Origin: Legionella busanensis
GTDB taxonomy: Bacteria; Pseudomonadota; Gammaproteobacteria; Legionellales; Legionellaceae
Direction: 5' to 3'
DNA length: 64,000 nt
NCBI RefSeq assembly: GCF_900461525.1
Contig: NZ_UGOD01000008.1
Location: 1-64,000, forward strand
The notes beneath the pieces are model-generated. The model ran no database searches. It saw nothing but the letters and a program-made list of their open reading frames with translations, and was not told the DNA's origin. This document shows, piece by piece, positions 1 through 64,000 of the stretch (positions are counted from its first letter, which is position 1; each line of letters begins with the position of its first letter). A program made the position numbers and the translations under genes.

Positions 1-554
1 AATTTGATATTCTTATTTCTTTCAATTGTTTACACTGGGTTAAAAAACAACAAGAAGCATTGGATGGCATCTCAGCTGCTGCTGTTCCAGGTGCACAAAT
101 AGTTCTACTTTTATCTCATAAAAAATCTTTATATCACCAGGTACTTGATAAAATTTGTTCTAGTCAAAAGTGGAATCAATATTTTTTAAATTTTGATAAT
201 CCTCGCTCGTTTTTCAATCCTAAAATATATAAAGACATGGTTTCAAAATCTGGATTATATGTAAATGAACTTATTGAGGAAGAGATGACTTATTTCTTTG
301 ATACCAAGGAACAGCTTAAAAACTTTTTCAGCGCTGCCGGCTCTCAAATTAAGCAAATCCCGGAAGATAGGAAGGAAGAGTTTTTAAATGACTTTGCAAA
401 TGAGTTTTTAAGGCAAGCAAATTGTGATGAAGATGAATTAATACCTGTAAGGTTTTGGTGTTTGCTTGTTAAGGCTAATAAACCTACTGTTAAACTTGAA
501 ATTATTAATGATAAAAGTAGTAATTTCTCTTCCTCTGCAACGTATAAGCCTTAG
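1..554 (+). CDS. SAM-dependent methyltransferase, 3' part (same gene as 61465-62313)
   Basis: The reading frame is open from base 3 and ends at the stop at 552-554. It matches residues from about position 100 to the end of the full gene at 61465-62313. The SAM-binding glycine-rich motif lies in the missing 5' part, so this piece alone holds only the C-terminal half of the Rossmann-like domain and its tail. The truncation is a window-edge effect, not a real lesion. See the full-length entry for function. Confidence 0.9.
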   Translation, partial: FDILISFNCLHWVKKQQEALDGISAAAVPGAQIVLLLSHKKSLYHQVLDKICSSQKWNQYFLNFDNPRSFFNPKIYKDMVSKSGLYVNELIEEEMTYFFDTKEQLKNFFSAAGSQIKQIPEDRKEEFLNDFANEFLRQANCDEDELIPVRFWCLLVKANKPTVKLEIINDKSSNFSSSATYKP

Positions 555-662
555 AAAACCTATTTACTAAAAGTTTAATTTGGTGGAATTTATAAAATAT
601 TTTCTCAACAGGGTTAAGTCACGCCGAAATGAGCATCAATCCTATTATTTAAACAAATTCAA

Positions 663-728
663 AATTGGTAATCAAATATAAATCAATAATGAATCATATA
701 GGAATCAATTACGAATCTAATAGAAATC
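663..728 (-). repeat. 11-bp phased iteron array, six units
   Basis: On the minus strand six consecutive 11-bp units each begin with GATT. On the plus strand the AATC cores start at 670, 681, 692, 703, 714 and 725, an exact 11-bp step. The consensus is roughly GATTNCTANTT. The array lies between the winged-helix gene (its 3' side) and the methyltransferase gene. The same repeat occurs in the 3.1-3.45 kb region and inside the winged-helix gene. Such arrays are typical of plasmid centromeres or initiator-binding sites. Confidence 0.85.
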
Positions 729-817
729 ATTTTTTAAAAAACATAAGATTTATCAAATTTTGACAAGCCGGAATATTAATTATGGATTTCTTAGATATTA
801 AAGTCTGTGATGTTTGT

Positions 818-1945
818 TCATTCTAAAATTAGATAGTCTGTTTTTTTTAGGGGCCAAATAACATCTTTAAAATACAGGCTTAATTTTGCATTCTGAGGCA
901 TAAAATCACTATGATTATTTTTTTTGGCAGTTATCTTTTTTATTTCATCTTGGGTTAGAGTGCCCTGCCATTCTGCTAATGCTAATTTATAGGCTTCTTC
1001 TTCTAACTGTTTTATTCTTTCAACTTCATTTTTTTTTGCTTTTATTAGCTCTAATTGTGCAAGCTCTTGGGGAGATCTATAGTTGCTCTCAAACCAAGGC
1101 TTACCTTTCCTTAATCTACCTATAAACACATTAAGAGGATTATCATATTGTTTATATTTAGTAGATTCATATTCCAAACCATAGGAATAATGTAAAATTG
1201 ATTCTTGTACAACTTGTGGTTCAATAAGTCCTGTTTCAAAAATATCTATTAGATGGCTTTTGTTAAAGCCTATGTGCTCTAAGGGAAGAATATTAATTCC
1301 CTCCCATTCGGGAGGTAATATACTCTTCTTCTCACTAACTAATTCTTTTTTGATTCCCAATTGATTTCCATATGATTCACTATTGATTTCTAATGGATTA
1401 TCTAATTTAACCATTCTTCTGTATTCTAAAGCGGCATTTCTGACTACTTCTGTTATTCTAAAAGAATAAAAGCCGCCACGCCCAGTTTTACCTTTTTCTC
1501 TTAAAATTAAATTTTTATGTATTAGCCTTTGTATAGAAGTCTTTACCATTTTCAAACTAGTCTGGGTTATTTCAGCAAGCGTTTCACCCTTAATGACTCC
1601 TGTAGATAACATGCCTCTAATAAGACATCGCTCAATTATAAATAAAAATATTTTCTTTTGATGCCCTGTTATTCTAAATATAATATCTAAAGCTGTTTCG
1701 GTATTGTGGAATATAGGCTCTGCAGGAATAGCAACTATCTTTTCTTCAATAATTTTTGAATCAAAATTTTTGTGAAACTTATTATCATCATTAGTTTCTA
1801 ATACTTTCGACGGCGATTCCTTTTTGACTTCTAATTGATTACTATTTGATTCCTTATCTAATTCATCCATGTAATTCCATGGTCTGTAATCAGATTTTTT
1901 AAATTTTATTTTTGATTTCTTAGTTAATTCATCTAATGTAGGCAT
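818..1945 (-). CDS. Winged-helix DNA-binding protein, ParA partner or replication initiator
   Basis: The protein has about 375 residues. I place the start at the ATG at 1943-1945, which follows AAGGA at good spacing, rather than the TTG one codon earlier. Residues about 95-170 form a helix-rich segment ending in a GRGG-containing wing, typical of winged-helix DNA-binding folds. The region around residues 300-335 is strongly charged and probably a coiled coil. The gene lies 24 nt downstream of parA on the same strand, the usual place for a ParB-type partner or a Rep gene. It shows no classical ParB motif. Its own coding sequence contains two blocks of the 11-bp repeats found in the origin region, suggesting it binds within its own gene. 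The exact role (partition or initiation) is inferred. Confidence 0.6.
   Translation of the reverse strand: MPTLDELTKKSKIKFKKSDYRPWNYMDELDKESNSNQLEVKKESPSKVLETNDDNKFHKNFDSKIIEEKIVAIPAEPIFHNTETALDIIFRITGHQKKIFLFIIERCLIRGMLSTGVIKGETLAEITQTSLKMVKTSIQRLIHKNLILREKGKTGRGGFYSFRITEVVRNAALEYRRMVKLDNPLEINSESYGNQLGIKKELVSEKKSILPPEWEGINILPLEHIGFNKSHLIDIFETGLIEPQVVQESILHYSYGLEYESTKYKQYDNPLNVFIGRLRKGKPWFESNYRSPQELAQLELIKAKKNEVERIKQLEEEAYKLALAEWQGTLTQDEIKKITAKKNNHSDFMPQNAKLSLYFKDVIWPLKKTDYLILE
1352..1406 (+). repeat. 11-bp iterons inside the winged-helix gene, five units
   Basis: Five abutting 11-bp units start with GATT at 1352, 1363, 1374, 1385 and 1396 on the plus strand, antisense to the gene that contains them. 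They match the repeats at 663-728 and 3306-3449. Because 11 is not a multiple of 3, the periodicity cannot come from a repeated peptide; the DNA itself seems to be under selection. Confidence 0.8.
1815..1858 (+). repeat. 11-bp iterons inside the winged-helix gene, four units
   Basis: Units start at 1815 (GATT), 1826 (GACT), 1837 (GATT) and 1848 (GATT) in exact 11-bp phase near the 5' end of the winged-helix gene. They have the same type and orientation as the block at 1352-1406. Confidence 0.72.
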
Positions 1946-1969
1946 CAATTTTTTCCTTAAATCTAATTA

Positions 1970-2968
1970 TTAAGCCTTCACAAGGTTATTAGATAAATTT
2001 TTATTGGTAGATGCTCGAGTTATATCTCCTAGCTCTTTGTTGTCAGGTGAGCCAATGTTTAATATCTCTCTAGTTAGTAAATCAACATCTTCTCTAGCTG
2101 GAGAGTTATTAAGGGAGTCATAAATTGATTCCCCTTTAGTTAATACATTTTCAAATTCTTGACTTTTTCTAATAACAGAACGGATTAAACTATTTTCATA
2201 GTGTGTCATAAGAAACTTCATGGTTTCATGCGACAAAGAAGTTCTAACATCAAACTCATTTAAAAGAGGGCTTAATACTAAAGAAGTATGGAAATTTTTT
2301 TCAATATTCTTAACTTCCTGCTTAGTAATTTCTAAACCCTCTAAACTAAATTCAGAAGGTGTGACAGGTGCAATTATTCGCTCTGACGCTAAAGCTGCAG
2401 CAGTGACAGAGCTACCTAGAGCAGGGGGGCAATCAATAAGGATTAAATCATATTTCTCTTTGAGAGGTGTAATCATTTCTTTATACACTCGATCAAGGGG
2501 CAACCGCTTCAACATTAAATTGCTATCTAATAAGGCATTTTCAATGCGGCTTGGTAAAATATCAAGACCATCGCACACTGGAATAATCCCTTCTTCGATT
2601 GGAATATCTTGATTAATAAGCTCTATCATTATTGGGTTATCATGCGTATTTATTCTACATGCTTTGGTTAAGTTACCTTGTTGATCGAGGTCAATTAACA
2701 GAGTTTTTGCTCCATATAGAGATGCACGAACTCCTATAGCCAAGCACATAGAAGTTTTTCCAGTACCGCCCTTTACAATTTGAAAACATAGTATTTGAGG
2801 TTTAAAGTTGAGAGATAAGAGAGATTTAGCTGTTTGATGGCCAAAATAAACTCTATTTCTACTCTTCACATGTTGTAGCTCTTTACGTTTAATTTGATTG
2901 TGAAGAGCTTGAGCAGTTACTCCTAATGCTTCCGCTGCCTCGCTAACGAGCATTTTGGGATCCATCAT
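1970..2968 (-). CDS. parA: ParA-type plasmid partition ATPase
   Basis: This is a 332-residue ParA/MinD-superfamily ATPase that segregates the plasmid by ATP-driven gradients on the nucleoid. Residues about 1-50 form a MerR/HTH-like DNA-binding domain (SEAAEALGVTAQALHNQIKR), as in type Ia ParA proteins that repress their own operon. The deviant Walker A motif KGGTGKT sits at residues 66-72, and the Walker A' aspartates follow in LLIDLDQQGN. AGGAG precedes two adjacent ATG codons (2968 and 2965). The next gene on the strand is the winged-helix partner. The AT-rich repeat region upstream (2969-4058) probably holds the promoter and centromere or origin. Confidence 0.95.
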   Translation of the reverse strand: MMDPKMLVSEAAEALGVTAQALHNQIKRKELQHVKSRNRVYFGHQTAKSLLSLNFKPQILCFQIVKGGTGKTSMCLAIGVRASLYGAKTLLIDLDQQGNLTKACRINTHDNPIMIELINQDIPIEEGIIPVCDGLDILPSRIENALLDSNLMLKRLPLDRVYKEMITPLKEKYDLILIDCPPALGSSVTAAALASERIIAPVTPSEFSLEGLEITKQEVKNIEKNFHTSLVLSPLLNEFDVRTSLSHETMKFLMTHYENSLIRSVIRKSQEFENVLTKGESIYDSLNNSPAREDVDLLTREILNIGSPDNKELGDITRASTNKNLSNNLVKA

Positions 2969-3132
2969 CTCATCTCCTGATTGCTTTGTTTAAGTTTTAT
3001 TGCAATTTATCATTTAATCTTAAACATGGATTTTTGGTAAGTCAATAAAAACACTATAAAAATTATTAATTATATTACATGGTTTAAAGTAATAGTTTTA
3101 TAACTATTATTACTATTATATTTAACTTAAAT

Positions 3133-3208
3133 GATTTCTATTATGATATCTAATTGATTACTAAATTGCTTAAGAGAACTTGTTTGGATTTCTATTTGAT
3201 ATCCATTT
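3133..3208 (+). repeat. Outlying 11-bp iteron units upstream of parA
   Basis: GATT/GATA-type 11-mers start at 3133, 3145, 3156, 3187 and 3198. Pairs are 11 bp apart, with breaks of 12 and 31 bp. They match the main array at 3306-3449 and are probably decayed or lower-affinity copies of the same binding site. Confidence 0.65.
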
Positions 3209-3305
3209 GAAGAAAAATATAGACTTAATTTTAATGTAAAAGGGTATTAATGAGCCAGTTTCTTTCGAAGTTCCTCTTTGATTATAATGAAAATTAAATT
3301 AGGTT

Positions 3306-3449
3306 GATTTCTATTAGGATTCCTAAATGATAATTATATGATTCTTTTATGTTACTTATATGATTCTTAGATGATTATTTAACGCATACTATATGCTTTT
3401 TAATAGAATACTAAATGATTGCTAATAGATTACTATATGATTCTCAAAT
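3306..3449 (+). repeat. Main 11-bp phased iteron array, 13 units
   Basis: One unit starts at 3306. Twelve further units then start at 3318, 3329, 3340, 3351, 3362, 3373, 3384, 3395, 3406, 3417, 3428 and 3439 with an unbroken 11-bp step. All twelve begin with G, and seven of those twelve begin with GATT. The consensus is GATTNCTANAT. One helical turn per unit places every site on the same DNA face, as in ParR-bound centromeres (such as R1 parC, which also uses 11-bp repeats) or iteron origins. Confidence 0.85.
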
Positions 3450-3616
3450 AACTAATTAATTCTTATTGATCAATAGAGTTTTCGTAAATTAATATATTAT
3501 CTATTAGGAGCTGGATTAGCTGAATAATATACTAATTTTACTGAACTAATCGTGTGATTTAGATGGTATTAAAATAAAAAATTAGTTTAATTTAAAATAT
3601 TAAACGACAGGATAAG

Positions 3617-3625
3617 TTATTCACA
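3617..3625 (+). promoter_or_regulatory. DnaA box
   Basis: TTATTCACA matches the DnaA-box consensus TTATNCACA at all positions. A second weaker match in the opposite orientation (TGGGGATAA) follows at 3631-3639. In this AT-rich region beside an iteron array it supports a replication origin. Confidence 0.6.
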
Positions 3626-4058
3626 AATTCTGGGGATAACCTTGTGCAGTAGTCGGGGAAAATAGCTAGTTGTGTTATAAGCTCACCTAAAAAGCCTATC
3701 TGTAATTTTGCTAAACTTGTCTATTCGATATGCATTAAATTTAGCACATTAACATTTTAAAAGCCTTTAATTATTTAAGTTTCGTTCATTGGATAACCTA
3801 ATAGAATTTGTATTGAAAGATTTAATTTTTATAGCCGTAAAAATGAACAGTTCAAAACAATACCATAATAAAGCCAAAGCCTAATTTCATAATTTTAGGA
3901 ACTGTTCTTGGTATTTACAGAGTGAAACGACACCCTTATTTATATAATCTTTACAGTAAAAAATTTATATTTATTAATTTAACTGGCTGAAATTCCAAAA
4001 ACAAGAGGTCTAAATTTTTGTATTTTTATTGTGATATATTATTTGTTAGGTTTTAATA

Positions 4059-4983
4059 TTAACTTGGTTTATTCTCATTAAGAAAATGATATATTTCTTC
4101 AACATTTTCTTGTGTTTTGCTTTTAAAAAAACTTAACCCAGTATTAGATACACCAGAAGAGCGGCCAAAACTAAAACTCATAAGTGCATTTAATAAGCCT
4201 TGAACAAATCTTTCCTTCCAGGAGGGTGATTCTAATTTACCATTATCAAGTAATTCAGTTTTGATTGTCTTTTCTATTTCACGATGACAATTTTTTAAGG
4301 CGTGTGGATTATTCGCATATTGTATTTCAGAGTAGAGCCTGGTTTTATTTATTTTTTTTAATGTGGAATTTAATATATCAATTCTTTTATCATTAGGTTG
4401 TTTTGTCCTAATTCGTTCTATTTCAAGCTCTATAACTTTTTCTATGGCCTTCAATTGTATAAAGAGTAAAGGGCGGGGACTATTATCTACGTTTAAATTA
4501 TCCTTTCTTTGATAAAGTTCAATTAGAGCTTTAATTTTATCATTAATGGAATGTTGCTCGCTTTTGATTTTATCTATTTCTTTTTTTTTCTAATGGATTT
4601 TCCTTCTTAGCAATATGTTGTTTGAGTAAAAAAAGAGTAACTTGATTGTATATTGGTGACATTCGTTCTTTATTCAATTCTATATTATCGGAAGTTGTGA
4701 GATATTTATAATTCTGAGCTCCTAATTGTTTTGCTGCCAATATTTGCATAGAAGTGGTTACAATTTGTAGTTGATCATCAAAATCGAGGTCCTTCATATT
4801 AACGCTTTGTAATTCATTAGAATTTTGAAATTCATAAACATTGGCAGGCTTAAAATTTTCTATTAAATTAATAATGAAGATAGTAGAATGGTCTAAAGAA
4901 GGTGGTCCTTTTTCCCATTGATAAGCAATGTAAGTAGCTAACTCTGTAGCTATTGAAGAAAGCGCGCTATTTTTTAATTTCAT
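4059..4983 (-). pseudogene. Unknown ~324-residue protein split by a one-base frameshift in an A-run
   Basis: Two reading frames (5031-4570 and 4454-4059) become one continuous protein if one A is removed from the nine-A run (plus-strand T-run 4581-4589). The sequence then continues in frame through EIDKIKSEQHSINDKIK into the second ORF. The best start is the ATG at 4981-4983, preceded by GGGGG. The joined protein is mostly helical, hydrophilic and lysine-rich, with no domain I recognise. It may be a Legionella accessory or effector-like protein. Whether the frameshift is real, a slippery contingency site or a sequencing error cannot be decided from one sequence. Confidence 0.6.
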
Positions 4984-5119
4984 ATATCCCCCATGTTTAA
5001 GTATAGGATATATAAGCATTATTTTTTTCAAATTATTCTATAATTTATCAATAGCGTCAGGTTTAAAGCAAGAAAATATATGGACCTAATACTTAATTAA
5101 GTAAAAATTAGCTTTCTGA

Positions 5120-5680
5120 TTATGCAGATAAATATCGATAAAGTGTAGGCTTTGAAATATTAAGTACTTTACAAATATCAGCAATAGCCAAGGCTTTATC
5201 TTGATGCATCCGTTTAGCCGCTTGAATCTTAGAACTATCCACTTTAGGGCGTCCACCTTTTTTGCCTCGTGCACGTGCTGCAGAAAGACCTGCTTGAGTT
5301 CGCTCTTGAATAAGGCGTCGTTCAAACTGGGCCATGGAAGAAAAAATATTAAAGACCAACTCACCCGAGGCCGTAGTCGTATCAATCGCACCATCACAGA
5401 GGGATTTAAATCCGACCCCTTTTTCGCGTAACGTTTCTATAAGCGTTACTAAATGCACCATCGAACGGCCTAAGCGGTCAAGGCGCCAGACGACTAACAC
5501 ATCTCCAGAAGTTAAATGCTCTAAACATTGGTTTAATCCAGGTCGCTCATTTTTGGAGCCCGAAACTTTATCTTTAAAAATAAGATTTTTTTGACAGCCG
5601 GCTTTTAGAAGGGCATCGACTTGTAAGTTTAAATTTTGCTCAATGGTGCTAACGCGGGCATAGCCAATTAATCGTGACAT
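5120..5680 (-). CDS. Serine recombinase of the resolvase/invertase family
   Basis: The 186-residue protein starts at the ATG at 5680, preceded by GAG-rich sequence; a TTG four codons upstream is less likely. The catalytic serine is in YARVST (Ser11). Conserved arginines follow in WRLDRLGRS and in FERRLIQERTQAGL, and a C-terminal Hin-type helix-turn-helix covers the last ~45 residues. This full domain set fits a Tn3-type TnpR or a DNA invertase (Pin/Hin). No transposase gene or obvious invertible segment adjoins it, so it may be a remnant of a Tn3-family element or act in plasmid multimer resolution. Confidence 0.92.
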   Translation of the reverse strand: MSRLIGYARVSTIEQNLNLQVDALLKAGCQKNLIFKDKVSGSKNERPGLNQCLEHLTSGDVLVVWRLDRLGRSMVHLVTLIETLREKGVGFKSLCDGAIDTTTASGELVFNIFSSMAQFERRLIQERTQAGLSAARARGKKGGRPKVDSSKIQAAKRMHQDKALAIADICKVLNISKPTLYRYLSA

Positions 5681-5692
5681 TACTTTTCTCAA

Positions 5693-6263
5693 TTATTGTT
5701 ATTTTTAACGAGTATCTAATACTTTGATTATGATATGGAAATATAATAAAAATAGCAATGTAAAAACCCAGGCTGAATAAGGAAAGTTGGGAGTAGGGGA
5801 GTAGAAGCGTGAGGAGTCTCAAAAAACGGTCGTTTTCCGAGACTTAAAAATAGTAATGAGTGAATCAATGAAAATAGTATTAATGCATATTTGATGTTGA
5901 TAAAATAAATTGGTCACTAAGTTAATCCTAACAGCATGATCTATTGATTTACTTAAATACAACCAAAATTGTCATAATTTAGATGTAATCTGCAACATAA
6001 GGGATGAAGTATTCTTTTATAAGTAATTGGTAGACCTAGGTATATAATAAATCGCAGTAAGATTACGCTTTGCGTGCTTCACTATTAAGCATGGCCTAAA
6101 TTATAATATCTTATATCCTAGAGAAAATTACTCGTACTGCGGACGTTAACCCATTAATAAGATAAAAAATAATATTTTTTAGTGTGCAGAAGTCTACTTA
6201 TAGTTTACAAAATGTACAATTAGTGTTAATATTAAATTCTTTGTATTATATAGTACCATATAA
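5693..6263. other. Intergenic region, 571 bp, no gene
   Basis: I see no coding sequence. It lies between the divergently oriented recombinase and the Sel1-repeat gene, so both promoters should be here. It contains the palindrome at 5816-5843. If the recombinase is a TnpR, its res site would be expected here, but I cannot define one. Confidence 0.6.
5816..5843. repeat. 28-bp palindrome resembling paired Tn3-family ends
   Basis: Two 13-bp arms, GTCTCAAAAAACG and CGTTTTCCGAGAC, face each other across a central GT, with two mismatches between arms. GTCTC-N-GAAAACG is reminiscent of the inner part of Tn21-type terminal inverted repeats. It lies 136 bp upstream of the serine recombinase start. It could be a transposon-end remnant, a recombinase site or a simple hairpin. 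Confidence 0.5.
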
Positions 6264-7847
6264 ATGCCAATCACTAATAGCACAGAAATTACCCTTAAAG
6301 ACCTAAAAAAATATAGTAACACTGACCTAGTTACGGTCATTGGTCAGCAAGTACTTGCTGGAAACTATACTAATTTATTCTTATTGACAACAACGTTGGT
6401 TTCTATTTCTTCTGCCTCACCTAACGTTAAAGATACATCTCTTAGCCAAAGTATTAGGGCACTTAGTCGTCAATGCCAAAAACAGCTAGATTGGAACTGC
6501 TCGCATGCCTTGTTTCTAGAAGGTGTATTTTGTTATTTAGGCATTGAGAGACCTAAAGACGATAAACAAGCTATCTATTATCATGAAAAAGCTATTACCC
6601 AGGGTAATAGCTTTTCTATGATAGAGCGCGCTGCAATGCATCAGTGGGGTGAAGGTGGAGATATAAATATTTCTGAGGCCATGCGATTATATGATAAAGC
6701 AATTAGTTTAGGTAATGTTGTCGCAATGAATTCTCAGGCACAAATATATCTATCAAATAAAGATTTTCCTAAGGCTATCAAGTTATATGAAGATGCAATT
6801 TTATTAGGTTACACTCCTGCAATGATTGAGAGAGCCATGATGCATCAATATGGGTATGAGGAAGGTGGTGAAATAAGTTTTTCTAAGGCTATTGAACTCT
6901 ATGAGCAAGCAATTCAATTAGGTGACTCCAACGCAATGAGAAAACGTGCCTTAATGTATTACGAAGGTCAAGGTGGCGACGTTAATTATTCTGAGGCAAT
7001 TAGACTATTCGAAGAAGCTATTGAACTAGGAGATGCAGATGCAATGAACGACCGTGCCTGGATGTATTGCCAGGGGCATGGTGGCGACATTAATTATTCT
7101 GAGGCCATGAAATTATATAAGCAGGCAAGTCAATTAAAACATATAGACGCTACAGGTAATTGCGCTCATATGCATGAATGCGGACTAGGTACAAATCTTA
7201 ATCTTTCCAAAGCGATTAAATGGTATGAGAGAGCATATCGCTATAATAATGGCAAAGATAACAATATAAATAATAATCTCAAAGAAAAGATAGAAAGTAT
7301 TCTTTCTGACGAGGGACAACTTGCTGAGGATTTGTTAAATACCCTTTGGAAAGAGTTGATAGCGGGTGAATCGTTTACTCAAGAAACCTTATCTTACCTA
7401 AGTAAATATTGTAGCAAAACTCTTTTAGAACGGCTAAAAACTTCACCTGAAGGAACTAGTCTTTTCTTTTTAAAACAATTGAAGTTAAATTCTTTACATC
7501 CCGTGACCTCGATCCTTAGTTCTCATGATGCTAAATTAAACCATTTTGTAGGCAGAGCCATTTACAATATATCTACCTTCTTTGGCGTACCAGTTGATAC
7601 TGATTTTAAGGAATTAATGCGTCATGCCAGAAATATAAGCGATAGCCGCATAGCTTTTTTTCAAAAAGCAATAGCCGCGGATGAACCCAGTGTTTCACTT
7701 AACGACCTGTCTCCGGAATTAAAAACACATATATTTTCCTTTCTTCAACCTGGATTAGTAAGCGATTTAAGACAAGGATGTTTTTTTACTGCAACACCAA
7801 AAGAGCCTACTGAAGAGAATGTTACAAGTAATTTAAAAATATCTTAA
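6264..7847 (+). CDS. Sel1-like repeat protein with conserved C-terminal module
   Basis: The protein has 527 residues. Residues about 75-325 hold six to seven Sel1-like repeats, 33-38 residues each, recognisable by A-I-x-L-Y/F-E-x-A-I-x-L-G and A-M-x-x-R-A/M-M-Y patterns. Such TPR-related solenoids bind partner proteins, and Legionella has many, some required for host infection (LpnE, EnhC). The C-terminal ~180 residues match the protein at 22044-23324. They include LSPELKTHIFSFLQPG, which resembles an F-box core. There is no signal peptide, consistent with Dot/Icm-type export rather than Sec, but this is inference. No strong ribosome-binding site precedes the ATG. Confidence 0.85.
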   Translation: MPITNSTEITLKDLKKYSNTDLVTVIGQQVLAGNYTNLFLLTTTLVSISSASPNVKDTSLSQSIRALSRQCQKQLDWNCSHALFLEGVFCYLGIERPKDDKQAIYYHEKAITQGNSFSMIERAAMHQWGEGGDINISEAMRLYDKAISLGNVVAMNSQAQIYLSNKDFPKAIKLYEDAILLGYTPAMIERAMMHQYGYEEGGEISFSKAIELYEQAIQLGDSNAMRKRALMYYEGQGGDVNYSEAIRLFEEAIELGDADAMNDRAWMYCQGHGGDINYSEAMKLYKQASQLKHIDATGNCAHMHECGLGTNLNLSKAIKWYERAYRYNNGKDNNINNNLKEKIESILSDEGQLAEDLLNTLWKELIAGESFTQETLSYLSKYCSKTLLERLKTSPEGTSLFFLKQLKLNSLHPVTSILSSHDAKLNHFVGRAIYNISTFFGVPVDTDFKELMRHARNISDSRIAFFQKAIAADEPSVSLNDLSPELKTHIFSFLQPGLVSDLRQGCFFTATPKEPTEENVTSNLKIS

Positions 7848-7857
7848 TAATTGTCTA

Positions 7858-8082
7858 AAGTTGGTCTCAAACGGCTTATTAAACCAACTTTAGGCTGTCA
7901 ATTGATGAGAATACTATCAAAGGCTTTGAAATCATGCGCATGTTTAAGAAAGGACAATTCAAGGCCTGGATGTATGGTACTCGCAATGAAGTGTCTTTTA
8001 TCAATGAGCAGTTTGGACTTTACAAGTGAGATCTACCTAAAATTTAACATTTCTTATCTTTGATAGTATTTGCAACGCGGCC
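7858..8082 (+). pseudogene. IS6-family transposase remnant (3' end) with right inverted repeat
   Basis: The start reads LKRLIKPTLG. After a frame change it continues as KGFEIMRMFKKGQFKAWMYG and on to a stop near 8030. This is the conserved C-terminus of IS6-family DDE transposases. The element end TTTGCAACGCGGCC is at 8069-8082. The N-terminal and catalytic parts are gone. Related fragments lie at 10638-10886, 13381-13634 and 21737-21925. Confidence 0.85.
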
Positions 8083-8091
8083 GTTTATATA

Positions 8092-8105
8092 GCTCTGTTG
8101 CAAAA
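8092..8105 (+). repeat. Solo IS6-type left inverted repeat
   Basis: GCTCTGTTGCAAAA matches the terminal inverted repeat typical of IS6-family elements (GGCACTGTTGCAAA-like). It lies 9 bp after the right end of the preceding IS6 remnant, so two element ends abut here. No transposase follows. Confidence 0.6.
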
Positions 8106-8130
8106 CTTACTATTTTATCAGAGTCAAAAT

Positions 8131-8150
8131 TATCAAAAAGGGTCGTTTCT
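8131..8150. repeat. GGGTC repeat motif, copy 1
   Basis: TATCAAAAAGGGTCGTTTCT shares its first 14 bases with the copy at 19568-19593 and resembles those at 22004-22035 and 23997-24020. It lies downstream of the reconstructed 3' end (8234) of the minus-strand gene interrupted by the IS630 element, so it may be part of a 3'-end signal. Confidence 0.45.
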
Positions 8151-8233
8151 TATATTTTCAAGCACGCTTTATTTTTTAATAATATTAGTAATTAGAGGTA
8201 TATGGGCTTATCCTGATAATTACTTCTGGATTT

Positions 8234-8313
8234 TCAAAGATTTGAAATTTTTGCGTAATCACGTTGAGCTAGTAATGTAGGGACACTGTGAAATTTATGG
8301 ATGGCAAATTCTA
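8234..8313 (-). pseudogene. Detached 3' end of the gene interrupted by the IS630 element
   Basis: If the element (8314-9441) and one TA are removed, the minus-strand gene at 9442-10494 continues in frame here for 25 codons (beginning EFAIHKFHSVPTLLAQRDY) to a TGA at 8234-8236. The rejoined protein would have about 377 residues. This is direct sequence evidence of insertional interruption. Confidence 0.8.
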
Positions 8314-9441
8314 TTACCCTGGCGTCTAAAAGTTGATGGTTGGCTGTGCTATTCTAGGCAAATTTTATGATTGAATTTTCTTAAGATGAGTAACAGGGAA
8401 TTGCCAGTAGAAGTATTATTAGAGCTACGAAAGAAAGTAGTCTATGCAGTTGTGCACCATGATGTTAAGAAAAGCATGGCCGCGAAATTATTCGGATTTA
8501 GTCTCACGTCAGTGATCAAATATGTTCGGGAGTTTGAGTTAAAGGGTGAGGACAGTTTTCATTATAAAAAACGTGGTGTAAAGGAATCAGCGCGGTGCTT
8601 TTTATCAGCAGCCCAAATTGAAGGATTACTAAAGACCCTACTAAGGCAGGCGCCTGATGACATTGGCCTTGATTATACGTTGTGGAATAGTAAGGCGATA
8701 GGCGCTTATATTGAGAAGGCTTTTGGTATAAAGTATTCAGGTCGTGGCTTGCGAGACCTTCTTAGGAGATTGGGTTTTTCTTCGCAAAAACCGATTAAAC
8801 AAGCTTATCAAAGAGATCCTAATAAAGTAACCCAATGGCTCAATGAAACCTATCCTGCCATCAAAACACGCGCGATGCAGGAAGGCGCAAGAATTTATTG
8901 GGCAGATGAAATGGGATTGCAATCGTGTGACAATCGTGGCAGAACTTACGGCCTTGTCAACCAAACGCCTGTGATAAAAAAGACAGGAAGTCGCTTTAAA
9001 GTTAATATGCTCGCTGCCATTAGTCCGCAAGGGTTTATGAATTGGATGGTTTTTGAAAACAACTGTGATAGTCAAATCTTTATTGAATTTCTAGGCAGAT
9101 TACGCCGCCAGGTTAAGCAAAAAGTATTTCTAATCGTCGATAATCTTAAAGTCCACCATAGTAAAAATGTGCAGTGCTATGTTGAAAAACATAAGGATGA
9201 TAATGAAATTTTTTTTACCTCCCTATTGTCCCGAGTTAAATCCCCAGGAATTAGTCAATCAGGATGTCAAGGCGAATGCTTGCTTAGTTAAGCCGGTCCG
9301 TTGTGTAGATGACTTACTCATAAATATCCGGCTTTACCTGACCAAAATACAGTTTAATGAATTTAAGATTTTTAATTTCTTTAAGAAAAGTGAAACTAAA
9401 TATGCTGCTTGGGATTAATCAACTTTTAGACGCCAGGGTAA
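8314..9441 (+). mobile_element. IS630-family insertion sequence, ~1.13 kb
   Basis: Perfect 26-bp inverted repeats lie at 8312-8337 and 9418-9443. They include the flanking TA on each side, which is the TA target duplication expected of IS630/Tc1-type transposition. The outer element bases are TTACCCTGGCGTC. One transposase gene lies inside, in two frames. The element sits in the 3' end of a minus-strand gene, whose frame is restored by removing it. The perfect ends suggest a fairly recent insertion. Confidence 0.93.
8386..9418 (+). pseudogene. IS630-family transposase, frameshifted at a T-run
   Basis: The first frame encodes the N-terminal HTH domains and the first two catalytic acidic sites (ADEMG near residue 175 and IVDN later). 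The third acidic residue is in the other frame, in LPPYCPELNPQE. The frames change at an eight-T run near 9207-9216, so a +1 shift is needed to make the full DDE transposase. I start at the ATG at 8386, not the TTG at 8371. Some IS630 elements use programmed frameshifting at A/T runs; otherwise this copy is inactive or the run was misread. Confidence 0.8.
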
Positions 9442-10494
9442 TACTATTGGGCTTCCTTCTGCAAAAGAAACATCAGTTGAATCTTGTAAAACAAGATCAT
9501 CTGGCCAGGAGGTTAACGCCTCCAAATTAACGTCTTCTTCACAGGATGTTTCTTCATCTAACGTAACCTCTTCAGTAGAGTTATATGAGACGGTGTCATA
9601 TTCAGGATAGGGTGATTCTTCAATGGGTTCGTTAAAATAATTAAGATAGCCTGGTGGTAAATAAGTTACATTTAAAAAATAATTCTCCTCTATTGACATG
9701 GGTTGGAATTTTTCAGAAGTTAAATTAGGATTAAGCGAAGTTAGAGTTTTTTGAAGTTCACTTAAATTTTTACTGTGAACATCTAAGCTATGTTCTAGTT
9801 GTTGTCCAGCGGTCTCTAGGCGCTGATTGTTAAATCTATTCGTTTGGTTGAAAGCATTGAATGAATAACAATTTCCATCATCTTCTGCGTTAATAGATGT
9901 AACCAAATTATTTAAATTTATATTGTCAAAACAAGGATTATCAGTGTTTAATTTTTGTCGTCTACGGGTCCTTACTGTAAGCATAGTGCTGATTGACTCT
10001 TGCGGAATACTAAACGAATCAGCGTAATAATTTCCAGCCAAAACTGGTTCTGGTTCAGAAATATCCAATATTTCTTGAGTTAAATTATTCTGTGTTTGAG
10101 TAGAATAATTTGATGAATAGCCATAGTTATTAGTAGCGTTTTCATTTTCAAAAGAATCAACAAAAATTGCCGGTAAAGCAGTAATTGAAGGTGTGCTTAA
10201 ATTAGTATAGATAGGGGCTTCTAATGAATAGCTTTTTGTACTAGCGACGATAGGTTTAAAATGTAACCCCTTTGTCTTTCGATTGCTCTGAGCAGTAGTA
10301 CCAATCTTCTCTAATGTAATCAATTCATGTTTATCATTATAAAATTGGCATTTTATTTTTTCTTCTAGAAATGGAATATGACTCAATGACCCTTCATAAG
10401 CGGTACAAGTATTAGTATAAACCCAAACTTTATTTTTTTGTTCTTTCTTATGAGTAGTTGATGCTTTATTTCTTTGGACTTTATTTAAGAGCAT
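9415..10494 (-). pseudogene. Unknown protein, C-terminus cut by IS630 insertion
   Basis: The frame reads 359 residues, but the last eight (PWRLKVD region) come from the IS630 inverted repeat. The native C-terminus continues at 8313-8234. The protein has a basic N-terminus, a long low-complexity region rich in Asn, Ser, Thr and Tyr, and an acidic C-terminal part with many Glu and Asp. I see no transmembrane segment, signal peptide or known domain. Disorder and acidity resemble some secreted effector tails, but function is unknown. The protein may still be made with the short foreign tail. Confidence 0.65.
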
Positions 10495-10637
10495 AATAAA
10501 GAACCTATAAATAACTGTTTAATTATAGTGCAATAAAATTATATTTAAGTCAATTAAATGAATTGTATTATAACCAGTAATATTATTTCTGCTGCAAACA
10601 AGATTAAATTTACAAAGTCATAAATTTTAAGTAGATA

Positions 10638-10886
10638 TTAAACGTAGCTATATAGGTCAATTTGTTCATTGATAAAGGATACTTCATTACGTGCTCCGAA
10701 CATCCAACAATTAAATTGTTTTTTCTTAAACATGCGCATGATTTCAAAGCCTTTAATGGTGGCATAAGCTGTTTTCATCGATTGAAAACCTAAAGTAGGA
10801 TTAATGAGTCGTTTGAGCTTGCCATGTTCAGCTTCTAAGCGGTTATTACAATATTTTATTTGCAAACGGTCAACCTGTAGCCCCAA
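10638..10886 (-). pseudogene. IS6-family transposase remnant (C-terminal fragment)
   Basis: Eighty-two codons encode YCNNRLEAEHGKLKRLINPT, followed by a GFQSMKTAYATIKGFE stretch. This is the conserved C-terminal third of IS6-family transposases, including the final catalytic glutamate in NRLEAEHG. The 5' two thirds are missing and no clear inverted repeat remains at either side. It is the longest intact reading frame among the IS6 C-terminal fragments here. Confidence 0.85.
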
Positions 10887-11297
10887 TTTTATACTTTCAT
10901 TTTTTTAATAACTTAATTATAAATTGAATTCTAATAGGCATTGATAATGCTAACATCGCAAGTTGAATTGTTTTTTATAAGCTTCTTTAGAAAAAGTTTT
11001 CCCCCGTTCGCGTTACGGTTATAGAGCAGTTAAAAATCAATAAAGTTGTGTCGCAAATATTATCAAAATTATGAGAAATTAAATTACAAGCATGGTCTAA
11101 TATAGGCATAAGATAATGTTTTGCTGTTCTCCATAAAAGAATTTAAAAAATATGCCTCATATAACAGCTTAAATTTCCAATGTAACAATATTTTATTTAG
11201 AAAAGTAGAAAAGGAAAAACCTTGTTAGCTTTTCATTAATAATTGTTTAATTTATATGTGCTAAAATTAAACAATCATATTAATCATATATCATCTT
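10887..11297. other. Intergenic region, 411 bp, no gene
   Basis: No coding sequence is visible. At 11048-11066, GTCGCAAATATTATCAAA resembles the right end of the IS6 remnants (16 of 18 bases of GTTGCAAATACTATCAAA), so a further decayed IS6 end is likely. The promoter of the ankyrin gene at 11298 should lie in the AT-rich final 100 bases. Confidence 0.45.
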
Positions 11298-13133
11298 ATG
11301 GCATTGCATAGGGCATTATTAAATTTACATAACTTATTAGGTTATAAGGAATCGGCAGGTTTGTGTCATGGTTTTTCGTTGCGCTGGTTAGAGGCAACTT
11401 TTTTAGGCGAGCAGGAGCTTCGACGTTTTGAATTACGTATGGCTCTTATTCAAGTCCTACCACCTGACTTACTGTTGGCGAAAATACAGCAAACACAATC
11501 TAAAAAAGGGCAAAGTCTTTCTGATGAAGATAACGCCTTACTCGGCATACTTGCTTTTTTTGATAGCTTAGAACTATTTCATTCACCTGAGAAATATACT
11601 ACCTTATTTGAGCAAAATTTAAATCAAAATGATGTTTCCCTTATTTCACCCGTAGCATCTTCTGCTATGATTGAGGCACAAGGCCATTTAAAAGAAATCT
11701 ATTTACAGCCTAAAATTCTAGCACGAGATGAACTTTACAACTATCTTCATGAATTAGCTTATTTAATAAATAATAATTTAAAGGATAAGAATAAACCCAT
11801 TGGTTTTTTACTATCAAGCTATGATCATGCTATTTCATTAAGTTATATAGCCAGTTTAGGTTGGTTATTTCGTGATATAAATCAGCCTTTAACAACGATG
11901 ACAAGGACAGCTATAGATTATAATTTGGTTGATAATATCATTAAGGCTCTTAATCCTAAGGATTCATCCCCCTATGTTGCTTTTAATACAAGTTTTATCT
12001 TAACTACCAATAATATTACTAATTTTGAATTAAAAAACTTAATTCCTGTAGGGCCAAGTACTGAGGTATTAAAGGAATTCACTCTGCGGCAAGGTGAGGA
12101 TGGTATTACATTGGCTTTATTAGCTGCTCAACAAAATGATACTGCGTTTATGGCAACTTTAGTTGATGTTGTTGATATAGATTTTTTAAATAGAACAACG
12201 CCGAAAGGTCAAACCCCCCTTTATATTGCTGTAGAAAATAATTTTATTCAAATGTTTACAATTTTAGTTGAAAAAGGGGTTGATTTAAATAAGGGTGATG
12301 CAAGCGAGGTAACGCCTATTTCTTTGGCCGTAGAACTTGGTTATATTTCGACCTTTATTTTTTTAGCAGAAAAAGGCGCCAATTTAAATAAGCCCGATAT
12401 AAAGGGCGTAACTCCTCTGATGGCCGCTGCAAGGTTACGTCACCTATCAGTCATTACTATTTTAGCCGAAAAGGGTGCTGATTTTGACCAAGCCGATAAA
12501 GATGGTGTAACCGCTGCTATGATTGCTGCGGCAATAGGTGATGCTTCGGTTATGACAGCCTTAATTAAAGGAAGAGCTGATATTAATAAAGTCACGGAAG
12601 ATGGTACTACACCGACTTTTATTGCAGCGAAAAGGGGCCATGTTGCAGTGATTGAGATTTTAATTATAGAAAATGCAGACTTAAATAAAGCGCTAATAGA
12701 TAATGCCACACCTGTATTTATCGCAGCACAATATGGTCATGTTGATGTAGTTAAATTACTACTAGCAAGTAAAAGGTGTGATGTTGAAATTTCTTTTGAA
12801 TCAACCATAGATTATTTGGTAAAATTTGCAGCTGATGAGTCAGAAAGACAACAAAATCCTGAAATTGGTCAACGTATGCATGAGTTTTTAAAAAACCAAT
12901 CTTCAACACAGGTTAAAATGAAGCCTTATGATATTGCTAAAATAATGGGCCATAATGAGATTGCTAACCTTATTACAGACCATCTTAAATCGATAAATCA
13001 TAATTTTCATCAACATAGCTTAAATAAGGACCATTATTTTTTGGCAAGCTCCTCATTGTTCTCTAAAAGAAAACAAGCAGAAGAGCTATTAGCAGAAGAG
13101 TGTAACTTTAAAACCAAAAGAAAAGGTAGATAA
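11298..13133 (+). CDS. Ankyrin-repeat protein with N-terminal C58/papain-like peptidase domain
   Basis: The protein has 611 residues. The N-terminal ~200 share layout with the protein at 19635-21671. Cys23 is in GLCHGFSLRW, His177 in YDHAISLSY and Asp193 in LFRDIN. The G-x-C-x-x-(F/L)-S-x-x-W motif and a Cys-His gap of ~150 with a His-Asp gap of 16 recall YopT/AvrPphB (C58) cysteine proteases. Residues about 265-475 contain six to seven ankyrin repeats (TPLYIAVENNF type). The C-terminus is Glu-rich (EELLAEE), like Dot/Icm E-block signals. An injected protease effector is a reasonable inference. The peptidase assignment rests on motifs only. Confidence 0.75.
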   Translation: MALHRALLNLHNLLGYKESAGLCHGFSLRWLEATFLGEQELRRFELRMALIQVLPPDLLLAKIQQTQSKKGQSLSDEDNALLGILAFFDSLELFHSPEKYTTLFEQNLNQNDVSLISPVASSAMIEAQGHLKEIYLQPKILARDELYNYLHELAYLINNNLKDKNKPIGFLLSSYDHAISLSYIASLGWLFRDINQPLTTMTRTAIDYNLVDNIIKALNPKDSSPYVAFNTSFILTTNNITNFELKNLIPVGPSTEVLKEFTLRQGEDGITLALLAAQQNDTAFMATLVDVVDIDFLNRTTPKGQTPLYIAVENNFIQMFTILVEKGVDLNKGDASEVTPISLAVELGYISTFIFLAEKGANLNKPDIKGVTPLMAAARLRHLSVITILAEKGADFDQADKDGVTAAMIAAAIGDASVMTALIKGRADINKVTEDGTTPTFIAAKRGHVAVIEILIIENADLNKALIDNATPVFIAAQYGHVDVVKLLLASKRCDVEISFESTIDYLVKFAADESERQQNPEIGQRMHEFLKNQSSTQVKMKPYDIAKIMGHNEIANLITDHLKSINHNFHQHSLNKDHYFLASSSLFSKRKQAEELLAEECNFKTKRKGR

Positions 13134-13200
13134 TTTATAACTACAAAAATTATTTTTTTGCAACTAATTAAAATTAGCTATAGTTTTATCTTTATACTTA

Positions 13201-13249
13201 CTTGGCTTCGGACCAAGGTGTCGGGGATTTGAGCCCTAGGAGCGCTCCA
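13201..13249 (+). tRNA. 3' half of a tRNA-Arg (anticodon TCG), remnant
   Basis: CTTGG and CCAAG form a perfect 5-bp anticodon stem around the 7-base loop CTTCGGA, giving anticodon TCG (Arg). A T-arm-like segment and an acceptor 3' strand ending in encoded CCA (13247-13249) follow. The T-loop is degenerate (TTTGA) and no D-arm or 5' acceptor strand precedes it, so this cannot be a functional tRNA. tRNA 3' halves are classic integrase attachment sites, so this is probably an att-site relic of an integrated element. Confidence 0.7.
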
Positions 13250-13380
13250 TTTGTATTTATTACCAATGAGTTAGTTAATTAATTTTTGGCTATATTTTAA
13301 CTATGTAAACTAAATTGTTCTCTAATAAAGGACACTTCGGATTTTGTTTAAACAAATAACTTATTGAATTGTCTTTTTTT

Positions 13381-13634
13381 GGGAGCGTTACAAAAATAAG
13401 ATGGATGTTACTAAGCGAATTTAGCTGGCTATTTCTATGAATTTAAAAAATTCATCCGATTTCAAATGGCGCCATTTTCATGGCGAGGTCATTCTGCAAT
13501 GTGTGCGTTGGTATTATAAATATGGCCTCAGCTATAGGGTTCTAGAAGAAATGCTGGCAGAGCGAGGATTATCAATTGACCACATCAGCATTTATCGTTG
13601 GCTGCTATGCTATGCGTTTGAACTTAAAAAATGA
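13381..13634 (+). pseudogene. IS6-family transposase remnant (N-terminal fragment) with left inverted repeat
   Basis: From the ATG at 13437, 65 codons encode DFKWRHFHGEVILQCVRWYY and the following SYRVLEEMLAERGLSIDH, the hallmark N-terminus of IS6-family transposases. The frame stops before the catalytic domain. GGGAGCGTTACAAA at 13381-13394 is a degenerate left terminal repeat. The rest of the element is missing. Confidence 0.85.
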
Positions 13635-13763
13635 TTAGACTGGTATAAACAGCGAATTACTTACCTCTTATTATACGCTATAGCTGCTATAAAAGCTTGT
13701 ATTTTCCTAGCATGAATCCTACTGTATTAAGTTTTTGCTAGGAAATAACAATCATGAATATTT

Positions 13764-13832
13764 ATTAATCTTACATCAAAAAAGTTTAAGGAAGTGGAGA
13801 GCAGCTCTTAGTCTATTGATGTAAGAATTAAT
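13764..13832. terminator. Long inverted repeat downstream of the MOMP gene
   Basis: ATTAATCTTACATCAA at 13764-13779 pairs with TTGATGTAAGAATTAAT at 13816-13832 (one bulged A). A small inner palindrome AGAGCAGCTCT is nested at 13798-13808. The repeat starts 8 bp past the MOMP stop codon and could end its transcription or stabilise its mRNA. No strong T-run follows, so the terminator role is uncertain. Confidence 0.5.
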
Positions 13833-13839
13833 TGTAGTT

Positions 13840-14763
13840 TTAAATCATCATACCGATATATTTAACACCAAAATAAGGTCCATGAAACCCATAACTAGTG
13901 GAAGGTGTTACTCCACCTGAAACTAGAGTTAAGGCTTCAAAATAGTTAGTGGCCATATATCCACCATCAACAATAAGTTTACTCGTTGGCATATTGTAAG
14001 AGTAGGCAACACCTAATTTAACATCAAACTCTGGAACAATAGTTGTAGAAGAAGAATTAAAGAAAGGAAGCGTGCCACCCGATTTATCCAGTGAATCAAC
14101 ATCTCCAATTAATAAAGCACCCGCAAGTCTGCCATAAATATTGAATGCATCATTAAAATTATAAGCCAAGTCCATACCAACACGAGGACCTACACCTTTA
14201 AATTTTTGAGTAGTATCATTGTAGTTTGGAATTACATCACCATCGGTAGTAGTAATAGTGACTGGGGCATATTCTTGAAGCTTTATATTTACATATTGAA
14301 TACCTGCATGAAAACGCACATCTTTAAACATACCAAAGTTTGCATGTTGTCCAAATTCAACGTTAACTGCATCCCAAGCATACTTATCTTTATTATAAGC
14401 AAATGATAACGTGCTGCCTGTGACTAAGCTATCATAGGTATTACCCGAAGTTACAATATCATCTCTTAAATGATACCAGCTTGCTGTAATATCAGAGCCT
14501 GTACTAAAATGGTAAGAACCCTCAAGTTTAAAGCCCCATAACCAGTCATCATGTTTGTCTAAGAATGTTCCGTTTGTATTATAACCTAAGAAATTATCAG
14601 CATACTGGTTGCCATTAAAAGCAGGTCTTAGATACAGAGCGTGAATACCTACGTCAAACCCTACAGATTCACAAGGTACAGTAACATTTCCAGGTACACA
14701 AACAGGACCCATGGTACCAGCAATAGCAATGCCACTACTTAATGCGAGTAAAGATAAAACTAT
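13840..14763 (-). CDS. Legionella major outer membrane protein (MOMP) family, abnormal start
   Basis: The mature part begins GTMGPVCVPGNVTVPCES, the typical N-terminus of the Legionella OMP family. It is followed by alternating aromatic beta-strand patterns and ends with an amphipathic strand before a terminal Met-Ile. A hydrophobic signal-like stretch ending SSGIAIAG lies upstream of the first ATG in the same frame, but no ATG, GTG or TTG begins it. AAGGA (14771-14775) sits seven bases before ATA at 14761-14763, where ATG would be expected. Either ATA is used or the start was lost. The ATG at 14712 would give a protein without a signal peptide. About 307 residues from ATA. Confidence 0.8.
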   Translation of the reverse strand: MVLSLLALSSGIAIAGTMGPVCVPGNVTVPCESVGFDVGIHALYLRPAFNGNQYADNFLGYNTNGTFLDKHDDWLWGFKLEGSYHFSTGSDITASWYHLRDDIVTSGNTYDSLVTGSTLSFAYNKDKYAWDAVNVEFGQHANFGMFKDVRFHAGIQYVNIKLQEYAPVTITTTDGDVIPNYNDTTQKFKGVGPRVGMDLAYNFNDAFNIYGRLAGALLIGDVDSLDKSGGTLPFFNSSSTTIVPEFDVKLGVAYSYNMPTSKLIVDGGYMATNYFEALTLVSGGVTPSTSYGFHGPYFGVKYIGMMI

Positions 14764-15073
14764 TAATTAATCCTTAAAAACAATTCCAATGTTAGCTTTC
14801 AATAAAGCAAAGGATATAATACACCTAAACAATACAAAGTTAAGAAATAATAATTCTTTATTAGGCGGCAACATATATTTTCGATTAGGTTATTTTAATA
14901 GTCAGATAATAATTGGTTTTTAAATAGTCGTTTTAAAAAGATTTTTCATAAATGCAAAAAAAAGAATAATTGTTTTAAAAAGTCTCAAAATCACTAGAAT
15001 ACACTTTTTTGTTATTTAAAGAGCATCATGCTTTCCCCCCTTAACTTTTTTTTCAAGCCTACCGACTAATGCA
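14764..15073. other. Intergenic region, ~310 bp
   Basis: AT-rich DNA upstream of the MOMP gene, presumably with its promoter on the minus strand. I find no gene, IS end or clear repeat. Confidence 0.5.
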
Positions 15074-16026
15074 TTGCTTTTAATTTATTCAAAGCTGCCC
15101 GCTCAAGAGTTATATTTAAAGTGCGGCATGTTAGATAAACAACAGTCGTTTCTAGCGACGATTGCCTTACTAGATAAGCAAGAGAAAGCGGCGGTTAATT
15201 ATCAACAATGATTAGTCATGAATTTATTGAATTCGCAAACACATTTGACACTAACCATTATAATTTTCTCAAAGTCCCATCATCATCGCCTCATAAACAC
15301 TTTGTTGCGGCTTATAAAAAATCCTTTGTTTGAATTAACAAATAAGTTAGCGGTAATACAACTACTAGGTAAATTAAAGGGTCAAGAATTTGTGTTAATG
15401 GATGCCGCTTTGGATGAGATTGAGTCTAAATTAAAGAGCCAACATAATGAGGAAATTTATCAGGCGTTTACATTATTAACTATCTTGATTCCTTATCTTA
15501 ACGCAAATACCAATTTTGATAGGCTGCTTCAAGCCGTTCAGTTAAAACTGGCAGATTATAAGAAGAAAATACGGGAAGTGGCGCTCAAGGGTTTAACCTT
15601 GCTTGTTCCCCATTTGTCACCCAGTAAAGTGAGTAGATTGTTTCAATCTGTTCAATTAAAATTGGCAAATAATGACAGGAATGTAAGACAGATAGCGCTA
15701 AAAAGTTTAGGCGTGCTTATCCCCAACTTGCCACCCAGTGAGATCAATCCATTACTTCAACAAGCGCAGTTGAAACTACTGGATAATGAAAATAATGTAC
15801 GAGAAGCAGCGCGCAATTGTTTAACCCTATTAATCCCTCAATACCACCCAGTGAAGTCAGCGTGTTACTTCAAGCCGTTCAGTTAAAACTGGCTGACAAG
15901 GATAGGATGATACGTGAAGCAGCGCTTAATTGTTTATCTCTATTTATCCTCCACCTGTCACCCAATGAGATCAGTGTGTTACTCCAAGTGATTCAATTGA
16001 AACTAAAGAACGAGGATTTGCTGTAA
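15074..16026 (+). pseudogene. HEAT-repeat protein, broken by a stop and a frameshift
   Basis: An open frame from 15074 ends at TGA 15209-15211 and resumes in the same frame at the ATG at 15218. At least four helical repeats follow, each with the pattern LLQAVQLKLAD-x-x-x-x-VREAALKGLTLLIPHLSP (about 40 residues), typical of HEAT/PBS-type solenoids. Near 15830-15845 one base is lost or gained: the repeat continues as PPSEVSVLLQAVQLKLADKD in the next frame and stops at 16026. HEAT solenoids mediate protein binding, and similar proteins occur among Legionella effectors. The gene looks inactive. Confidence 0.7.
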
Positions 16027-16336
16027 ATTTTGCAACTGGCATCAGAAACTGACCCAGTTCTACAAATCTTTGCAACAAATTATAAGGTGTTGTTAAACGA
16101 CCAGTTACCTTCTAATAACCTACAGCCTAATTTTTAAGTAAAGTATTTATTAAATTTGCGTCTAATTTCTTAAGCCCGGCCTTGTAATAGTTAGACATTC
16201 CATCTTAAATAAGATCATTTTTGATATTTAAAGATTACCGTTTTTATAAATTTGAAAAAATAAATATTTACATAGTTAAGATGAGCTGATTATATACTCT
16301 AAATTTACCTTAAACGATAAATGTAAGAATTATGTT
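16027..16336. other. Intergenic region, 310 bp
   Basis: No gene is visible. From about 16224 the sequence resembles the stretch upstream of the paralogous gene at 24190 (shared AAAGATTAC and TTTTTAT blocks and the AAGAATTATGTTATGAAA start context), so the duplication includes the promoter region. Confidence 0.5.
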
Positions 16337-17026
16337 ATGAAATCAACACTGCTCCTACCTAATGACTATAAGAAAATAAAGCCATATATAATTAAACAAA
16401 TTAATGCCTGACAAATTGTAATTAAAGATTATGAAGATAAATATAATAAGAATTATTTTAATAAGACAACTCTGCTTTATGCTTGGCATAAAGCATTTGA
16501 GCGAATAAATAGTTTTTTATTGTCCGATAGAAAAATCGATTGCTTTATCATCACTGATAATAATGAGGAATTACAAGGTACTGCATTTGGAGCGAAACGA
16601 TATTATGGAAATGCGACGGATGCGTTATCTTTATTTGGTAGACAAAAAATAATACCTTCTTACCATATACACGATATCTTAACAGCGCCATGGAATATCT
16701 TAGCTAGAGCTTTTAAAGAAACAGAAGAAAACCTTCAGGATAGAAAAAAAATAGGTACAACTTTAATGAAATTGATAGTTACTCACGCTATGACAGAGGA
16801 TGTTAAACAAATCGTAGCTGATATTGATGCTCCTTTTGATTCAGGGGAATTTTTTAGTGAATGTTTTTTCGAACAAATTACCCCAGTCCTTGGTTTGACT
16901 TACCAACTCTTTCAAAAAGATTTTTCTGAAGTTGTTAATAAACTACAAGTTAATAAAGAAGAATCGTGTAGTACTAAATATTCTACTTTCAATATAATAG
17001 ATAATTATCCTATTCCTAATATTTGA
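16337..17026 (+). pseudogene. Broken paralogue of the GNAT-like protein at 24190
   Basis: The frame starts at the ATG at 16337, in the same context as the intact copy. Codon 25 is TGA (16409-16411) where the intact copy has TGG (Trp). Beyond it the sequence is collinear with the intact copy to the end, except for a one-codon deletion (RKKIGTT against RHKKIGTS). A late ATG at 16520 could still give 168 residues. The high identity after the stop indicates recent duplication and a recent nonsense mutation. See the entry at 24190 for possible function. Confidence 0.85.
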
Positions 17027-17123
17027 CAACATGCAACAAACGAAAGTGTTGTTTAATTAATTGCTTATTTTTTGCCAGAGCGATAAAATTTGAACTAAAT
17101 AGCAGCAAAATTAAGGCGTAATT

Positions 17124-17729
17124 ATGTATCAGATACCTATCATTGAAATGGCTAAGTTAGGACAAACTGAAGCAATTATCGAATGGTTAAATACTTATAC
17201 TCAAAAGAATGACCTTTTAAACATTGATGAAGAAGATGACGAAGGAAATTCCGCTATTCTGATTGCTGCTCGTCGCAATGATTTAAAAATGCTAAAAATT
17301 TTGCTTGATCATGGTGCAAATCGTAATGTGGTTGATGTGTATGGGCGTAACGCCTTGTATTGGGCTAAAGAAAATGGCAATACTAAGATGCAGTTTTTAT
17401 TAGAAACGCCTGCCAAAGAAATTTCTGGTGATGAAACTATGGCAATAGAAAATTCATCATCCTTTAAAACTATTTCAGAAGAACAAGAAGAAATTCAGTC
17501 AAGTGTTGATAAAAGTCAGGAATTAACTTTGGGTGAATCTCAATTCAAGTACATAAAAATACCTTCTAGTAACAACAGCACTGCTAACCAACGAAGTCCC
17601 CTCCAATTTCAAAGCATGTTTAGAAAGAGTGAGAACGATTTACCCTTTCTAGCGTTAAATGCAGCCCAAAAGTTAGCTGGTTTTCTGGAAGACACAACTG
17701 ACGAAGAGTCGTTTTCATTAACTCTTTAA
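17124..17729 (+). CDS. Small ankyrin-repeat protein
   Basis: The protein has 201 residues. Residues about 5-95 contain two clear ankyrin repeats (EGNSAILIAARRNDLKMLKI and YGRNALYWAKENGNTKMQFL) plus a degenerate first one. The remainder is polar, Ser/Glu-rich and probably disordered. Ankyrin domains bind other proteins, and Legionella uses many in effectors. No signal peptide is present. It stands in tandem with other ankyrin genes on the same strand but 120 bp from the next, so probably transcribed alone. Function unknown. Confidence 0.75.
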   Translation: MYQIPIIEMAKLGQTEAIIEWLNTYTQKNDLLNIDEEDDEGNSAILIAARRNDLKMLKILLDHGANRNVVDVYGRNALYWAKENGNTKMQFLLETPAKEISGDETMAIENSSSFKTISEEQEEIQSSVDKSQELTLGESQFKYIKIPSSNNSTANQRSPLQFQSMFRKSENDLPFLALNAAQKLAGFLEDTTDEESFSLTL

Positions 17730-17848
17730 TTTATTTAATAATACCCAAGCTTTATTTTTTAATATCTCATTTATTAATCTTACAATTTATTTGTTTTTCA
17801 ATGACTTATGATATAAAGTGTCTTTAATTTAGATAAAGCAAGTCTTTT

Positions 17849-19297
17849 ATGCACAATACTAATTTAGACTATAAAGCATGTTTAATTGATTTAGGCCTAT
17901 CCTCTACCCTTTTGATTGAACAGCTTAATTACTATGAGGCCTACATACGATTAAAGCCCGCCATGCAATTTTATCAATATCCATTAGTCATTGATGCTTC
18001 ATGGCAATTGATGTTTTTTAACTCATCTAAAACTGTGTCTGACTATTTTCTACAAGAATATAAAGAGGCGACAGATAATGTAGGAGGGGCATTAGTTCAT
18101 TATGCTAGCTGGGCTGGAAATGTTGACGCTTTAAATTGGTTTAAAATGAACTCACCTGAACAATTCGTAAAAAGAGATAGTAAAGGTAGAAAGGCAAGTC
18201 ACTATGCTGCAATGTCTGGGTGTACTAAAGCCTTAGATTGGTTCAAAGCAAATTATCCCGAACAATTACTAGAGAGAAGTTATGGGAACGTTACTCATGG
18301 CCACTACATAGCTTTATCGGGCTCTGCTGATGCCCTAACTTGGATGCAAGTTCATTACCCTCAGCAGTTACTTATAAAAGATAGTAATGGAATTAGCCCA
18401 GTTTTTAATGCTGCCTGGATGGGCTTTACTCAAACACTGGACTGGTTTTATAGGAATTATCCCCACGAATTCTTAAAAAGAGACAATTCAGGTAACGTGC
18501 CTGGTTATTATGCTGCGTTGTCAGGCAGTGTTAAGGCGTTAACATGGTTTGAAAATAATTATCCTGAGCAACTTTTAGAAACAAACAAGTATGGCTTCAA
18601 TATAACGCATTATGCTGCAGCATCCGGCTCTACTCAGCAACTACAAAAAGTTTTATCGCGATATCATTCACCCAATCAATTTTCTTTTATTAATATGAAT
18701 AAAAAGCTTTTAGAAAAGTCTATTACTTGTTTATTAGAATTATTAAAAACTAATTATTCTATTACTAAAGTAAACAATCTTTCACTGGTTAATAACGAGC
18801 AAAAAAAGTTAATTGAAACTTATTTAGAACGAAATAAAGCAATAAAAGAAACAAAAATGAGATTTATTCCTTTTACTCAATTGTCAGCACATCTTCTCAA
18901 GTTGACCCCTGAGCTCAAAATGCAGGTGCTAAATTACTTGCTGCCCAAGGACACTAACGAAAAAACCATTTATCATTCACTGCTACCCCAGCAGCGTATC
19001 TTATTTATTTTAAAAAATACGTTGAGGGAATCAGTGAAATCCGGTCATGATATAAAGGCTTTGAACAAATTAGTTAATGAAGTAGATGCAATGCAAGAGA
19101 GTTTAGATAAAGCAGCACTATTAAATCAGATAGAGCTTTTTGAAAAAGAGTTGCAAGCAGGGCAAAAAAATCATTTCTTTAAGGTAACTCTTGCTCCTAA
19201 TCAACTTACATGTTTATCTCTCATTAAGGCTATTTTAACAAAAGAAGAAAGCCATCAAGCTTCGCATCAGATCGATAGTTTAAAAGTGCCTGTTTAG
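17849..19297 (+). CDS. Divergent ankyrin-repeat protein with C-terminal F-box-like segment
   Basis: The protein has 482 residues. From about residue 75 to 270 there are six repeats of ~33 residues with the pattern H-Y-A-A-x-S-G-x-x-x-A-L-x-W-F-x-x-N-Y-P-E-Q-L-L, a Trp-rich ankyrin variant. Residues about 345-370 (LLKLTPELKMQVLNYLLPK) resemble an F-box core (LPxELxxxIxxxL) and the C-terminal segments of the two Sel1 proteins here. The C-terminal 100 residues are helical and probably coiled coil. A role as a host-directed adaptor is inferred from architecture only. Confidence 0.72.
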   Translation: MHNTNLDYKACLIDLGLSSTLLIEQLNYYEAYIRLKPAMQFYQYPLVIDASWQLMFFNSSKTVSDYFLQEYKEATDNVGGALVHYASWAGNVDALNWFKMNSPEQFVKRDSKGRKASHYAAMSGCTKALDWFKANYPEQLLERSYGNVTHGHYIALSGSADALTWMQVHYPQQLLIKDSNGISPVFNAAWMGFTQTLDWFYRNYPHEFLKRDNSGNVPGYYAALSGSVKALTWFENNYPEQLLETNKYGFNITHYAAASGSTQQLQKVLSRYHSPNQFSFINMNKKLLEKSITCLLELLKTNYSITKVNNLSLVNNEQKKLIETYLERNKAIKETKMRFIPFTQLSAHLLKLTPELKMQVLNYLLPKDTNEKTIYHSLLPQQRILFILKNTLRESVKSGHDIKALNKLVNEVDAMQESLDKAALLNQIELFEKELQAGQKNHFFKVTLAPNQLTCLSLIKAILTKEESHQASHQIDSLKVPV

Positions 19298-19634
19298 GGA
19301 AATGCCTGAAATAATTTGTCTCATATTCCTTAATAAGTGTAGAAAATAACATCATTAGTTCTTCCTTTGATAAATCTTTATTGCTAGCTTATCTTATATA
19401 TGTCCATTCATCCTTACTAATTTATGTCAAAGGATGAGATGCTGTCTCTTAGTTTAAATAATGTTCGTTTTAAGATACTTATTACTCTAAATGATCTCTT
19501 AGACTCTATATCCTAGTATCTGTGTCTTTTATTACTAACTTAGTATAATAAGATTGATATTACTTTTTATCAAAAAGGGTCCTTTTTTGAGACTTTGCAG
19601 TTAGCCAATAAACGCACATTTAAAAAAGGTCTGA
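19298..19634. other. Intergenic region, 337 bp, between converging genes
   Basis: It separates two ankyrin genes that converge, so no promoter is expected. It contains the GGGTC motif copy at 19568-19593, 42 bp past the stop of the minus-strand gene, and otherwise only AT-rich sequence. Confidence 0.5.
19568..19593. repeat. GGGTC repeat motif, copy 2
   Basis: The core AAAAAGGGTCCTTTTTTGAGAC is nearly palindromic (AAAAAGG-GT-CCTTTTT). It lies just downstream of the minus-strand ankyrin gene. Read on that strand it could be a weak terminator-like hairpin. It matches copies at 8131, 22004 and 23997. Confidence 0.5.
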
Positions 19635-21671
19635 TTACATCATTCTGCAGATTGATTTGCTTTGAGGGTGTGGTGATTTTTTCCGTTTTTCTTTAACCCG
19701 CGTAAACAAAGTTGATGGAAATGATTTGACAGCACGTTGCTTAAGTTTTCTACTGATTAAGTACTCTCTAATTTCAGGCAAATTTTCTTTCGACCATTTG
19801 ATGGCCTTTTTCAAAGAATTTTTTGACATTACCGTATGAGGGTTAATCTGGTGAGTTTTTACAAAACTTAATAAGGTGGTGAGTGCTGCTCTATTGCTTT
19901 GCTCAATGGCGATATCTAAGGCGCGTTGACCTAAGTTATTTGAGTGGGTAAGGCTTGCGTTTTTATTAACTAATGATTGGAATAAGTGTGTGTTGTTATG
20001 GGTATCAGGTGATAAGCAGGCGACCTGTAACGGGGTATGATCTTGCCGGCCAATTGTATCTACCTGGATTGTTTCGTGATTTAATAACAAGTCAACAATT
20101 GTGTCGTAGCCATTTTGGCAAGCTATATAAAGGGGAGTTTCCCCATCATTGTTTGCTTGATTAAACGCAATATCTGAGTGCTTGAGTAATTCCTGTACGA
20201 TCGTCAAGTGGCCCTTTTTACAGGCTATCCAAAGCGGAGTTACCCCATCACTACGGGCTTGATTAATCGCAATACCTGGGTGGTTAACTAATTCCTGTAC
20301 GATAGTTAAATCACTATTTTGACAAGCTATCCAAAGCGGGATTGCCCCATTATTATTGGCTTGATTAATCGCAATATCTGGGCGCTTGAGTAGATACTGT
20401 ACGATCGTCAAGTGACCATTTTGACACGCTATCCAAAGCGGGGTTGCCCCACTATTGTCTGCTTGATTAATCGCAATGTCCGAGTGATTGACTAGTTCCT
20501 GTACGATCGTCAAGTGACCATTTTGACATGCCATCCAAAGCGGAGTTACCCCATTATTATTGGCTTGATTAATCGCAATGTCTGGTTGCTTGACTAGTTC
20601 CCGCACGATAGGCAAGTGACTATTTTGACACGCTATCCAAAGCGGAGTTATCCTACTATTGTCTGCTTGATTAATCGCAATATCTGAGCGCTTGACTAGT
20701 TCCTGCATGATAGTCAAGTGACCATTTTGACACGCTATCCAAAGCGGGGTTGTCCCACTATTGTCTGCTTGATTAATCGCAATGTCTGGGTGCTTGAGTA
20801 GTTCCTGTAACACTGTCAGGTGGCCCCCTCGACAAGCGAGGTATACTAATCCTATACCGAAATAATTAAATACCCCAGCAATCTCCGCTGTAATAGGATA
20901 ATTGTGATAAAGGTTTAAAAAGCGCTTTTGTAGGGCTTCTAGGCCTTGATGAGGGCGAGTCAAAACGGTGGTTGTAAAAACGATATGGCTATTGCCCCTT
21001 AAGGATTGAAACAAGCTCTCAACTGTCTCCGTAGGCGTTAACATGCGAACATACTCAGGGGACCCATAACGGGCAAAATCATTGGTATCGATATAATGCC
21101 ATTGGTTATGTCTTTTATTGTATTTCAAACATACGCTATGACATCCATTACCCAACAAAATAGGGCAGTTTGATGGCGCCTCTGTTAATAGATTGGCCAG
21201 GTCATTTAAAAAAGCCCTTAAGCACTCTCGGTTAAACGCATAGGGTTTATCAAAGAGAATAGTAAACTTAACGTGCTCTAACTGCTCTGATTTAGCAACC
21301 GGGTAAATCGTGGTTAGTTTGTCTTGTGAGACAAACGCATCGGGAAATAACTCACTATAAAATTGCGGATTTAAGTAAAGCTGCATTCCATCAAAAAAAG
21401 AAAGAATTTGCAGGTATTTTTGAGCCCTCGCATCAAGTACCTGCTTTGCTTTAACCTGTTCTTTAACTTGAGCGATGTGTGCTGCTAACTTGTTAAAATC
21501 ACTTTTATAAGCACTAATGAAGTCAAGTCGCTCAAAAAAGCTTACCTCATCGTCGGCTAAAACAGCTTGACCCCACATGCCGGAGAATCCCTGACATAGG
21601 CCACCTTTCATTGATTCATAACCAAGACACTTGCCAAGTGCTATTAGGTCGCCATGTGATAGTTTTAGCAT
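19635..21671 (-). CDS. Ankyrin-repeat protein with N-terminal C58/papain-like peptidase domain, second copy type
   Basis: The protein has 678 residues. Cys26 in GGLCQGFSGMW, His178 in GNGCHSVCL and Asp195 in HYIDTND stand at almost the same spacing as in the protein at 11298. This suggests a shared C58/YopT-like cysteine peptidase fold. Residues about 275-580 hold nine to ten ankyrin repeats; the central ones (TPLWIACQNGHLTIVQELV, then DIAINQAD) are nearly identical and match a 102-bp DNA repeat. The C-terminus is very basic (KKSPHPQSK). No signal peptide is present. An injected effector is inferred; no catalytic activity is proven. Confidence 0.78.
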   Translation of the reverse strand: MLKLSHGDLIALGKCLGYESMKGGLCQGFSGMWGQAVLADDEVSFFERLDFISAYKSDFNKLAAHIAQVKEQVKAKQVLDARAQKYLQILSFFDGMQLYLNPQFYSELFPDAFVSQDKLTTIYPVAKSEQLEHVKFTILFDKPYAFNRECLRAFLNDLANLLTEAPSNCPILLGNGCHSVCLKYNKRHNQWHYIDTNDFARYGSPEYVRMLTPTETVESLFQSLRGNSHIVFTTTVLTRPHQGLEALQKRFLNLYHNYPITAEIAGVFNYFGIGLVYLACRGGHLTVLQELLKHPDIAINQADNSGTTPLWIACQNGHLTIMQELVKRSDIAINQADNSRITPLWIACQNSHLPIVRELVKQPDIAINQANNNGVTPLWMACQNGHLTIVQELVNHSDIAINQADNSGATPLWIACQNGHLTIVQYLLKRPDIAINQANNNGAIPLWIACQNSDLTIVQELVNHPGIAINQARSDGVTPLWIACKKGHLTIVQELLKHSDIAFNQANNDGETPLYIACQNGYDTIVDLLLNHETIQVDTIGRQDHTPLQVACLSPDTHNNTHLFQSLVNKNASLTHSNNLGQRALDIAIEQSNRAALTTLLSFVKTHQINPHTVMSKNSLKKAIKWSKENLPEIREYLISRKLKQRAVKSFPSTLFTRVKEKRKKSPHPQSKSICRMM
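20160..20820. repeat. 102-bp tandem repeats inside the ankyrin gene
   Basis: The block AAAGCGG recurs at 20231, 20333, 20435, 20537, 20639 and 20741, an exact 102-bp step (34 codons, one ankyrin repeat plus linker). The units are highly similar at DNA level, including at synonymous sites, so the array arose by recent tandem duplication or is kept uniform by recombination. Copy number could vary between isolates. Confidence 0.9.
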
Positions 21672-21736
21672 ATTTTTATTATATAAAACCAGTTTGGTTG
21701 AAAATTATACGTTAATTGACTTAAGGAATTATTAAG

Positions 21737-21925
21737 GGCCGCGTTGCAAAAAATATCAACGAAAGAAAAGTTAAATTTTAGATAGAATCCAACTGTAATT
21801 GCAGACCATTCATTGATGAATAATACTTTATTTCTAGTCTCATATAGCTAGATATTAAATTGCTTTTCTAAACATGCGCATAACTTCAATGCATTAATAG
21901 TAGCGTAAGCAGTATAGGATTAATA
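21737..21925 (-). pseudogene. IS6-family remnant (right end and decayed transposase 3' end)
   Basis: GGCCGCGTTGCAAA at 21737-21750 is the reverse complement of the right end of the 7858-8082 remnant. The following ~60 bases also match that copy. From about 21855 the minus strand contains a decayed, frameshifted version of the TAYATIKGFE...KKQF segment. The element is therefore truncated and non-functional. Confidence 0.7.
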
Positions 21926-22008
21926 ATTTATTTAAACTTTTAGAAATCAAATTCTATCCTATTATTGCGATACTTAATTAGAATGTTATGAGCAAGAAAA
22001 GTTTCAGA

Positions 22009-22031
22009 AAGGGTCTTTTTTTGAGACCCTT
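22009..22031. terminator. GGGTC repeat motif, copy 3, perfect hairpin
   Basis: AAGGGTCT (22009-22016) and AGACCCTT (22024-22031) form a perfect 8-bp stem with loop TTTTTTG. It starts 13 bp past the stop of the minus-strand Sel1 gene, so it is well placed as that gene's terminator, although no U-run follows on that strand. It is the best-formed member of the repeat family also seen at 8131, 19568 and 23997. Confidence 0.6.
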
Positions 22032-22043
22032 CAGAATTAATAC

Positions 22044-23324
22044 TTATAGCTTATATTGATATTGCGCAATATCTTCTTCAATGCCTGGTTGTACCTCAGA
22101 TAAAATGGCATGTTGGATATCTTTTACTAAGTTAAATGAGCTTGAAGTTGGATGATTGCATAAAGTAAAAAAAGTCATGGCGGTGTTTCGAAGGTTTTTA
22201 GCTCGTTTTTCCAGAGGTTTTGTGGAAGTTGGATTATAAAAAAATGATGTTATGTAATTGGTCAATTTTTTTATTATGGATTCTTCTTTAATTTCTTCTC
22301 TAATAATTTTTGCAAGTGGATGGGTAGAGTGTGAGTTTAATAGTTCTTTTAAAAACTTAAAACTTGTTTCTTTAGGTAATTTAGGTGAGTTTATAATCCT
22401 ATTAATAATTTCTTCTATACAATACTTACTTAAAGCGGCTATGGTAGGCTTGCTAAAGGATTTGCCATCAATTAAATCCTCCCAGAGAACATCTAATAGT
22501 TCAAGAGATACCGTCTTATCAATCTCAATATAATCAAGACTAATTTGCGCGCTCTTATAGCCTTTGCGTAGTGCGCATTCGTAAAGACGAATGGCTTTAG
22601 GATAATTGATATTTTCACCTTCACCTGCCTGATACATGTATGCACGATTACACATAGCATATTCTTCGCCAAGTTCAATAGCATACTCGAAAAGTTGAAT
22701 GGCTTTAGCATAGTCGACAGGCCCACCTTGACCAAGTCGATGCATACTGGCGCGATTACCTAGGGCATAAACATTGCCAAATTTAATAGCCTGTTCCAAG
22801 AGGCGAATCGCTTCAGGATAATTAACAGGCTCATCCATCCGATAAATGATGGCAAGGCTAACCATAGCATCAACATTGCCATGGTTAATAGCTTGTTCAA
22901 GAAGTCTAATGGCTTCAGGGGGATTTTTATCCCCACCTAAGCCTAGGTTATGTAGATATGCGCGACTATACATGGCATAACTATTATTTAATGTAATAGC
23001 CTTGTCTAAGTACTCAATGGCACGTTTGTAATCTACATTACAGCCTATTCCAAATGAATATAAAAGGGATTGTAAAAATAAAGCATGAGAATCTTTCTCA
23101 TCCGCACTTTTACAATAAGTATGAAGGTTTTGAATAAGTATGCCTAGGGTCGATTCAGTTTTTATAAATTGTTTAAGGATGTCTGAATCAAAGGTCTTTG
23201 TGAGTGCCTTTAAGTTGACATAGTTGCCTGCTAATATTTCAAGGCTAACCTGATTGAGTATTTGAGCTTCCTGGTAGGCATATTTGTCTGAAAATGAGGC
23301 GCGTGAAATGTCTTTAAAAAGCAT
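22044..23324 (-). CDS. Sel1-like repeat protein, paralogue of 6264-7847
   Basis: The protein has 426 residues. Residues about 85-260 contain five Sel1-like repeats (AIRLLEQAINHGNVDAMVSL type). The first ~90 residues (ILAGNYVNLKALTKTF) and the C-terminal ~170 residues (LLDVLWEDLIDGKSF, then LSKYC) parallel those of the protein at 6264, which shows common descent of the whole architecture, not only the repeats. Near the C-terminus, DIQHAILSEVQPG aligns with the F-box-like segment of the paralogue but matches the F-box pattern less well. There is no signal peptide. It is probably a protein-interaction scaffold; host-directed function is inferred. Confidence 0.83.
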   Translation of the reverse strand: MLFKDISRASFSDKYAYQEAQILNQVSLEILAGNYVNLKALTKTFDSDILKQFIKTESTLGILIQNLHTYCKSADEKDSHALFLQSLLYSFGIGCNVDYKRAIEYLDKAITLNNSYAMYSRAYLHNLGLGGDKNPPEAIRLLEQAINHGNVDAMVSLAIIYRMDEPVNYPEAIRLLEQAIKFGNVYALGNRASMHRLGQGGPVDYAKAIQLFEYAIELGEEYAMCNRAYMYQAGEGENINYPKAIRLYECALRKGYKSAQISLDYIEIDKTVSLELLDVLWEDLIDGKSFSKPTIAALSKYCIEEIINRIINSPKLPKETSFKFLKELLNSHSTHPLAKIIREEIKEESIIKKLTNYITSFFYNPTSTKPLEKRAKNLRNTAMTFFTLCNHPTSSSFNLVKDIQHAILSEVQPGIEEDIAQYQYKL

Positions 23325-23454
23325 AATTGATTACCAAGGTTTGTAAATAAAGCGATTTATAGCAAATCTTTCAGATAATATATACGATACATACCGTTAT
23401 TATTGACATGGTTTTGTTGCAATTACGCTTAATAGCTGAAGCAATGAGGTGAAT

Positions 23455-23880
23455 ATGACTTCTTTTTGGGAGTTATTAAGTTTTTTACTAGATGCACTGA
23501 CATGTTTTGAGCTTAAGCGGCCAGAATTTACATGTAATCTACAACTTCAATCTACTGTATCAATTTTAACTATAAGGAATACGGGCAAAAGAGCAGCAAG
23601 AAACCTAAAAGTTAGTGGGGTAATTAATCATGGTCGCAATAAAACTTATTGTTTATTATTTGGCAAGGGTAGCAAGAAGCTGAAAACAATCTTTATCAAA
23701 ACTGCGAAAGCAAACCATAATTTCCCGATAAAAATAAATGTTCCTTCTCAAGTTCATAGACAAGAGGGATTCAAAATATGTTTAACAATCGAATATCAGC
23801 TAATTTATTTTTTTCTCATAACCCGTAATTATATATATAAGACAGAAATAAATGATTTTTTAAATCTTGAGCTATTTTAA
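23455..23880 (+). CDS. Small hypothetical protein, possibly membrane-anchored
   Basis: The protein has 141 residues from the ATG at 23455 (a GTG two codons upstream is an alternative; AGGTGA lies immediately before the ATG). A short hydrophobic stretch at residues 4-17 is followed by alternating beta-strand-like segments (VSILTIRNTGKRAARNLKVS resembles an immunoglobulin-like or CARDB-type strand pair) with many lysines. I recognise no family. It stands alone between a divergent Sel1 gene and the GNAT-like gene. Confidence 0.5.
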   Translation: MTSFWELLSFLLDALTCFELKRPEFTCNLQLQSTVSILTIRNTGKRAARNLKVSGVINHGRNKTYCLLFGKGSKKLKTIFIKTAKANHNFPIKINVPSQVHRQEGFKICLTIEYQLIYFFLITRNYIYKTEINDFLNLELF

Positions 23881-24189
23881 ACATTTATTTTTTTGATTCT
23901 AGCACAACCTATTTTTACGTCATTTCAATAATAATTTAACTAATTCTCTATTACTTATGTACAATTAGCGACACTACAAAAATTAGATAAATTTATTAGA
24001 AAGGGTCCTTTTTTAAGACTTAGAGATTACAGTTTTTATCAATATCTTTTATTAATTTTAATTTGCCAAAATAAAAATTTGCGAATTAGAGTGAGCGACC
24101 CAAATATCTTATATGAGCACTAAGATTAACTTGCTATCAAACTATGAAAACATTAAATTTCCTTAAATGATAATTTTAAGAATTATGTT
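23881..24189. other. Intergenic region, 309 bp
   Basis: It holds GGGTC motif copy 4 at 23997-24020, downstream of the gene ending at 23880, and AT-rich sequence that resembles the region upstream of the paralogue at 16337. No gene is visible. Confidence 0.5.
23997..24020. repeat. GGGTC repeat motif, copy 4
   Basis: TAGAAAGGGTCCTTTTTTAA followed by GACT matches the other copies in sequence. It lies ~115 bp after one gene and ~170 bp before the next, both on the plus strand. Confidence 0.45.
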
Positions 24190-24894
24190 ATGAAAGCAAC
24201 GCTACTCTTACCTAATGATTATGTGAAAATAAAGCAATATCTAATTGAACAAATTAATGCCTGGCAAATTGCAATCAGAGATTATGAAGATAAATATAAT
24301 AAGAATTATTTTAATAAGACGACTCTTCTTTATGCTTGGCATAAAGCTTTTGAACGAATAAATAGTTTTTTATTGTCCGATAGGAAAATCGATTGCTTTA
24401 TCATCACTGATAATAATGAGGAATTACAAGGTATAGCATTTGGAGCGAAACGATATTATGGAAATGCGACGGATGCGTTGTCCTTATTTGGTAGGCAAAA
24501 AATAATACCTTCTTACCATATACATGATATCTTAACAGCGCCATGGAATATTTTAGCTAGGGCCTTTAAAGAAACAGAAGAAAACCTCCAAGATAGACAC
24601 AAAAAAATAGGTACCTCTTTAATGAAATTGATAGTTACTCACGCTATGACAGAGGATGTTAAACAAATCGTAGCTGATATTGATGCTCCTTTTGATTCGG
24701 GGTCATTTTTTAGTAAATGTTTTTTTGAACAAGTCACCCCTGTCCTAGGTTTGACTTATCAACTATCCCAAAAAAATTTTTCTGAAGTTGTTAATAAACT
24801 AGAAGTTAATAAAGAACAGTCATGTAGTACTAAATATTCTACCTTCAATGTGATAGATGATTATCCTATCCATACTGAGTCATTAAATCTATAA
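24190..24894 (+). CDS. GNAT-like acetyltransferase candidate (intact copy)
   Basis: The protein has 234 residues. Residues about 70-175 follow the order of a GNAT fold: a beta-strand (CFIITDNNEELQGIAFG), then HKKIGTSLMKLIVTHAM, which resembles the acetyl-CoA-binding R/Q-x-x-G-x-G/A helix, then a strand (KQIVADID) and a C-terminal helix-strand. Identity to known families is not obvious, so the GNAT call is tentative. A near-identical copy at 16337 is broken by a stop codon, so this intact copy may be the functional one. No signal peptide or membrane segment is seen. Confidence 0.55.
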   Translation: MKATLLLPNDYVKIKQYLIEQINAWQIAIRDYEDKYNKNYFNKTTLLYAWHKAFERINSFLLSDRKIDCFIITDNNEELQGIAFGAKRYYGNATDALSLFGRQKIIPSYHIHDILTAPWNILARAFKETEENLQDRHKKIGTSLMKLIVTHAMTEDVKQIVADIDAPFDSGSFFSKCFFEQVTPVLGLTYQLSQKNFSEVVNKLEVNKEQSCSTKYSTFNVIDDYPIHTESLNL

Positions 24895-24974
24895 GAGGCT
24901 TTCATGCCCTTAGTTGGTCAATGAATCGTTTTCAAAATCCCAATTAAATATTTTTAATGTGAAATAGTTTTTTA

Positions 24975-25019
24975 GGCTCTATTGTAAATAGGAGATGATT
25001 CCTATATTGCAACACCGCC
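24975..25019. repeat. Two IS6-like inverted repeats 45 bp across (element with no middle)
   Basis: GGCTCTATTGTAAATA at the left and TATATTGCAACACCGCC at the right match IS6-type ends facing each other, with about 12 bases between. This looks like an IS6 element that has lost its interior, or a minimal MITE. It marks the border between the effector-like region and the metabolic cargo. Confidence 0.6.
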
Positions 25020-25035
25020 TTCACATTTAATAAAT

Positions 25036-25518
25036 TTAATACTCATGTTTTATTAGGTAAGCGTCTAATGACCAGCGGCCAGCTCCTACGATGAGTAAAT
25101 AACATGCCTCCATTAACATAGCCCAGTCTGTTCTTGATTCATGCATGAAACTCCAAAAGCCATAGCGATTAAGTTCCCGCACCTGGAAAATCCACCAATC
25201 ACTCCCTAGCAAAATAGGGATTTTTGTCGAAATAAAAGCGACAATCATAATAATAATTAGAGGTATTGCAGCAAGACGAGTGAATAATCCTAGAAGTATC
25301 AATGAGCCACAAATTATTTCAAACCATCCAACGAATGGACCCATGATTTCAGGGTATGGTATTCCAATTCCTAGAAACCGGCCAGCACCAAGCATTTCAG
25401 GGAATATTAGTTTTTGAATTCCTTCTGGTAAAAAAATCAATCCTACAGATAGGCGAATTAAAATCACCCAGGGGGAAGCAGTACTATTCAATAAATAGTG
25501 AAATTGATTTTGATTCAT
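25036..25518 (-). CDS. DoxX family membrane protein
   Basis: The protein has 160 residues and four predicted transmembrane helices (PWVILIRLSVGLIFLPEGIQ, FVGWFEIICGSLILLGLF, IPLIIIMIVAFIS and a C-terminal one). The first helix followed by EGIQKL matches the DoxX/YqjF-type signature. DoxX-family proteins are inner-membrane proteins, in some bacteria linked to redox or oxidative-stress complexes; substrate unknown. The gene is 15 bp from the end of the permease gene on the same strand, so the two are probably cotranscribed. Confidence 0.85.
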   Translation of the reverse strand: MNQNQFHYLLNSTASPWVILIRLSVGLIFLPEGIQKLIFPEMLGAGRFLGIGIPYPEIMGPFVGWFEIICGSLILLGLFTRLAAIPLIIIMIVAFISTKIPILLGSDWWIFQVRELNRYGFWSFMHESRTDWAMLMEACYLLIVGAGRWSLDAYLIKHEY

Positions 25519-25533
25519 ACTATAAATTCCTTT

Positions 25534-26832
25534 TCATGTTTTCCTTAGATAATAAGCATTTAAAGCATGCCACACTAAACCCAATAGAATTAAAATAAGG
25601 CCTGAGACCCAAACAGCCAAAGGAACCCAAAAAGCTAAAAACGAACAAGCAATTAAACCTATAGCGGCTATAATTTGAGGATACATTCGCTCTTCTTTAG
25701 GCAAATATAATGCCGCCAAATTGGTTATAAAATAGTAGATTAATACAGTAAAGGAACTGAATGACCAAGTTAATTCAACACTGCCTAATAGAGTAAAGCC
25801 AGCTATCAAGATACCAACACTCGCTATAGCAACAATTGGGGTATAATTTTTTCTAGAAACAAAGGCAAAAAATCTTGGTAAATCACCTCGACGTCCCATT
25901 GCTAATACTACTCTCGATAAACCTAAAATTAAGTTAAGCAAGACACTCAGCATGGCAGTACAAGCACCTAATGCGATTAATGTAGTAAGCCCAGGAATTC
26001 TCATAGCCCTGGCTGCCGTTTCAAGTGGCGTTGCTTGATATTTGGTTGTTAACCACAATTGATTGGCTCCAACAGAGCCTATAGCAACTAAAGCCACTAA
26101 AATATAAAACGATGCACTGATAATTAAAGTTAAGATAATTGCTTTAGGGATAGTATATTTGGGCTCTTTTACTTCTTCGCCTAAGGTTGCAATACGTCCA
26201 TACCCTGTATAAGCAACAAACATTAAGGCCGTTGCATAGAAAAAATTCCCTAAACCATCCTTAATTTGTGGGAAAAAAGGTGTAAATTGACGCCCTATAT
26301 TTTGGAATAAGTTAGGCAGGCCAGATAGAATAAAGATGAGCAGTGAAACCAGAGTGATAGAGACAATAAGCAAATTAGCTCTGTTAGAGCGCTTTATGCC
26401 ACTTAATACAATAAATGTTAAAGCGATGACTACCAAGCTGGCTAAAAAATTATTGGGACCGTTGTGAAAATTTATTAGGTGTAAAAAATAACCAGCAAAG
26501 CCTAAAGCAGCCGTTGCTGCCGAGGCAATTTTGGCGCATAAAAACATCCAACCGGCAGTAAATCCTAAAGAAGGATGAAGATAGCGGTAACCGTATTCAT
26601 AAGTACCGCCACTAACAGGATGATTTGCGGCAAGCTGTGCGCTTGATAATGCATTACATGTCGCAACCAATGCAGCAATCACAATCGCTAAAATAACCGA
26701 GGGGCCAGTAACACCGCTAGCTAAACCAATACTTACAAAGACGCCTGTCCCTAAGATAGAGCCTAATCCCATCATGGTGGCACTTAGCAGGTTAAGAACT
26801 CGCTCTAATTCTAAATGTTTCTTATTAGTCAT
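25534..26832 (-). CDS. APC-family amino acid permease
   Basis: The protein has 432 residues and about 12 transmembrane segments. Residues 16-35 contain GLGSILGTGVFVSIGLASG, the glycine-rich first helix typical of amino acid/polyamine/organocation permeases. Later segments keep the GGTYEYGYRYL and ATLGEEVKEPKYTIPKAI motifs of this family. It should import an amino acid or related cation across the inner membrane by proton coupling; the substrate cannot be told. It lies upstream of doxX in the same direction. Confidence 0.9.
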   Translation of the reverse strand: MTNKKHLELERVLNLLSATMMGLGSILGTGVFVSIGLASGVTGPSVILAIVIAALVATCNALSSAQLAANHPVSGGTYEYGYRYLHPSLGFTAGWMFLCAKIASAATAALGFAGYFLHLINFHNGPNNFLASLVVIALTFIVLSGIKRSNRANLLIVSITLVSLLIFILSGLPNLFQNIGRQFTPFFPQIKDGLGNFFYATALMFVAYTGYGRIATLGEEVKEPKYTIPKAIILTLIISASFYILVALVAIGSVGANQLWLTTKYQATPLETAARAMRIPGLTTLIALGACTAMLSVLLNLILGLSRVVLAMGRRGDLPRFFAFVSRKNYTPIVAIASVGILIAGFTLLGSVELTWSFSSFTVLIYYFITNLAALYLPKEERMYPQIIAAIGLIACSFLAFWVPLAVWVSGLILILLGLVWHALNAYYLRKT

Positions 26833-27003
26833 AAGTTATACTTGCACTTCCTATTCCTATTCCTATTAACCCACTTTATTGCATAATTAGCATAAGTTAT
26901 TTTTGCGGGGCTAAATATGTTTTTATTTAATTCGAGTTTCTGTTTATTTTAACAATAATAAGTATCTAAAATGTTAATGTGCTAAATTTAAAATAAATTT
27001 ATA

Positions 27004-28266
27004 TTATTTTACTTGAGCCCAAGGCAATTCTGCCCAGGAAGTTGTGTAACACGGGCTTTTCATTTCGCGCTTCATCGACCACTTCTTTTGAAAACCTTCT
27101 GCTGCAAGCCGAATAGTGCGGGTACCATATTTTTTATTGATGGATTCTATTAGCGTCATTATTTTTTCAGATTTAGCAATCATGGTGTCAGAAGGTTTAT
27201 GAAACAAATCCATTTGCATATGTGATTTAGGCGCGAGTTCTGCCAGCATAATGCCGCTTTTCTTATAGGGTATACCTTCTTTATAAAGACGCTTTAATGC
27301 TTGTTTAGCAAATGAGGTTATTTGTCTTATATCATCGGTTGGATTGACTAACCGAAAGCTGATTGCTTTGGAATAGGGCTTAAGGCTTTCGTCAAAACGA
27401 TTGGTGTAGAGAAAGACGGACATATAGTGTGCGACTAATTCTTGCTTGCGAAGTTTACCCCAGGCTGTTGCGCAATGATGACTTATTGCTTCCTCAATTG
27501 CTATCAAATTAGTTTGAGGTAAACCAAAAGAGCATGAGGCAACAAGGCTTTTTTTAGGTTCAATGGCTTCAAGAGAAAGACATGAAATACCTTGAAGCTC
27601 CATGACGGTGCGTTGTAAAACAATATTAAAGTTCGCTTTAATCCAGTGTGGATTTTGGCTAGCTAATTGATAGGCCGTTAGAATTCCAAACCCCTTTAAT
27701 TTTCTTTTCCCCTGTCTACCTATACCCCAAATATCACCAACTTCTATTTTTTCTAACCACTCGGTTTCGAAGCCTGAAATGTTAAAAACAGGCATGTTTA
27801 ATTTTTTCTTAGCCACAAAGTTCGCTACCTTTGCTAATGTTTTGGTATGCCCTATACCTATGGATGTTGGAATACCGGTATATTGTAAAATTTTTTGCTG
27901 AAGGGTTAGGCAAAATGTATTAATGTCTTTTTTTGTAAGTGTCGATAAATCAAGAAATGCTTCATCAATGGAATATACCTCAACTTCATCCCAAGCTTCT
28001 TCAATGACTCGCATAACGCGTGCTGACAAATCGCCGTACAAGGTATAATTCGACGAAAAAATCGTGACATCATATAAATCACATAGTTCTTTTACTTTAA
28101 AATAGGGCGCGCCCATTTTAATGCCAAGTGTTTTTGCTTCATTAGAGCGTGCGACAACGCACCCATCATTATTCGATAAAATGACAACAGGCTTTGTTCT
28201 TAAGTCAGGCCGAAAGAGACGCTCACAGGATGCATAAAAATTATTGCAGTCAATTAAGGCAAACAT
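27004..28266 (-). CDS. umuC: UmuC, catalytic subunit of DNA polymerase V
   Basis: The protein has 420 residues from the ATG at 28264-28266, two bases after the umuD stop, so translation is probably coupled. MFALIDCNNFYASCERLF provides the first catalytic Asp (Asp6) and the steric tyrosine region. YSIDEAFLDL near residue 100 provides the second Asp-Glu pair. The helix-hairpin-helix and little-finger regions follow (VGDIWGIGRQGKRKL), and the length matches E. coli UmuC (422). Pol V copies damaged DNA with low fidelity. Plasmid umuDC/mucAB/rumAB operons are well known. Confidence 0.96.
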   Translation of the reverse strand: MFALIDCNNFYASCERLFRPDLRTKPVVILSNNDGCVVARSNEAKTLGIKMGAPYFKVKELCDLYDVTIFSSNYTLYGDLSARVMRVIEEAWDEVEVYSIDEAFLDLSTLTKKDINTFCLTLQQKILQYTGIPTSIGIGHTKTLAKVANFVAKKKLNMPVFNISGFETEWLEKIEVGDIWGIGRQGKRKLKGFGILTAYQLASQNPHWIKANFNIVLQRTVMELQGISCLSLEAIEPKKSLVASCSFGLPQTNLIAIEEAISHHCATAWGKLRKQELVAHYMSVFLYTNRFDESLKPYSKAISFRLVNPTDDIRQITSFAKQALKRLYKEGIPYKKSGIMLAELAPKSHMQMDLFHKPSDTMIAKSEKIMTLIESINKKYGTRTIRLAAEGFQKKWSMKREMKSPCYTTSWAELPWAQVK

Positions 28267-28268
28267 TG

Positions 28269-28748
28269 TTAGGAGGCCTGATGAATAATATGAGTAACGA
28301 CTCCCCAAATAACGAGCTCTACCTCTTCGGTAATGTCAATCGGTGAGTAAGTCTTATTAGCAGGCATTAAGCGAACTGAGCCCTCTTTTCGAAATAAACG
28401 TTTAACGGTTAATTCACCATTGATAGCCGCAATCACAATTTTATCATGCGCTGCCTCAACACTTCGGTCAACAATGAGTAAATCGCCGTTATGGATACCT
28501 GCATCACGCATCGAATCACCTTGGGCTCTCACCATAAAGGTAGCTGCGGGATGCTTGATTAAATACTCATTTAAATCAAGCGTTAATTCGAGATAATCAT
28601 CAGCAGGCGAAGGGAAACCGGCAGCAACTTTACTCCCATAAAGTGGAAAACGCTGCACCGATGTAGCATGAGTAGTATCAAACTTAGCAATAATGGTGGC
28701 TTTTGTTAAAGGTTCTTTATTCTTTTTTATTGTTATTAAGGCGTCCAT
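28269..28748 (-). CDS. umuD: UmuD, self-cleaving subunit of DNA polymerase V
   Basis: The protein has 159 residues, about 20 longer at the N-terminus than E. coli UmuD. The self-cleavage site is VAAG-FPSPADDY (Ala43-Gly44). Ser79 in GDSM and Lys116 in ELTVKRL form the catalytic dyad of the S24 peptidase family. Cleavage yields UmuD', which activates UmuC. I see no CTGT-N8-ACAG LexA box upstream. Since L. pneumophila is reported to lack LexA, its control may differ from that in E. coli. Confidence 0.95.
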   Translation of the reverse strand: MDALITIKKNKEPLTKATIIAKFDTTHATSVQRFPLYGSKVAAGFPSPADDYLELTLDLNEYLIKHPAATFMVRAQGDSMRDAGIHNGDLLIVDRSVEAAHDKIVIAAINGELTVKRLFRKEGSVRLMPANKTYSPIDITEEVELVIWGVVTHIIHQAS

Positions 28749-29055
28749 AGCCGCTCTTTAAAATGAACACGTCTATTGAGTGTAGGCATAACCTTATTTT
28801 TTGTAAATGTATAACTTCTAAACGCTTATCGCCTCCCTTGTCCTTTGTCGATATCATGGCTACTTATAAATAGTTTATTTTTAACTTTATTTAACTGACC
28901 TTTGTGAGATTCTTAAGAATGTACTTTTTTGTAAGGAATTTATTTAAGGGAGGGCGATGTGTTGCCCTAAAAAATCCATGCGTAAAAGATAAACTGGCAA
29001 AGTATTTCTATAATAAAATAAGGAAAATAAAACAAATATTGATTTAAGGAAAAAT
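28749..29055. other. Intergenic region, 307 bp, divergent promoters
   Basis: It separates umuDC (minus) from the small gene at 29056 (plus). The only clear structure is a perfect 12-bp palindrome ATTCTTAAGAAT at 28909-28920, a possible operator. I see no gene. Confidence 0.5.
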
Positions 29056-29250
29056 ATGAATACCTACTATGTCTATCGAGTCAACTTTCAGCCTGAACCA
29101 ATCATTCAAGGCAAAATTGAAAAATTTGATGAAGAAGAGGAAGCTAAACAATATATAAATAAGAACAAATCCTCATACCAAGGATCTAAATGGCTGATAA
29201 TAAGACAAGTTTCTTCTTCTGAATCCTATGAACTCCAAGAACTTATTTAA
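29056..29250 (+). CDS. Small hypothetical protein, 64 residues
   Basis: It starts at an ATG after an AAGGAAAA ribosome-binding site (29047-29054). The sequence is acidic in the middle (KFDEEEEAKQYINKNK) and looks like a compact alpha/beta domain without membrane segments. The next gene starts 25 bp downstream on the same strand, so the two are probably cotranscribed. I recognise no family. Confidence 0.6.
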   Translation: MNTYYVYRVNFQPEPIIQGKIEKFDEEEEAKQYINKNKSSYQGSKWLIIRQVSSSESYELQELI

Positions 29251-29275
29251 AACTTGCCTTAGGTAAGGATAAAAA

Positions 29276-30274
29276 ATGAACGTGATTCAATTTTTGAATA
29301 GTAAATGGGTTTTTATCATTTTGGTTTTAATTGCTATTTGTCTTATATACGCTTTTACGTCTATCAATGAAACTAATACACTAAATCAGGCTACATTCTA
29401 TAGCTCAATAGGTTATGCGCTTGGATATAGTACAATGGCAGTAATATTCTTTTGGGCAATTCCATTCTGGATATTAGGATGGTTGGCATCATTGCTAACA
29501 AAAAAATTTAGAGTAGGCTGGGCAACTAGTAAAAATGGAATCATGGTTGGATATATTTTAGTACTCGTATTTTTATTGATATCAACTATGGAAACTAAAC
29601 GCAAAACAAATCAAGATATTGATTATCTATCTAGCATAGCTAAAGGTACAGCTGTAATGGAAGATAAAAAACAACCAGAAAATCATTCATCAACTGACTC
29701 TCAAAATTTAATTAATAAAATAGCGACTAGTTATAAAAAAGTTTATCAAAGAAACTATAACTCAATACAGAAAATGAATGATGATTATCAATCATTAGAA
29801 TCTAGACTAGAAAAATCGTTCATTCCAGATAAATTAATCACAATTACTCAAATAAACAATGCAAGACTAGTTTTATCGGATTTCAGAAAATATATTAATG
29901 AACGCAATTCAATAAATGCGAGTTTTCAGTCTCAAATAGAAAATGAGCTAAAAAATTCTGGTATTAACAACGAATCTTTCTGGAAGGAATACGATTCCGG
30001 CAAAGCCAAATCTGAAGAACAATCTAAAGAATTAAATGAAATAAATATGGAATTAATCGAAACGCTATCATCTTTACTAGATTTAATTCAAAATAACCTA
30101 GGTCATTTTTCAGTAGCAAATAATGTTTTTACTTTTGATGATTATGTAGCACAAAGTGAATACGAACAATTGAGTAAGAAATTAAGTGAACTCGCAGAGA
30201 AAGAACAGGCAATAACAAAAAACATTGAGAATAGAAGAGGTGAAATCGAGAAATTTTTTCAAGATCTCAAATGA
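29276..30274 (+). CDS. Membrane protein with long cytoplasmic coiled coil
   Basis: The protein has 332 residues. Three transmembrane helices fall at about 11-28, 40-70 and 87-103. The remaining ~230 residues are strongly helical, charged and coiled-coil-like (EQLSKKLSELAEKEQAITKN near the end). No family is recognised. It follows the small gene at 29056 and precedes a repressor gene, all on the plus strand. It could sense or scaffold at the membrane, but that is speculation. Confidence 0.65.
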   Translation: MNVIQFLNSKWVFIILVLIAICLIYAFTSINETNTLNQATFYSSIGYALGYSTMAVIFFWAIPFWILGWLASLLTKKFRVGWATSKNGIMVGYILVLVFLLISTMETKRKTNQDIDYLSSIAKGTAVMEDKKQPENHSSTDSQNLINKIATSYKKVYQRNYNSIQKMNDDYQSLESRLEKSFIPDKLITITQINNARLVLSDFRKYINERNSINASFQSQIENELKNSGINNESFWKEYDSGKAKSEEQSKELNEINMELIETLSSLLDLIQNNLGHFSVANNVFTFDDYVAQSEYEQLSKKLSELAEKEQAITKNIENRRGEIEKFFQDLK

Positions 30275-30344
30275 CGAACTTGTAAGTTGTTAGTGCTTAA
30301 GACCATAAATACAGTTTGAACTCTGACTTTAGAGTGATTCGATA

Positions 30345-30968
30345 ATGAGCAATACACTAGCTAAAAACTTACACGCGCTAATGATGAAGCAGGGTCTAAA
30401 TACATTAACGCTTTCTAAGGAGTCTAAGATTCCTCAACCCACCTTACACCATCTTTTATCAGGTAAAACTAAAAAACCAAGAAGTGAGCTTCTACAAAAG
30501 TTAGCTCAATTTTTTGATATCTCAATTCCAACCCTATTAGAAATAGAGCTAGCCAATCAGCCTACAAGTTCTGTTAGGAAATTTCCCATTTTAAACTGGA
30601 ATCAAAATACATTGAACTTTTCTAAGCAAGCAGAAATAGACAATGAATTTATACTTGGTTCGTATCCTGAAGAAAGTTTTGCCTTCTTTATTCATAAACG
30701 AATTTGTCATAGCCTTTGGCCTAATCAAAGTTTAGCTATCATTGCGCCAAGTAGAACGCCTGAAGAATCGCAGTGCGGGTTAGTTTACTTTAATAAGTAT
30801 GGCCTTATCCTTAATAAAATCTACAAAGAGCAGGGTGATTTCTTTATTAAATATCAAAACGCAACTGAAGACCTTTTGTTGCTAAAAATTGATTTAGACA
30901 GTGTGAAATGGTTTGGACAGCTCATTGAATTAAGATTAATGGGGCAAGCGCTAACTGAATACTTATAA
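30345..30968 (+). CDS. XRE-family regulator with degenerate S24-like C-terminus
   Basis: The protein has 207 residues. Residues about 5-65 form a Cro/CI-type helix-turn-helix (NTLTLSKESKIPQPTLHHLL). The C-terminal ~120 residues have the strand pattern of LexA/CI dimerisation domains, but where GDSM would be expected the sequence reads HSLWPNQSL, so the catalytic serine is absent and self-cleavage is not expected. It resembles the repressor at 59409 in layout. Targets are unknown; it could regulate umuDC or the cargo genes around it. Confidence 0.75.
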   Translation: MSNTLAKNLHALMMKQGLNTLTLSKESKIPQPTLHHLLSGKTKKPRSELLQKLAQFFDISIPTLLEIELANQPTSSVRKFPILNWNQNTLNFSKQAEIDNEFILGSYPEESFAFFIHKRICHSLWPNQSLAIIAPSRTPEESQCGLVYFNKYGLILNKIYKEQGDFFIKYQNATEDLLLLKIDLDSVKWFGQLIELRLMGQALTEYL

Positions 30969-31041
30969 TTCATCATGAATTCAACTACTGATGTACCTTA
31001 ATTTTAAAAACTATTCCAATAAGGAAGGACAAAGGTGGCCG

Positions 31042-31653
31042 ATGGCAAATACTTATGAGACAACTATTTTTAACCAACAGGAATTTTACAACTATAAATT
31101 TTCAGATTTAACATTAGAAAAAACAGAGCTTGAAAATAAAGTATTTGAGAATTGTAAGTTTGAAAAATCTAATTTTAGTGAAGCCAAATTCACAAGCTGC
31201 AAATTTGTCGATTGTGAGTTTGTATCCTGCAATTTAAGTGCAATCGAGCTCAATAATACCTCCTTTAGTGAAACACTCTTTGCAGACTGTAAATTAATGG
31301 GAATCAATTGGACAAAAGTGAAGTGGCCACTGATTAAATTAACAAGCCCAATTCAGTTTTATCGCTCAAACATTAGTTATTCAAGTTTTTATGGGCTTGA
31401 TTTAAAAGAAATCATTATTGAAGAGTGTATTGCGCACGATGTGGATTTTAGAGAAGGCAATTTTTCTAATGGGAATTTTACCCTAACTGATTTTGAGAAT
31501 AGTCTTTTTATGCATACTAAATTGCATGCTGCATCCTTTATCGAAGCAATAAATTATTCTATTAATCCCATTGATAATGATATTCGCAAAGGAAAATTCT
31601 CAGTACCTGAGGTGTTAAATTTACTGCATGCTTTTCAAATTGAAATTGAATAG
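31042..31653 (+). CDS. Pentapeptide-repeat protein
   Basis: The protein has 203 residues from the ATG at 31042, preceded by AAAGGTGG; an ATG at 30991 would add 17 residues. Residues ~20-95 follow the A(D/N)LxF pentapeptide pattern with F or L at the centre and many Cys (ENCKFEKSNFSEAKFTSCKF). A second block comes later (VDFREGNFSNGNFTLTDF), and the ending (FSVPEVLNLLHAF) is seen in many such proteins. The fold is a right-handed quadrilateral beta-helix. Qnr proteins have a similar size and protect gyrase, but nothing here proves that role. Confidence 0.82.
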   Translation: MANTYETTIFNQQEFYNYKFSDLTLEKTELENKVFENCKFEKSNFSEAKFTSCKFVDCEFVSCNLSAIELNNTSFSETLFADCKLMGINWTKVKWPLIKLTSPIQFYRSNISYSSFYGLDLKEIIIEECIAHDVDFREGNFSNGNFTLTDFENSLFMHTKLHAASFIEAINYSINPIDNDIRKGKFSVPEVLNLLHAFQIEIE

Positions 31654-31752
31654 GAAAGCTAAAAGAATTGTGTTTTTTACCCATATACCCTGACTCAAGC
31701 TTCACTAGTTTGAAGTTGTTACGCTCCGTGCGGATATGAGGGTTTTCAAAGT

Positions 31753-32487
31753 TTATTTTGATAAAGAGCCATTTGTTTTTACTTCATGGTTGGTAATGTA
31801 AGGATTAGGATAGCCTTCTATTTTAGCAACCGCTTCGGCCCACCATTTTTCATTTGTACTGGGTGGAAATTGTTTATCCCAGACGATAAAAAGATTTCGT
31901 TGTGCTTCACTTAGCTCAATACCGTACTTATAGGCCATGAAAAGATTCGCACGTGCCACAATACCTTTTGCGTAATCTGCAGGCTCTACCCGCCTTGACT
32001 TTTTATCGATAGTAATAGGGCAGCCATAAAAGGAAGTATGATTCTCTAACATACTGTAACGAAAATTAGAGCGGGCACTATTTACAAGTCCTACTGCAGG
32101 CCATAAATTATAAAGCTCACCTTCAGCTTGCCTAAATTGCTTGTCAATTTTTTCGCAGCACTTCCTGCCTTTATATCTTTTTCCATTTTTCTTAATACAA
32201 AGGGGCTCTCGCCAACAAGCAAAATGGTTACCGAAGTTCTCAGCGGGCATCATATGCTCCCATTCCACCACATGAGCGCGACGAATTCCGGATGCTGACT
32301 GCATATTACAGCTTGCCAAATCAACCCTTAAGCGCGCATCAAATTTGCAGCGACAGTATAAGGTTTCACGTTGGAATGCAAAAATAATTCGTGCTTGTTT
32401 TTTGGCTTGAGTAAAGGTTTTAGGGGGTAGTGCCAATACAGAAGATGAAAGCATTAAAATGGCAGTTAAGCGGAATAAAAGAGTCAT
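31753..32487 (-). CDS. Secreted endonuclease I (EndA/Vvn family)
   Basis: The protein has 244 residues. Residues 1-19 form a Sec signal peptide (LFRLTAILMLSSSVLA). The catalytic core contains VEWEHMMPAENFG with His78 as general base, and GELYNLWPAVGLVNSARSN with the metal-binding Asn, both hallmarks of bacterial endonuclease I. Eight or more cysteines suggest a disulfide-stabilised periplasmic or secreted enzyme. It degrades DNA nonspecifically; on a conjugative plasmid it may reduce uptake of other DNA. The AT-rich gap after it holds nothing clear. Confidence 0.92.
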   Translation of the reverse strand: MTLLFRLTAILMLSSSVLALPPKTFTQAKKQARIIFAFQRETLYCRCKFDARLRVDLASCNMQSASGIRRAHVVEWEHMMPAENFGNHFACWREPLCIKKNGKRYKGRKCCEKIDKQFRQAEGELYNLWPAVGLVNSARSNFRYSMLENHTSFYGCPITIDKKSRRVEPADYAKGIVARANLFMAYKYGIELSEAQRNLFIVWDKQFPPSTNEKWWAEAVAKIEGYPNPYITNHEVKTNGSLSK

Positions 32488-32709
32488 TCAAGTAAACCAG
32501 TTGTTATCGAGAAAATATTATTTTTATAGTTAGGTTATAACTATTATTAAAGTTAACTAACCGCCAATAATTTAACATACGTCTAAAAGGTTAATAAGCA
32601 ATATAGAAATTAATTAATTATTTTCTATTAAAATGTATTTATTGGGAGTAGTAATTTTCTAGGAGCTAAACATAGTAGTTATAATGATAACTTTACCTAG
32701 GTCATTATT

Positions 32710-33240
32710 ATGCCAAAGCTATATACTATAGGTCATTCTTCGCATTCTTTTGAAGAATTTTATGCTCTTTTAAAATCCTATGCGATTACCCATTTAGTTG
32801 ATGTACGCGCTTTTCCTAAATCGCGTCATGTACCCTGGTTTAATGAAAAAGAACTAGATGCCGCATTACGCGAAGTGAATATTTCCTATCTTCATATAAC
32901 AGCGCTTGGAGGCAGACGCCGAACTAATAGAGATTCTATTAATTTAGGATGGCGCAATACAAGCTTTCGGGGATATGCAGATTACATGCAAACGTCTGAG
33001 TTCTATGCAGGGCTTAAAAAGTTAAATCAACTATTAGGAGGAAAAAGGCGAGTTGTAATTATGTGTGCCGAAGCATTACCTTGGCGATGTCATCGCTCTC
33101 TTATTGCTGATGCCGAAATAGTTCGCGGTATTACCGTTTTTGACATCTTAAGTCGCACATCTGCTCGTGAGCATACCTTAACTTCCTTCGCAAAAGTAGA
33201 TCGCTCAAAAAGACCCATAAAAATCACTTATCCTAGATAA
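32710..33240 (+). CDS. DUF488 family protein
   Basis: The protein has 176 residues. It starts LYTIGHSSHSFEEFYALL and continues with HLVDVRAFPKSRHVPWFN and CAEALPWRCHRSLIAD, the three conserved blocks of DUF488. The conserved Cys (MCAE) and Cys-His pair (WRCHR) are all present, so the protein looks intact. The biochemical function of the family is not established. A TATAAT-like box precedes it at about 32681. It stands alone, convergent with a minus-strand gene. Confidence 0.92.
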   Translation: MPKLYTIGHSSHSFEEFYALLKSYAITHLVDVRAFPKSRHVPWFNEKELDAALREVNISYLHITALGGRRRTNRDSINLGWRNTSFRGYADYMQTSEFYAGLKKLNQLLGGKRRVVIMCAEALPWRCHRSLIADAEIVRGITVFDILSRTSAREHTLTSFAKVDRSKRPIKITYPR

Positions 33241-33416
33241 AGATAACCTTAATTTCATTGAGGTAACAGAAAATGAGGGTCTCATGAAGGATTGTTGCAG
33301 CCTTTCAAAATCAATTTCTTCTATTAAGAATAGATTCGTATGTGCTATCTATAAATTAATTTTTATTTAATTCTACCTCTTTGACCTTTTTGAATAATAT
33401 GAATGATTAAATTTTT

Positions 33417-34211
33417 CTATAGAAATTTTCTAAATTCATTAACAACCAGATGAATATATGAATATATATAACTCAATATATCTGGAATTACCTCACCTTT
33501 ATCTTCAAATCTAATTACTAAGTGAGCTTTTAAATTCAGATCAAAATTTGTAAGTTCAATAGGTTTATTTGTGCGATATTCCATAATCAGACCAGGTTGG
33601 ATGCCATGGAAAATAACTTTAGGAGGGCAATTCATAGCAGCATCTTCTGGTGTTGCAAATTTTACTTGAATATTTTTTTCAAGTTCTGCTGGAGTCATCT
33701 CCGCAGAAATAGAACTGCGATGTTTATCGATATTACTTAACAAACTTAAAATTGCCAAAGGATCATTTTCTGGCTCCCCTATAACACCAGGATTTTTTCT
33801 TTGAAATGGCTGGATGTTTCTCATTATATTAACTACTTCAGGGGTAAAATTAAAATTTAGAATTCTAAGCTTTGAATTAAATTTATCTTCATCAGTAAAT
33901 ATAGGAAAATAAATGGTACTAGTTTTCTCTGGAGGATCACATTTAATTTTTGCTAAAGCAAAAGCAAGTATGTCGAGAGAGCTACGCATATTATGAATAC
34001 ACTCCCCAGACTTAAAGCCGAAAGAGGATAAACTAGATGTATCTAATTCTTCTCTATAGATATTATAGCCAAACTGGTTTTCTCTATACTCGATTTTAAA
34101 TTTTATTGGATTTTGCTCTAGCCACCTAACAATATCTTTCTCAAGCTCAAATATTTGCTCTTTAGCTCGATTTAAGCGCTTTTCTATCGGATCTATAAAC
34201 TGTACTCTCAT
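33417..34211 (-). CDS. Conserved hypothetical protein, 264 residues
   Basis: The start is the ATG at 34209-34211, which follows GAGGTCCTT; a more upstream ATG (34253) is less likely. The pattern is a basic coiled N-terminus, then GECIHNMRSSLDILAFALA, a YFPIF block, QPFQRKNP and SNIDKHR, then beta-strands. I know this HxxR...QPF...DKHR arrangement from uncharacterised bacterial proteins, some near defence or mobile genes, but cannot name a function. It diverges from the HigBA-type pair; the shared intergenic region is only ~120 bp. Confidence 0.7.
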   Translation of the reverse strand: MRVQFIDPIEKRLNRAKEQIFELEKDIVRWLEQNPIKFKIEYRENQFGYNIYREELDTSSLSSFGFKSGECIHNMRSSLDILAFALAKIKCDPPEKTSTIYFPIFTDEDKFNSKLRILNFNFTPEVVNIMRNIQPFQRKNPGVIGEPENDPLAILSLLSNIDKHRSSISAEMTPAELEKNIQVKFATPEDAAMNCPPKVIFHGIQPGLIMEYRTNKPIELTNFDLNLKAHLVIRFEDKGEVIPDILSYIYSYIHLVVNEFRKFL

Positions 34212-34270
34212 AAGGACCTCGCCGAAAGTTAGAGAAAGTACTAACAACATCATTAAGTATAATACTAATC

Positions 34271-34299
34271 TTGAATTATAGAACTAGGTTCTATATAAT
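34271..34299 (+). promoter_or_regulatory. Promoter with embedded operator for the toxin-antitoxin pair
   Basis: TTGAAT (34271-34276) and TATAAT (34294-34299) are separated by exactly 17 bp. The spacer contains the perfect palindrome TAGAAC-TAG-GTTCTA (34279-34293). An operator inside the promoter fits autoregulation by the antitoxin at 34693. The toxin start codon follows 30 bp downstream. Confidence 0.75.
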
Positions 34300-34328
34300 T
34301 AGAATAATGAACTTAATTTGAGTATATT

Positions 34329-34700
34329 TTGCGAATTTTTAAAAATAAATGGTTTAATAAATTTGCCAAAAAAGAAAAGATTAGCGATAAAAAGTTATGT
34401 GAAATTGTTAAAAACCTTGAGAAAGGGCTTATTGATGTCGATTATGGAGGTGGCGTAATAAAACAACGTCTAGCTAGGCTTAACCAGGGTAAGTCGAGCG
34501 GTTATCGTTGTATAATATTATTTCGCTTTAATGAAAAGACTTTTTTTGTTTACGGGTTCCCTAAAAATGAACGTGACAATATTAGTTTAGATGAGGAAAG
34601 AGCATTTAAGGACCTATCTGAGCAGATGTTTAATTTTACGGATAAAGAAATAGATAAACTAATAAATACAGGTACACTTATCGAGGTAAATTATGCCTAG
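34329..34700 (+). CDS. RelE/HigB-type toxin
   Basis: The protein has 123 residues. MRIFKNKWFNKFAKKEKISD, then LCEIVKNLEKG, then GGGVIKQRLARLNQGKSSGY and ILFRFNEKTFFVYGFPKNER form the helix-helix-strand order and basic catalytic surface of HigB/RelE mRNA-cleaving toxins. The only usable start is TTG (34329-34331), since a stop lies five codons upstream in frame. The antitoxin gene overlaps its last 8 bp, the toxin-first order of higBA. A weak start codon is plausible for a toxin. Confidence 0.85.
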   Translation: MRIFKNKWFNKFAKKEKISDKKLCEIVKNLEKGLIDVDYGGGVIKQRLARLNQGKSSGYRCIILFRFNEKTFFVYGFPKNERDNISLDEERAFKDLSEQMFNFTDKEIDKLINTGTLIEVNYA

Positions 34701-35016
34701 AAATAAAACGTATAAAAGTGAAGCAATGGAAGCCATTCATTCTACGGTAATGGATATGTATGATGCAGGGGTGGTTGATAAAAAAACCTTACGAAAATTT
34801 GACCAATCCTGTTTAACGCCTATAGGTAATTTTCTTCCTCAGGATATTAAAGCTTTACGTGAGCAAGAAAATGTCAGTCAATCTGTCTTTGCTAACTGCC
34901 TTAATGTATCTAAAGATTTAATTAGTCAATGGGAAAGAGGGGTTAAAAAACCCGCTGGAACTTCATTAAAACTACTTTCTTTAATATCTAAAAAAGGTCT
35001 TAAGGCCGTATTTTAA
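34693..35016 (+). CDS. HigA-type XRE antitoxin
   Basis: The protein has 107 residues. Residues about 50-100 are a helix-turn-helix (LREQENVSQSVFANCLNVSK, then DLISQWERGVKKPAG) of the XRE type used by HigA antitoxins. The N-terminal half should neutralise the toxin. Its ATG lies inside the toxin stop region (8-bp overlap), so translation is coupled. The palindrome at 34279-34293 is the likely operator. Confidence 0.88.
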   Translation: MPRNKTYKSEAMEAIHSTVMDMYDAGVVDKKTLRKFDQSCLTPIGNFLPQDIKALREQENVSQSVFANCLNVSKDLISQWERGVKKPAGTSLKLLSLISKKGLKAVF

Positions 35017-35111
35017 GGATAAGTCTGATAATACGATTTATCAGACTTAATAATAGACTTCTTGAGTTTAAAATTTAGGCAATGATACTGTGATTATTTC
35101 TATATTTTTGT

Positions 35112-35217
35112 TATAATATAATTAAGACGGGTAAAACCTAGTTATGTGCCTTCAATGCTCCCCGCAATCGCGGGATATGAGTTGGAGGAAAAAGACATAG
35201 CGGGCGCCGTCTTTTTT
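35112..35217 (+). ncRNA. Candidate structured RNA beside the DUF3800 gene
   Basis: An extended -10 box TGTTATAAT (35110-35118) is followed by about 95 bases with layered pairing: AAGACGG near the 5' end with CCGTCTT at the 3' end, a CCCGC-AATC-GCGGG hairpin (35161-35174), and CTCC (35158-35161) with GGAG (35184-35187) around it. It ends in six to seven T's, like an intrinsic terminator. No ORF fits. Structured RNA motifs named DUF3800-I to -XI have been reported near DUF3800 genes. Whether this is one of them needs a covariance-model search. The GC-rich core stands out in AT-rich surroundings. Confidence 0.6.
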
Positions 35218-35881
35218 ATTTTAGTTTCGGTTGCCATCTAATTTCTTCAATAATCCTACTTGAAAACGCTTCATACCAGCCTAAATCACTTAATGCATGT
35301 TTACGAACGATGCCATAACAAAATAAATCAACGGCTTGAAGTCCAAAATTATTATGTGATAATTCATGCAAAATATTGAGAGACACATTAAGTGGTAATT
35401 TAGGTTCAAGATTAGTTTTAAGAAAATAATCAAATACTGACCTTTCGCGTTTACCTTTACACTTATCAACGATAAGTTGGATATGTTTATCTGAAAAAGA
35501 AAAGTCCACCTTATCAATGATTTCATGACAAAGTAAATTATATAATCGATGTGGTTCAATCACGTCACTAATCTGAGAATATAAATGAACTTTATCAACA
35601 ACAATACTATAAATACCCCAATTTTGATGAGAAAATTTTTCTAGTTGGCGATAAAAATATTGTTTAATAGCAGCGGTAGTGTTAGAGCCTTTTAATTCTG
35701 AAATTTTATTTTTAGTTTTTTTCTGGTTTAGCTTCTCAACTAATGTTCTTCTAATCGCTGTTTTAAATGAAAAAAAAGTATTTGAATCATGACAGACAAG
35801 TAAAGTGATACAAAAATATTTTGAGTTATTTTTATCAAAATTAAATCCTAAATCCCCTGATTCATCTAAAAAAATATACAT
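35216..35881 (-). CDS. DUF3800 family protein
   Basis: The protein has 221 residues. It begins MYIFLDESGDLGFNFDKNNS, the hallmark of DUF3800 with its conserved acidic D-E-S-G motif, and later has VDKVHLY and GLQAVDLFCYGIVRKH, with the second conserved acidic residue. The domain is thought to have an RNase-H-like or nuclease-related fold, but no function is established. Its stop overlaps the T-run of the candidate RNA read from the other strand. DUF3800 genes are frequent on mobile DNA. Confidence 0.9.
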   Translation of the reverse strand: MYIFLDESGDLGFNFDKNNSKYFCITLLVCHDSNTFFSFKTAIRRTLVEKLNQKKTKNKISELKGSNTTAAIKQYFYRQLEKFSHQNWGIYSIVVDKVHLYSQISDVIEPHRLYNLLCHEIIDKVDFSFSDKHIQLIVDKCKGKRERSVFDYFLKTNLEPKLPLNVSLNILHELSHNNFGLQAVDLFCYGIVRKHALSDLGWYEAFSSRIIEEIRWQPKLK

Positions 35882-36311
35882 AAGAAAGTTATTATTTTTA
35901 TAATAAGTAATTTTAACAAATTACCTATAGTCTTACACTAAAAAATGATAGCTATAGGCATTAATTTATATCGTTAATATGAATCAATCACAAACGCGCA
36001 ATTGGCTTGCGCTGTAAATTTTAAATTAAGTTAGCCTAATAAAACAGCAGAAAATCTAGAGGAGTATTAAGAGAGCTATTGCATAGCCAGCACACCTTTC
36101 GCATTATTAGCATATGCCCTTCTCTTCCTTTATCCATCAGGCTTTTAAGGGTTTGTTGCTAATTTATTTGCATAAAATGGCGATGAAGAAATGATGAAGT
36201 TTTTGGTGAAGATAAAATAAAGCAAAGTCCTTATTATTCCTGACCTCTAGCGTCGATGTCTCATCATGTTCATCACAAACTTCATCACATCTTCACCACA
36301 CCAATTGAGAT
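35882..36311. other. Candidate oriT region with GATGAAG/CTTCATC repeats
   Basis: In these 430 gene-free bases, forward 7-mers GATGAAG (36182, 36193) and GGTGAAG (36205) are mirrored by TCTCATC (36259), GTTCATC (36268), CTTCATC (36280) and CTTCACC (36291). Steps are 9-12 bp, about one helical turn. The region adjoins a ribbon-helix-helix gene and traI, the usual partners of a transfer origin. The nick site is not identified, and the upstream region of traY is an alternative oriT. Confidence 0.5.
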
Positions 36312-36638
36312 TTATGACTGATTTTTAAGCGAAGTCGTTAGAAGTTCGCTATATTTAGTATCTGCTGCACGCTGTAATTTCTCAAAATCCTCTCGATTTA
36401 ACTTTAACAATTCACTGGATAACTTCTTAATAAGGGCGTTCATCTGAATAATGAGCTGATGACAATATTTTTCGACAGCGTCATGTTCTCTAACCTCACC
36501 TCGTTCTTTTAGCGTTTGATGGAGTCCCACTTGAATTAATTGATTAACAAGATTAGACAATGAAACATTATTTTTTATTGCAAGCGCTGCGAGGCAATGA
36601 TGTAAATTTTCAGGCAATGAAATCGTTAAACGTGACAT
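36312..36638 (-). CDS. Ribbon-helix-helix protein, probable relaxosome accessory factor
   Basis: The protein has 108 residues. SRLTISLPENLHHCLAALAI and the following KNNVSLSNLVNQLI form a ribbon-helix-helix DNA-binding domain (CopG/MetJ type). The C-terminal part is a helical, probably oligomerising tail. The gene starts 16 bp after traI and is last in the tra operon. Small RHH proteins next to relaxases typically bind oriT and help the relaxase. The repeats immediately downstream (36182-36297) are its likely target. Confidence 0.78.
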   Translation of the reverse strand: MSRLTISLPENLHHCLAALAIKNNVSLSNLVNQLIQVGLHQTLKERGEVREHDAVEKYCHQLIIQMNALIKKLSSELLKLNREDFEKLQRAADTKYSELLTTSLKNQS

Positions 36639-36654
36639 GGAAAAAACTCCTAGT

Positions 36655-39615
36655 TTATAGTTCTAATTCTTTGAATAGTTCTTTATTAATTTCTACACTT
36701 CCTGTTTTAATTTCTTGCTCTTCTGTCTTCATTTTTAAAGTCATTATTTTTGATAATTCTGGCGATTCTATTTGAATTTTTTTATCAATAATGGATTGAA
36801 GCGATAGTTGATTTGAGTGATTAAATCTTTTTTCATGTTGAGCTAATTGGCTACTAGAAGTTATATCAAGGGACGCTGGCTTAAGAGATGAGTTTTTTTC
36901 AATCGCGTCAATCAATTTTTCTTTATTATCTGTGACCAAAATCATGCCATGAATAGCTCTTGAAATTTGGACATAGAAGTTATTAAGTGTGGTCCCGAAC
37001 CGATGAAACGATTCCATTAAACCAATACCAAACGGTGCATCTTTTCCTTGAACTTTATAGTTAGTCAGCACATAGCTGTAATCGAGGTGGTTTAAAGCGG
37101 GATGTGTTTTTTCAAGTGTTAAGGAGCGCCCTTCTTTCGTGACAAAATGAAGCGCGTCTTTATTGATTGCTACCAGTGTTGAGCACTGCCCGTTCCGAAT
37201 TTCATGTGATTTAAAATTACGGGTCCACATGACTTTATCGCCCTCGAAAAGCTCTAACGATTTTGCTTCATACACTTCAATAAGACGCTCCAAAGGTGCG
37301 GTATGCGTTTTATAGCTCGGTAAGTTTTTCAAATTAAATTTAATTAACCTATCCTGTTTGTCTATTAGTGGTAATACATTATCTTCTCGATGTCTTTTAC
37401 TGATTTCACCTACCGTATAATAATGACCTGATACAATTTTATGTCGTTTAAAATCTTGGTTAAAGCGCACTTTTTCACCCTTTTGATAGTAGGTGACGAA
37501 TCGCTGTTGTATGGGTTCTATTGTTTTTGCTTTAAGGATCATTTGATTAAAAGGCTTACCATTTAAGGTACCTTCTTCTTTTAAGCCCTGCCGAAGTAAC
37601 GTAGTGATGGACTCACGATTAGCGTGCGTGGGTGCAAAAAGCAAGGTCTTCTCTCGAGTATCCGGTGTTAAAGAGAGCCAATGAGTGGCAATCCAAGCTA
37701 CACGCTCTTCATGGGTAGCTTGGGCTTTAATCTCAATCTTATCTAAGGCGTCTTTCACATCTCCCTTGGTTGCTGCCATAACCGCCTCTTTAAGCATCTG
37801 ATTCTTTTGCCGTACTATTTCATCCATGATAGTTGTCTCAATACCATATTCTTGGGTTAGCCCAAAAAGGCGCCCTGCATTCACACTGGGTAGTTGTGCC
37901 TTATCCCCGACTAATACAAGTCTTGCGCCAGTGCGTTCAATATGTTTAATGAGTTCATGACCTTGCTGCGAGGACAACATCGAGGCTTCATCGATAATAA
38001 AAATTGTTTTAGCTAAAGAAGCGGCTTTTGCGGTCTTTAATTCTTGATGCACCAGTGGAAAGACATCGGTTTTAATGCCTGCTTTCTCTTGCAACTCAAA
38101 GGCTGCCGAGCTTGCCACAGTAATACCCCGAAGCGCATAACCTTGTGCTTTAATGAGTAAGCTCGCTTCCGCAAGCATGGACGTCTTTGCAACCCCTGCA
38201 TAACCTTGGATAGCTAGATAACGGTCCTTGCTGGTTAGTAACACGCGCATCGCTTCAATCTGCGAGTTTGTCATAGGATATGACAATAAGGGTGCTCGCT
38301 CTTTTTGAAACGCTTTTACGGTTCCAAGAGTGCTTATGGCAGCAACTGTCTCTTTGTTGCGCTCAATACGTGCAATTGTTTCTGCTTCCAACGTCAAAAG
38401 CCAAGGAGTGGTTAACCTTTTTTCACCACTGTCAGGGCATCTCGCTTCATAGAATGTTTGTTCCTTTATTTGCTGGTTAATGGCTTTAATAATTGCTTGT
38501 TGCGACACGGCTTTAGGATAAATAAGGCTATGTTTCATCGCTTCTGTAAGTAGCACTCGCTCTGAAAAAATAGACGTTCGCTGACTTAACGTTTCTGTTG
38601 CAACATGAAGACACGCGAAAGCTGCATCGAGCTCTGAAGGTTTTGTAGTTTTTTTGAGGGCGTTAACGAAGGATATCAGTTTATCTTTCATGCCTGAAAA
38701 CCAAGAAACCGGTGGCTCTCTATCTCGATTTTGCATAAAGATTTTCGCGTCAAATCCTAAATCGTTTGCACGTTGTTGCCAGTCTTTAACGAGCAATTCT
38801 AAGTCGTGTTCCTCTTTAGTATTGCGAGTTAGCAACGTTGCTGTTGAAGCACTTTTTGCGCCTTGCCATCCTTTTTCATTAAGGAGACTTGTAATATCTT
38901 CACGTCTTCTTGAAAACGCTTTTAAAACATGTTCAGGCACCCCATCAATTTCAAATAATCCATGACCGGTTAATCGTAAATGAAAGCCTTGTTCTTTGAG
39001 CAAATTAGCTAAATGTTGGCGGTAAATCAAACCACAGTAATGTGCATTGTTTTGAATCTGCTCAATGACGCCCTGGTTTCTTGATGTATCACTTGCAAGC
39101 GAGCGTGCCTTACCTTTATGAAAGGTAATATTCATAGTAACGCAATGCGTATGCAAGGCTGGATCGTTAGCACGCGAACTAGGTTGTCTAAACGCGGCGA
39201 CCACTAAATTATTCGTTTTCTCAAAGGAAACTAGGCCGCTTTGCGAAATTCTAGTTTGAGCAAATTCTTTTTCAATTTGTTGGATGGTAAATTGCACCGC
39301 TTTATCGTGAAATTGAATTAACTCAGGGGCCACGCCTAATCCAATTAGAAGGGATACACTTTTAGGCGCTGAAAAGGTCATATCAAATCCTGGGCGATGC
39401 TCACCTTTGAGATTTTGTAAAACCTGGCCATCAGGAAGCTTACCTTCTAATAAAGCAAGCATTTGCTCTTTAAATACCACGCCAGTTAGATTAAGACTCT
39501 TGCTCCCCTGCCCTAACCACTGCATGGCTGTTGCGTCCCCTGCGTAGTAATTAAATGCTTGCGTATAATAGTCAGCAGCACTTGCGGCTGATTTAAGTGG
39601 CTGTATACTTAACAT
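36655..39615 (-). CDS. traI: TraI, MobF-type conjugative relaxase/helicase
   Basis: The protein has 986 residues from the ATG at 39613-39615, which follows AGGAG at 5 bp. The N-terminal TrwC-type relaxase domain carries Tyr pairs 16-17 and 23-24 and the DPALHTHCV metal site (His155, His157). Where F TraI has the first metal His (FNHDTSR), this protein has FRQPSSR, with Gln. A SF1 helicase follows with GYAGVAKTS (Walker A with Ala instead of the second Gly) and FIIDEASML. Much shorter than F TraI (1756), similar to TrwC (966). It nicks oriT and unwinds the transferred strand. Confidence 0.94.
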   Translation of the reverse strand: MLSIQPLKSAASAADYYTQAFNYYAGDATAMQWLGQGSKSLNLTGVVFKEQMLALLEGKLPDGQVLQNLKGEHRPGFDMTFSAPKSVSLLIGLGVAPELIQFHDKAVQFTIQQIEKEFAQTRISQSGLVSFEKTNNLVVAAFRQPSSRANDPALHTHCVTMNITFHKGKARSLASDTSRNQGVIEQIQNNAHYCGLIYRQHLANLLKEQGFHLRLTGHGLFEIDGVPEHVLKAFSRRREDITSLLNEKGWQGAKSASTATLLTRNTKEEHDLELLVKDWQQRANDLGFDAKIFMQNRDREPPVSWFSGMKDKLISFVNALKKTTKPSELDAAFACLHVATETLSQRTSIFSERVLLTEAMKHSLIYPKAVSQQAIIKAINQQIKEQTFYEARCPDSGEKRLTTPWLLTLEAETIARIERNKETVAAISTLGTVKAFQKERAPLLSYPMTNSQIEAMRVLLTSKDRYLAIQGYAGVAKTSMLAEASLLIKAQGYALRGITVASSAAFELQEKAGIKTDVFPLVHQELKTAKAASLAKTIFIIDEASMLSSQQGHELIKHIERTGARLVLVGDKAQLPSVNAGRLFGLTQEYGIETTIMDEIVRQKNQMLKEAVMAATKGDVKDALDKIEIKAQATHEERVAWIATHWLSLTPDTREKTLLFAPTHANRESITTLLRQGLKEEGTLNGKPFNQMILKAKTIEPIQQRFVTYYQKGEKVRFNQDFKRHKIVSGHYYTVGEISKRHREDNVLPLIDKQDRLIKFNLKNLPSYKTHTAPLERLIEVYEAKSLELFEGDKVMWTRNFKSHEIRNGQCSTLVAINKDALHFVTKEGRSLTLEKTHPALNHLDYSYVLTNYKVQGKDAPFGIGLMESFHRFGTTLNNFYVQISRAIHGMILVTDNKEKLIDAIEKNSSLKPASLDITSSSQLAQHEKRFNHSNQLSLQSIIDKKIQIESPELSKIMTLKMKTEEQEIKTGSVEINKELFKELEL

Positions 39616-39629
39616 CAACGCTCCTTTTC

Positions 39630-41459
39630 TTACACTTCAAATTCCATAACAGCCGGCTTTTCTTTAGAAAGCTCAAACGAATCTATTAACGCGTCAAAGG
39701 TGTTATTTACAACAGCTTTTTGTTGTAAGTCTTCATCCGCAGGCACTTTGCGGGCCACAAACCCTTTCAAAAGATGTGGTCGGTTTTTAGGCTGAAGTTT
39801 GAGCTGGGTAACAGGATAGCTTCCTGGCAAGCGCACAAAACAATGTAAATTTTCTAATTCTAAAATTTGTGGGTAAGATACGATGGGACGCGTACTCCGC
39901 TGATTGCCAAGTGATATGCCATCACGAATGCTGTTAGCGCCATAGGAATAATTTTCTCGAAATTCCTCAATTTCTTCTTCACCTAGTTCACTTGAAACAA
40001 GTCTTGCCATCTCACTACTAGGACTTCTGAAAAAAAAGCGTGTGTTTAGCAAATCAAAAATCTCTTTGCTGCCTGCTTGCCCATAAACTTTCGTCAGTTG
40101 AGAAAAGCTTTGCATGCCTAGCAGAAAGCAACCACCAAATTTTCTAACTTCAGCAATGGTTTCACCAAGGAGTGGCAGTTTGTGAAGGCTAGGTAATTCA
40201 TCACAAATAAACCAAATACGGCGATGTGAATTTGGTGTAAGACTTAATAACGTTAAAGACGCCATCGCTAGCCACATCGAAATTAATGGCTTTAATGAAT
40301 TATGATTCTCACCGTTAGATGAAATAAAAAGCCAACCTTTAGAGCTCTCATTGGTAATATAATCATGAATAGAAAAAGGAGGTGCATCCCTTAAATTTAG
40401 CCCTGATAAATTTTTAAGGGATTTTAAGTAAGTTGTTATGACTGAGCGAATGGAAAAAGCTGTTTTTTCAATTCTACCGCTGACTAAGGTTGCAGCAGCA
40501 GTGCCTTTAAGATAATTCTCTAAATAGGAAAACTCATCGGTCAACAATAATTTAAGTAGTTTTTCAAGCGAGCGGTCTTTATCATGGCGCATTTTTACAG
40601 CACTACTTACAAAGACAGTTCTGGCTGCCCTATTCCAAAATGAATCTGATTCATCAAGTATCGGAATAAGGCTTTCTGCCATATTCTCAAAATCTGAATC
40701 GCTGGGTGCCTCACGCCACATATCCCAATTGGCGCATCGCTCATCAAATGGATTTAAAATCACATCTTCATGTGCGTCGTAATAATGAGGAATAAAAGTA
40801 CAACCCTTATCATAAACAATGACTCTATCTCCTCTTTGACGCAACGCATCCATGATTTTCATAATGAGCTGACTTTTACCAGTACCTACTGTTCCATGAA
40901 TTAAAAGATGCTGTACTTCAGAGTCTCTAATGAGTGGAAATCCATCAATTCTGATATCTGATTGCTCATCGTTTTTAATAATCTGTTTAATCAAGTTTTC
41001 TCTCGAATCTATGCGACTTCCGCGAATAAATTGATTTCGCCGCTGCTCTTTTCCCCTATAAATAAAATAGACGGCAAGGCCAAATCCGAAAATAAATGAA
41101 AATGCAAAGGCCGCTAATGCAGATTGACCTAATAATTTAACCATATGACTTGCATTTTCTTTGTAATAAGGGTACTGAAGAATGGTTTCTACGGTCTGCT
41201 GATAGTAGGCCCCCTGAAATGAAAGATTAAATGTATGTCTTTGGCCTATAAGATTTAAAAAAGAAGAACTATAGTAAGCCAGTGCTTGATAAAACTTTTC
41301 TAAAGGCGTAACTAACCAAGTAATTAGGCTCGTTAATACTACCCAGAGAAAAAGACAAACCCATAATAATGTTTTCGTAATTTGATCCCACATCCGAAGG
41401 TTATGAAAACTGATTTGTCCGCCACGGGTATAGTGTTTAAAATTGGGTTCATCACGCAC
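39630..41459 (-). CDS. traD: TraD, type IV coupling protein
   Basis: The protein has 609 residues. Two N-terminal transmembrane helices fall near residues 28-52 and 110-135. The Walker A motif HGTVGTGKSQL is near residue 190, and the Walker B-like WFICDELPSLHKLP lies in the C-terminal ATPase domain. TraD brings the relaxase-DNA complex to the secretion channel using ATP. It is shorter than F TraD (717), mainly at the C-terminal tail. The start is GTG, preceded by AAGGAG. The order traG-(small)-traD-traI is that of F. Confidence 0.94.
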   Translation of the reverse strand: MRDEPNFKHYTRGGQISFHNLRMWDQITKTLLWVCLFLWVVLTSLITWLVTPLEKFYQALAYYSSSFLNLIGQRHTFNLSFQGAYYQQTVETILQYPYYKENASHMVKLLGQSALAAFAFSFIFGFGLAVYFIYRGKEQRRNQFIRGSRIDSRENLIKQIIKNDEQSDIRIDGFPLIRDSEVQHLLIHGTVGTGKSQLIMKIMDALRQRGDRVIVYDKGCTFIPHYYDAHEDVILNPFDERCANWDMWREAPSDSDFENMAESLIPILDESDSFWNRAARTVFVSSAVKMRHDKDRSLEKLLKLLLTDEFSYLENYLKGTAAATLVSGRIEKTAFSIRSVITTYLKSLKNLSGLNLRDAPPFSIHDYITNESSKGWLFISSNGENHNSLKPLISMWLAMASLTLLSLTPNSHRRIWFICDELPSLHKLPLLGETIAEVRKFGGCFLLGMQSFSQLTKVYGQAGSKEIFDLLNTRFFFRSPSSEMARLVSSELGEEEIEEFRENYSYGANSIRDGISLGNQRSTRPIVSYPQILELENLHCFVRLPGSYPVTQLKLQPKNRPHLLKGFVARKVPADEDLQQKAVVNNTFDALIDSFELSKEKPAVMEFEV

Positions 41460-41547
41460 GGTGTTTAACTCCTTATCCTTTTTCAGGCAAAGCAGTAGCT
41501 ACCACTGCTTTAAAAATGGTTAAAAAACTAGCTATAAATTTAAAGAG

Positions 41548-42138
41548 CTATTCGATAGATAGCTTATTTTCTTTACTAAAGTAATGATTGAAAATAGAGA
41601 AAATTGTGCTAATTCCTATACGATTTAATTCCATTTTCACAAAAAAATAAGTTGCAGCAAGGCTTCCAAAAAATGAAAAGACAATCATCATAAATATCGC
41701 AGCCGATTCACTATAACTTCCAAATAAGGTGCATAAAAAAATAAAAAATCCAAAAAATAGATAGGTAATGTGCTTGAATTTTCTAGCTAGCAAAGCCCCT
41801 GTTTTAAGTTTGCTTTCCAAGTGATAACAAAAAAGAATGAAAAAATTGATAGAGGGTGAAAGCAAGAGCATGGCACCAAAACTCAAAAAAAATGCGAGCA
41901 ACATTGACTCTCTTATGACTTGAGATGCTGGCTCGCTTGCTAGTCCTCCATTAGAGGGGTGATTAAGGCCTGCATAAGCAATAGTGATTGAAATGATTAG
42001 CCAAATTTTCCAAAACCCACTAACGAATAACTTTAATAATCTCAAATAATATATTTTGGCAGGAATAATATCAGGATTAAGATGTTTTATTGTTTCAATA
42101 TCCTCACTAATTAGTTCCCTTAACCTTTGATGTGTCAT
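41548..42138 (-). CDS. Inner-membrane protein in the traS position, entry-exclusion candidate
   Basis: The protein has 196 residues with four to five transmembrane segments (LFVSGFWKIWLIISITIAYA, MLLAFFLSFGAMLLL, YLFFGFFIFLCTLF, AAIFMMIVFSFFGSLAA). I find no named family. In F, traS, a rapidly evolving inner-membrane entry-exclusion protein, lies between traG and traD. This gene has the same place, size class and topology, and follows traG by 4 bp. The function is inferred from position only. Confidence 0.55.
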   Translation of the reverse strand: MTHQRLRELISEDIETIKHLNPDIIPAKIYYLRLLKLFVSGFWKIWLIISITIAYAGLNHPSNGGLASEPASQVIRESMLLAFFLSFGAMLLLSPSINFFILFCYHLESKLKTGALLARKFKHITYLFFGFFIFLCTLFGSYSESAAIFMMIVFSFFGSLAATYFFVKMELNRIGISTIFSIFNHYFSKENKLSIE

Positions 42139-42142
42139 TAGC

Positions 42143-44941
42143 TTACTCTCCTTTATTGTGAAGTCCCCAATTTTTAGGTAACTGATCCATTAAAATGACA
42201 TCTTTTTGTGCACGAATTATTCCTTCTTGTAATTTTAAATCTTTTTCATCATTTAAATTTTGGCTCTTTGCCTTAATTGATTGTTCACCTTTTTTAAGAT
42301 GCTGATGCAACGTATTATTTTGCTCACCTATTTCTTGTTGTAATAACCTTAACATGTTTTCATTAGTGCCAAGCGTCATGGATTGTGCTTGGCGAGCTAG
42401 TTGGTCATTGTTTTTTTGATAATGAGCCCCTAATTGGTTTTCTTGAGAAACAAATTTTCGTTGCTCCTTCTGATAGAAAGATTCAACCTCTGCCTTTTGC
42501 TCTTTGCTACCGAATTTGGTGATTAACTCATCTCGCGTGCTTGCAATAAAATCCCGACCTAAAGCTTGAAGCTTGTTGAGTGATTGTGGATCGCCTGGGT
42601 GACTAAATAGCTCATCGCGTGCTGCCTCACCAAGTTGGCGTGCTACGTAAGAGGGAAAGGCTTGATTTAAGTCGGATGTAATTTGTGATGAATGAGATTC
42701 TACAAAACTCTTTGTATTTTGGATGCGCGTAGCCTTTGCAAGAGAGGTATCCACATTACGACTGGCCGTTTCGGCCTCTCTTAAGTCGGCGCCTAATTGA
42801 TTAGACAGAGAAGCAGCTTGTGAATGGCTGTCATCAAAATGATGATTTTGTGAAAAGTGCTTCACATAACTCATTGCATCATTAAAATCACGCGATTGCC
42901 GCGCAGAAAGCGCACCATCTATACCTGTATGATATTTATCACTACTTAAAGATGCGCGATCAAATTTAAGATTCGCATTTGCGCTAGCATGTAATCCAGT
43001 CCCTAATTCAGCAAGCTTGCCTAATATTGTTTTTTGGCTTCTCAAACCAGCTTGTACACCCCAACCACCGCTAGTCAAATGCGAGAGCGCATCTTCTTTA
43101 CTTACTCCCATACGGCGCGCCACATCCTCAGCTATGTGACTAATGGTTGATAAGGCTTTGGAATATTGCCCTGTTTCAGCTTCTGATACGCCATCGCCTA
43201 AACGCATATCATGGCCTGCCAAAAGGGACAATTGCAGCGCACGATGTGCAAAATTAGATAATGAACTTTGATAATGTGCCGACTCATTTCGAGCAGCCTG
43301 GGTAGACTCTTCATAAGCTTGATTAAGTGAGGCATTTAATCCTTCTTGTGCATTAATTGACACAGCACTTCGAGTCATGCCAGGACTTATATCAAACACG
43401 CTATCGCCACTTCCTGTAATTGTTTTTAATACCCCACTTCTTAATTGCTCGGTGTGCATGCCTTGCATGTGTGTCCAATTTGAGTCGTGCTTATTAGCGG
43501 AAAAATTATTGGCATTCGTGTTATAAAAGCTGGTCTGCCCAAGTCCAAAGGAAGCACTAGCCGCTTCGCCTGCCACAGACATACTAGAGCCTTGCATATG
43601 GCTCATCATACTCGTTGCAAGATTACTAAATGCACCTCCTAAATTAGATACCAAACCATGCGAAAGAAAGGGAATCAACATCATCAAATACCCACAAGCC
43701 CCTGAAATATCCGCATGTAACTCATCGATTTTATCAAGATTGACCATCGTAAATTGACCATATTCGCCGGAAGAAGAAGCGCCGTAAATTGTCATGCCGG
43801 CATTTAAAATTGCAAAAAGCACTGGCCAAAATTGTAACGACATAAAAAACTGCAGATAGCCATAAAGTATTTTTACGCCACCTGGTAGCGTGGTTAACGC
43901 AATAATTAAAGGGAAAACGCCAAACAATAAAAGTGTTAAGCATGTATGGGTAATGGGTAAAATCCAAAGTGCCTTTTGGCCTAACACTTCCCAGCTAAAG
44001 CGATGTTGTACTTGGGATTTGGTAAACTGCTGGTTCACAATCCCAGCTGTTGCATCGGTAAATGCTTGATAGTGTGCTATGCCATCACCCATGGCATTAA
44101 TCATCATGCTTTGTAAAAAGATATTGCTGGCAGTATCCGTTAACCCCTGGTAGTAATCAAAGGCAGATTTCAAATGAGTACTAAAGAGTGCTTCATAAGT
44201 GGTGTTCTTAGGTTTGCCAAATAAATTCACACCAAAAAAAGTATAGGCTTTTTTAATCTCGGCCTCGAGCTTTTTGAAAAGACTGTAAGGCCCGTTAGGT
44301 TTAGAGGCATCAAGACAAGTCACGGGTTTCCCATTGACAGAAATCATGCGAAGGGGCGAAGCTTTTGCTGTAATCAATTTCCAAATATCCGTAGTATGCG
44401 CTAAATCCCCCACACTATATTTACGATTTAATCGAATATCACCTACCACACAGACGCGAAAGTACTCATTCATTTCCTCTTTAAGTACGGGGTCTTTAAT
44501 ACGAAAAGATGTTGACGCTGAAATTAAGCGTGAGCCAAATAATGCGCCTGTCTTTGTATATTGCAAATCATTAGGCATCGTTAAAAGCGCATCATAAACT
44601 TCTGCCATCCCATATCCAATTGTGGTGACTAAACTAGCGCTAAGTGCAAACACCACCGGCACATTATCCACGACCCTTGGCGTTTGCGATGAAATATCAT
44701 CCATCAGCACAGACGTTTTAGGCAATAACACTAAATTGATAAAAAACACATAGCCTAAGAACCAGCGTGCAAAAGCCATGGGGTCACGAGTTTTAAGAAA
44801 CCCAATGGTGGCCATGACAATACCTATTAAGGCTGTAATGCGCAGCAACCCTAAAAAGCTATCCTGCTTCATAAAGGCGCTAATGGCATTGAGCACATGT
44901 TGAAATAACTCACCTCCTGCTAACACATGAATCGTTATCAT
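42143..44941 (-). CDS. traG: TraG, mating-pair stabilisation and pilus assembly protein
   Basis: The protein has 932 residues, close to F TraG (938). The N-terminal ~430 residues contain several transmembrane helices (LLRITALIGIVMATIGFL, WILPITHTCLTLLLFGVFPL). The long C-terminal half is hydrophilic, rich in Gln, Ser, Ala and His, and periplasmic in F. In F, TraG takes part in pilus assembly, stabilises mating pairs and recognises TraS in the recipient for entry exclusion. It follows traH by 12 bp. Confidence 0.93.
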   Translation of the reverse strand: MITIHVLAGGELFQHVLNAISAFMKQDSFLGLLRITALIGIVMATIGFLKTRDPMAFARWFLGYVFFINLVLLPKTSVLMDDISSQTPRVVDNVPVVFALSASLVTTIGYGMAEVYDALLTMPNDLQYTKTGALFGSRLISASTSFRIKDPVLKEEMNEYFRVCVVGDIRLNRKYSVGDLAHTTDIWKLITAKASPLRMISVNGKPVTCLDASKPNGPYSLFKKLEAEIKKAYTFFGVNLFGKPKNTTYEALFSTHLKSAFDYYQGLTDTASNIFLQSMMINAMGDGIAHYQAFTDATAGIVNQQFTKSQVQHRFSWEVLGQKALWILPITHTCLTLLLFGVFPLIIALTTLPGGVKILYGYLQFFMSLQFWPVLFAILNAGMTIYGASSSGEYGQFTMVNLDKIDELHADISGACGYLMMLIPFLSHGLVSNLGGAFSNLATSMMSHMQGSSMSVAGEAASASFGLGQTSFYNTNANNFSANKHDSNWTHMQGMHTEQLRSGVLKTITGSGDSVFDISPGMTRSAVSINAQEGLNASLNQAYEESTQAARNESAHYQSSLSNFAHRALQLSLLAGHDMRLGDGVSEAETGQYSKALSTISHIAEDVARRMGVSKEDALSHLTSGGWGVQAGLRSQKTILGKLAELGTGLHASANANLKFDRASLSSDKYHTGIDGALSARQSRDFNDAMSYVKHFSQNHHFDDSHSQAASLSNQLGADLREAETASRNVDTSLAKATRIQNTKSFVESHSSQITSDLNQAFPSYVARQLGEAARDELFSHPGDPQSLNKLQALGRDFIASTRDELITKFGSKEQKAEVESFYQKEQRKFVSQENQLGAHYQKNNDQLARQAQSMTLGTNENMLRLLQQEIGEQNNTLHQHLKKGEQSIKAKSQNLNDEKDLKLQEGIIRAQKDVILMDQLPKNWGLHNKGE

Positions 44942-44953
44942 CTAATGTTTCCC

Positions 44954-46318
44954 TTAACCCGCTGTGCTGTTCATTTGCGAGGCCACTTGTTTTTCAATGC
45001 GCGCCATACGCTCAATCAGTAACAATTTCTCTTTTAATTTGTGACCTACTTTTGGATCTAGCGCCGCTACATTGGTTGAGGCTTCATGAATTCGCTTTTG
45101 AATGTCTTTGACCAAATCCGAATTCAACTCAGACCCTGCTGTTGCCTGACTTACCAGAGCCAATAATTCTGTTAAATAATTAGTTAATAAGTCATGAGCA
45201 ATCAACGTTGCGTACTCTTCGATATCTACCGCAGCACTTGCGTATTGAGTGCTATTTAGTACGCTTAAAAACTTCATGACAGGCAGCGATGCCATGCTTA
45301 AAAAATTAATTTCGCGGGGACTTGGTTTTTCATCATTCGTAAGTTTTAAGTTAATCGCGCGAATAATTTCACGTACTTTTGAGGTAAGATTTGATGTTTG
45401 TGCAATGGTAATGTCTTGTAAGCTCACCTGCAGGCATTGGTTTGTACTGCTAGCATCCTTACAGCGCCATATTTTGGCAATTTGCGAACCATCTTTAGTG
45501 CCAACTAATGCATTAATTAAATCAGCATTACCAGCAAGAGAAGGTACATTGGTCACCTTGCCTTCTTTATCAATAATCAATGTCCCTGTTAAACTCATAA
45601 CCATCTCAGCAAGCTCTCTATCACTGTTTAAAAAAGACTTTGTCTGTAGGATTGACCACACTAAATTTTTATTTAGCACCACTTGTTTTTTTCGCGTTTC
45701 ATCAAGAGACGCTTTCTCCATCACCTGGTCAAAGCCATTGCCGGAACACGCCATACGCGCTTTGACGTAATCACTAAATAATCCTTCCTTACCCATGGCA
45801 GCTTGGTCTTTGCAAATTTTTTGCTGGGATTCAGCGGTTTTTGGCCAGATGCCACCCACCATGTTTTGCGAGAGCTGACAAGAATTAATGCTAGCTTGAT
45901 TAGCCATTTGCTCTAGTTGCTGTAAATAGTCACGCACCTGTTTGAGTTCAGGTACCGTTGATGCAAGCATCACATCAACAGCATATGCTCCTGCATTAGT
46001 CATTACCGATTTTCCTAAGTCAACAAGCTTTTGTTCACTTAGAAAACTCATGCTACCTGTAAATAAATCAATGCCACCACAGCCTGCACGATAACTCGGT
46101 AAATCGAGTTGCACTAATTGGTACTGCCGTACTTGGTTACGCGAATAAAGTGAGCCACCCCCAAAAAAGCCTGCAGCTTGCGATTCAAAGGCACCAGGGG
46201 ACGTCACATTAGAGGCATAGCCCATCTTGTTAAAGAAATTATCTAAATCTTGACTGATATTTGCATAAGCCGTAGAGAAGAAGCTAAATAAGCCAAGCAC
46301 TAAAAAAAAGTTTTTCAT
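44954..46318 (-). CDS. traH: TraH, conjugative pilus assembly protein
   Basis: The protein has 454 residues, like F TraH (458). A signal peptide at residues 1-19 (LVLGLFSFFSTAYA) is followed by the typical SQDLDNFFNKMGYASNVT and by GGIDLFTGSMSFLS. The central part is helical and coiled-coil-like. TraH is periplasmic and outer-membrane-associated and is needed for F pilus extension with TraF, TraU, TraW, TrbB and TrbI. Its start overlaps the end of the trbB-like gene by 4 bp. Confidence 0.95.
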   Translation of the reverse strand: MKNFFLVLGLFSFFSTAYANISQDLDNFFNKMGYASNVTSPGAFESQAAGFFGGGSLYSRNQVRQYQLVQLDLPSYRAGCGGIDLFTGSMSFLSEQKLVDLGKSVMTNAGAYAVDVMLASTVPELKQVRDYLQQLEQMANQASINSCQLSQNMVGGIWPKTAESQQKICKDQAAMGKEGLFSDYVKARMACSGNGFDQVMEKASLDETRKKQVVLNKNLVWSILQTKSFLNSDRELAEMVMSLTGTLIIDKEGKVTNVPSLAGNADLINALVGTKDGSQIAKIWRCKDASSTNQCLQVSLQDITIAQTSNLTSKVREIIRAINLKLTNDEKPSPREINFLSMASLPVMKFLSVLNSTQYASAAVDIEEYATLIAHDLLTNYLTELLALVSQATAGSELNSDLVKDIQKRIHEASTNVAALDPKVGHKLKEKLLLIERMARIEKQVASQMNSTAG

Positions 46319-46824
46319 TGCATTCTTCCCTCGTTTTCATACGCTTGGATTTTACTAATAAGGTCTGCCATGCGGTCATTGAGTTCTGCCTCTGTCATTG
46401 AGCCAAATCCCACGGTATATAACGTGCTTGTTTTATGGTTAACCACAAAAAGGGCTGGATAATTAATGGTATTACTGCCAAAGGCTAAGTTAATCCATTC
46501 CGTAGTGGCAGGTCCATAGTTTGGAAATTCAGGTAGGGGTTCATTATCTAGCGAAAGAGGAAGTACATCGGCGTGCTTATGACTTGCCCAGCGTTTTAAT
46601 ATCGGCGCGAATTGTTGGCAATGCGGGCAGCGGCTACCGTAAAATAGAATCAATCCGTGGATGCTAAAAAATCCTTGTGCCTCTCGATTATTCGACTTTA
46701 CTTTCTTGTATAGAGCGGGCTCTTCTTGTTCCGCAATGAGGTTCTTAAGCCATTGCGCACCAGAAGCTTCGGCACTAAAGACATTAAAGGCTAAAACCAA
46801 TCCTAAAAGGATGCGCCTACTCAT
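46315..46824 (-). CDS. trbB: TrbB-like periplasmic thioredoxin-fold protein
   Basis: The protein has 169 residues. A signal peptide covers residues 1-20. LILFYGSRCPHCQQFAPILK carries the redox motif Cys66-Pro-His-Cys69 of DsbA/DsbC-type proteins. F TrbB is a periplasmic disulfide isomerase in the same cluster and keeps Cys-rich Tra proteins (TraN, TraU, TraH) folded. Here it lies between traF and traH, which matches. Its ATG shares a base with the traF stop region. Confidence 0.85.
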   Translation of the reverse strand: MSRRILLGLVLAFNVFSAEASGAQWLKNLIAEQEEPALYKKVKSNNREAQGFFSIHGLILFYGSRCPHCQQFAPILKRWASHKHADVLPLSLDNEPLPEFPNYGPATTEWINLAFGSNTINYPALFVVNHKTSTLYTVGFGSMTEAELNDRMADLISKIQAYENEGRMQ

Positions 46825-47570
46825 TATTCGTCTCCTTTAAAATGAGTTGCTACTTGCTTTATACGCGTCATCAATACATCTTGGGTGGTTAGGCCATAGG
46901 CGACTGGCGCCACGCGATGGCTCAGCGGATTAACCAACAGTAAGGCGGGAAAATAATGCACGCCTAATCGGTTCGCTTGCCCCTTGTCAATTCGTGAATG
47001 TATGAGTTCAGGGGAGATAACGCCATCCACACTAATAGGAATCAACGAAATATTAAAGCGCCTGCAAAAATCAACGAGAATTGGGATTTGTTTAACATCA
47101 TAAGGACTTTTGCCACGATAAAAAAATAACAAACCATGGGATTTAGATAAGCGATTAATCACCTCTCTCGTTTGGGTTTCGCGCAGTTCATCGGTGATTT
47201 TGCTACCAAGATTGGAAGTTGGATGTGTTACGGCGTAGTCATATTCAGGATGCGTGAGCATCGTTTGTTGAAATACCGATTTAAATCGGGAGGATTCTTT
47301 AAGCCAGTAATCTTGAAGACTTAAAAAAACACGCATATCTTTAACTTTTTTGGTGTAGCGCGCTTTATGAAGCGCCTCCATGGTATAAAAGCGCAAAACG
47401 GCATCACGCTCGGTATAACTTAAACGCTTAAAAGGAATACCAGCAGGTTTTTTCTTATCAATTCTTTTTTTCTCTTTTTCAATAGCGTACCAAAGAAAGC
47501 CAGCGGGCTTATTCTCTGCTGCCCAAACCTGTGTGATTAAGAAACAAAGTAGAAAAGCGATTTTAATCAT
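46824..47570 (-). CDS. traF: TraF, thioredoxin-fold pilus assembly protein
   Basis: The protein has 248 residues from the ATG at 47568-47570; the longer frame to 47621 would lie inside traN. A signal peptide (IAFLLCFLITQVWA) starts the protein. GFLWYAIEKEKKR and the C-terminal thioredoxin-like domain (GLLFFYRGKSPYDVKQIPIL) are typical of TraF. As in F TraF, the CXXC motif is lost (here GKSPYD). The gene overlaps the end of traN by 8 bp. Confidence 0.92.
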   Translation of the reverse strand: MIKIAFLLCFLITQVWAAENKPAGFLWYAIEKEKKRIDKKKPAGIPFKRLSYTERDAVLRFYTMEALHKARYTKKVKDMRVFLSLQDYWLKESSRFKSVFQQTMLTHPEYDYAVTHPTSNLGSKITDELRETQTREVINRLSKSHGLLFFYRGKSPYDVKQIPILVDFCRRFNISLIPISVDGVISPELIHSRIDKGQANRLGVHYFPALLLVNPLSHRVAPVAYGLTTQDVLMTRIKQVATHFKGDE

Positions 47571-49266
47571 GGGCCTTACCCTCTTGATAAAGCCGTGTAA
47601 TTTTAGCTTCGTTAGAAGCACCTACTCCAGTTGCGTCAGGTAACGTTTGTCGCTCGGTAAATTCAGAGGCTAATGCTGATAAATCAAGTGCATCAAATTG
47701 AATACGCTCTAACTCCTCCGGTGTTAGCCCTCGACAATCAGGCGCTTTTGGTTTACCAAATCCAATATGAAGCTGTCCAAAACGCCCCTGAGTTTGCACA
47801 AGGCCTGCAAGGGTTGAAGGAAACACACAATAGACATAGTGCTTAATTAAGTTTTTCTTATAATGGCCTACTTTATGTACTCGCTTTGCCTGTTTAGCTT
47901 TTAATAATTGTTGTAAATTCTGAGGGCAATGAATGGCCCATTTTCCCCAGCCCTTATCATGGCAACAATCGTGAATTCCTAAGGGGTAGGCGTCACATTC
48001 GACAGTGGCCCCTTTAAAAATAGAGGGTTCGCTTAAATTAATTTGATTAGCTGAAACATCCGCCGCCGTACCCGCAAGGGCGCCTAATCGCGTGAGCCCT
48101 TCGGCCACATCATCACTCGCTTCATCTTTAGTTTCAGTACACTCACCTTGAGTGCAAGAAAGTTTTGGCTGGCAAATGGTTTGCTTTGGAAAGCAATGAT
48201 TGACAGGACAGCGAAAGGTTTGTACAAACGCCTCACATTGTCTCTCAGTAGCAAGCCTACACTTAGAATCAATCTGCGAACAACCTTCTGAAAATAAGGG
48301 TTCACAGGTGCTGGTTAAGCCATCAATACACTGATAAGCACTATATTTCCCCCAACAAGGACGATAAACCACAACGCCATCAATAATGCGACTCGTGTTA
48401 GGCTCTAAACATAAGTCAGACCCTGTAATAACACAGGCTCCCTCTTTAATTTTCTCATCAAAGGGCGTGCAATTTGCCGCACTCCAGTGGTCTTCAAATT
48501 GACTTTCAACCGCGGTAATTGTCACGGTACCACCAAAGGCCGCCTCATCCCACAATAAATCAAAAGTAACGGTTGGGTCTTGGCAACTTGGGGGTTTGAG
48601 CACGATTAAAGGTAGCCCACCTTGGCTAACAAGTACCGCTAAGTGGATACATTGTGTGCTTACCGTAATGAGATTATTTGCCGAACACAACGGCGCTGGT
48701 GTTTCTGCATCACACGCATTTAAATGTATTGTTTTGCGAAGCATTTCAGCGCCTGGCTTATTGTCATAAAAAAGATAACGATTGACGGTTTGGGCTGCCG
48801 TTTTAGTGCCAATACTTAAGGTGCTACCACAACGCTCATTGCGATAAGTCGTCTTGTCTTCACACGTTTTTGTCGTAAAGTCCATTTGACAATGCGCCAG
48901 TTGCTCATAGCATTTACCCTCTAAAACACCATCAGCTTCAGACAATAACGTTTCAGCGTATTGCATCTCTAAGGCGTTGGGATTGGCTTTAAGATGAGGA
49001 CGGGACGCTTGGGAGAGAATCGTTGTCGCTGTGTCGTTAAGCCTTGCTCTCTGACTTCCCAATTCCGGTAAGTGACTCGTGCCTTCAGCCGCCGTGATAT
49101 TGGCTTCTGGCGGGTGCTCTGAATACTCCTTTATAATTGTTTGCGGATTAAACTGCTTAAGCGCTTGCAAGGCTTGGTCTCGTGCATTGTTGACATCCGC
49201 CGTATTTCCTGAAAAAGCGCTATTGAATAAAAAGACACATACGAAAAAGGACAGGTATTTAATCAC
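47563..49266 (-). CDS. traN: TraN, mating-pair stabilisation outer-membrane protein
   Basis: The protein has 567 residues and more than 30 cysteines, clustered at residues ~115-150 and ~280-385, typical of TraN. A signal peptide at 1-20 and the C-terminal CYPLGIHDCCHDKGWGKWAI block agree. TraN binds recipient outer-membrane proteins and stabilises mating; its central region often varies with receptor choice. It is near the size of F TraN (602). It overlaps the upstream gene (trbC) and the downstream gene (traF) by 8 bp each. Confidence 0.93.
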   Translation of the reverse strand: MIKYLSFFVCVFLFNSAFSGNTADVNNARDQALQALKQFNPQTIIKEYSEHPPEANITAAEGTSHLPELGSQRARLNDTATTILSQASRPHLKANPNALEMQYAETLLSEADGVLEGKCYEQLAHCQMDFTTKTCEDKTTYRNERCGSTLSIGTKTAAQTVNRYLFYDNKPGAEMLRKTIHLNACDAETPAPLCSANNLITVSTQCIHLAVLVSQGGLPLIVLKPPSCQDPTVTFDLLWDEAAFGGTVTITAVESQFEDHWSAANCTPFDEKIKEGACVITGSDLCLEPNTSRIIDGVVVYRPCWGKYSAYQCIDGLTSTCEPLFSEGCSQIDSKCRLATERQCEAFVQTFRCPVNHCFPKQTICQPKLSCTQGECTETKDEASDDVAEGLTRLGALAGTAADVSANQINLSEPSIFKGATVECDAYPLGIHDCCHDKGWGKWAIHCPQNLQQLLKAKQAKRVHKVGHYKKNLIKHYVYCVFPSTLAGLVQTQGRFGQLHIGFGKPKAPDCRGLTPEELERIQFDALDLSALASEFTERQTLPDATGVGASNEAKITRLYQEGKAHD

Positions 49267-49681
49267 CGGTTATTCTCCGAACCTCAAGTACAGACAAGCC
49301 GCTATCACCGCGTCCTGCCATGCGCGCTAATCCTTCCTTAATGGGCAAATGACCATAAATGACATCAAATGTCGCTCCATTATCCGCAATTAACGCAGGT
49401 ACCTCTGTAATCCCAAAGCGCTCAAATATTGTCGGGTCAATTTGGAGATTTAAGTTAGGTACATGCTTACTTAAGGCCATTATTTTTAAGGCGGAGTCTT
49501 CAATGGAATCGTGATAAAGCCCATTTAAATAAACAGGAATGCCCAGACGACTACTTTCTTTTAACGTTTCCTCTAAGAGATTAGTGGGCATAGAAAAACT
49601 GACCAAGACTGATAACGTTGCGGCTATCAATGTTGGCGTGGTTAAACACCCCATCAATACAGCTAAACCTTCTTTAATCAT
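49259..49681 (-). CDS. trbC: TrbC, pilus assembly protein
   Basis: The protein has 140 residues. After a hydrophobic N-terminus (TLIAATLSVLVSFSMP) comes GIPVYLNGLYHDSIEDSALK and then a FERFGITEVPALI block. These match the C-terminal thioredoxin-like domain of F-type TrbC, shorter here than in F (212). TrbC interacts with TraW in the periplasm during pilus assembly. The gene lies between traU and traN as in F. Confidence 0.88.
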   Translation of the reverse strand: MIKEGLAVLMGCLTTPTLIAATLSVLVSFSMPTNLLEETLKESSRLGIPVYLNGLYHDSIEDSALKIMALSKHVPNLNLQIDPTIFERFGITEVPALIADNGATFDVIYGHLPIKEGLARMAGRGDSGLSVLEVRRITGD

Positions 49682-49694
49682 TTTGGTCTTTCAC

Positions 49695-50684
49695 TCACAA
49701 AAAGGTGCAATTGCGTTTTCGCCACACTAAAAAACCATATTGGTCAGGGGTGTGGGGTTTAATTTTTCCAGCTTCCCAAGTAAGCGTGCTATGGCCTGAA
49801 GGATAACAGTGTTTGCCATCGGCCACCTGATTGACTAACTCATAGCGGTAACGTGATTTAGGCGTCATCGTGTAATGATGTTCAATGCAAATCTCGCCAG
49901 ACTTTGGGCTTGAATCAGACACTAAAAACTCGCGATGCAACTTGTAGTTCATGCGCTCTGTTAACAAAAGCGCGGTTTGCACAGGCGACACCGAGGCATT
50001 AACATGTCCTGTCATGGGGTAGTGGGTTCCTTGGCTGCCCGCACACCAAAAAAGACTATCGAGTGGTTTATTTGTTAACGTAGAAGAGAGCGCATCCGAA
50101 GCACAAGCCGCTGAGGCAATTGGATTACCAAAGAGCACCGATTCAGGGCTTAGCACAAAGCTCATCTCGGAGTCCATCCAAGTTGGATCAAGTTCAGTTA
50201 AATAAGCAATGTCAAAATCACCTTGTTCCAGACAACCAACTGAGGTAATAAGATTCATCCAGTTAATGAGGGGGTATTTGTACCAATGCACATGGAAAAA
50301 GGCGCGTTGCTGGCCATTGCCGACTATATGACGACCACCTCTTCCCTGCTTTAACCCTAAATTTAATTTCGCACCCCCTAGATTGACTAAGCAATAAGGT
50401 GTATCGGTTACATCGGTAAGCGCCATCGGTTCCCAAAAACCAATATTTAACCCAACGCGTGCGCCAATACTGGTTGGACAAACACCTATAGGACTCTCTG
50501 CATTTTCAGTGTCAGGAAGTGAGGAATGAACCACCTTGGTATTACCGATGGATAAAGGAAACAAACAACGCCAACAAACATCAGTTAAAGGATTGACAAA
50601 ATGACCCGTGCATTGGCGGGCATTAATTGTAATGGATGTGATAAACATCATCATAAATAAAACAGATTTAAAGCACATCGCCAT
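49695..50684 (-). CDS. traU: TraU, conjugation protein
   Basis: The protein has 329 residues, like F TraU (330). A signal peptide at 1-22 is followed by CTGHFVNPLTDVCWRCLFPL, the conserved start of mature TraU, with ten or more cysteines. WNxI is replaced by WMNLITSVGCLE, and PWxDSEMSF is present. TraU is periplasmic and more important for DNA transfer than for pilus formation in F. It overlaps traW by 17 bp. Confidence 0.95.
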   Translation of the reverse strand: MAMCFKSVLFMMMFITSITINARQCTGHFVNPLTDVCWRCLFPLSIGNTKVVHSSLPDTENAESPIGVCPTSIGARVGLNIGFWEPMALTDVTDTPYCLVNLGGAKLNLGLKQGRGGRHIVGNGQQRAFFHVHWYKYPLINWMNLITSVGCLEQGDFDIAYLTELDPTWMDSEMSFVLSPESVLFGNPIASAACASDALSSTLTNKPLDSLFWCAGSQGTHYPMTGHVNASVSPVQTALLLTERMNYKLHREFLVSDSSPKSGEICIEHHYTMTPKSRYRYELVNQVADGKHCYPSGHSTLTWEAGKIKPHTPDQYGFLVWRKRNCTFL

Positions 50685-51303
50685 TCTCCTTAATCGCCAT
50701 TTCTTGAATAACTAAGTGATTTTGATGACGTATCACTTTGGCCGGTACATGGGCTATATGAAGTTTGCGTGTGATTCGTCCGCCCTGGTCAAAATAAATA
50801 ATCGACTGCAACCTTCTCTCCGTTGTATTGATAGCCCCACCGGTGAGAATGAATTTAGGACTTGCACAGCTTGTTTTTTGCTGCGCGGCCCAATGAAGTT
50901 GCGCGTCATCTTCAGCATTAAAAAAGAGCCAACAGGGCCGATAAGCAGGTAGTTCGGCAAGTGCATTAACCGTCGTGCCGTGGGCAAACAAAACACGACC
51001 TCCTGCATCTGTAATATCTTGGTTTAAGGTCACTTCAGGAATAAACTTATGCTCTGCAAAGACTGTGGCACGCGAAAGTGCCAAGGCTTCGGGTCTATTG
51101 GCATGCTCAGCTGCCGTTTGCACCCAACGCATATTTATAGCGTCAAGCGCCCCACTCGCTTTCAAAGTAGCTAGACGCTCTTCAATCAACATCAAAAAAC
51201 TTTTTTCAGCCACGGGAAAGACTTCACCGACAACCCCAAAGGATTTAGCATGAGTTTGCCCAATTGATAACGCTAGAAGGATTATGAGGCAAAGAAGGTT
51301 CAT
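50668..51303 (-). CDS. traW: TraW, pilus assembly protein
   Basis: The protein has 211 residues from the ATG at 51301-51303, which follows GAGGAAGAAG. A signal peptide (NLLCLIILLALSIGQTHA) precedes KSFGVVGEVFPVAEKSFLML, the conserved TraW N-terminus (YPI/FPVAE-type block), and INTTERRLQSIIYFDQGG near the C-terminus. TraW is a periplasmic protein needed for F pilus assembly. It overlaps trbI by 4 bp (ATGA). Confidence 0.92.
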   Translation of the reverse strand: MNLLCLIILLALSIGQTHAKSFGVVGEVFPVAEKSFLMLIEERLATLKASGALDAINMRWVQTAAEHANRPEALALSRATVFAEHKFIPEVTLNQDITDAGGRVLFAHGTTVNALAELPAYRPCWLFFNAEDDAQLHWAAQQKTSCASPKFILTGGAINTTERRLQSIIYFDQGGRITRKLHIAHVPAKVIRHQNHLVIQEMAIKENGDVL

Positions 51304-51635
51304 GACTTCTTCCTCATCGCTTGATGACACTTTAAAATCACCTCATCGGTAATATCTACCCCACCAGCAAGCACATCACTCTTTTTTAAAATAATGACGT
51401 TCTTTTGCCGTGCTAAGTTCGCGAGCACCTGTTGAAGCACCGTATTAAAGCGCCTGCTAGATTGTTCTACTTGAGACTCATTTGCGTTTACTTCTGCCAA
51501 TTGACGAATAAATTGGCCTTGGACCACATCCTTATCAAACGTCACCAATACGGGATGTTGATGCACGCTATAAAAAACGCCACCTAAAACGGAAAGCGCT
51601 AAGGTAGACCTTGTAAGAAGAGACATTAATCGCAT
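51300..51635 (-). CDS. trbI: TrbI, pilus length-related inner-membrane protein
   Basis: The protein has 111 residues. One transmembrane helix near the N-terminus (STLALSVLGGVFYSVHQHPV) is followed by VTFDKDVVQGQFIRQLAE and then FNTVLQQVLANLA, and the protein ends with GGVDITDEVI. These are the conserved features of F-type TrbI. In F, loss of TrbI gives long pili. It overlaps traC by 10 bp. Confidence 0.87.
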   Translation of the reverse strand: MRLMSLLTRSTLALSVLGGVFYSVHQHPVLVTFDKDVVQGQFIRQLAEVNANESQVEQSSRRFNTVLQQVLANLARQKNVIILKKSDVLAGGVDITDEVILKCHQAMRKKS

Positions 51636-54223
51636 AACTCTTCTCCATAGTATTTTTGCGCCACCTGCTCTATTGCCTCACTTAACGCCATCCCCTGTTT
51701 TATCAACAACTCAATGTCACTTACCTCATCGCCTGAGGTAGAAAAAAGGACACGGGAAAAGGGGTCGCAAAAATAACGATGAAACGTGATCACTTGACCA
51801 AACTGAATCATAAGATTTGAAAAGCCTTGCGTTTTGGCCTCACCAAAGGATTCAATCACTTTAACTTGTAAGGGATTAAAATGATTTGGGTGCTCTTCGA
51901 GGTAGTGCTTAAATGAACCCTGACGCATAATGATTTTAGTGTCAGCGCTTGCTGCAATGGCACGACCTTGAATGGTGTTCATAGTATCGAGAAGATTTTG
52001 GGTAATGACAGTAAAGCCGCCTCTGTGTTTTCTAGCTGTGCGAAAACCCTGCTCGATAAAACTGGCGCACACGGGATTTGAGCCACGTGCTAAAAACCGC
52101 CAAGCTTCATCAATAATACAGCGTTTTTCGCGCTTTCTATCGGCGTGATAAAATTGCCCCTGAATAATGACAATCATGACAAACATAACGATTGTGAGAA
52201 GCTCAGGATTTGATTCAAGTTCTCCCATTTCAAGGACGATGAAATTAGAGTCATTAAGTAGTGGCATATCACTATTAAATAAATGACCGTAAAGTCCATG
52301 GCTGCCATATTTGCCAAGCAAGATAGTCAAATCTTTAAGCCGTTGATCACTCTCTGATTCAGGCCTATCTAACATCCGCTGAAGTTCATTTAACACATCA
52401 TCCATTTTGGCGTGCCGCCCATATGCTTTCCAGCAATGAGTCACCGCATCCAGCAACCAGGCTTTTTGTACTTCGCCCAGAGGCTCTGAAGGACTGGCCA
52501 TAATCGCAAGCAAATCTCTGATTTGAATGTAATCGTTGACTTCTTCTCCTTTAATGTCTGTCACCCCATCAAAATCAAACAGGGTAAAAGGGTTTAAGGA
52601 AAGGGTAGAAACATCGATATAGCTGCCACCCACCATCTTACATAAATGCTTATAAGAGCCGCCTAAATCAATGACAAAAATCTGCTGACCACGTGACAAC
52701 CCATCTAAGATTTGTGCTTGCTCAAAGAAGGATTTACCCGCACCAGTTGAAGCCACAGTGAGCCGATTAAAATTGGTGATGGGTAATACCCTGTCATCAA
52801 AGGTATTTAAATAAAACAACTGATGACGGTAAGTCGGCACAATGAGCCCTTGTCTTGCTCCTTTAAAATCAGCAACGACTGGCAAAAGGTTAGCGATATT
52901 GGTGTGCGTAAGCTTTTTAGTCATGCCGAGCAACTCAAGACTTGAAAAAAACCCTTCCGTAAGCATAAAAGGGAGACTACTTAAAAACCTTAACCATTGC
53001 TTGCAGCGACTTTGTGTTAAGGTGAATCCCAGTTGCCTAAAACTTGCAATCGCTTTGGCAACATGCTCGCGCTCTTGATGCTCAGTGGTATACAGCACAA
53101 CATTGTAAAAAGAAGGTAAAAGATGCAATTCACCTTTAGAGGCATGTTCGTGCACAAATTTCCATTCAGCAGCTTCTTCGCAGATGGATGGATTAATGAA
53201 AGACTGAATGGCATTGTTATTGGCGTTTAAGGATTTAGCTCGGGCTTTAGCGCGTTTTTTCATGATTTCCTGATTGACCCCTCGCACGGTAAATGAAATC
53301 ACAAAAGGACATTGCATGCCTTGCTCAGGTTGCAATAGATTGGCGAATAAATCTGGGGTTTGCCACAGCGCAAAGGGCGCACTTGGATAGTGACTTAACT
53401 CACAATTAACCACACGAGTACTGAGGTTTTCAGCATTTGCATCAACAATGGATACGTCAATTGCCTCATCTCCAATTTCAATCATGGTAGACGGGCACGG
53501 GATTGATTCTGCAATAAGGCCTTGAGTTTTTTCTATCACAGGCCAGGTGAAGTCATTAAAATTGGGTGAAATTAGGGCCCGCAACAGTAGCTTAAAATGC
53601 GCAGCCTCTAAGCGCTTAAATCCAAATCCTGCAACCTTAAGTTCTGATTCAAAGTCCTCTCTTAATAAGTGAAGTGCGTGCATCGACTCTGAGTTAAGTG
53701 GTCTTGAAATGAAAAGATAGACACAATAATCACTTAATCCTGCCGGAACATTGCGGCCATTTTTATACCCATTTTTAATGGCATTTAAGTGGTATTTAAA
53801 GCTAAAACGCGCAAGTTCTGCATAAATGCCGCCTTGCTTTAAAATAGGCTCATAGTTTTGTAAAAGTGTATCGCCAAGCCAGGGATGTTTATACAAAAGT
53901 ACGGTGCAATCGGTGCCTGCAGTCAATTTGTTTTTAAACAGTTGTGAGAGACTATTCATTAAGGACTCATCGGCACCTGCCATAGGCGTGAGCTCTAAAC
54001 CAAAGCCCCTTGAATTGCGATTGACAAAAAATCCTGCGTCATTAATGGTTTCATAAGGTAAAAGGGCTTTAATGGAGGGTAAATCCATCGTATAAGACGC
54101 ATGCGCCCTACTTTGCGCACGACAAGATGCAGGTTTAATACTTACTGTTTCCCCAAGTGAGGTGACCGTGCGATGTAATAAATCACGTGCTTTATCACGC
54201 CAAACGGTGAAGTCTATGCCCAT
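51626..54223 (-). CDS. traC: TraC, VirB4-like conjugation ATPase
   Basis: The protein has 865 residues from the ATG at 54221-54223, preceded by AGGAGC; the longer frame runs into traV. Walker A STGAGKSFFEQA lies near residue 490 and Walker B KRCIIDEAWRFLARGSN near residue 700. Length and motif spacing match F TraC (875). TraC is the cytoplasmic, membrane-associated ATPase that powers pilus assembly and secretion. It overlaps traV by 10 bp. Confidence 0.96.
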   Translation of the reverse strand: MGIDFTVWRDKARDLLHRTVTSLGETVSIKPASCRAQSRAHASYTMDLPSIKALLPYETINDAGFFVNRNSRGFGLELTPMAGADESLMNSLSQLFKNKLTAGTDCTVLLYKHPWLGDTLLQNYEPILKQGGIYAELARFSFKYHLNAIKNGYKNGRNVPAGLSDYCVYLFISRPLNSESMHALHLLREDFESELKVAGFGFKRLEAAHFKLLLRALISPNFNDFTWPVIEKTQGLIAESIPCPSTMIEIGDEAIDVSIVDANAENLSTRVVNCELSHYPSAPFALWQTPDLFANLLQPEQGMQCPFVISFTVRGVNQEIMKKRAKARAKSLNANNNAIQSFINPSICEEAAEWKFVHEHASKGELHLLPSFYNVVLYTTEHQEREHVAKAIASFRQLGFTLTQSRCKQWLRFLSSLPFMLTEGFFSSLELLGMTKKLTHTNIANLLPVVADFKGARQGLIVPTYRHQLFYLNTFDDRVLPITNFNRLTVASTGAGKSFFEQAQILDGLSRGQQIFVIDLGGSYKHLCKMVGGSYIDVSTLSLNPFTLFDFDGVTDIKGEEVNDYIQIRDLLAIMASPSEPLGEVQKAWLLDAVTHCWKAYGRHAKMDDVLNELQRMLDRPESESDQRLKDLTILLGKYGSHGLYGHLFNSDMPLLNDSNFIVLEMGELESNPELLTIVMFVMIVIIQGQFYHADRKREKRCIIDEAWRFLARGSNPVCASFIEQGFRTARKHRGGFTVITQNLLDTMNTIQGRAIAASADTKIIMRQGSFKHYLEEHPNHFNPLQVKVIESFGEAKTQGFSNLMIQFGQVITFHRYFCDPFSRVLFSTSGDEVSDIELLIKQGMALSEAIEQVAQKYYGEELCD

Positions 54224-54510
54224 GATTGCTCCTCCACTTGTTGTGCGACCCATAGCGACTGGCCATTAGGTTGTTTGATGATTTTCCCTAAGTGATTCAC
54301 GTGGTTAAATTCTTGGTACCTTTGAGTACGTTTTGAAAGTGGCGGTGTCACCTCATCCGCAAAGCGGGTCATGGCGTCGACCTGCTCAATGGTCAAACAA
54401 CTGTCACCTGCAGTAGCATGACAACTGAAATCAGAATTCATCGTGCCACAACCCGCCATAAGGCCACAAAGGATAGGTATTAAGACAAAAAGTGCATGCT
54501 TTATCATCAA
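54214..54510 (-). CDS. traV: TraV, outer-membrane lipoprotein of the conjugation channel
   Basis: The protein has 98 residues, shorter than F TraV (171). The signal peptide ends in lipobox LMAGC with lipidated Cys21; CHATAGDSCLTIEQVDAM supplies the two further conserved cysteines. TraV anchors the TraK-TraB core complex to the outer membrane (VirB7 role). It sits between traB and traC as in F and overlaps traB by 4 bp. Confidence 0.88.
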   Translation of the reverse strand: MMIKHALFVLIPILCGLMAGCGTMNSDFSCHATAGDSCLTIEQVDAMTRFADEVTPPLSKRTQRYQEFNHVNHLGKIIKQPNGQSLWVAQQVEEQSWA

Positions 54511-55874
54511 AACCCGCCTCCTTCATTGCGGCTTAAAGTATTCATCCGGTCAATTTTCCCTAAGACCTCAGGGGGAACCGTAAAGTTCATCTCAGAAGTT
54601 TGGTTCTCCTCTTGATTAGTAATGAGTGATTGGGTAACTTGCGCGGCTTTCAACGTCTGCAGTGCGTGTTGACGTTTGTCTTCATCGGGCTCTAAGTAAA
54701 ACCCGTCTTTAAAGACAATCGTGACTACATTGCCACTTCCTACTTGAATGACGGGATGGTATTGTTCAGCGCGTTTAACATAATAGGCCGATAAGGTATC
54801 GGCGGCTTTTGAGGCGCCACCATAGGCGGCAAACGGTGCAATTTGACTACTCGGTACTACAGAACTTGCGCCATAGGGTCCAATATTTTGCACGCTTTGG
54901 GCGTATTGTGCCGCTTGAGCAATGCCAGATAAGGCACCACTCACCCCTGCCCAAGTCATGACTTTGTTATCCCTCATTAAGGGCTTACCTTTAATACCCA
55001 CCTTACCGTTGAAAAACACCCAGCCTGTCACTTCTTTATCAATGATGGGCTGACCGGGATGCGCGCAAGATAAGCGATAAAGAGTTGCAAACGCACGCTC
55101 GCTAGAAATATCGCCATAAGAATTAGCACTGACGCGACATCCTTTAAGATGGGAACGCGCCCCATTAGGCAAAGTACCGTCTTCTAAAAATTTAAAAAGC
55201 ATCACACCATTATTTTTCGATTGGCCATTGACTGAAGCATCAGCATCGGCACCGCCTAAAATAACTGCTCGGACAGACGTATTGGATGGAACGTAATGGG
55301 CTGCACTTAAATAAACAGAGTGGCGTGATTTTGTAAGGCGGCGTTTAGGGCGAAAGGACACTGTATGAATACGAGGATTTGCATCAGATAAGGTAGTTCC
55401 ACTATTTATCCTCGTATTCATGGCATACGTATTGGGGTTATGCCATAGTTTTGGGTTTTGTACGTCCTTTAATGCCAAAGGCTCTTTGTTTTGCTCTGCC
55501 TGTTGTTTTTCCTGCTGGGCTAAAATAAGCGCTTGGACTTTCGAGGTAAGTTCTTCTTTTTGCGCTTGCAATTCTTTTTGATGCGCATCATTCATGGTTT
55601 TAAGATAAAGTGTTAATTCACCCACTTGTTTTTTTAATGATTGAAGTTCAGTTTGCTGGGTGGTGAGTGCATTGTCTGTCGCGGCCTCTGTAAACGATTC
55701 TTCAACGATGCCTGTTAAATCGACTGATTTTTTTTGCGCCTCGCTTTTTTTTGGACGCCCTTCTGCTAATAACACAATCATCATGGCAACGAGGAACATT
55801 AGACCACATCCTACAACAATTAACGTTCGTACCTGGCCTCTCAACACTTGCTTATTTAATTGCCACCTAGCCAT
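54507..55874 (-). CDS. traB: TraB, core-complex scaffold (VirB10-like)
   Basis: The protein has 455 residues, near F TraB (475). One transmembrane helix at about residues 14-34 is followed by a coiled coil at about 65-125 (many Gln, Glu and Lys). A C-terminal beta-barrel domain begins at about residue 190 and contains SVYLSAAHYVPSNTSVRAVI and GWVFFNGKVGIKG. TraB spans the envelope and joins the inner membrane to TraK and TraV. It overlaps traK by 8 bp. Confidence 0.95.
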   Translation of the reverse strand: MARWQLNKQVLRGQVRTLIVVGCGLMFLVAMMIVLLAEGRPKKSEAQKKSVDLTGIVEESFTEAATDNALTTQQTELQSLKKQVGELTLYLKTMNDAHQKELQAQKEELTSKVQALILAQQEKQQAEQNKEPLALKDVQNPKLWHNPNTYAMNTRINSGTTLSDANPRIHTVSFRPKRRLTKSRHSVYLSAAHYVPSNTSVRAVILGGADADASVNGQSKNNGVMLFKFLEDGTLPNGARSHLKGCRVSANSYGDISSERAFATLYRLSCAHPGQPIIDKEVTGWVFFNGKVGIKGKPLMRDNKVMTWAGVSGALSGIAQAAQYAQSVQNIGPYGASSVVPSSQIAPFAAYGGASKAADTLSAYYVKRAEQYHPVIQVGSGNVVTIVFKDGFYLEPDEDKRQHALQTLKAAQVTQSLITNQEENQTSEMNFTVPPEVLGKIDRMNTLSRNEGGGF

Positions 55875-56583
55875 GGCTCACTCCTTGCACGCGATACAAC
55901 ATGGCACGCTCACCTGGCGCAATTAAGGATTTGGAAAATTTAATCGCTAAGGTTCCTTCTTTCACAAACCACGCTTGTGCTAACGCCAAAGACGCTTTAC
56001 CACCGTTATGCAATTCAATAATTTCTCCCTTTAAAAGCTTGCCATTCCAAGTCTCTTTAGGAACGAGCGTTAATCCTTTTGCCCAACGCTCAACGCGTCC
56101 CCATTGGCGTTTTACACTCACATCGGCAAAAGGCGTGTGTTGCTCCATGTGATTTAACAGAGCAAGAATTGCTTCAGGAACGGTATTTTCTTTCTTTGTT
56201 TTTGAATTTGACTTAAGAGGGGTAGTTGCTGCGGCAGGGAGTGCCGCCTGTGAGGCAATGAGCTCAATTGTCTTACCTAATGACTCACTTCCGGTTAAGG
56301 TCGCTGAAAAATGTCGGCCCGCTTCTGTAGTTAAGAACAAGGTAAAGGGGTTGCTTGTTGCAAGCATGACATACACGGACCCATCTTGCTCATCACGTTT
56401 AATGGCCATGGCATTGGGCGGAAACACTGCTTCGATGATTCTATCGTTCTTAACTACAATTCTATTGTAATTACCCTGACTTAAAGTTAAGGCAATGTCG
56501 CTATTATCCTTGACTTGGATGCTGTTAGCTCCGATTGCGGTAGTTGATAATAAAGCCAGCGCGATATAAAAAGATTTAACCAT
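55867..56583 (-). CDS. traK: TraK, secretin-like core-complex protein (VirB9-like)
   Basis: The protein has 238 residues, like F TraK (242). The signal peptide is ALALLSTTAIGA. SNPFTLFLTTEAG and the C-terminal FVKEGTLAIKFSKSLIAPGE belong to the TraK family beta-domains. TraK is periplasmic and forms the outer ring with TraV and TraB. It overlaps traE by 8 bp. Confidence 0.93.
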   Translation of the reverse strand: MVKSFYIALALLSTTAIGANSIQVKDNSDIALTLSQGNYNRIVVKNDRIIEAVFPPNAMAIKRDEQDGSVYVMLATSNPFTLFLTTEAGRHFSATLTGSESLGKTIELIASQAALPAAATTPLKSNSKTKKENTVPEAILALLNHMEQHTPFADVSVKRQWGRVERWAKGLTLVPKETWNGKLLKGEIIELHNGGKASLALAQAWFVKEGTLAIKFSKSLIAPGERAMLYRVQGVSHG

Positions 56584-57145
56584 TACCTTTCTCCTTTAAA
56601 AGAGAAAATTGAATGATGGAAAGGCGGCTATCGTTATATTTAAATTGCAAGACGTAAGTCTTTTGCTCCTCATTTAACGGCTGCAACCCTACATAACGTT
56701 TCAGTCGCCCCGAAACTACCGCTGTCAGTTCAACGGGGTTCGATTTAATGTGAGTAATATCAAAGGTAGAGGACATTTTTTTTGCTTTTATTACCTTAGC
56801 CTCATTCGTTAACAGCCCCAGCATTGGCGCATAGTGCTCATGATTAACAAAGGACAAAAGGCGAAGATGTTTAGCATCTACCGTTTCAGGAGTAACGTTT
56901 AAACGCTCATTTATAAAATTCTCAGCCATGAGACTTAAGTAATGAGCATCCACCTGCGCTGCTGATTTAAAATAGCCTGGATTGCCAGAAAAGGGAGTGA
57001 CTTCGATAGTATGGTGGCGCCAAACCTTAAAAAGAAAAGAAGACAGTAAAACATTTGATACAAGCAAACCAAACACTAGCGCAACCATTAAATTAAATCG
57101 CGCGGATAATTGGCTTAAATGGCTTTGATACTGATTAAAATTCAT
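56576..57145 (-). CDS. traE: TraE, inner-membrane pilus assembly protein (VirB5/VirB8-like class)
   Basis: The protein has 189 residues, like F TraE (188). One N-terminal transmembrane helix (NLMVALVFGLLVSNVLLSSF) is followed by a periplasmic domain with YLSLMAENFINERLNVTPET and GRLKRYVGLQPL, conserved in TraE. It starts 10 bp after traL and is required for pilus assembly. Confidence 0.94.
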   Translation of the reverse strand: MNFNQYQSHLSQLSARFNLMVALVFGLLVSNVLLSSFLFKVWRHHTIEVTPFSGNPGYFKSAAQVDAHYLSLMAENFINERLNVTPETVDAKHLRLLSFVNHEHYAPMLGLLTNEAKVIKAKKMSSTFDITHIKSNPVELTAVVSGRLKRYVGLQPLNEEQKTYVLQFKYNDSRLSIIQFSLLKEKGNG

Positions 57146-57155
57146 CTCTCACTCC

Positions 57156-57452
57156 TTAAGCCACATAGACACGATGATGTGATAAAGGTAATTTCGGCAG
57201 AAAAAACTGGGTGACAAAGCTCGGTAAATACCAATAAGCCAGTATTAAAAGTGCTTTTGGCCCCTCCCCTTTTTTCAAGTAACGCAAACCACTTAACAAA
57301 CTTAAGCCAAATACGGACACGATTACCTTTTGATTGGAGACGATGAGCAACATAGAACCAAGCCCTGCCACTAAGAGCTCATCCAGCGTTAACGTTAATA
57401 TCCTTTTAGGTGCATCAATATGATTTAAGAATTGATAGCTCATGTTGCTCAT
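57156..57452 (-). CDS. traL: TraL, small inner-membrane protein (VirB3-like)
   Basis: The protein has 98 residues, like F TraL (91). YQFLNHIDAPKRILTLTLDE is a close match to the TraL N-terminus; two hydrophobic segments (VAGLGSMLLIVSNQKVIVSV and ALLILAYWYLP) follow, and the C-terminus LPLSHHRVYVA matches the family's S-x-x-R-x-Y end. It works with TraE and TraC at the base of the pilus. It starts 9 bp after traA. Confidence 0.93.
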   Translation of the reverse strand: MSNMSYQFLNHIDAPKRILTLTLDELLVAGLGSMLLIVSNQKVIVSVFGLSLLSGLRYLKKGEGPKALLILAYWYLPSFVTQFFLPKLPLSHHRVYVA

Positions 57453-57461
57453 GGTTATCCT

Positions 57462-57743
57462 TTAAAACACAAACGTTTTAAGTAAAAAAGCTGGAATAAA
57501 AGCAACAGCCGTCACACCGACAAACACCATAGGATTTTTACTTTTCACAGCCATCGCGGTTGCAAGGATAATGTCAACCAGAATAAAAACCTTCCAAAAC
57601 ATCGACCCGCTACCTAAGGAATCTTTAACATCACCTTCTAAAGCTTTGGCTAATAAGTCATTAGCAAATACTGAGTTTGTTAAAAGAATAAAGGCGAGCG
57701 CCAAGCTTACCTTTTGAATCAAGTTGCCTATTTTTTTACCCAT
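57462..57743 (-). CDS. traA: TraA, F-type propilin
   Basis: The protein has 93 residues. The signal peptide ends in NSVFA (about residue 27). Mature pilin of about 65 residues has two hydrophobic helices (FWKVFILVDIILATAMAV and VFVGVTAVAFIPAFLL) separated by a short basic loop KSKN, as in F pilin. It is the first structural gene of the operon, and AGGAGT precedes the start. No TraQ or TraX maturation gene is seen here. Confidence 0.9.
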   Translation of the reverse strand: MGKKIGNLIQKVSLALAFILLTNSVFANDLLAKALEGDVKDSLGSGSMFWKVFILVDIILATAMAVKSKNPMVFVGVTAVAFIPAFLLKTFVF

Positions 57744-57954
57744 TTTTATAACTCCTTGCTAGTTTTAGGTTGTAGAAATCCCTTAAGCGCTTTTCGCCTA
57801 ATTTTTTTCAAATTGTTGTTGTTTATTTAAAGAATTAAGTCATCACATTAGATGTGATGGTTAATTTAAAAAATTCCGGAAATTACTCTCACCATTGCCT
57901 CTTTCCTTGTTAGCTTTATAAAAAATCTTTCTTGTCTTGTCTTAAGGTTCTCTA

Positions 57955-58983
57955 TTAACTTATATGCACTCTTAGGTTAGCTATTTCCTTTTCAAGGGTG
58001 CTAATTTTTAATTGGGCTTTTGCTAAGATTGCTTCAAATTGTTCTCGCGCATGCCGATGTAATTTCGTATCGTTTAACAGTCTTTTAAAATGAATAATTT
58101 CTGAGCGAGCATCTTGAAGTTCTTGCTCTTTATTTTTAGAAACAGCAGTTACTTTCTCTTGTGCTTTAAAAATTAAGCCAGGTGGCGTTTGCCAATCGCC
58201 ACGTGAGATAACTATGCGTATGGCATTAAGTTTCCGCCCAAAATCTTGCCCACAGGCAATAAAGTGCTTAGAGCTTAATAAGCAATATTCAATTTCTTGA
58301 AAAAGAATTTGGGCATTTGAACTATTTAGCTTTTGAGCAAGTGCATGAACTCGTTTCTTTTGGTTAAGAGTCAGTGTGCTACCTATCACTGACTCTTCTG
58401 CTGATAAAAAGTGAATGGCTTGGTGCTCTGCTCGGTCAGATACCTGTTTATCGCTTAATTTATTTTTATCAGAAAAAGCAGCGGCAGCATTTTCCTGATT
58501 TAAAAAAGTATTTGATAAAAGTTTACTGCTTGCTGCTGCTTTCTTAGTTAATAAATTATTATTATTTTTATTATTTATTAGAGTTGGATTAGCCGTCTTC
58601 GGTTTTCCAGTCGCCGGATTTTCAGGTTCTAGCACTACCGAAAACGTGTTTTCAGGCGCTGGTGTTTTTTCGTTCTTTGTTGGCTTAGGAATTTCATAAA
58701 CAATATATTCTACACCTTCAAATTTGCCGCTTGCGTTATTTCTACAAGGTGATTTTGAAATATATCCAGCTTGCTCTAATTCGCTTAAAAGGCTTCGAAC
58801 AGAATCTCGACCGTTAGTCGAGCGTGTTTGTAAGTCAGCAACTCTCACGCACCAATCATCGGGCAAAGACATTAAATAGGCATGAAGCCCTTTAGCGCCC
58901 CAAGACAGTTTAATATCTTGTAAACAGGTTTTATCAAGGATGATAAAGTTTTGATTTTTTTTATGGATTCGAAGTACAGACAT
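57955..58983 (-). CDS. HTH protein between traY and traA, possible replication initiator or regulator
   Basis: The protein has 342 residues. Residues about 15-85 (DIKLSWGAKGLHAYLMSLPD, then a recognition-helix region NGRDSVRSLLSELEQAGYIS) form a winged helix of the type found in phage/plasmid replication proteins (HTH_36). The middle is low in complexity (Asn run NNKNNNN, Lys/Ala-rich). The C-terminus is a coiled coil. It overlaps traY by 23 bp, so it belongs to the tra operon. F has no such gene here. It could be a second plasmid initiator or a tra regulator. Confidence 0.55.
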   Translation of the reverse strand: MSVLRIHKKNQNFIILDKTCLQDIKLSWGAKGLHAYLMSLPDDWCVRVADLQTRSTNGRDSVRSLLSELEQAGYISKSPCRNNASGKFEGVEYIVYEIPKPTKNEKTPAPENTFSVVLEPENPATGKPKTANPTLINNKNNNNLLTKKAAASSKLLSNTFLNQENAAAAFSDKNKLSDKQVSDRAEHQAIHFLSAEESVIGSTLTLNQKKRVHALAQKLNSSNAQILFQEIEYCLLSSKHFIACGQDFGRKLNAIRIVISRGDWQTPPGLIFKAQEKVTAVSKNKEQELQDARSEIIHFKRLLNDTKLHRHAREQFEAILAKAQLKISTLEKEIANLRVHIS

Positions 58984-59212
58984 CTTGAATTTCCATTTCT
59001 TTTACTTCTTCAATATTTGAATTTAAGATAGTTTGATTTAGCTCAGATATCGAGCGAAATCGATTCAAATGATCTTCAAGCCTTAAAGCTGCTTCCGGTA
59101 TTTTCTTCCTGCCTGATCGCTTACAAGATTCCGTTAATAGCTGATTAGCTTTTTCAGACAATTGAAAAGAGATATAGACTTTAGGGTATTTTTTATTGTT
59201 TTCCGATTTCAA
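58961..59212 (-). CDS. traY: TraY-like ribbon-helix-helix protein
   Basis: The protein has 83 residues. KVYISFQLSEKANQLLTESC then KRSGRKKIPEAALRLEDHLNRF is strikingly like one half of F TraY (RSGRxxxxEAxxRLxDHLxR). F TraY is a tandem RHH; this one has a single unit. TraY binds oriT and the traY promoter to support nicking and transcription. It is the first gene of the tra operon, 196 bp from the divergent repressor and its operators. Confidence 0.85.
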   Translation of the reverse strand: MKSENNKKYPKVYISFQLSEKANQLLTESCKRSGRKKIPEAALRLEDHLNRFRSISELNQTILNSNIEEVKEMEIQDVCTSNP

Positions 59213-59352
59213 TTTCTACTCCAGATTAACTTCCAGTAATCTTCTTAATTGTTATAACAATCTGTGTGGTACTTTTTTTAATTAATAGTTTGACTATTAA
59301 GACAGTTTATTCTTATGGAAAAATTGTTTACACTTTCCTTATATAAACACTA

Positions 59353-59404
59353 TTCACCATATATGGTAATTTTATCATATATGGTGAATTTACCGTAAAT
59401 GGCG
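59353..59404 (+). promoter_or_regulatory. Operator: 13-bp inverted repeat and third half-like site
   Basis: TTCACCATATATG (59353-59365) and CATATATGGTGAA (59376-59388) are perfect inverted copies separated by 10 bp. Each contains ACCATATATGGT or part of it. A third related site, TACCGTAAATGGCG, lies at 59391-59404, just before the repressor ATG at 59409. Two to three sites in a divergent promoter are typical of CI-like repressors. The repressor at 59409 is the likely ligand and the tra operon the likely target. Confidence 0.78.
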
Positions 59405-59408
59405 TATT

Positions 59409-60065
59409 ATGTCAATTGGTACAGTTCTATCTCATTTATTAAAAAAATATAATTTGAATGCCCTTGAATTAGAAAGATTAACAGGCGTACCTTCAAGCAC
59501 GATTTATAGATTATTAAAAAATAAATATGGAAACCCAACGATAGAAATTTTAAAAAAGCTAGCCTCTTTTTTTCAAATTACGGTTAGCCAGTTGATTGGT
59601 GAAGAGCCTATTGGCTGCAGGCAAATTCCTTTAGTTCCTCCTTCAAAAGTTTATTTATATCTAAATTCTCTTTTAGATCATGATTCTTACCTTAAAGCCA
59701 TTACTATTGATTTACCATTGAATGGGAAATGCTTCGCCACATTATCTCAGGATAGTATGATGGAGCCCTTTATATTATTAAATTCATTAATCATTGTTGA
59801 TCCAGAGCGTGAAATATCTAATAAAGATTTTGTACTACTTATAAAAGATCAAAATGAACTACCAATCATTAGACAAATTATTATTGATGATGAGGATATA
59901 TACTTAAAAGTGTTAAATTCAAATTTTCCTCTTGAGCTTAAAAAAATTAACTTAACTAACTATCAATTTATTGGAGTAATTGTCCATTACAGAACAAATC
60001 TTTTTAATTTTAGTGATACTACCACCCTATTAGATGCAGAAATTATAAATCACCGCGTAAAATAA
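59409..60065 (+). CDS. CI/LexA-type repressor, probable regulator of transfer
   Basis: The protein has 218 residues. Residues about 15-60 are an XRE helix-turn-helix (ALELERLTGVPSSTIYRLL). The C-terminal half is an S24 peptidase-like domain with the serine motif LSQDSMMEP, but the catalytic Lys is replaced: PIIRQI occupies the place of TVKRL in UmuD. Self-cleavage may therefore be lost or altered. It is transcribed away from traY across the operator at 59353-59404. Repression of tra in the manner of ICE repressors (SetR) is an inference. Confidence 0.78.
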   Translation: MSIGTVLSHLLKKYNLNALELERLTGVPSSTIYRLLKNKYGNPTIEILKKLASFFQITVSQLIGEEPIGCRQIPLVPPSKVYLYLNSLLDHDSYLKAITIDLPLNGKCFATLSQDSMMEPFILLNSLIIVDPEREISNKDFVLLIKDQNELPIIRQIIIDDEDIYLKVLNSNFPLELKKINLTNYQFIGVIVHYRTNLFNFSDTTTLLDAEIINHRVK

Positions 60066-60088
60066 AGTTGTTAAGCAAGGAGTTTATT

Positions 60089-60826
60089 GTGAGTTTGTAT
60101 CATTCTAAAAAGTTAAATTCCTTTTATAAGATTGATAAGGGAGCTTATCTAATATTTTTAGGGATGCTATATAGTACAATTTTTTTCTGCTCCTTCGTCA
60201 TGGGATACAAGACGGTTGAGATATACGGAAGAATTTTATGTTCTTCGGTATTTATATTCCCTTTACTATTTCCTCTAAATGATTCAATAACTGAGTTGCT
60301 TGGAGCAAAGATCTCTTATTTCATGATTGTTGCAATAATTATTTGCGAATTCTTATTTAGTTTTATCACCTATTCTCTAGCTCATTTACCTTCCCCACTT
60401 CATTGGCAAAACCAAGAATTATATCCTCTTTTAACTACTGGCTTTATTCATATCGCTATTGCTGATTCTATCTCCTTAGCAATAGGTTTCTTTGCAAATA
60501 CTTATGTATTAGATAAGTGGGGTATAAAATGGTTTGGTTCAGGCTTTTTTAGTAGAAGCTTAGGAGCTACAGCTATTGGAGAGTTACTATTCACAATATC
60601 AACGAATTTAATTACTTTTCATTTTTTAAGTAGTGCAAATCTTGCAGATACTATAAATATTATTATTTCTGATTACATTTTAAAAATGGGATACTCCTTC
60701 CTTATTTGTATACCTAATGCATTTTTAGTAAATAAAGTAAAAAAATATTTTCCAAGAAAAGAGGATGATATCAAAGATACAAATGTTATCCCTATTAACC
60801 AGATAAACGTGAGATATCGAACTTGA
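60089..60826 (+). CDS. VUT/YhhQ family transporter (probable queuosine precursor uptake)
   Basis: The protein has 245 residues from the GTG at 60089, preceded by AAGGAG at 6 bp; a TTG at 60068 is less likely. Six transmembrane segments are visible. FPLNDSITELLGAKIS matches the family's D-x-x-T-E-x-x-G motif, and ADSISLAIGFFANTYVLDKW and SRSLGATAIGELLF match its second half. YhhQ imports preQ0/preQ1 for tRNA queuosine synthesis. It starts 24 bp after the repressor, so the two may be cotranscribed. The substrate here is inferred. Confidence 0.8.
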   Translation: MSLYHSKKLNSFYKIDKGAYLIFLGMLYSTIFFCSFVMGYKTVEIYGRILCSSVFIFPLLFPLNDSITELLGAKISYFMIVAIIICEFLFSFITYSLAHLPSPLHWQNQELYPLLTTGFIHIAIADSISLAIGFFANTYVLDKWGIKWFGSGFFSRSLGATAIGELLFTISTNLITFHFLSSANLADTINIIISDYILKMGYSFLICIPNAFLVNKVKKYFPRKEDDIKDTNVIPINQINVRYRT

Positions 60827-61328
60827 TTACTTTATTACTTCTATAATGATTGCGTAATTTGTATTCTTGCTCAGCTTCATGACTACCAACTATATTTCCT
60901 ATACAGGCACTGTCTTCGGAGCTAAATTTTTTTAAATAATCAAGATCAGTATATATTTCCTTTGCAGGCTTAATATAAATTTTATTTTTTGAATCGCTAA
61001 AGACTACTAAAGGTTCTTTTAACTGTTCAGAAAATTGATGCTTCATTAAAGAATATTTCTTTTTATATCTACTTTCTATAAGTCGTTTTTGATTTTCTAA
61101 AAGCATATCAATAATCCAATCATAATCTTTCTTTGAAAAGCATTTTTTTACATTTGCTTCTTTAATTAATTCAAGTGGATCTTTTTTTATGGGTGGTACA
61201 CCTTTACCTTCTACGCGCACTAAAAAGTAAATTAGTCCTCTCTCAGGATCTTCATTTGCTGACTCTATTTTAAATGCAGGTTTCTTAATTTCCTTTATTA
61301 TTGAAGATATTTTGCTTAAAACTGACAT
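60795..61328 (-). CDS. Hypothetical protein, 177 residues
   Basis: The protein is charged and mainly helical, with KKCFSKKDYDWIIDMLLENQ, then KRLIESRYKKKYSLM, then beta-type VVFSDSKNKIYIKPAK. No membrane segment or signal peptide is visible and no family is recognised. Its 3' end overlaps the transporter gene on the other strand by 32 bp, and it diverges from the methyltransferase gene. Confidence 0.6.
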   Translation of the reverse strand: MSVLSKISSIIKEIKKPAFKIESANEDPERGLIYFLVRVEGKGVPPIKKDPLELIKEANVKKCFSKKDYDWIIDMLLENQKRLIESRYKKKYSLMKHQFSEQLKEPLVVFSDSKNKIYIKPAKEIYTDLDYLKKFSSEDSACIGNIVGSHEAEQEYKLRNHYRSNKVIKFDISRLSG

Positions 61329-61464
61329 CTCACTACTAATCCCTAAGTTCCATCATTAATCTTATAAAGTAAAAAAATTGTAACATAGTTAAAAGCAGTC
61401 TGTTTCTATAATTTACATAATTCTGTAAAATGAATTTTATTTCTTAAATTAAATTCACAAATTT

Positions 61465-62313
61465 ATGAGTAGTCATATCTATAGCAACCCAAGTAAATAC
61501 AGTAAAAATAACGCCCTACAATATAATTTCGCAATGGCTGCTTTAAGTAAAATCTCTTTCAATAAAAATTCAAGAGTTCTAGATATTGGTTGCGGGGATG
61601 GGTTAATTACTAATGAAATAGCTAAAATTGTTACCGAAGGTTGTATCATTGGTACGGATATATCAAGCTCTATGGTTGAATTTGCTACAAAAGAATATAG
61701 GAATCAGCATCAACTTAGATTTTTACAAATGGACGCAAGCAATAATATTTTTCGAGAGCAATTTGATATTCTTATTTCTTTCAATTGTTTACACTGGGTT
61801 AAAAAACAACAAGAAGCATTGGATGGCATCTCAGCTGCTGCTGTTCCAGGTGCACAAATAGTTCTACTTTTATCTCATAAAAAATCTTTATATCACCAGG
61901 TACTTGATAAAATTTGTTCTAGTCAAAAGTGGAATCAATATTTTTTAAATTTTGATAATCCTCGCTCGTTTTTCAATCCTAAAATATATAAAGACATGGT
62001 TTCAAAATCTGGATTATATGTAAATGAACTTATTGAGGAAGAGATGACTTATTTCTTTGATACCAAGGAACAGCTTAAAAACTTTTTCAGCGCTGCCGGC
62101 TCTCAAATTAAGCAAATCCCGGAAGATAGGAAGGAAGAGTTTTTAAATGACTTTGCAAATGAGTTTTTAAGGCAAGCAAATTGTGATGAAGATGAATTAA
62201 TACCTGTAAGGTTTTGGTGTTTGCTTGTTAAGGCTAATAAACCTACTGTTAAACTTGAAATTATTAATGATAAAAGTAGTAATTTCTCTTCCTCTGCAAC
62301 GTATAAGCCTTAG
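61465..62313 (+). CDS. Class I SAM-dependent methyltransferase
   Basis: The protein has 282 residues. VLDIGCGDG at residues 38-46 is the SAM-binding motif I; GTDISSSMVEFA is motif II with its acidic residue; QFDILISFNCLHWV is motif IV/post-IV, typical of trans-aconitate or juvenile-hormone-acid type methyltransferases. The substrate is unknown. It is a free-standing gene between a minus-strand unknown gene and the origin region. Its 3' part is seen again at the left end of the window because the molecule is circular. Confidence 0.9.
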   Translation: MSSHIYSNPSKYSKNNALQYNFAMAALSKISFNKNSRVLDIGCGDGLITNEIAKIVTEGCIIGTDISSSMVEFATKEYRNQHQLRFLQMDASNNIFREQFDILISFNCLHWVKKQQEALDGISAAAVPGAQIVLLLSHKKSLYHQVLDKICSSQKWNQYFLNFDNPRSFFNPKIYKDMVSKSGLYVNELIEEEMTYFFDTKEQLKNFFSAAGSQIKQIPEDRKEEFLNDFANEFLRQANCDEDELIPVRFWCLLVKANKPTVKLEIINDKSSNFSSSATYKP

Positions 62314-62422
62314 AAAACCTATTTACTAAAAGTTTAATTTGGTGGAATTTATAAAATATTTTCTCAACAGGGTTAAGTCACGCCGAAATGAGCATCAATC
62401 CTATTTATTTAAACAAATTCAA

Positions 62423-62488
62423 AATTGGTAATCAAATATAAATCAATAATGAATCATATAGGAATCAATTACGAATCTAATAGAAATC
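62423..62488 (-). repeat. 11-bp iteron array, same as 663-728
   Basis: Second view of the six-unit array, with AATC cores on the plus strand at 62430 to 62485 in 11-bp steps. The one-base discrepancy between the two overlap copies lies just before it, not in it. Confidence 0.85.
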
Positions 62489-62577
62489 ATTTTTTAAAAA
62501 ACATAAGATTTATCAAATTTTGACAAGCCGGAATATTAATTATGGATTTCTTAGATATTAAAGTCTGTGATGTTTGT

Positions 62578-63705
62578 TCATTCTAAAATTAGATAGTCTG
62601 TTTTTTTTAGGGGCCAAATAACATCTTTAAAATACAGGCTTAATTTTGCATTCTGAGGCATAAAATCACTATGATTATTTTTTTTGGCAGTTATCTTTTT
62701 TATTTCATCTTGGGTTAGAGTGCCCTGCCATTCTGCTAATGCTAATTTATAGGCTTCTTCTTCTAACTGTTTTATTCTTTCAACTTCATTTTTTTTTGCT
62801 TTTATTAGCTCTAATTGTGCAAGCTCTTGGGGAGATCTATAGTTGCTCTCAAACCAAGGCTTACCTTTCCTTAATCTACCTATAAACACATTAAGAGGAT
62901 TATCATATTGTTTATATTTAGTAGATTCATATTCCAAACCATAGGAATAATGTAAAATTGATTCTTGTACAACTTGTGGTTCAATAAGTCCTGTTTCAAA
63001 AATATCTATTAGATGGCTTTTGTTAAAGCCTATGTGCTCTAAGGGAAGAATATTAATTCCCTCCCATTCGGGAGGTAATATACTCTTCTTCTCACTAACT
63101 AATTCTTTTTTGATTCCCAATTGATTTCCATATGATTCACTATTGATTTCTAATGGATTATCTAATTTAACCATTCTTCTGTATTCTAAAGCGGCATTTC
63201 TGACTACTTCTGTTATTCTAAAAGAATAAAAGCCGCCACGCCCAGTTTTACCTTTTTCTCTTAAAATTAAATTTTTATGTATTAGCCTTTGTATAGAAGT
63301 CTTTACCATTTTCAAACTAGTCTGGGTTATTTCAGCAAGCGTTTCACCCTTAATGACTCCTGTAGATAACATGCCTCTAATAAGACATCGCTCAATTATA
63401 AATAAAAATATTTTCTTTTGATGCCCTGTTATTCTAAATATAATATCTAAAGCTGTTTCGGTATTGTGGAATATAGGCTCTGCAGGAATAGCAACTATCT
63501 TTTCTTCAATAATTTTTGAATCAAAATTTTTGTGAAACTTATTATCATCATTAGTTTCTAATACTTTCGACGGCGATTCCTTTTTGACTTCTAATTGATT
63601 ACTATTTGATTCCTTATCTAATTCATCCATGTAATTCCATGGTCTGTAATCAGATTTTTTAAATTTTATTTTTGATTTCTTAGTTAATTCATCTAATGTA
63701 GGCAT
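62578..63705 (-). CDS. Winged-helix ParA partner/initiator, same gene as 818-1945
   Basis: Full-length second view of the gene described at 818-1945, with identical translation and the same ATG (63703-63705) and AAGGA. The internal 11-bp repeat blocks fall at 63112-63166 and 63575-63618. Confidence 0.6.
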   Translation of the reverse strand: MPTLDELTKKSKIKFKKSDYRPWNYMDELDKESNSNQLEVKKESPSKVLETNDDNKFHKNFDSKIIEEKIVAIPAEPIFHNTETALDIIFRITGHQKKIFLFIIERCLIRGMLSTGVIKGETLAEITQTSLKMVKTSIQRLIHKNLILREKGKTGRGGFYSFRITEVVRNAALEYRRMVKLDNPLEINSESYGNQLGIKKELVSEKKSILPPEWEGINILPLEHIGFNKSHLIDIFETGLIEPQVVQESILHYSYGLEYESTKYKQYDNPLNVFIGRLRKGKPWFESNYRSPQELAQLELIKAKKNEVERIKQLEEEAYKLALAEWQGTLTQDEIKKITAKKNNHSDFMPQNAKLSLYFKDVIWPLKKTDYLILE

Positions 63706-63729
63706 CAATTTTTTCCTTAAATCTAATTA

Positions 63730-64000
63730 TTAAGCCTTCACAAGGTTATTAGATAAATTTTTATTGGTAGATGCTCGAGTTATATCTCCTAGCTCTTTGT
63801 TGTCAGGTGAGCCAATGTTTAATATCTCTCTAGTTAGTAAATCAACATCTTCTCTAGCTGGAGAGTTATTAAGGGAGTCATAAATTGATTCCCCTTTAGT
63901 TAATACATTTTCAAATTCTTGACTTTTTCTAATAACAGAACGGATTAAACTATTTTCATAGTGTGTCATAAGAAACTTCATGGTTTCATGCGACAAAGAA
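63730..64000 (-). CDS. parA: ParA, C-terminal part (same gene as 1970-2968)
   Basis: The last ~90 codons of parA, cut by the window end. The sequence is identical to 1970-2240, so the truncation is artificial. Confidence 0.92.
   Translation of the reverse strand, partial: SLSHETMKFLMTHYENSLIRSVIRKSQEFENVLTKGESIYDSLNNSPAREDVDLLTREILNIGSPDNKELGDITRASTNKNLSNNLVKA

What the first reader, a model, noticed from the sequence alone, without database searches (positions are those of the whole stretch)
663..3449. Unbroken 11-bp helically phased GATT arrays around a ParA and winged-helix operon
Twelve units at 3318-3449 keep an exact 11-bp step (plus one at 3306), six more lie at 663-728 in the opposite orientation, and outliers lie at 3133-3208. 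One unit per helical turn puts all sites on one DNA face. R1-type centromeres also use 11-bp repeats, but with a ParM/ParR pair; here the partner is a ParA ATPase with a winged-helix protein that is not a standard ParB. This may be an unusual partition or replication-control system.
Basis: partly seen in the sequence, partly recalled or inferred. Interest (0 to 1): 0.8.

Follow-up and report, generated by a model that had tools for sequence, protein, structure and literature searches.

The report
ParA plasmid module with self-encoded repeats
A plasmid of a Legionella relative carries rows of short DNA repeats, about one per turn of the double helix, in front of, behind and even inside the gene of the DNA-binding protein that most likely reads them to pass the plasmid on (and perhaps to copy it); the same arrangement, with other repeat spellings, recurs on plasmids and contigs of several unrelated bacteria.

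Summary
The 11-bp arrays at 3302-3449 and 667-732 are far beyond chance, and two further arrays lie inside the winged-helix (WH) gene (1348-1402, 1811-1854), periodic beyond what the protein sequence demands (3 of 500 synonymous shuffles reach the score). ParA-WH pairs elsewhere (Legionellales, Piscirickettsia, Rickettsiella, Cardinium, Bdellovibrio, MAGs) carry such arrays: 38 of 44 loci exceed all 20 own shuffles, mostly with 11- or 12-bp steps; one sub-clade uses 13 bp. The motif differs between plasmids and follows the WH domain rather than ParA's N-terminal HTH (partial Mantel 0.64 against 0.04, 25 loci). Two Rickettsiella loci with 95% identical 3' ends but different WH domains have different arrays. 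Best reading: WH is ParA's centromere-binding partner and the arrays are its sites. A related short form lacks the C-terminal domain and more often has a separate Rep-like gene nearby (10 of 20 against 2 of 22), so the long form may also initiate replication, as pSK41 Rep does from boxes inside its own gene. A second Rep candidate at 57955-58983 leaves that open. Nothing was tested at the bench.

The parts
818..1945 (-). winged-helix protein (375 aa, ATG start at 1945): N-terminal basic peptide, disordered linker, winged helix (about aa 85-179), disordered linker, helical C-terminal domain (about aa 212-371)
   Evidence: Close homologues start at this ATG; AlphaFold model with pLDDT <50 in 28-81 and 182-206; weak Phage_rep_O E=0.0022, below cut-off
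1970..2968 (-). ParA ATPase (332 aa) with N-terminal HTH; Walker motif KGGTGKT
   Evidence: AAA_31 E=7.5e-33; HTH_17 E=6e-4, below cut-off; ParA-like PHROG 5e-46; motif read
3302..3449 (+). main upstream array, 13 registers (12 at exact 11-bp step), unit GATTnCTAaAT on the + strand (AGnAATCAAAT in operon sense)
3129..3204 (+). looser upstream cluster, 5 scored units, mixed 11- and 12-bp steps and one gap
   Evidence: not significant at lag 11 alone
1811..1854 (+). in-gene array A (4 registers, 3 scored), encodes aa 31-45 of the linker before the winged helix
   Evidence: synonymous-shuffle test of the whole CDS 3 of 500
1348..1402 (+). in-gene array B (5 units), encodes aa 182-200, the linker between winged helix and C-terminal domain
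   Evidence: linker disordered in the model
667..732 (-). downstream array, 6 registers (5 scored), opposite orientation
3617..3625 (+). DnaA-box-like TTATTCACA, one of two TTATNCACA in the plasmid
   Evidence: in 25 upstream regions of relatives 8 boxes in 7 regions against 2.0 expected
57955..58983 (-). second Rep candidate (P0001), about 3.6 kb from the winged-helix gene across the circular junction
   Evidence: PHROG 'replication initiation protein' 3e-18 and 'DnaD-like helicase loader' 2e-17; HTH_36 E=0.0014, below cut-off
62578..63708 (-). second copy of the winged-helix gene caused by the self-overlap of the circular contig, not a second gene

Best explanation
A ParA-type plasmid maintenance module in which the second gene codes for a winged-helix, sequence-specific DNA-binding protein (no ParB domain found), and the phased repeats are its binding sites. 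One unit per helical turn lets copies of the protein line up on one DNA face and build a filament-like centromere complex that ParA moves and that probably also represses the operon. Unusually, part of the array is written into the protein's own gene, in the DNA for the disordered linkers on either side of the winged helix. Shown by computation: the arrays, their conservation, nucleotide-level constraint inside the gene, and motif following the winged-helix domain. Inferred: binding, filament, ParA contact through the conserved N-terminal K-F-x(4)-Y-R-P-W peptide, and centromere function. In the long form, as here, the extra C-terminal domain makes a second role as replication initiator plausible but unproven.
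For: Arrays beyond chance. In 44 ParA-WH loci (some duplicates) 38 exceed all 20 own shuffles for phased pairs; 35 control tiles of up to 4 kb from four of the plasmids reach at most 10 pairs, the window has 22. In-gene period reached by at most 4 of 500 synonymous shuffles at the better of two periods in 21 of 23 chosen loci; the exceptions are L063 (19) and L066 (8). Motif distance follows the WH domain (Mantel r 0.76, n=25), also given ParA's N-terminal HTH (0.64, p 0.0002), while ParA's HTH given WH is 0.04, p 0.35. Recognition-helix classes match motif classes, for example TTRNGRETA with GTTCAA in a Rickettsiella, an alphaproteobacterial MAG and a Verrucomicrobia MAG. Rickettsiella natural swap. 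ParA was found just upstream in 35 of 44 loci and is annotated there in 3 of the other 9, L009, L081, L082. Short forms without the C-terminal domain keep ParA and arrays: 10 of 17 exceed their shuffles and 5 of the other 7 have AGAGACACA units every 34-36 bp. A ParA/ParB_N locus of a sister plasmid has no array by the same count: 5 pairs, shuffles up to 7.
Against: No binding or stability data. Six of 44 loci do not exceed their shuffles: L027, L028, L030 and L009 belong to a 13-bp sub-clade, L081 lacks upstream sequence, L103 is cut off. Mantel tests do not fully remove shared ancestry: motif also correlates with ParA's ATPase domain (0.69; given WH 0.18, p 0.054), with the C-terminal domain given WH (0.24, p 0.01, n=31), and with ParA's HTH if only the recognition helix is held fixed (0.36, p 0.001). 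The wHTH fold fits ordinary regulators as well as centromere-binding proteins. Some loci have arrays mainly in the gene, others mainly upstream.
Confidence: 0.7

Rival explanations
1. The winged-helix protein is primarily the replication initiator and the arrays are origin iterons; ParA only shares the operon. Works like pSK41 Rep or lambda O: N-terminal DNA-binding domain, linker encoded by the origin, C-terminal domain that recruits host replication proteins.
For: Weak Phage_rep_O (5 of 21 members, best E 0.0011) and DnaD_N (3 of 21, best 0.0054) matches, beside equally weak MarR (5 of 21, 0.0034); PHROG 'replication initiation O-like' E=0.0069; viral structure library hits named replisome organizer, lambda GpO N-terminal, replication protein, at low TM-scores; no A6- or A7-type Rep on the complete 47-kb L. 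israelensis plasmid and no replication protein among its 53 annotated features; P. salmonis LF-89 plasmids pPSLF89-2 and -3 published as lacking replication proteins, and no iterons found in the LF-89 plasmids (PMC6963756, passages), and an LF-89 plasmid record, NZ_CP011852.1, carries the WH gene; separate Rep-like A7 gene within 6 kb in 2 of 22 long-form against 10 of 20 short-form loci, Fisher p 0.0055.
Against: Short forms without the C-terminal domain keep arrays and ParA. The window plasmid has another Rep candidate 3.6 kb away, and 5 further long-form loci of 22 have that type within about 5 kb, one of them a fragment. If contig G093:C2 is circular a third long form has a weak A7 match nearby (3 of 22, p 0.019). 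C-terminal domain: no PDB fold match, no significant profile match to the Rep candidates.
Confidence: 0.2
2. The arrays are only operators: the winged-helix protein is an autorepressor of the parA operon.
For: Main arrays lie upstream of parA; the fold resembles MarR/ArsR regulators, and the only PDB sequence match under E=0.001 is a hypothetical transcriptional regulator (2d1h, 1.3e-4).
Against: Arrays inside and downstream of the genes, and long upstream arrays, exceed what repression needs (inference).
Confidence: 0.06
3. ParA's N-terminal HTH, not the winged-helix protein, reads the arrays.
For: Type Ia ParA proteins repress their operons through such a domain (recalled); motif correlates with this domain at 0.53, and at 0.36 given the recognition helix alone.
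Against: Given the whole WH domain the correlation is 0.04, p 0.35; the Bdellovibrio ParA lacks that domain in the alignment yet its locus has arrays.
Confidence: 0.02
4. Phased A/T runs serve DNA bending or low-complexity drift without a dedicated protein.
For: The region upstream of parA is AT-rich (76%) and an 11-bp step favours bending (general knowledge).
Against: Motifs differ in sequence but not in place, include G+C-richer ones (GAGCCAAAGTG), and covary with the WH domain.
Confidence: 0.02

Closest known systems
pSK41 Rep / RepA_N replicons (PMC5703833, passages)
   Same: DNA-binding domain, linker encoded by the binding sites, C-terminal domain; sites inside the protein's own gene
   Different: RepA_N domain not among the Pfam matches of 21 members; here ParA is in the operon and arrays also lie outside the gene
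TubR/tubC of type III partition (PMC5016525, passages)
   Different: motor here is ParA, not the tubulin-like TubZ; the TubR chain matched has 93 residues, tubC lies upstream of its operon
R1 ParMRC (11-bp parC repeats, recalled)
   Same: 11-bp phased repeats upstream of the operon
   Different: ParA instead of ParM, winged helix instead of ParR, arrays inside the gene
AspA of pNOB8 (PDB 4rs8, 5k5q)
   Same: winged-helix centromere-binding protein; works with a ParA (recalled)
   Different: archaeal, small, with an additional ParB adaptor (recalled)
SCP2 ParT/parS (PMC12260392, passages)
   Same: ParA partner without CTPase domain; parS inside the coding sequence of the binding protein
   Different: one 18-bp inverted repeat and a ParB-like HTH, not an array of phased direct repeats
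StbA/stbDRs of R388 (PMC3098194, passages)
   Same: 9-bp repeats spaced by 2 bp, that is an 11-bp step, through which StbA acts in plasmid stability
   Different: repeats lie around the promoter region, not inside the gene; fold and motor were not compared here
repABC (PMC3155836, passages)
   Same: ParA-type gene and initiator in one operon, origin inside the initiator gene
   Different: separate ParB (RepB); no iterons in repC

Membership tests
R1-type ParMRC (type II) | actin-like ParM ATPase | tested here: not met
   ATPase is ParA type, AAA_31 7.5e-33
R1-type ParMRC (type II) | ribbon-helix-helix ParR | tested here: not met
   partner models as winged helix with pLDDT about 90
Type Ia ParABS | ParA with N-terminal HTH | tested here: inconclusive
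   HTH_17 E=6e-4, below Pfam cut-off
Type Ia ParABS | ParB with N-terminal CTPase domain | tested here: not met
   no ParB_N among the 21 families matched by 21 members at E<=0.1; region before the winged helix mostly disordered in the model; one of 18 C-terminal domains has a weak PHROG 'ParB-like' match, E 0.067
Type III TubZRC | tubulin-like TubZ | tested here: not met
   ATPase is ParA
Type III TubZRC | winged-helix protein on direct repeats | tested here: inconclusive
RepA_N replicons | RepA_N domain | tested here: inconclusive
   not among Pfam matches at E<=0.1 of 21 members
RepA_N replicons | repeats (presumed binding sites) inside the gene, in the linker region | tested here: met
   binding itself not tested
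Phage_rep_O / lambda O | Phage_rep_O domain | tested here: inconclusive
   E=0.0022, 18.9 bits against a cut-off of 28.7
Plasmid replication initiator | drives replication from its sites | not testable with these tools
   needs a bench test
ParA partition systems in general | putative DNA-binding partner encoded next to ParA, with repeated sites nearby | tested here: met
   binding inferred

The most novel reading that the evidence does not exclude
A fused partition-replication protein: the long form joins a winged-helix centromere-binding protein to an initiator domain for which no PDB fold match was found, so one self-encoded phased array is both centromere and origin. The family would show a readable code between recognition helix and a plasmid-specific centre in an AG-N(3-4)-CA unit that sets plasmid identity.
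Probability: 0.35. Interest if true: 0.82.

Novelty: new variant of a known kind. Interest (0 to 1): 0.64.

Why it matters
It gives a testable candidate for the maintenance system of plasmids in Legionellales, Piscirickettsia, Rickettsiella, Cardinium and others, some of which are published as having no recognisable replication protein or iterons (PMC6963756, passages). The site-reader covariation, and two Rickettsiella loci that differ in reader and site but share their C-terminal domain, make a recognition code and the basis of plasmid compatibility directly testable. Binding sites written into the linker codons of their own reader would also be a clear case of two kinds of information under selection in one stretch.

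Tried and rejected

Limits of the counts. The 44 loci include duplicates (for example L071 and L089, L069 and L090, three P. salmonis variants, L081 and L082), which I did not remove. In the Mantel test I gave 31 of the 44: L010, L013, L027, L028, L070, L073, L076, L079, L081, L083, L089, L090 and L103 were left out beforehand as duplicates, broken, truncated or weakly phased (L083 does exceed its shuffles); L030 and L009 were kept although not significant; ParA distances exist for 25 of the 31. In the synonymous test I gave 23 loci chosen because they had in-gene arrays, and took the better of two periods. In the Rep co-occurrence count the 22 long and 20 short loci are listed rows, linear distances were used, G042:C12 (a truncated long type) was counted as short, and many contigs are short, so absence is weak evidence. 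The lag scan is insensitive to scattered pairs: it also shows nothing for L112, a short form that is clear; the ParB_N control was therefore repeated with the pair count. DnaA boxes were counted in 25 of the loci.
Full report
WHAT IS THERE. The window is the first 64 kb of contig C8 (75,399 bp) of a 3.93-Mb genome. Its start recurs from 61,760 on, so it is read as a circular plasmid of about 61.8 kb with a long self-overlap (5,838 aligned bases at 99.97% identity, then a difference of about 2 kb). ParA (1970-2968, minus) and the winged-helix gene (818-1945, minus) lie head to tail.

CHANCE. Lag-11 identity of the main and downstream arrays is not reached by any of 2000 dinucleotide shuffles; in the two in-gene stretches 2 of 2000 reach it in each; the 3133-3208 cluster is not significant (142 of 2000). 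Outside 600-3520 none of the 141 scored sites on the plasmid has a same-strand neighbour at 10-13 bp. A three-unit pattern with up to 2 mismatches finds 24 of its 26 genome places on this contig, partly counted twice. Because 11 is not a multiple of 3, a simple peptide repeat would not give this step; shuffling synonymous codons while keeping the protein reaches the observed score in 3 of 500 trials for the window, and in at most 4 of 500 at the better of periods 11 and 12 in 21 of 23 chosen loci. The in-gene arrays thus look constrained as DNA.

RELATIVES. tblastn (E<=0.01) finds the winged-helix protein on 84 plasmid records: 77 Piscirickettsia, 2 Legionella, 2 Candidatus, 2 Bdellovibrio, 1 Cysteiniphilum. 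In the order 30 of 143 genomes have a match to the first alignment, long and short forms together; in a draw from the class 9 of 369, the window's own included. Named genome loci include Legionella impletisoli, L. rowbothamii, L. massiliensis, L. bozemanae, Rickettsiella massiliensis, Aquirickettsiella, and alphaproteobacterial, gammaproteobacterial and Verrucomicrobia MAGs. ParA lies just upstream in 35 of 44 loci by tblastn with the window ParA, and is annotated there in three of the other nine.

CONSERVED ARRAYS. For 44 loci (with some duplicates) I fitted a motif and counted same-strand neighbours 10-13 bp apart. 38 exceed all 20 own shuffles; 35 control tiles of up to 4 kb from four of the plasmids have at most 10 pairs and runs of at most 3; the window has 22 pairs. 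The six failures are L027, L028, L030 and L009, of a sub-clade that has 13-bp TTTATAAA-type arrays upstream instead, L081, which lacks upstream sequence, and L103 (contig end). Arrays lie upstream of parA, in the 5' part of the winged-helix gene, between winged helix and C-terminal domain, or downstream, in varying mixture. Most units share a skeleton AG-N(3-4)-CA with a plasmid-specific centre: AATC, TAAC, GTTC, GAGAC, GAGCC, AGTC and so on (the skeleton is my reading of those consensuses and does not fit the TTTATAAA sub-clade).

WHO READS THE ARRAYS. Over 25 loci with ParA, motif distance correlates with the winged-helix domain at r=0.76, with ParA's N-terminal HTH at 0.53, with ParA's ATPase domain at 0.69, with the C-terminal domain at 0.53. 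Given the winged helix, ParA's HTH adds 0.04 (p 0.35) and the ATPase domain 0.18 (p 0.054); given ParA's HTH the winged helix keeps 0.64 (p 0.0002). Holding only the 18-residue recognition-helix stretch fixed, ParA's HTH still has 0.36 (p 0.001). Over 31 loci: winged helix 0.60, C-terminal domain 0.38, winged helix given C-terminal domain 0.54, C-terminal domain given winged helix 0.24 (p 0.01). Shared ancestry is only partly controlled by this. A natural experiment helps: Rickettsiella massiliensis carries two such loci on one contig whose 3' parts are 94.8% identical in DNA, while N-terminus and winged helix differ, and so do the arrays, a TAAC type with 12-bp step against a GTTC type with 11-bp step. 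The GTTC type recurs with a near-identical recognition helix in an alphaproteobacterial and a Verrucomicrobia MAG.

PROTEIN. The model of the window protein (17 sequences; mean pLDDT 72.8, pTM 0.34) is confident for a winged helix (about 85-179) and a helical C-terminal part, and disordered in 28-81 and 182-206, the segments that contain the array-encoded residues 31-45 and 182-200. PDB matches to the winged helix are MarR/ArsR-like regulators, the centromere-binding proteins AspA and TubR, DnaD and pPS10 RepA, none at Foldseek E<=0.001; by sequence the best PDB match is a hypothetical transcriptional regulator, E 1.3e-4. In the viral library 7 matches have E<=0.001 at low TM-scores, one of them named replisome organizer; lower rows include a lambda GpO-like protein and several replication proteins. 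The C-terminal domain alone (pLDDT 90) gave no PDB match; in 143 genomes it was seen only at winged-helix loci.

SHORT FORMS AND SISTER PLASMIDS. The window's transfer region, S24 peptidase, VUT-type transporter, the next ORF and the methyltransferase have tblastn matches in the same order on a conjugative L. anisa plasmid (20 of 20 window ORFs given, mostly 60-88% identity), as has the P0001-like gene. Next to these, L. anisa has ParA plus a 239-aa protein with winged helix but no C-terminal domain, and a separate helix-turn-helix gene; L. geestiana, whose plasmid carries similar genes by annotation, has ParA, a ParB_N protein and a homologue of that separate gene. The L. anisa short form has 11-bp GGTTCACAA units upstream of parA and inside its winged-helix gene. 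Of 17 short-form loci, 10 exceed all shuffles; of the other 7, 5 have AGAGACACA units every 34-36 bp, L119 shows nothing and L114 is cut by a contig end and was not re-tested. The ParB_N locus has 5 pairs against shuffles up to 7. So arrays go with ParA and winged helix, whether or not the C-terminal domain is there: the main argument for a centromere. The separate Rep-like gene (A7) lies within 6 kb of 10 of 20 short forms but of 2 of 22 long forms, both weak partial matches (Fisher p 0.0055); if contig G093:C2 is circular it is 3 of 22 (p 0.019). This suggests that the C-terminal domain replaces it. Against this, another Rep candidate (A6, P0001) lies within about 5 kb of 5 of 22 long forms (one a fragment) and about 3.6 kb from the winged-helix gene in the window across the circular junction. 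The complete L. israelensis plasmid has neither.

LITERATURE. For P. salmonis LF-89, plasmids pPSLF89-2 and -3 are described as having partition genes but no replication proteins, and no origin or iterons were identified in the LF-89 plasmids (PMC6963756, passages seen by term search). pSK41 Rep binds four boxes inside its own gene, and its linker is encoded by the origin (PMC5703833, passages); the repABC origin lies in repC without iterons (PMC3155836, passages); R388 StbA acts through 9-bp repeats spaced by 2 bp (PMC3098194, passages); tubC has direct repeats bound by TubR (PMC5016525, passages); SCP2 parS lies within the parT coding sequence (PMC12260392, passages). In nine searches of the held library no listed title or start of an abstract described this ParA-winged-helix family with in-gene phased arrays; most listed papers were not opened.

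VERDICT. The arrays are real, in most relatives conserved in place and phase, and most likely read by the winged-helix protein as the centromere-like site of a ParA system; a second role in replication is plausible for the long form. No step of function was tested at the bench.

Noticed in passing
window 1-5836 against contig C8 61760-67597: The contig overlaps itself by about 13.6 kb; the two copies agree at 99.97% up to 5836 and then differ by about 2 kb near the resolvase gene (only the first 8.2 kb compared), which may be a mobile insertion present in part of the molecules.
   Followed up: partly
59352-59402: Tandem 18-bp palindromic units ATTTACCATATATGGTAA just upstream of an S24-type repressor gene (59409-60065), possibly its operators.
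   Followed up: no
L093 and L095 (Rickettsiella massiliensis, NZ_AJGC01000004): Two ParA-winged-helix loci on one contig share their C-terminal domains (94.8% DNA identity) but differ in winged helix and array; the ParA ORF of one is truncated.
   Followed up: yes
L118, L123, L111, L124, L125: A second short-form type (MKIEDILKKQ N-terminus in L111, L124 and L125, similar starts in L118 and L123) has ATAAGAGACACA units every 34-36 bp, in two cases inside the gene in long coding repeats.
   Followed up: partly
G042:C12 (L079): A truncated long-type winged-helix gene is followed closely by a separate Rep-like match on the same strand, which looks like a split or unfused version.
   Followed up: partly
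own genome C8, C5, C3: Three ParA-WH-type loci in one genome use three different arrays (AATCA 11 bp, TTTATAAA 13 bp, AGAGACACA about 35 bp); the window motif has no phased pairs at the C5 and C3 loci, as expected of co-resident plasmids.
   Followed up: partly
6264-7847, 11298-13133, 17124-19297, 19635-21671, 22044-23324: Several Sel1- and ankyrin-repeat genes, and a 102-bp tandem repeat of 6.9 copies inside a 678-aa ORF; not pursued.
   Followed up: no
L007/L014 (P. salmonis p5PS2): The ParA-winged-helix pair sits on a plasmid with many phage structural genes by annotation, that is probably a phage-plasmid.
   Followed up: no
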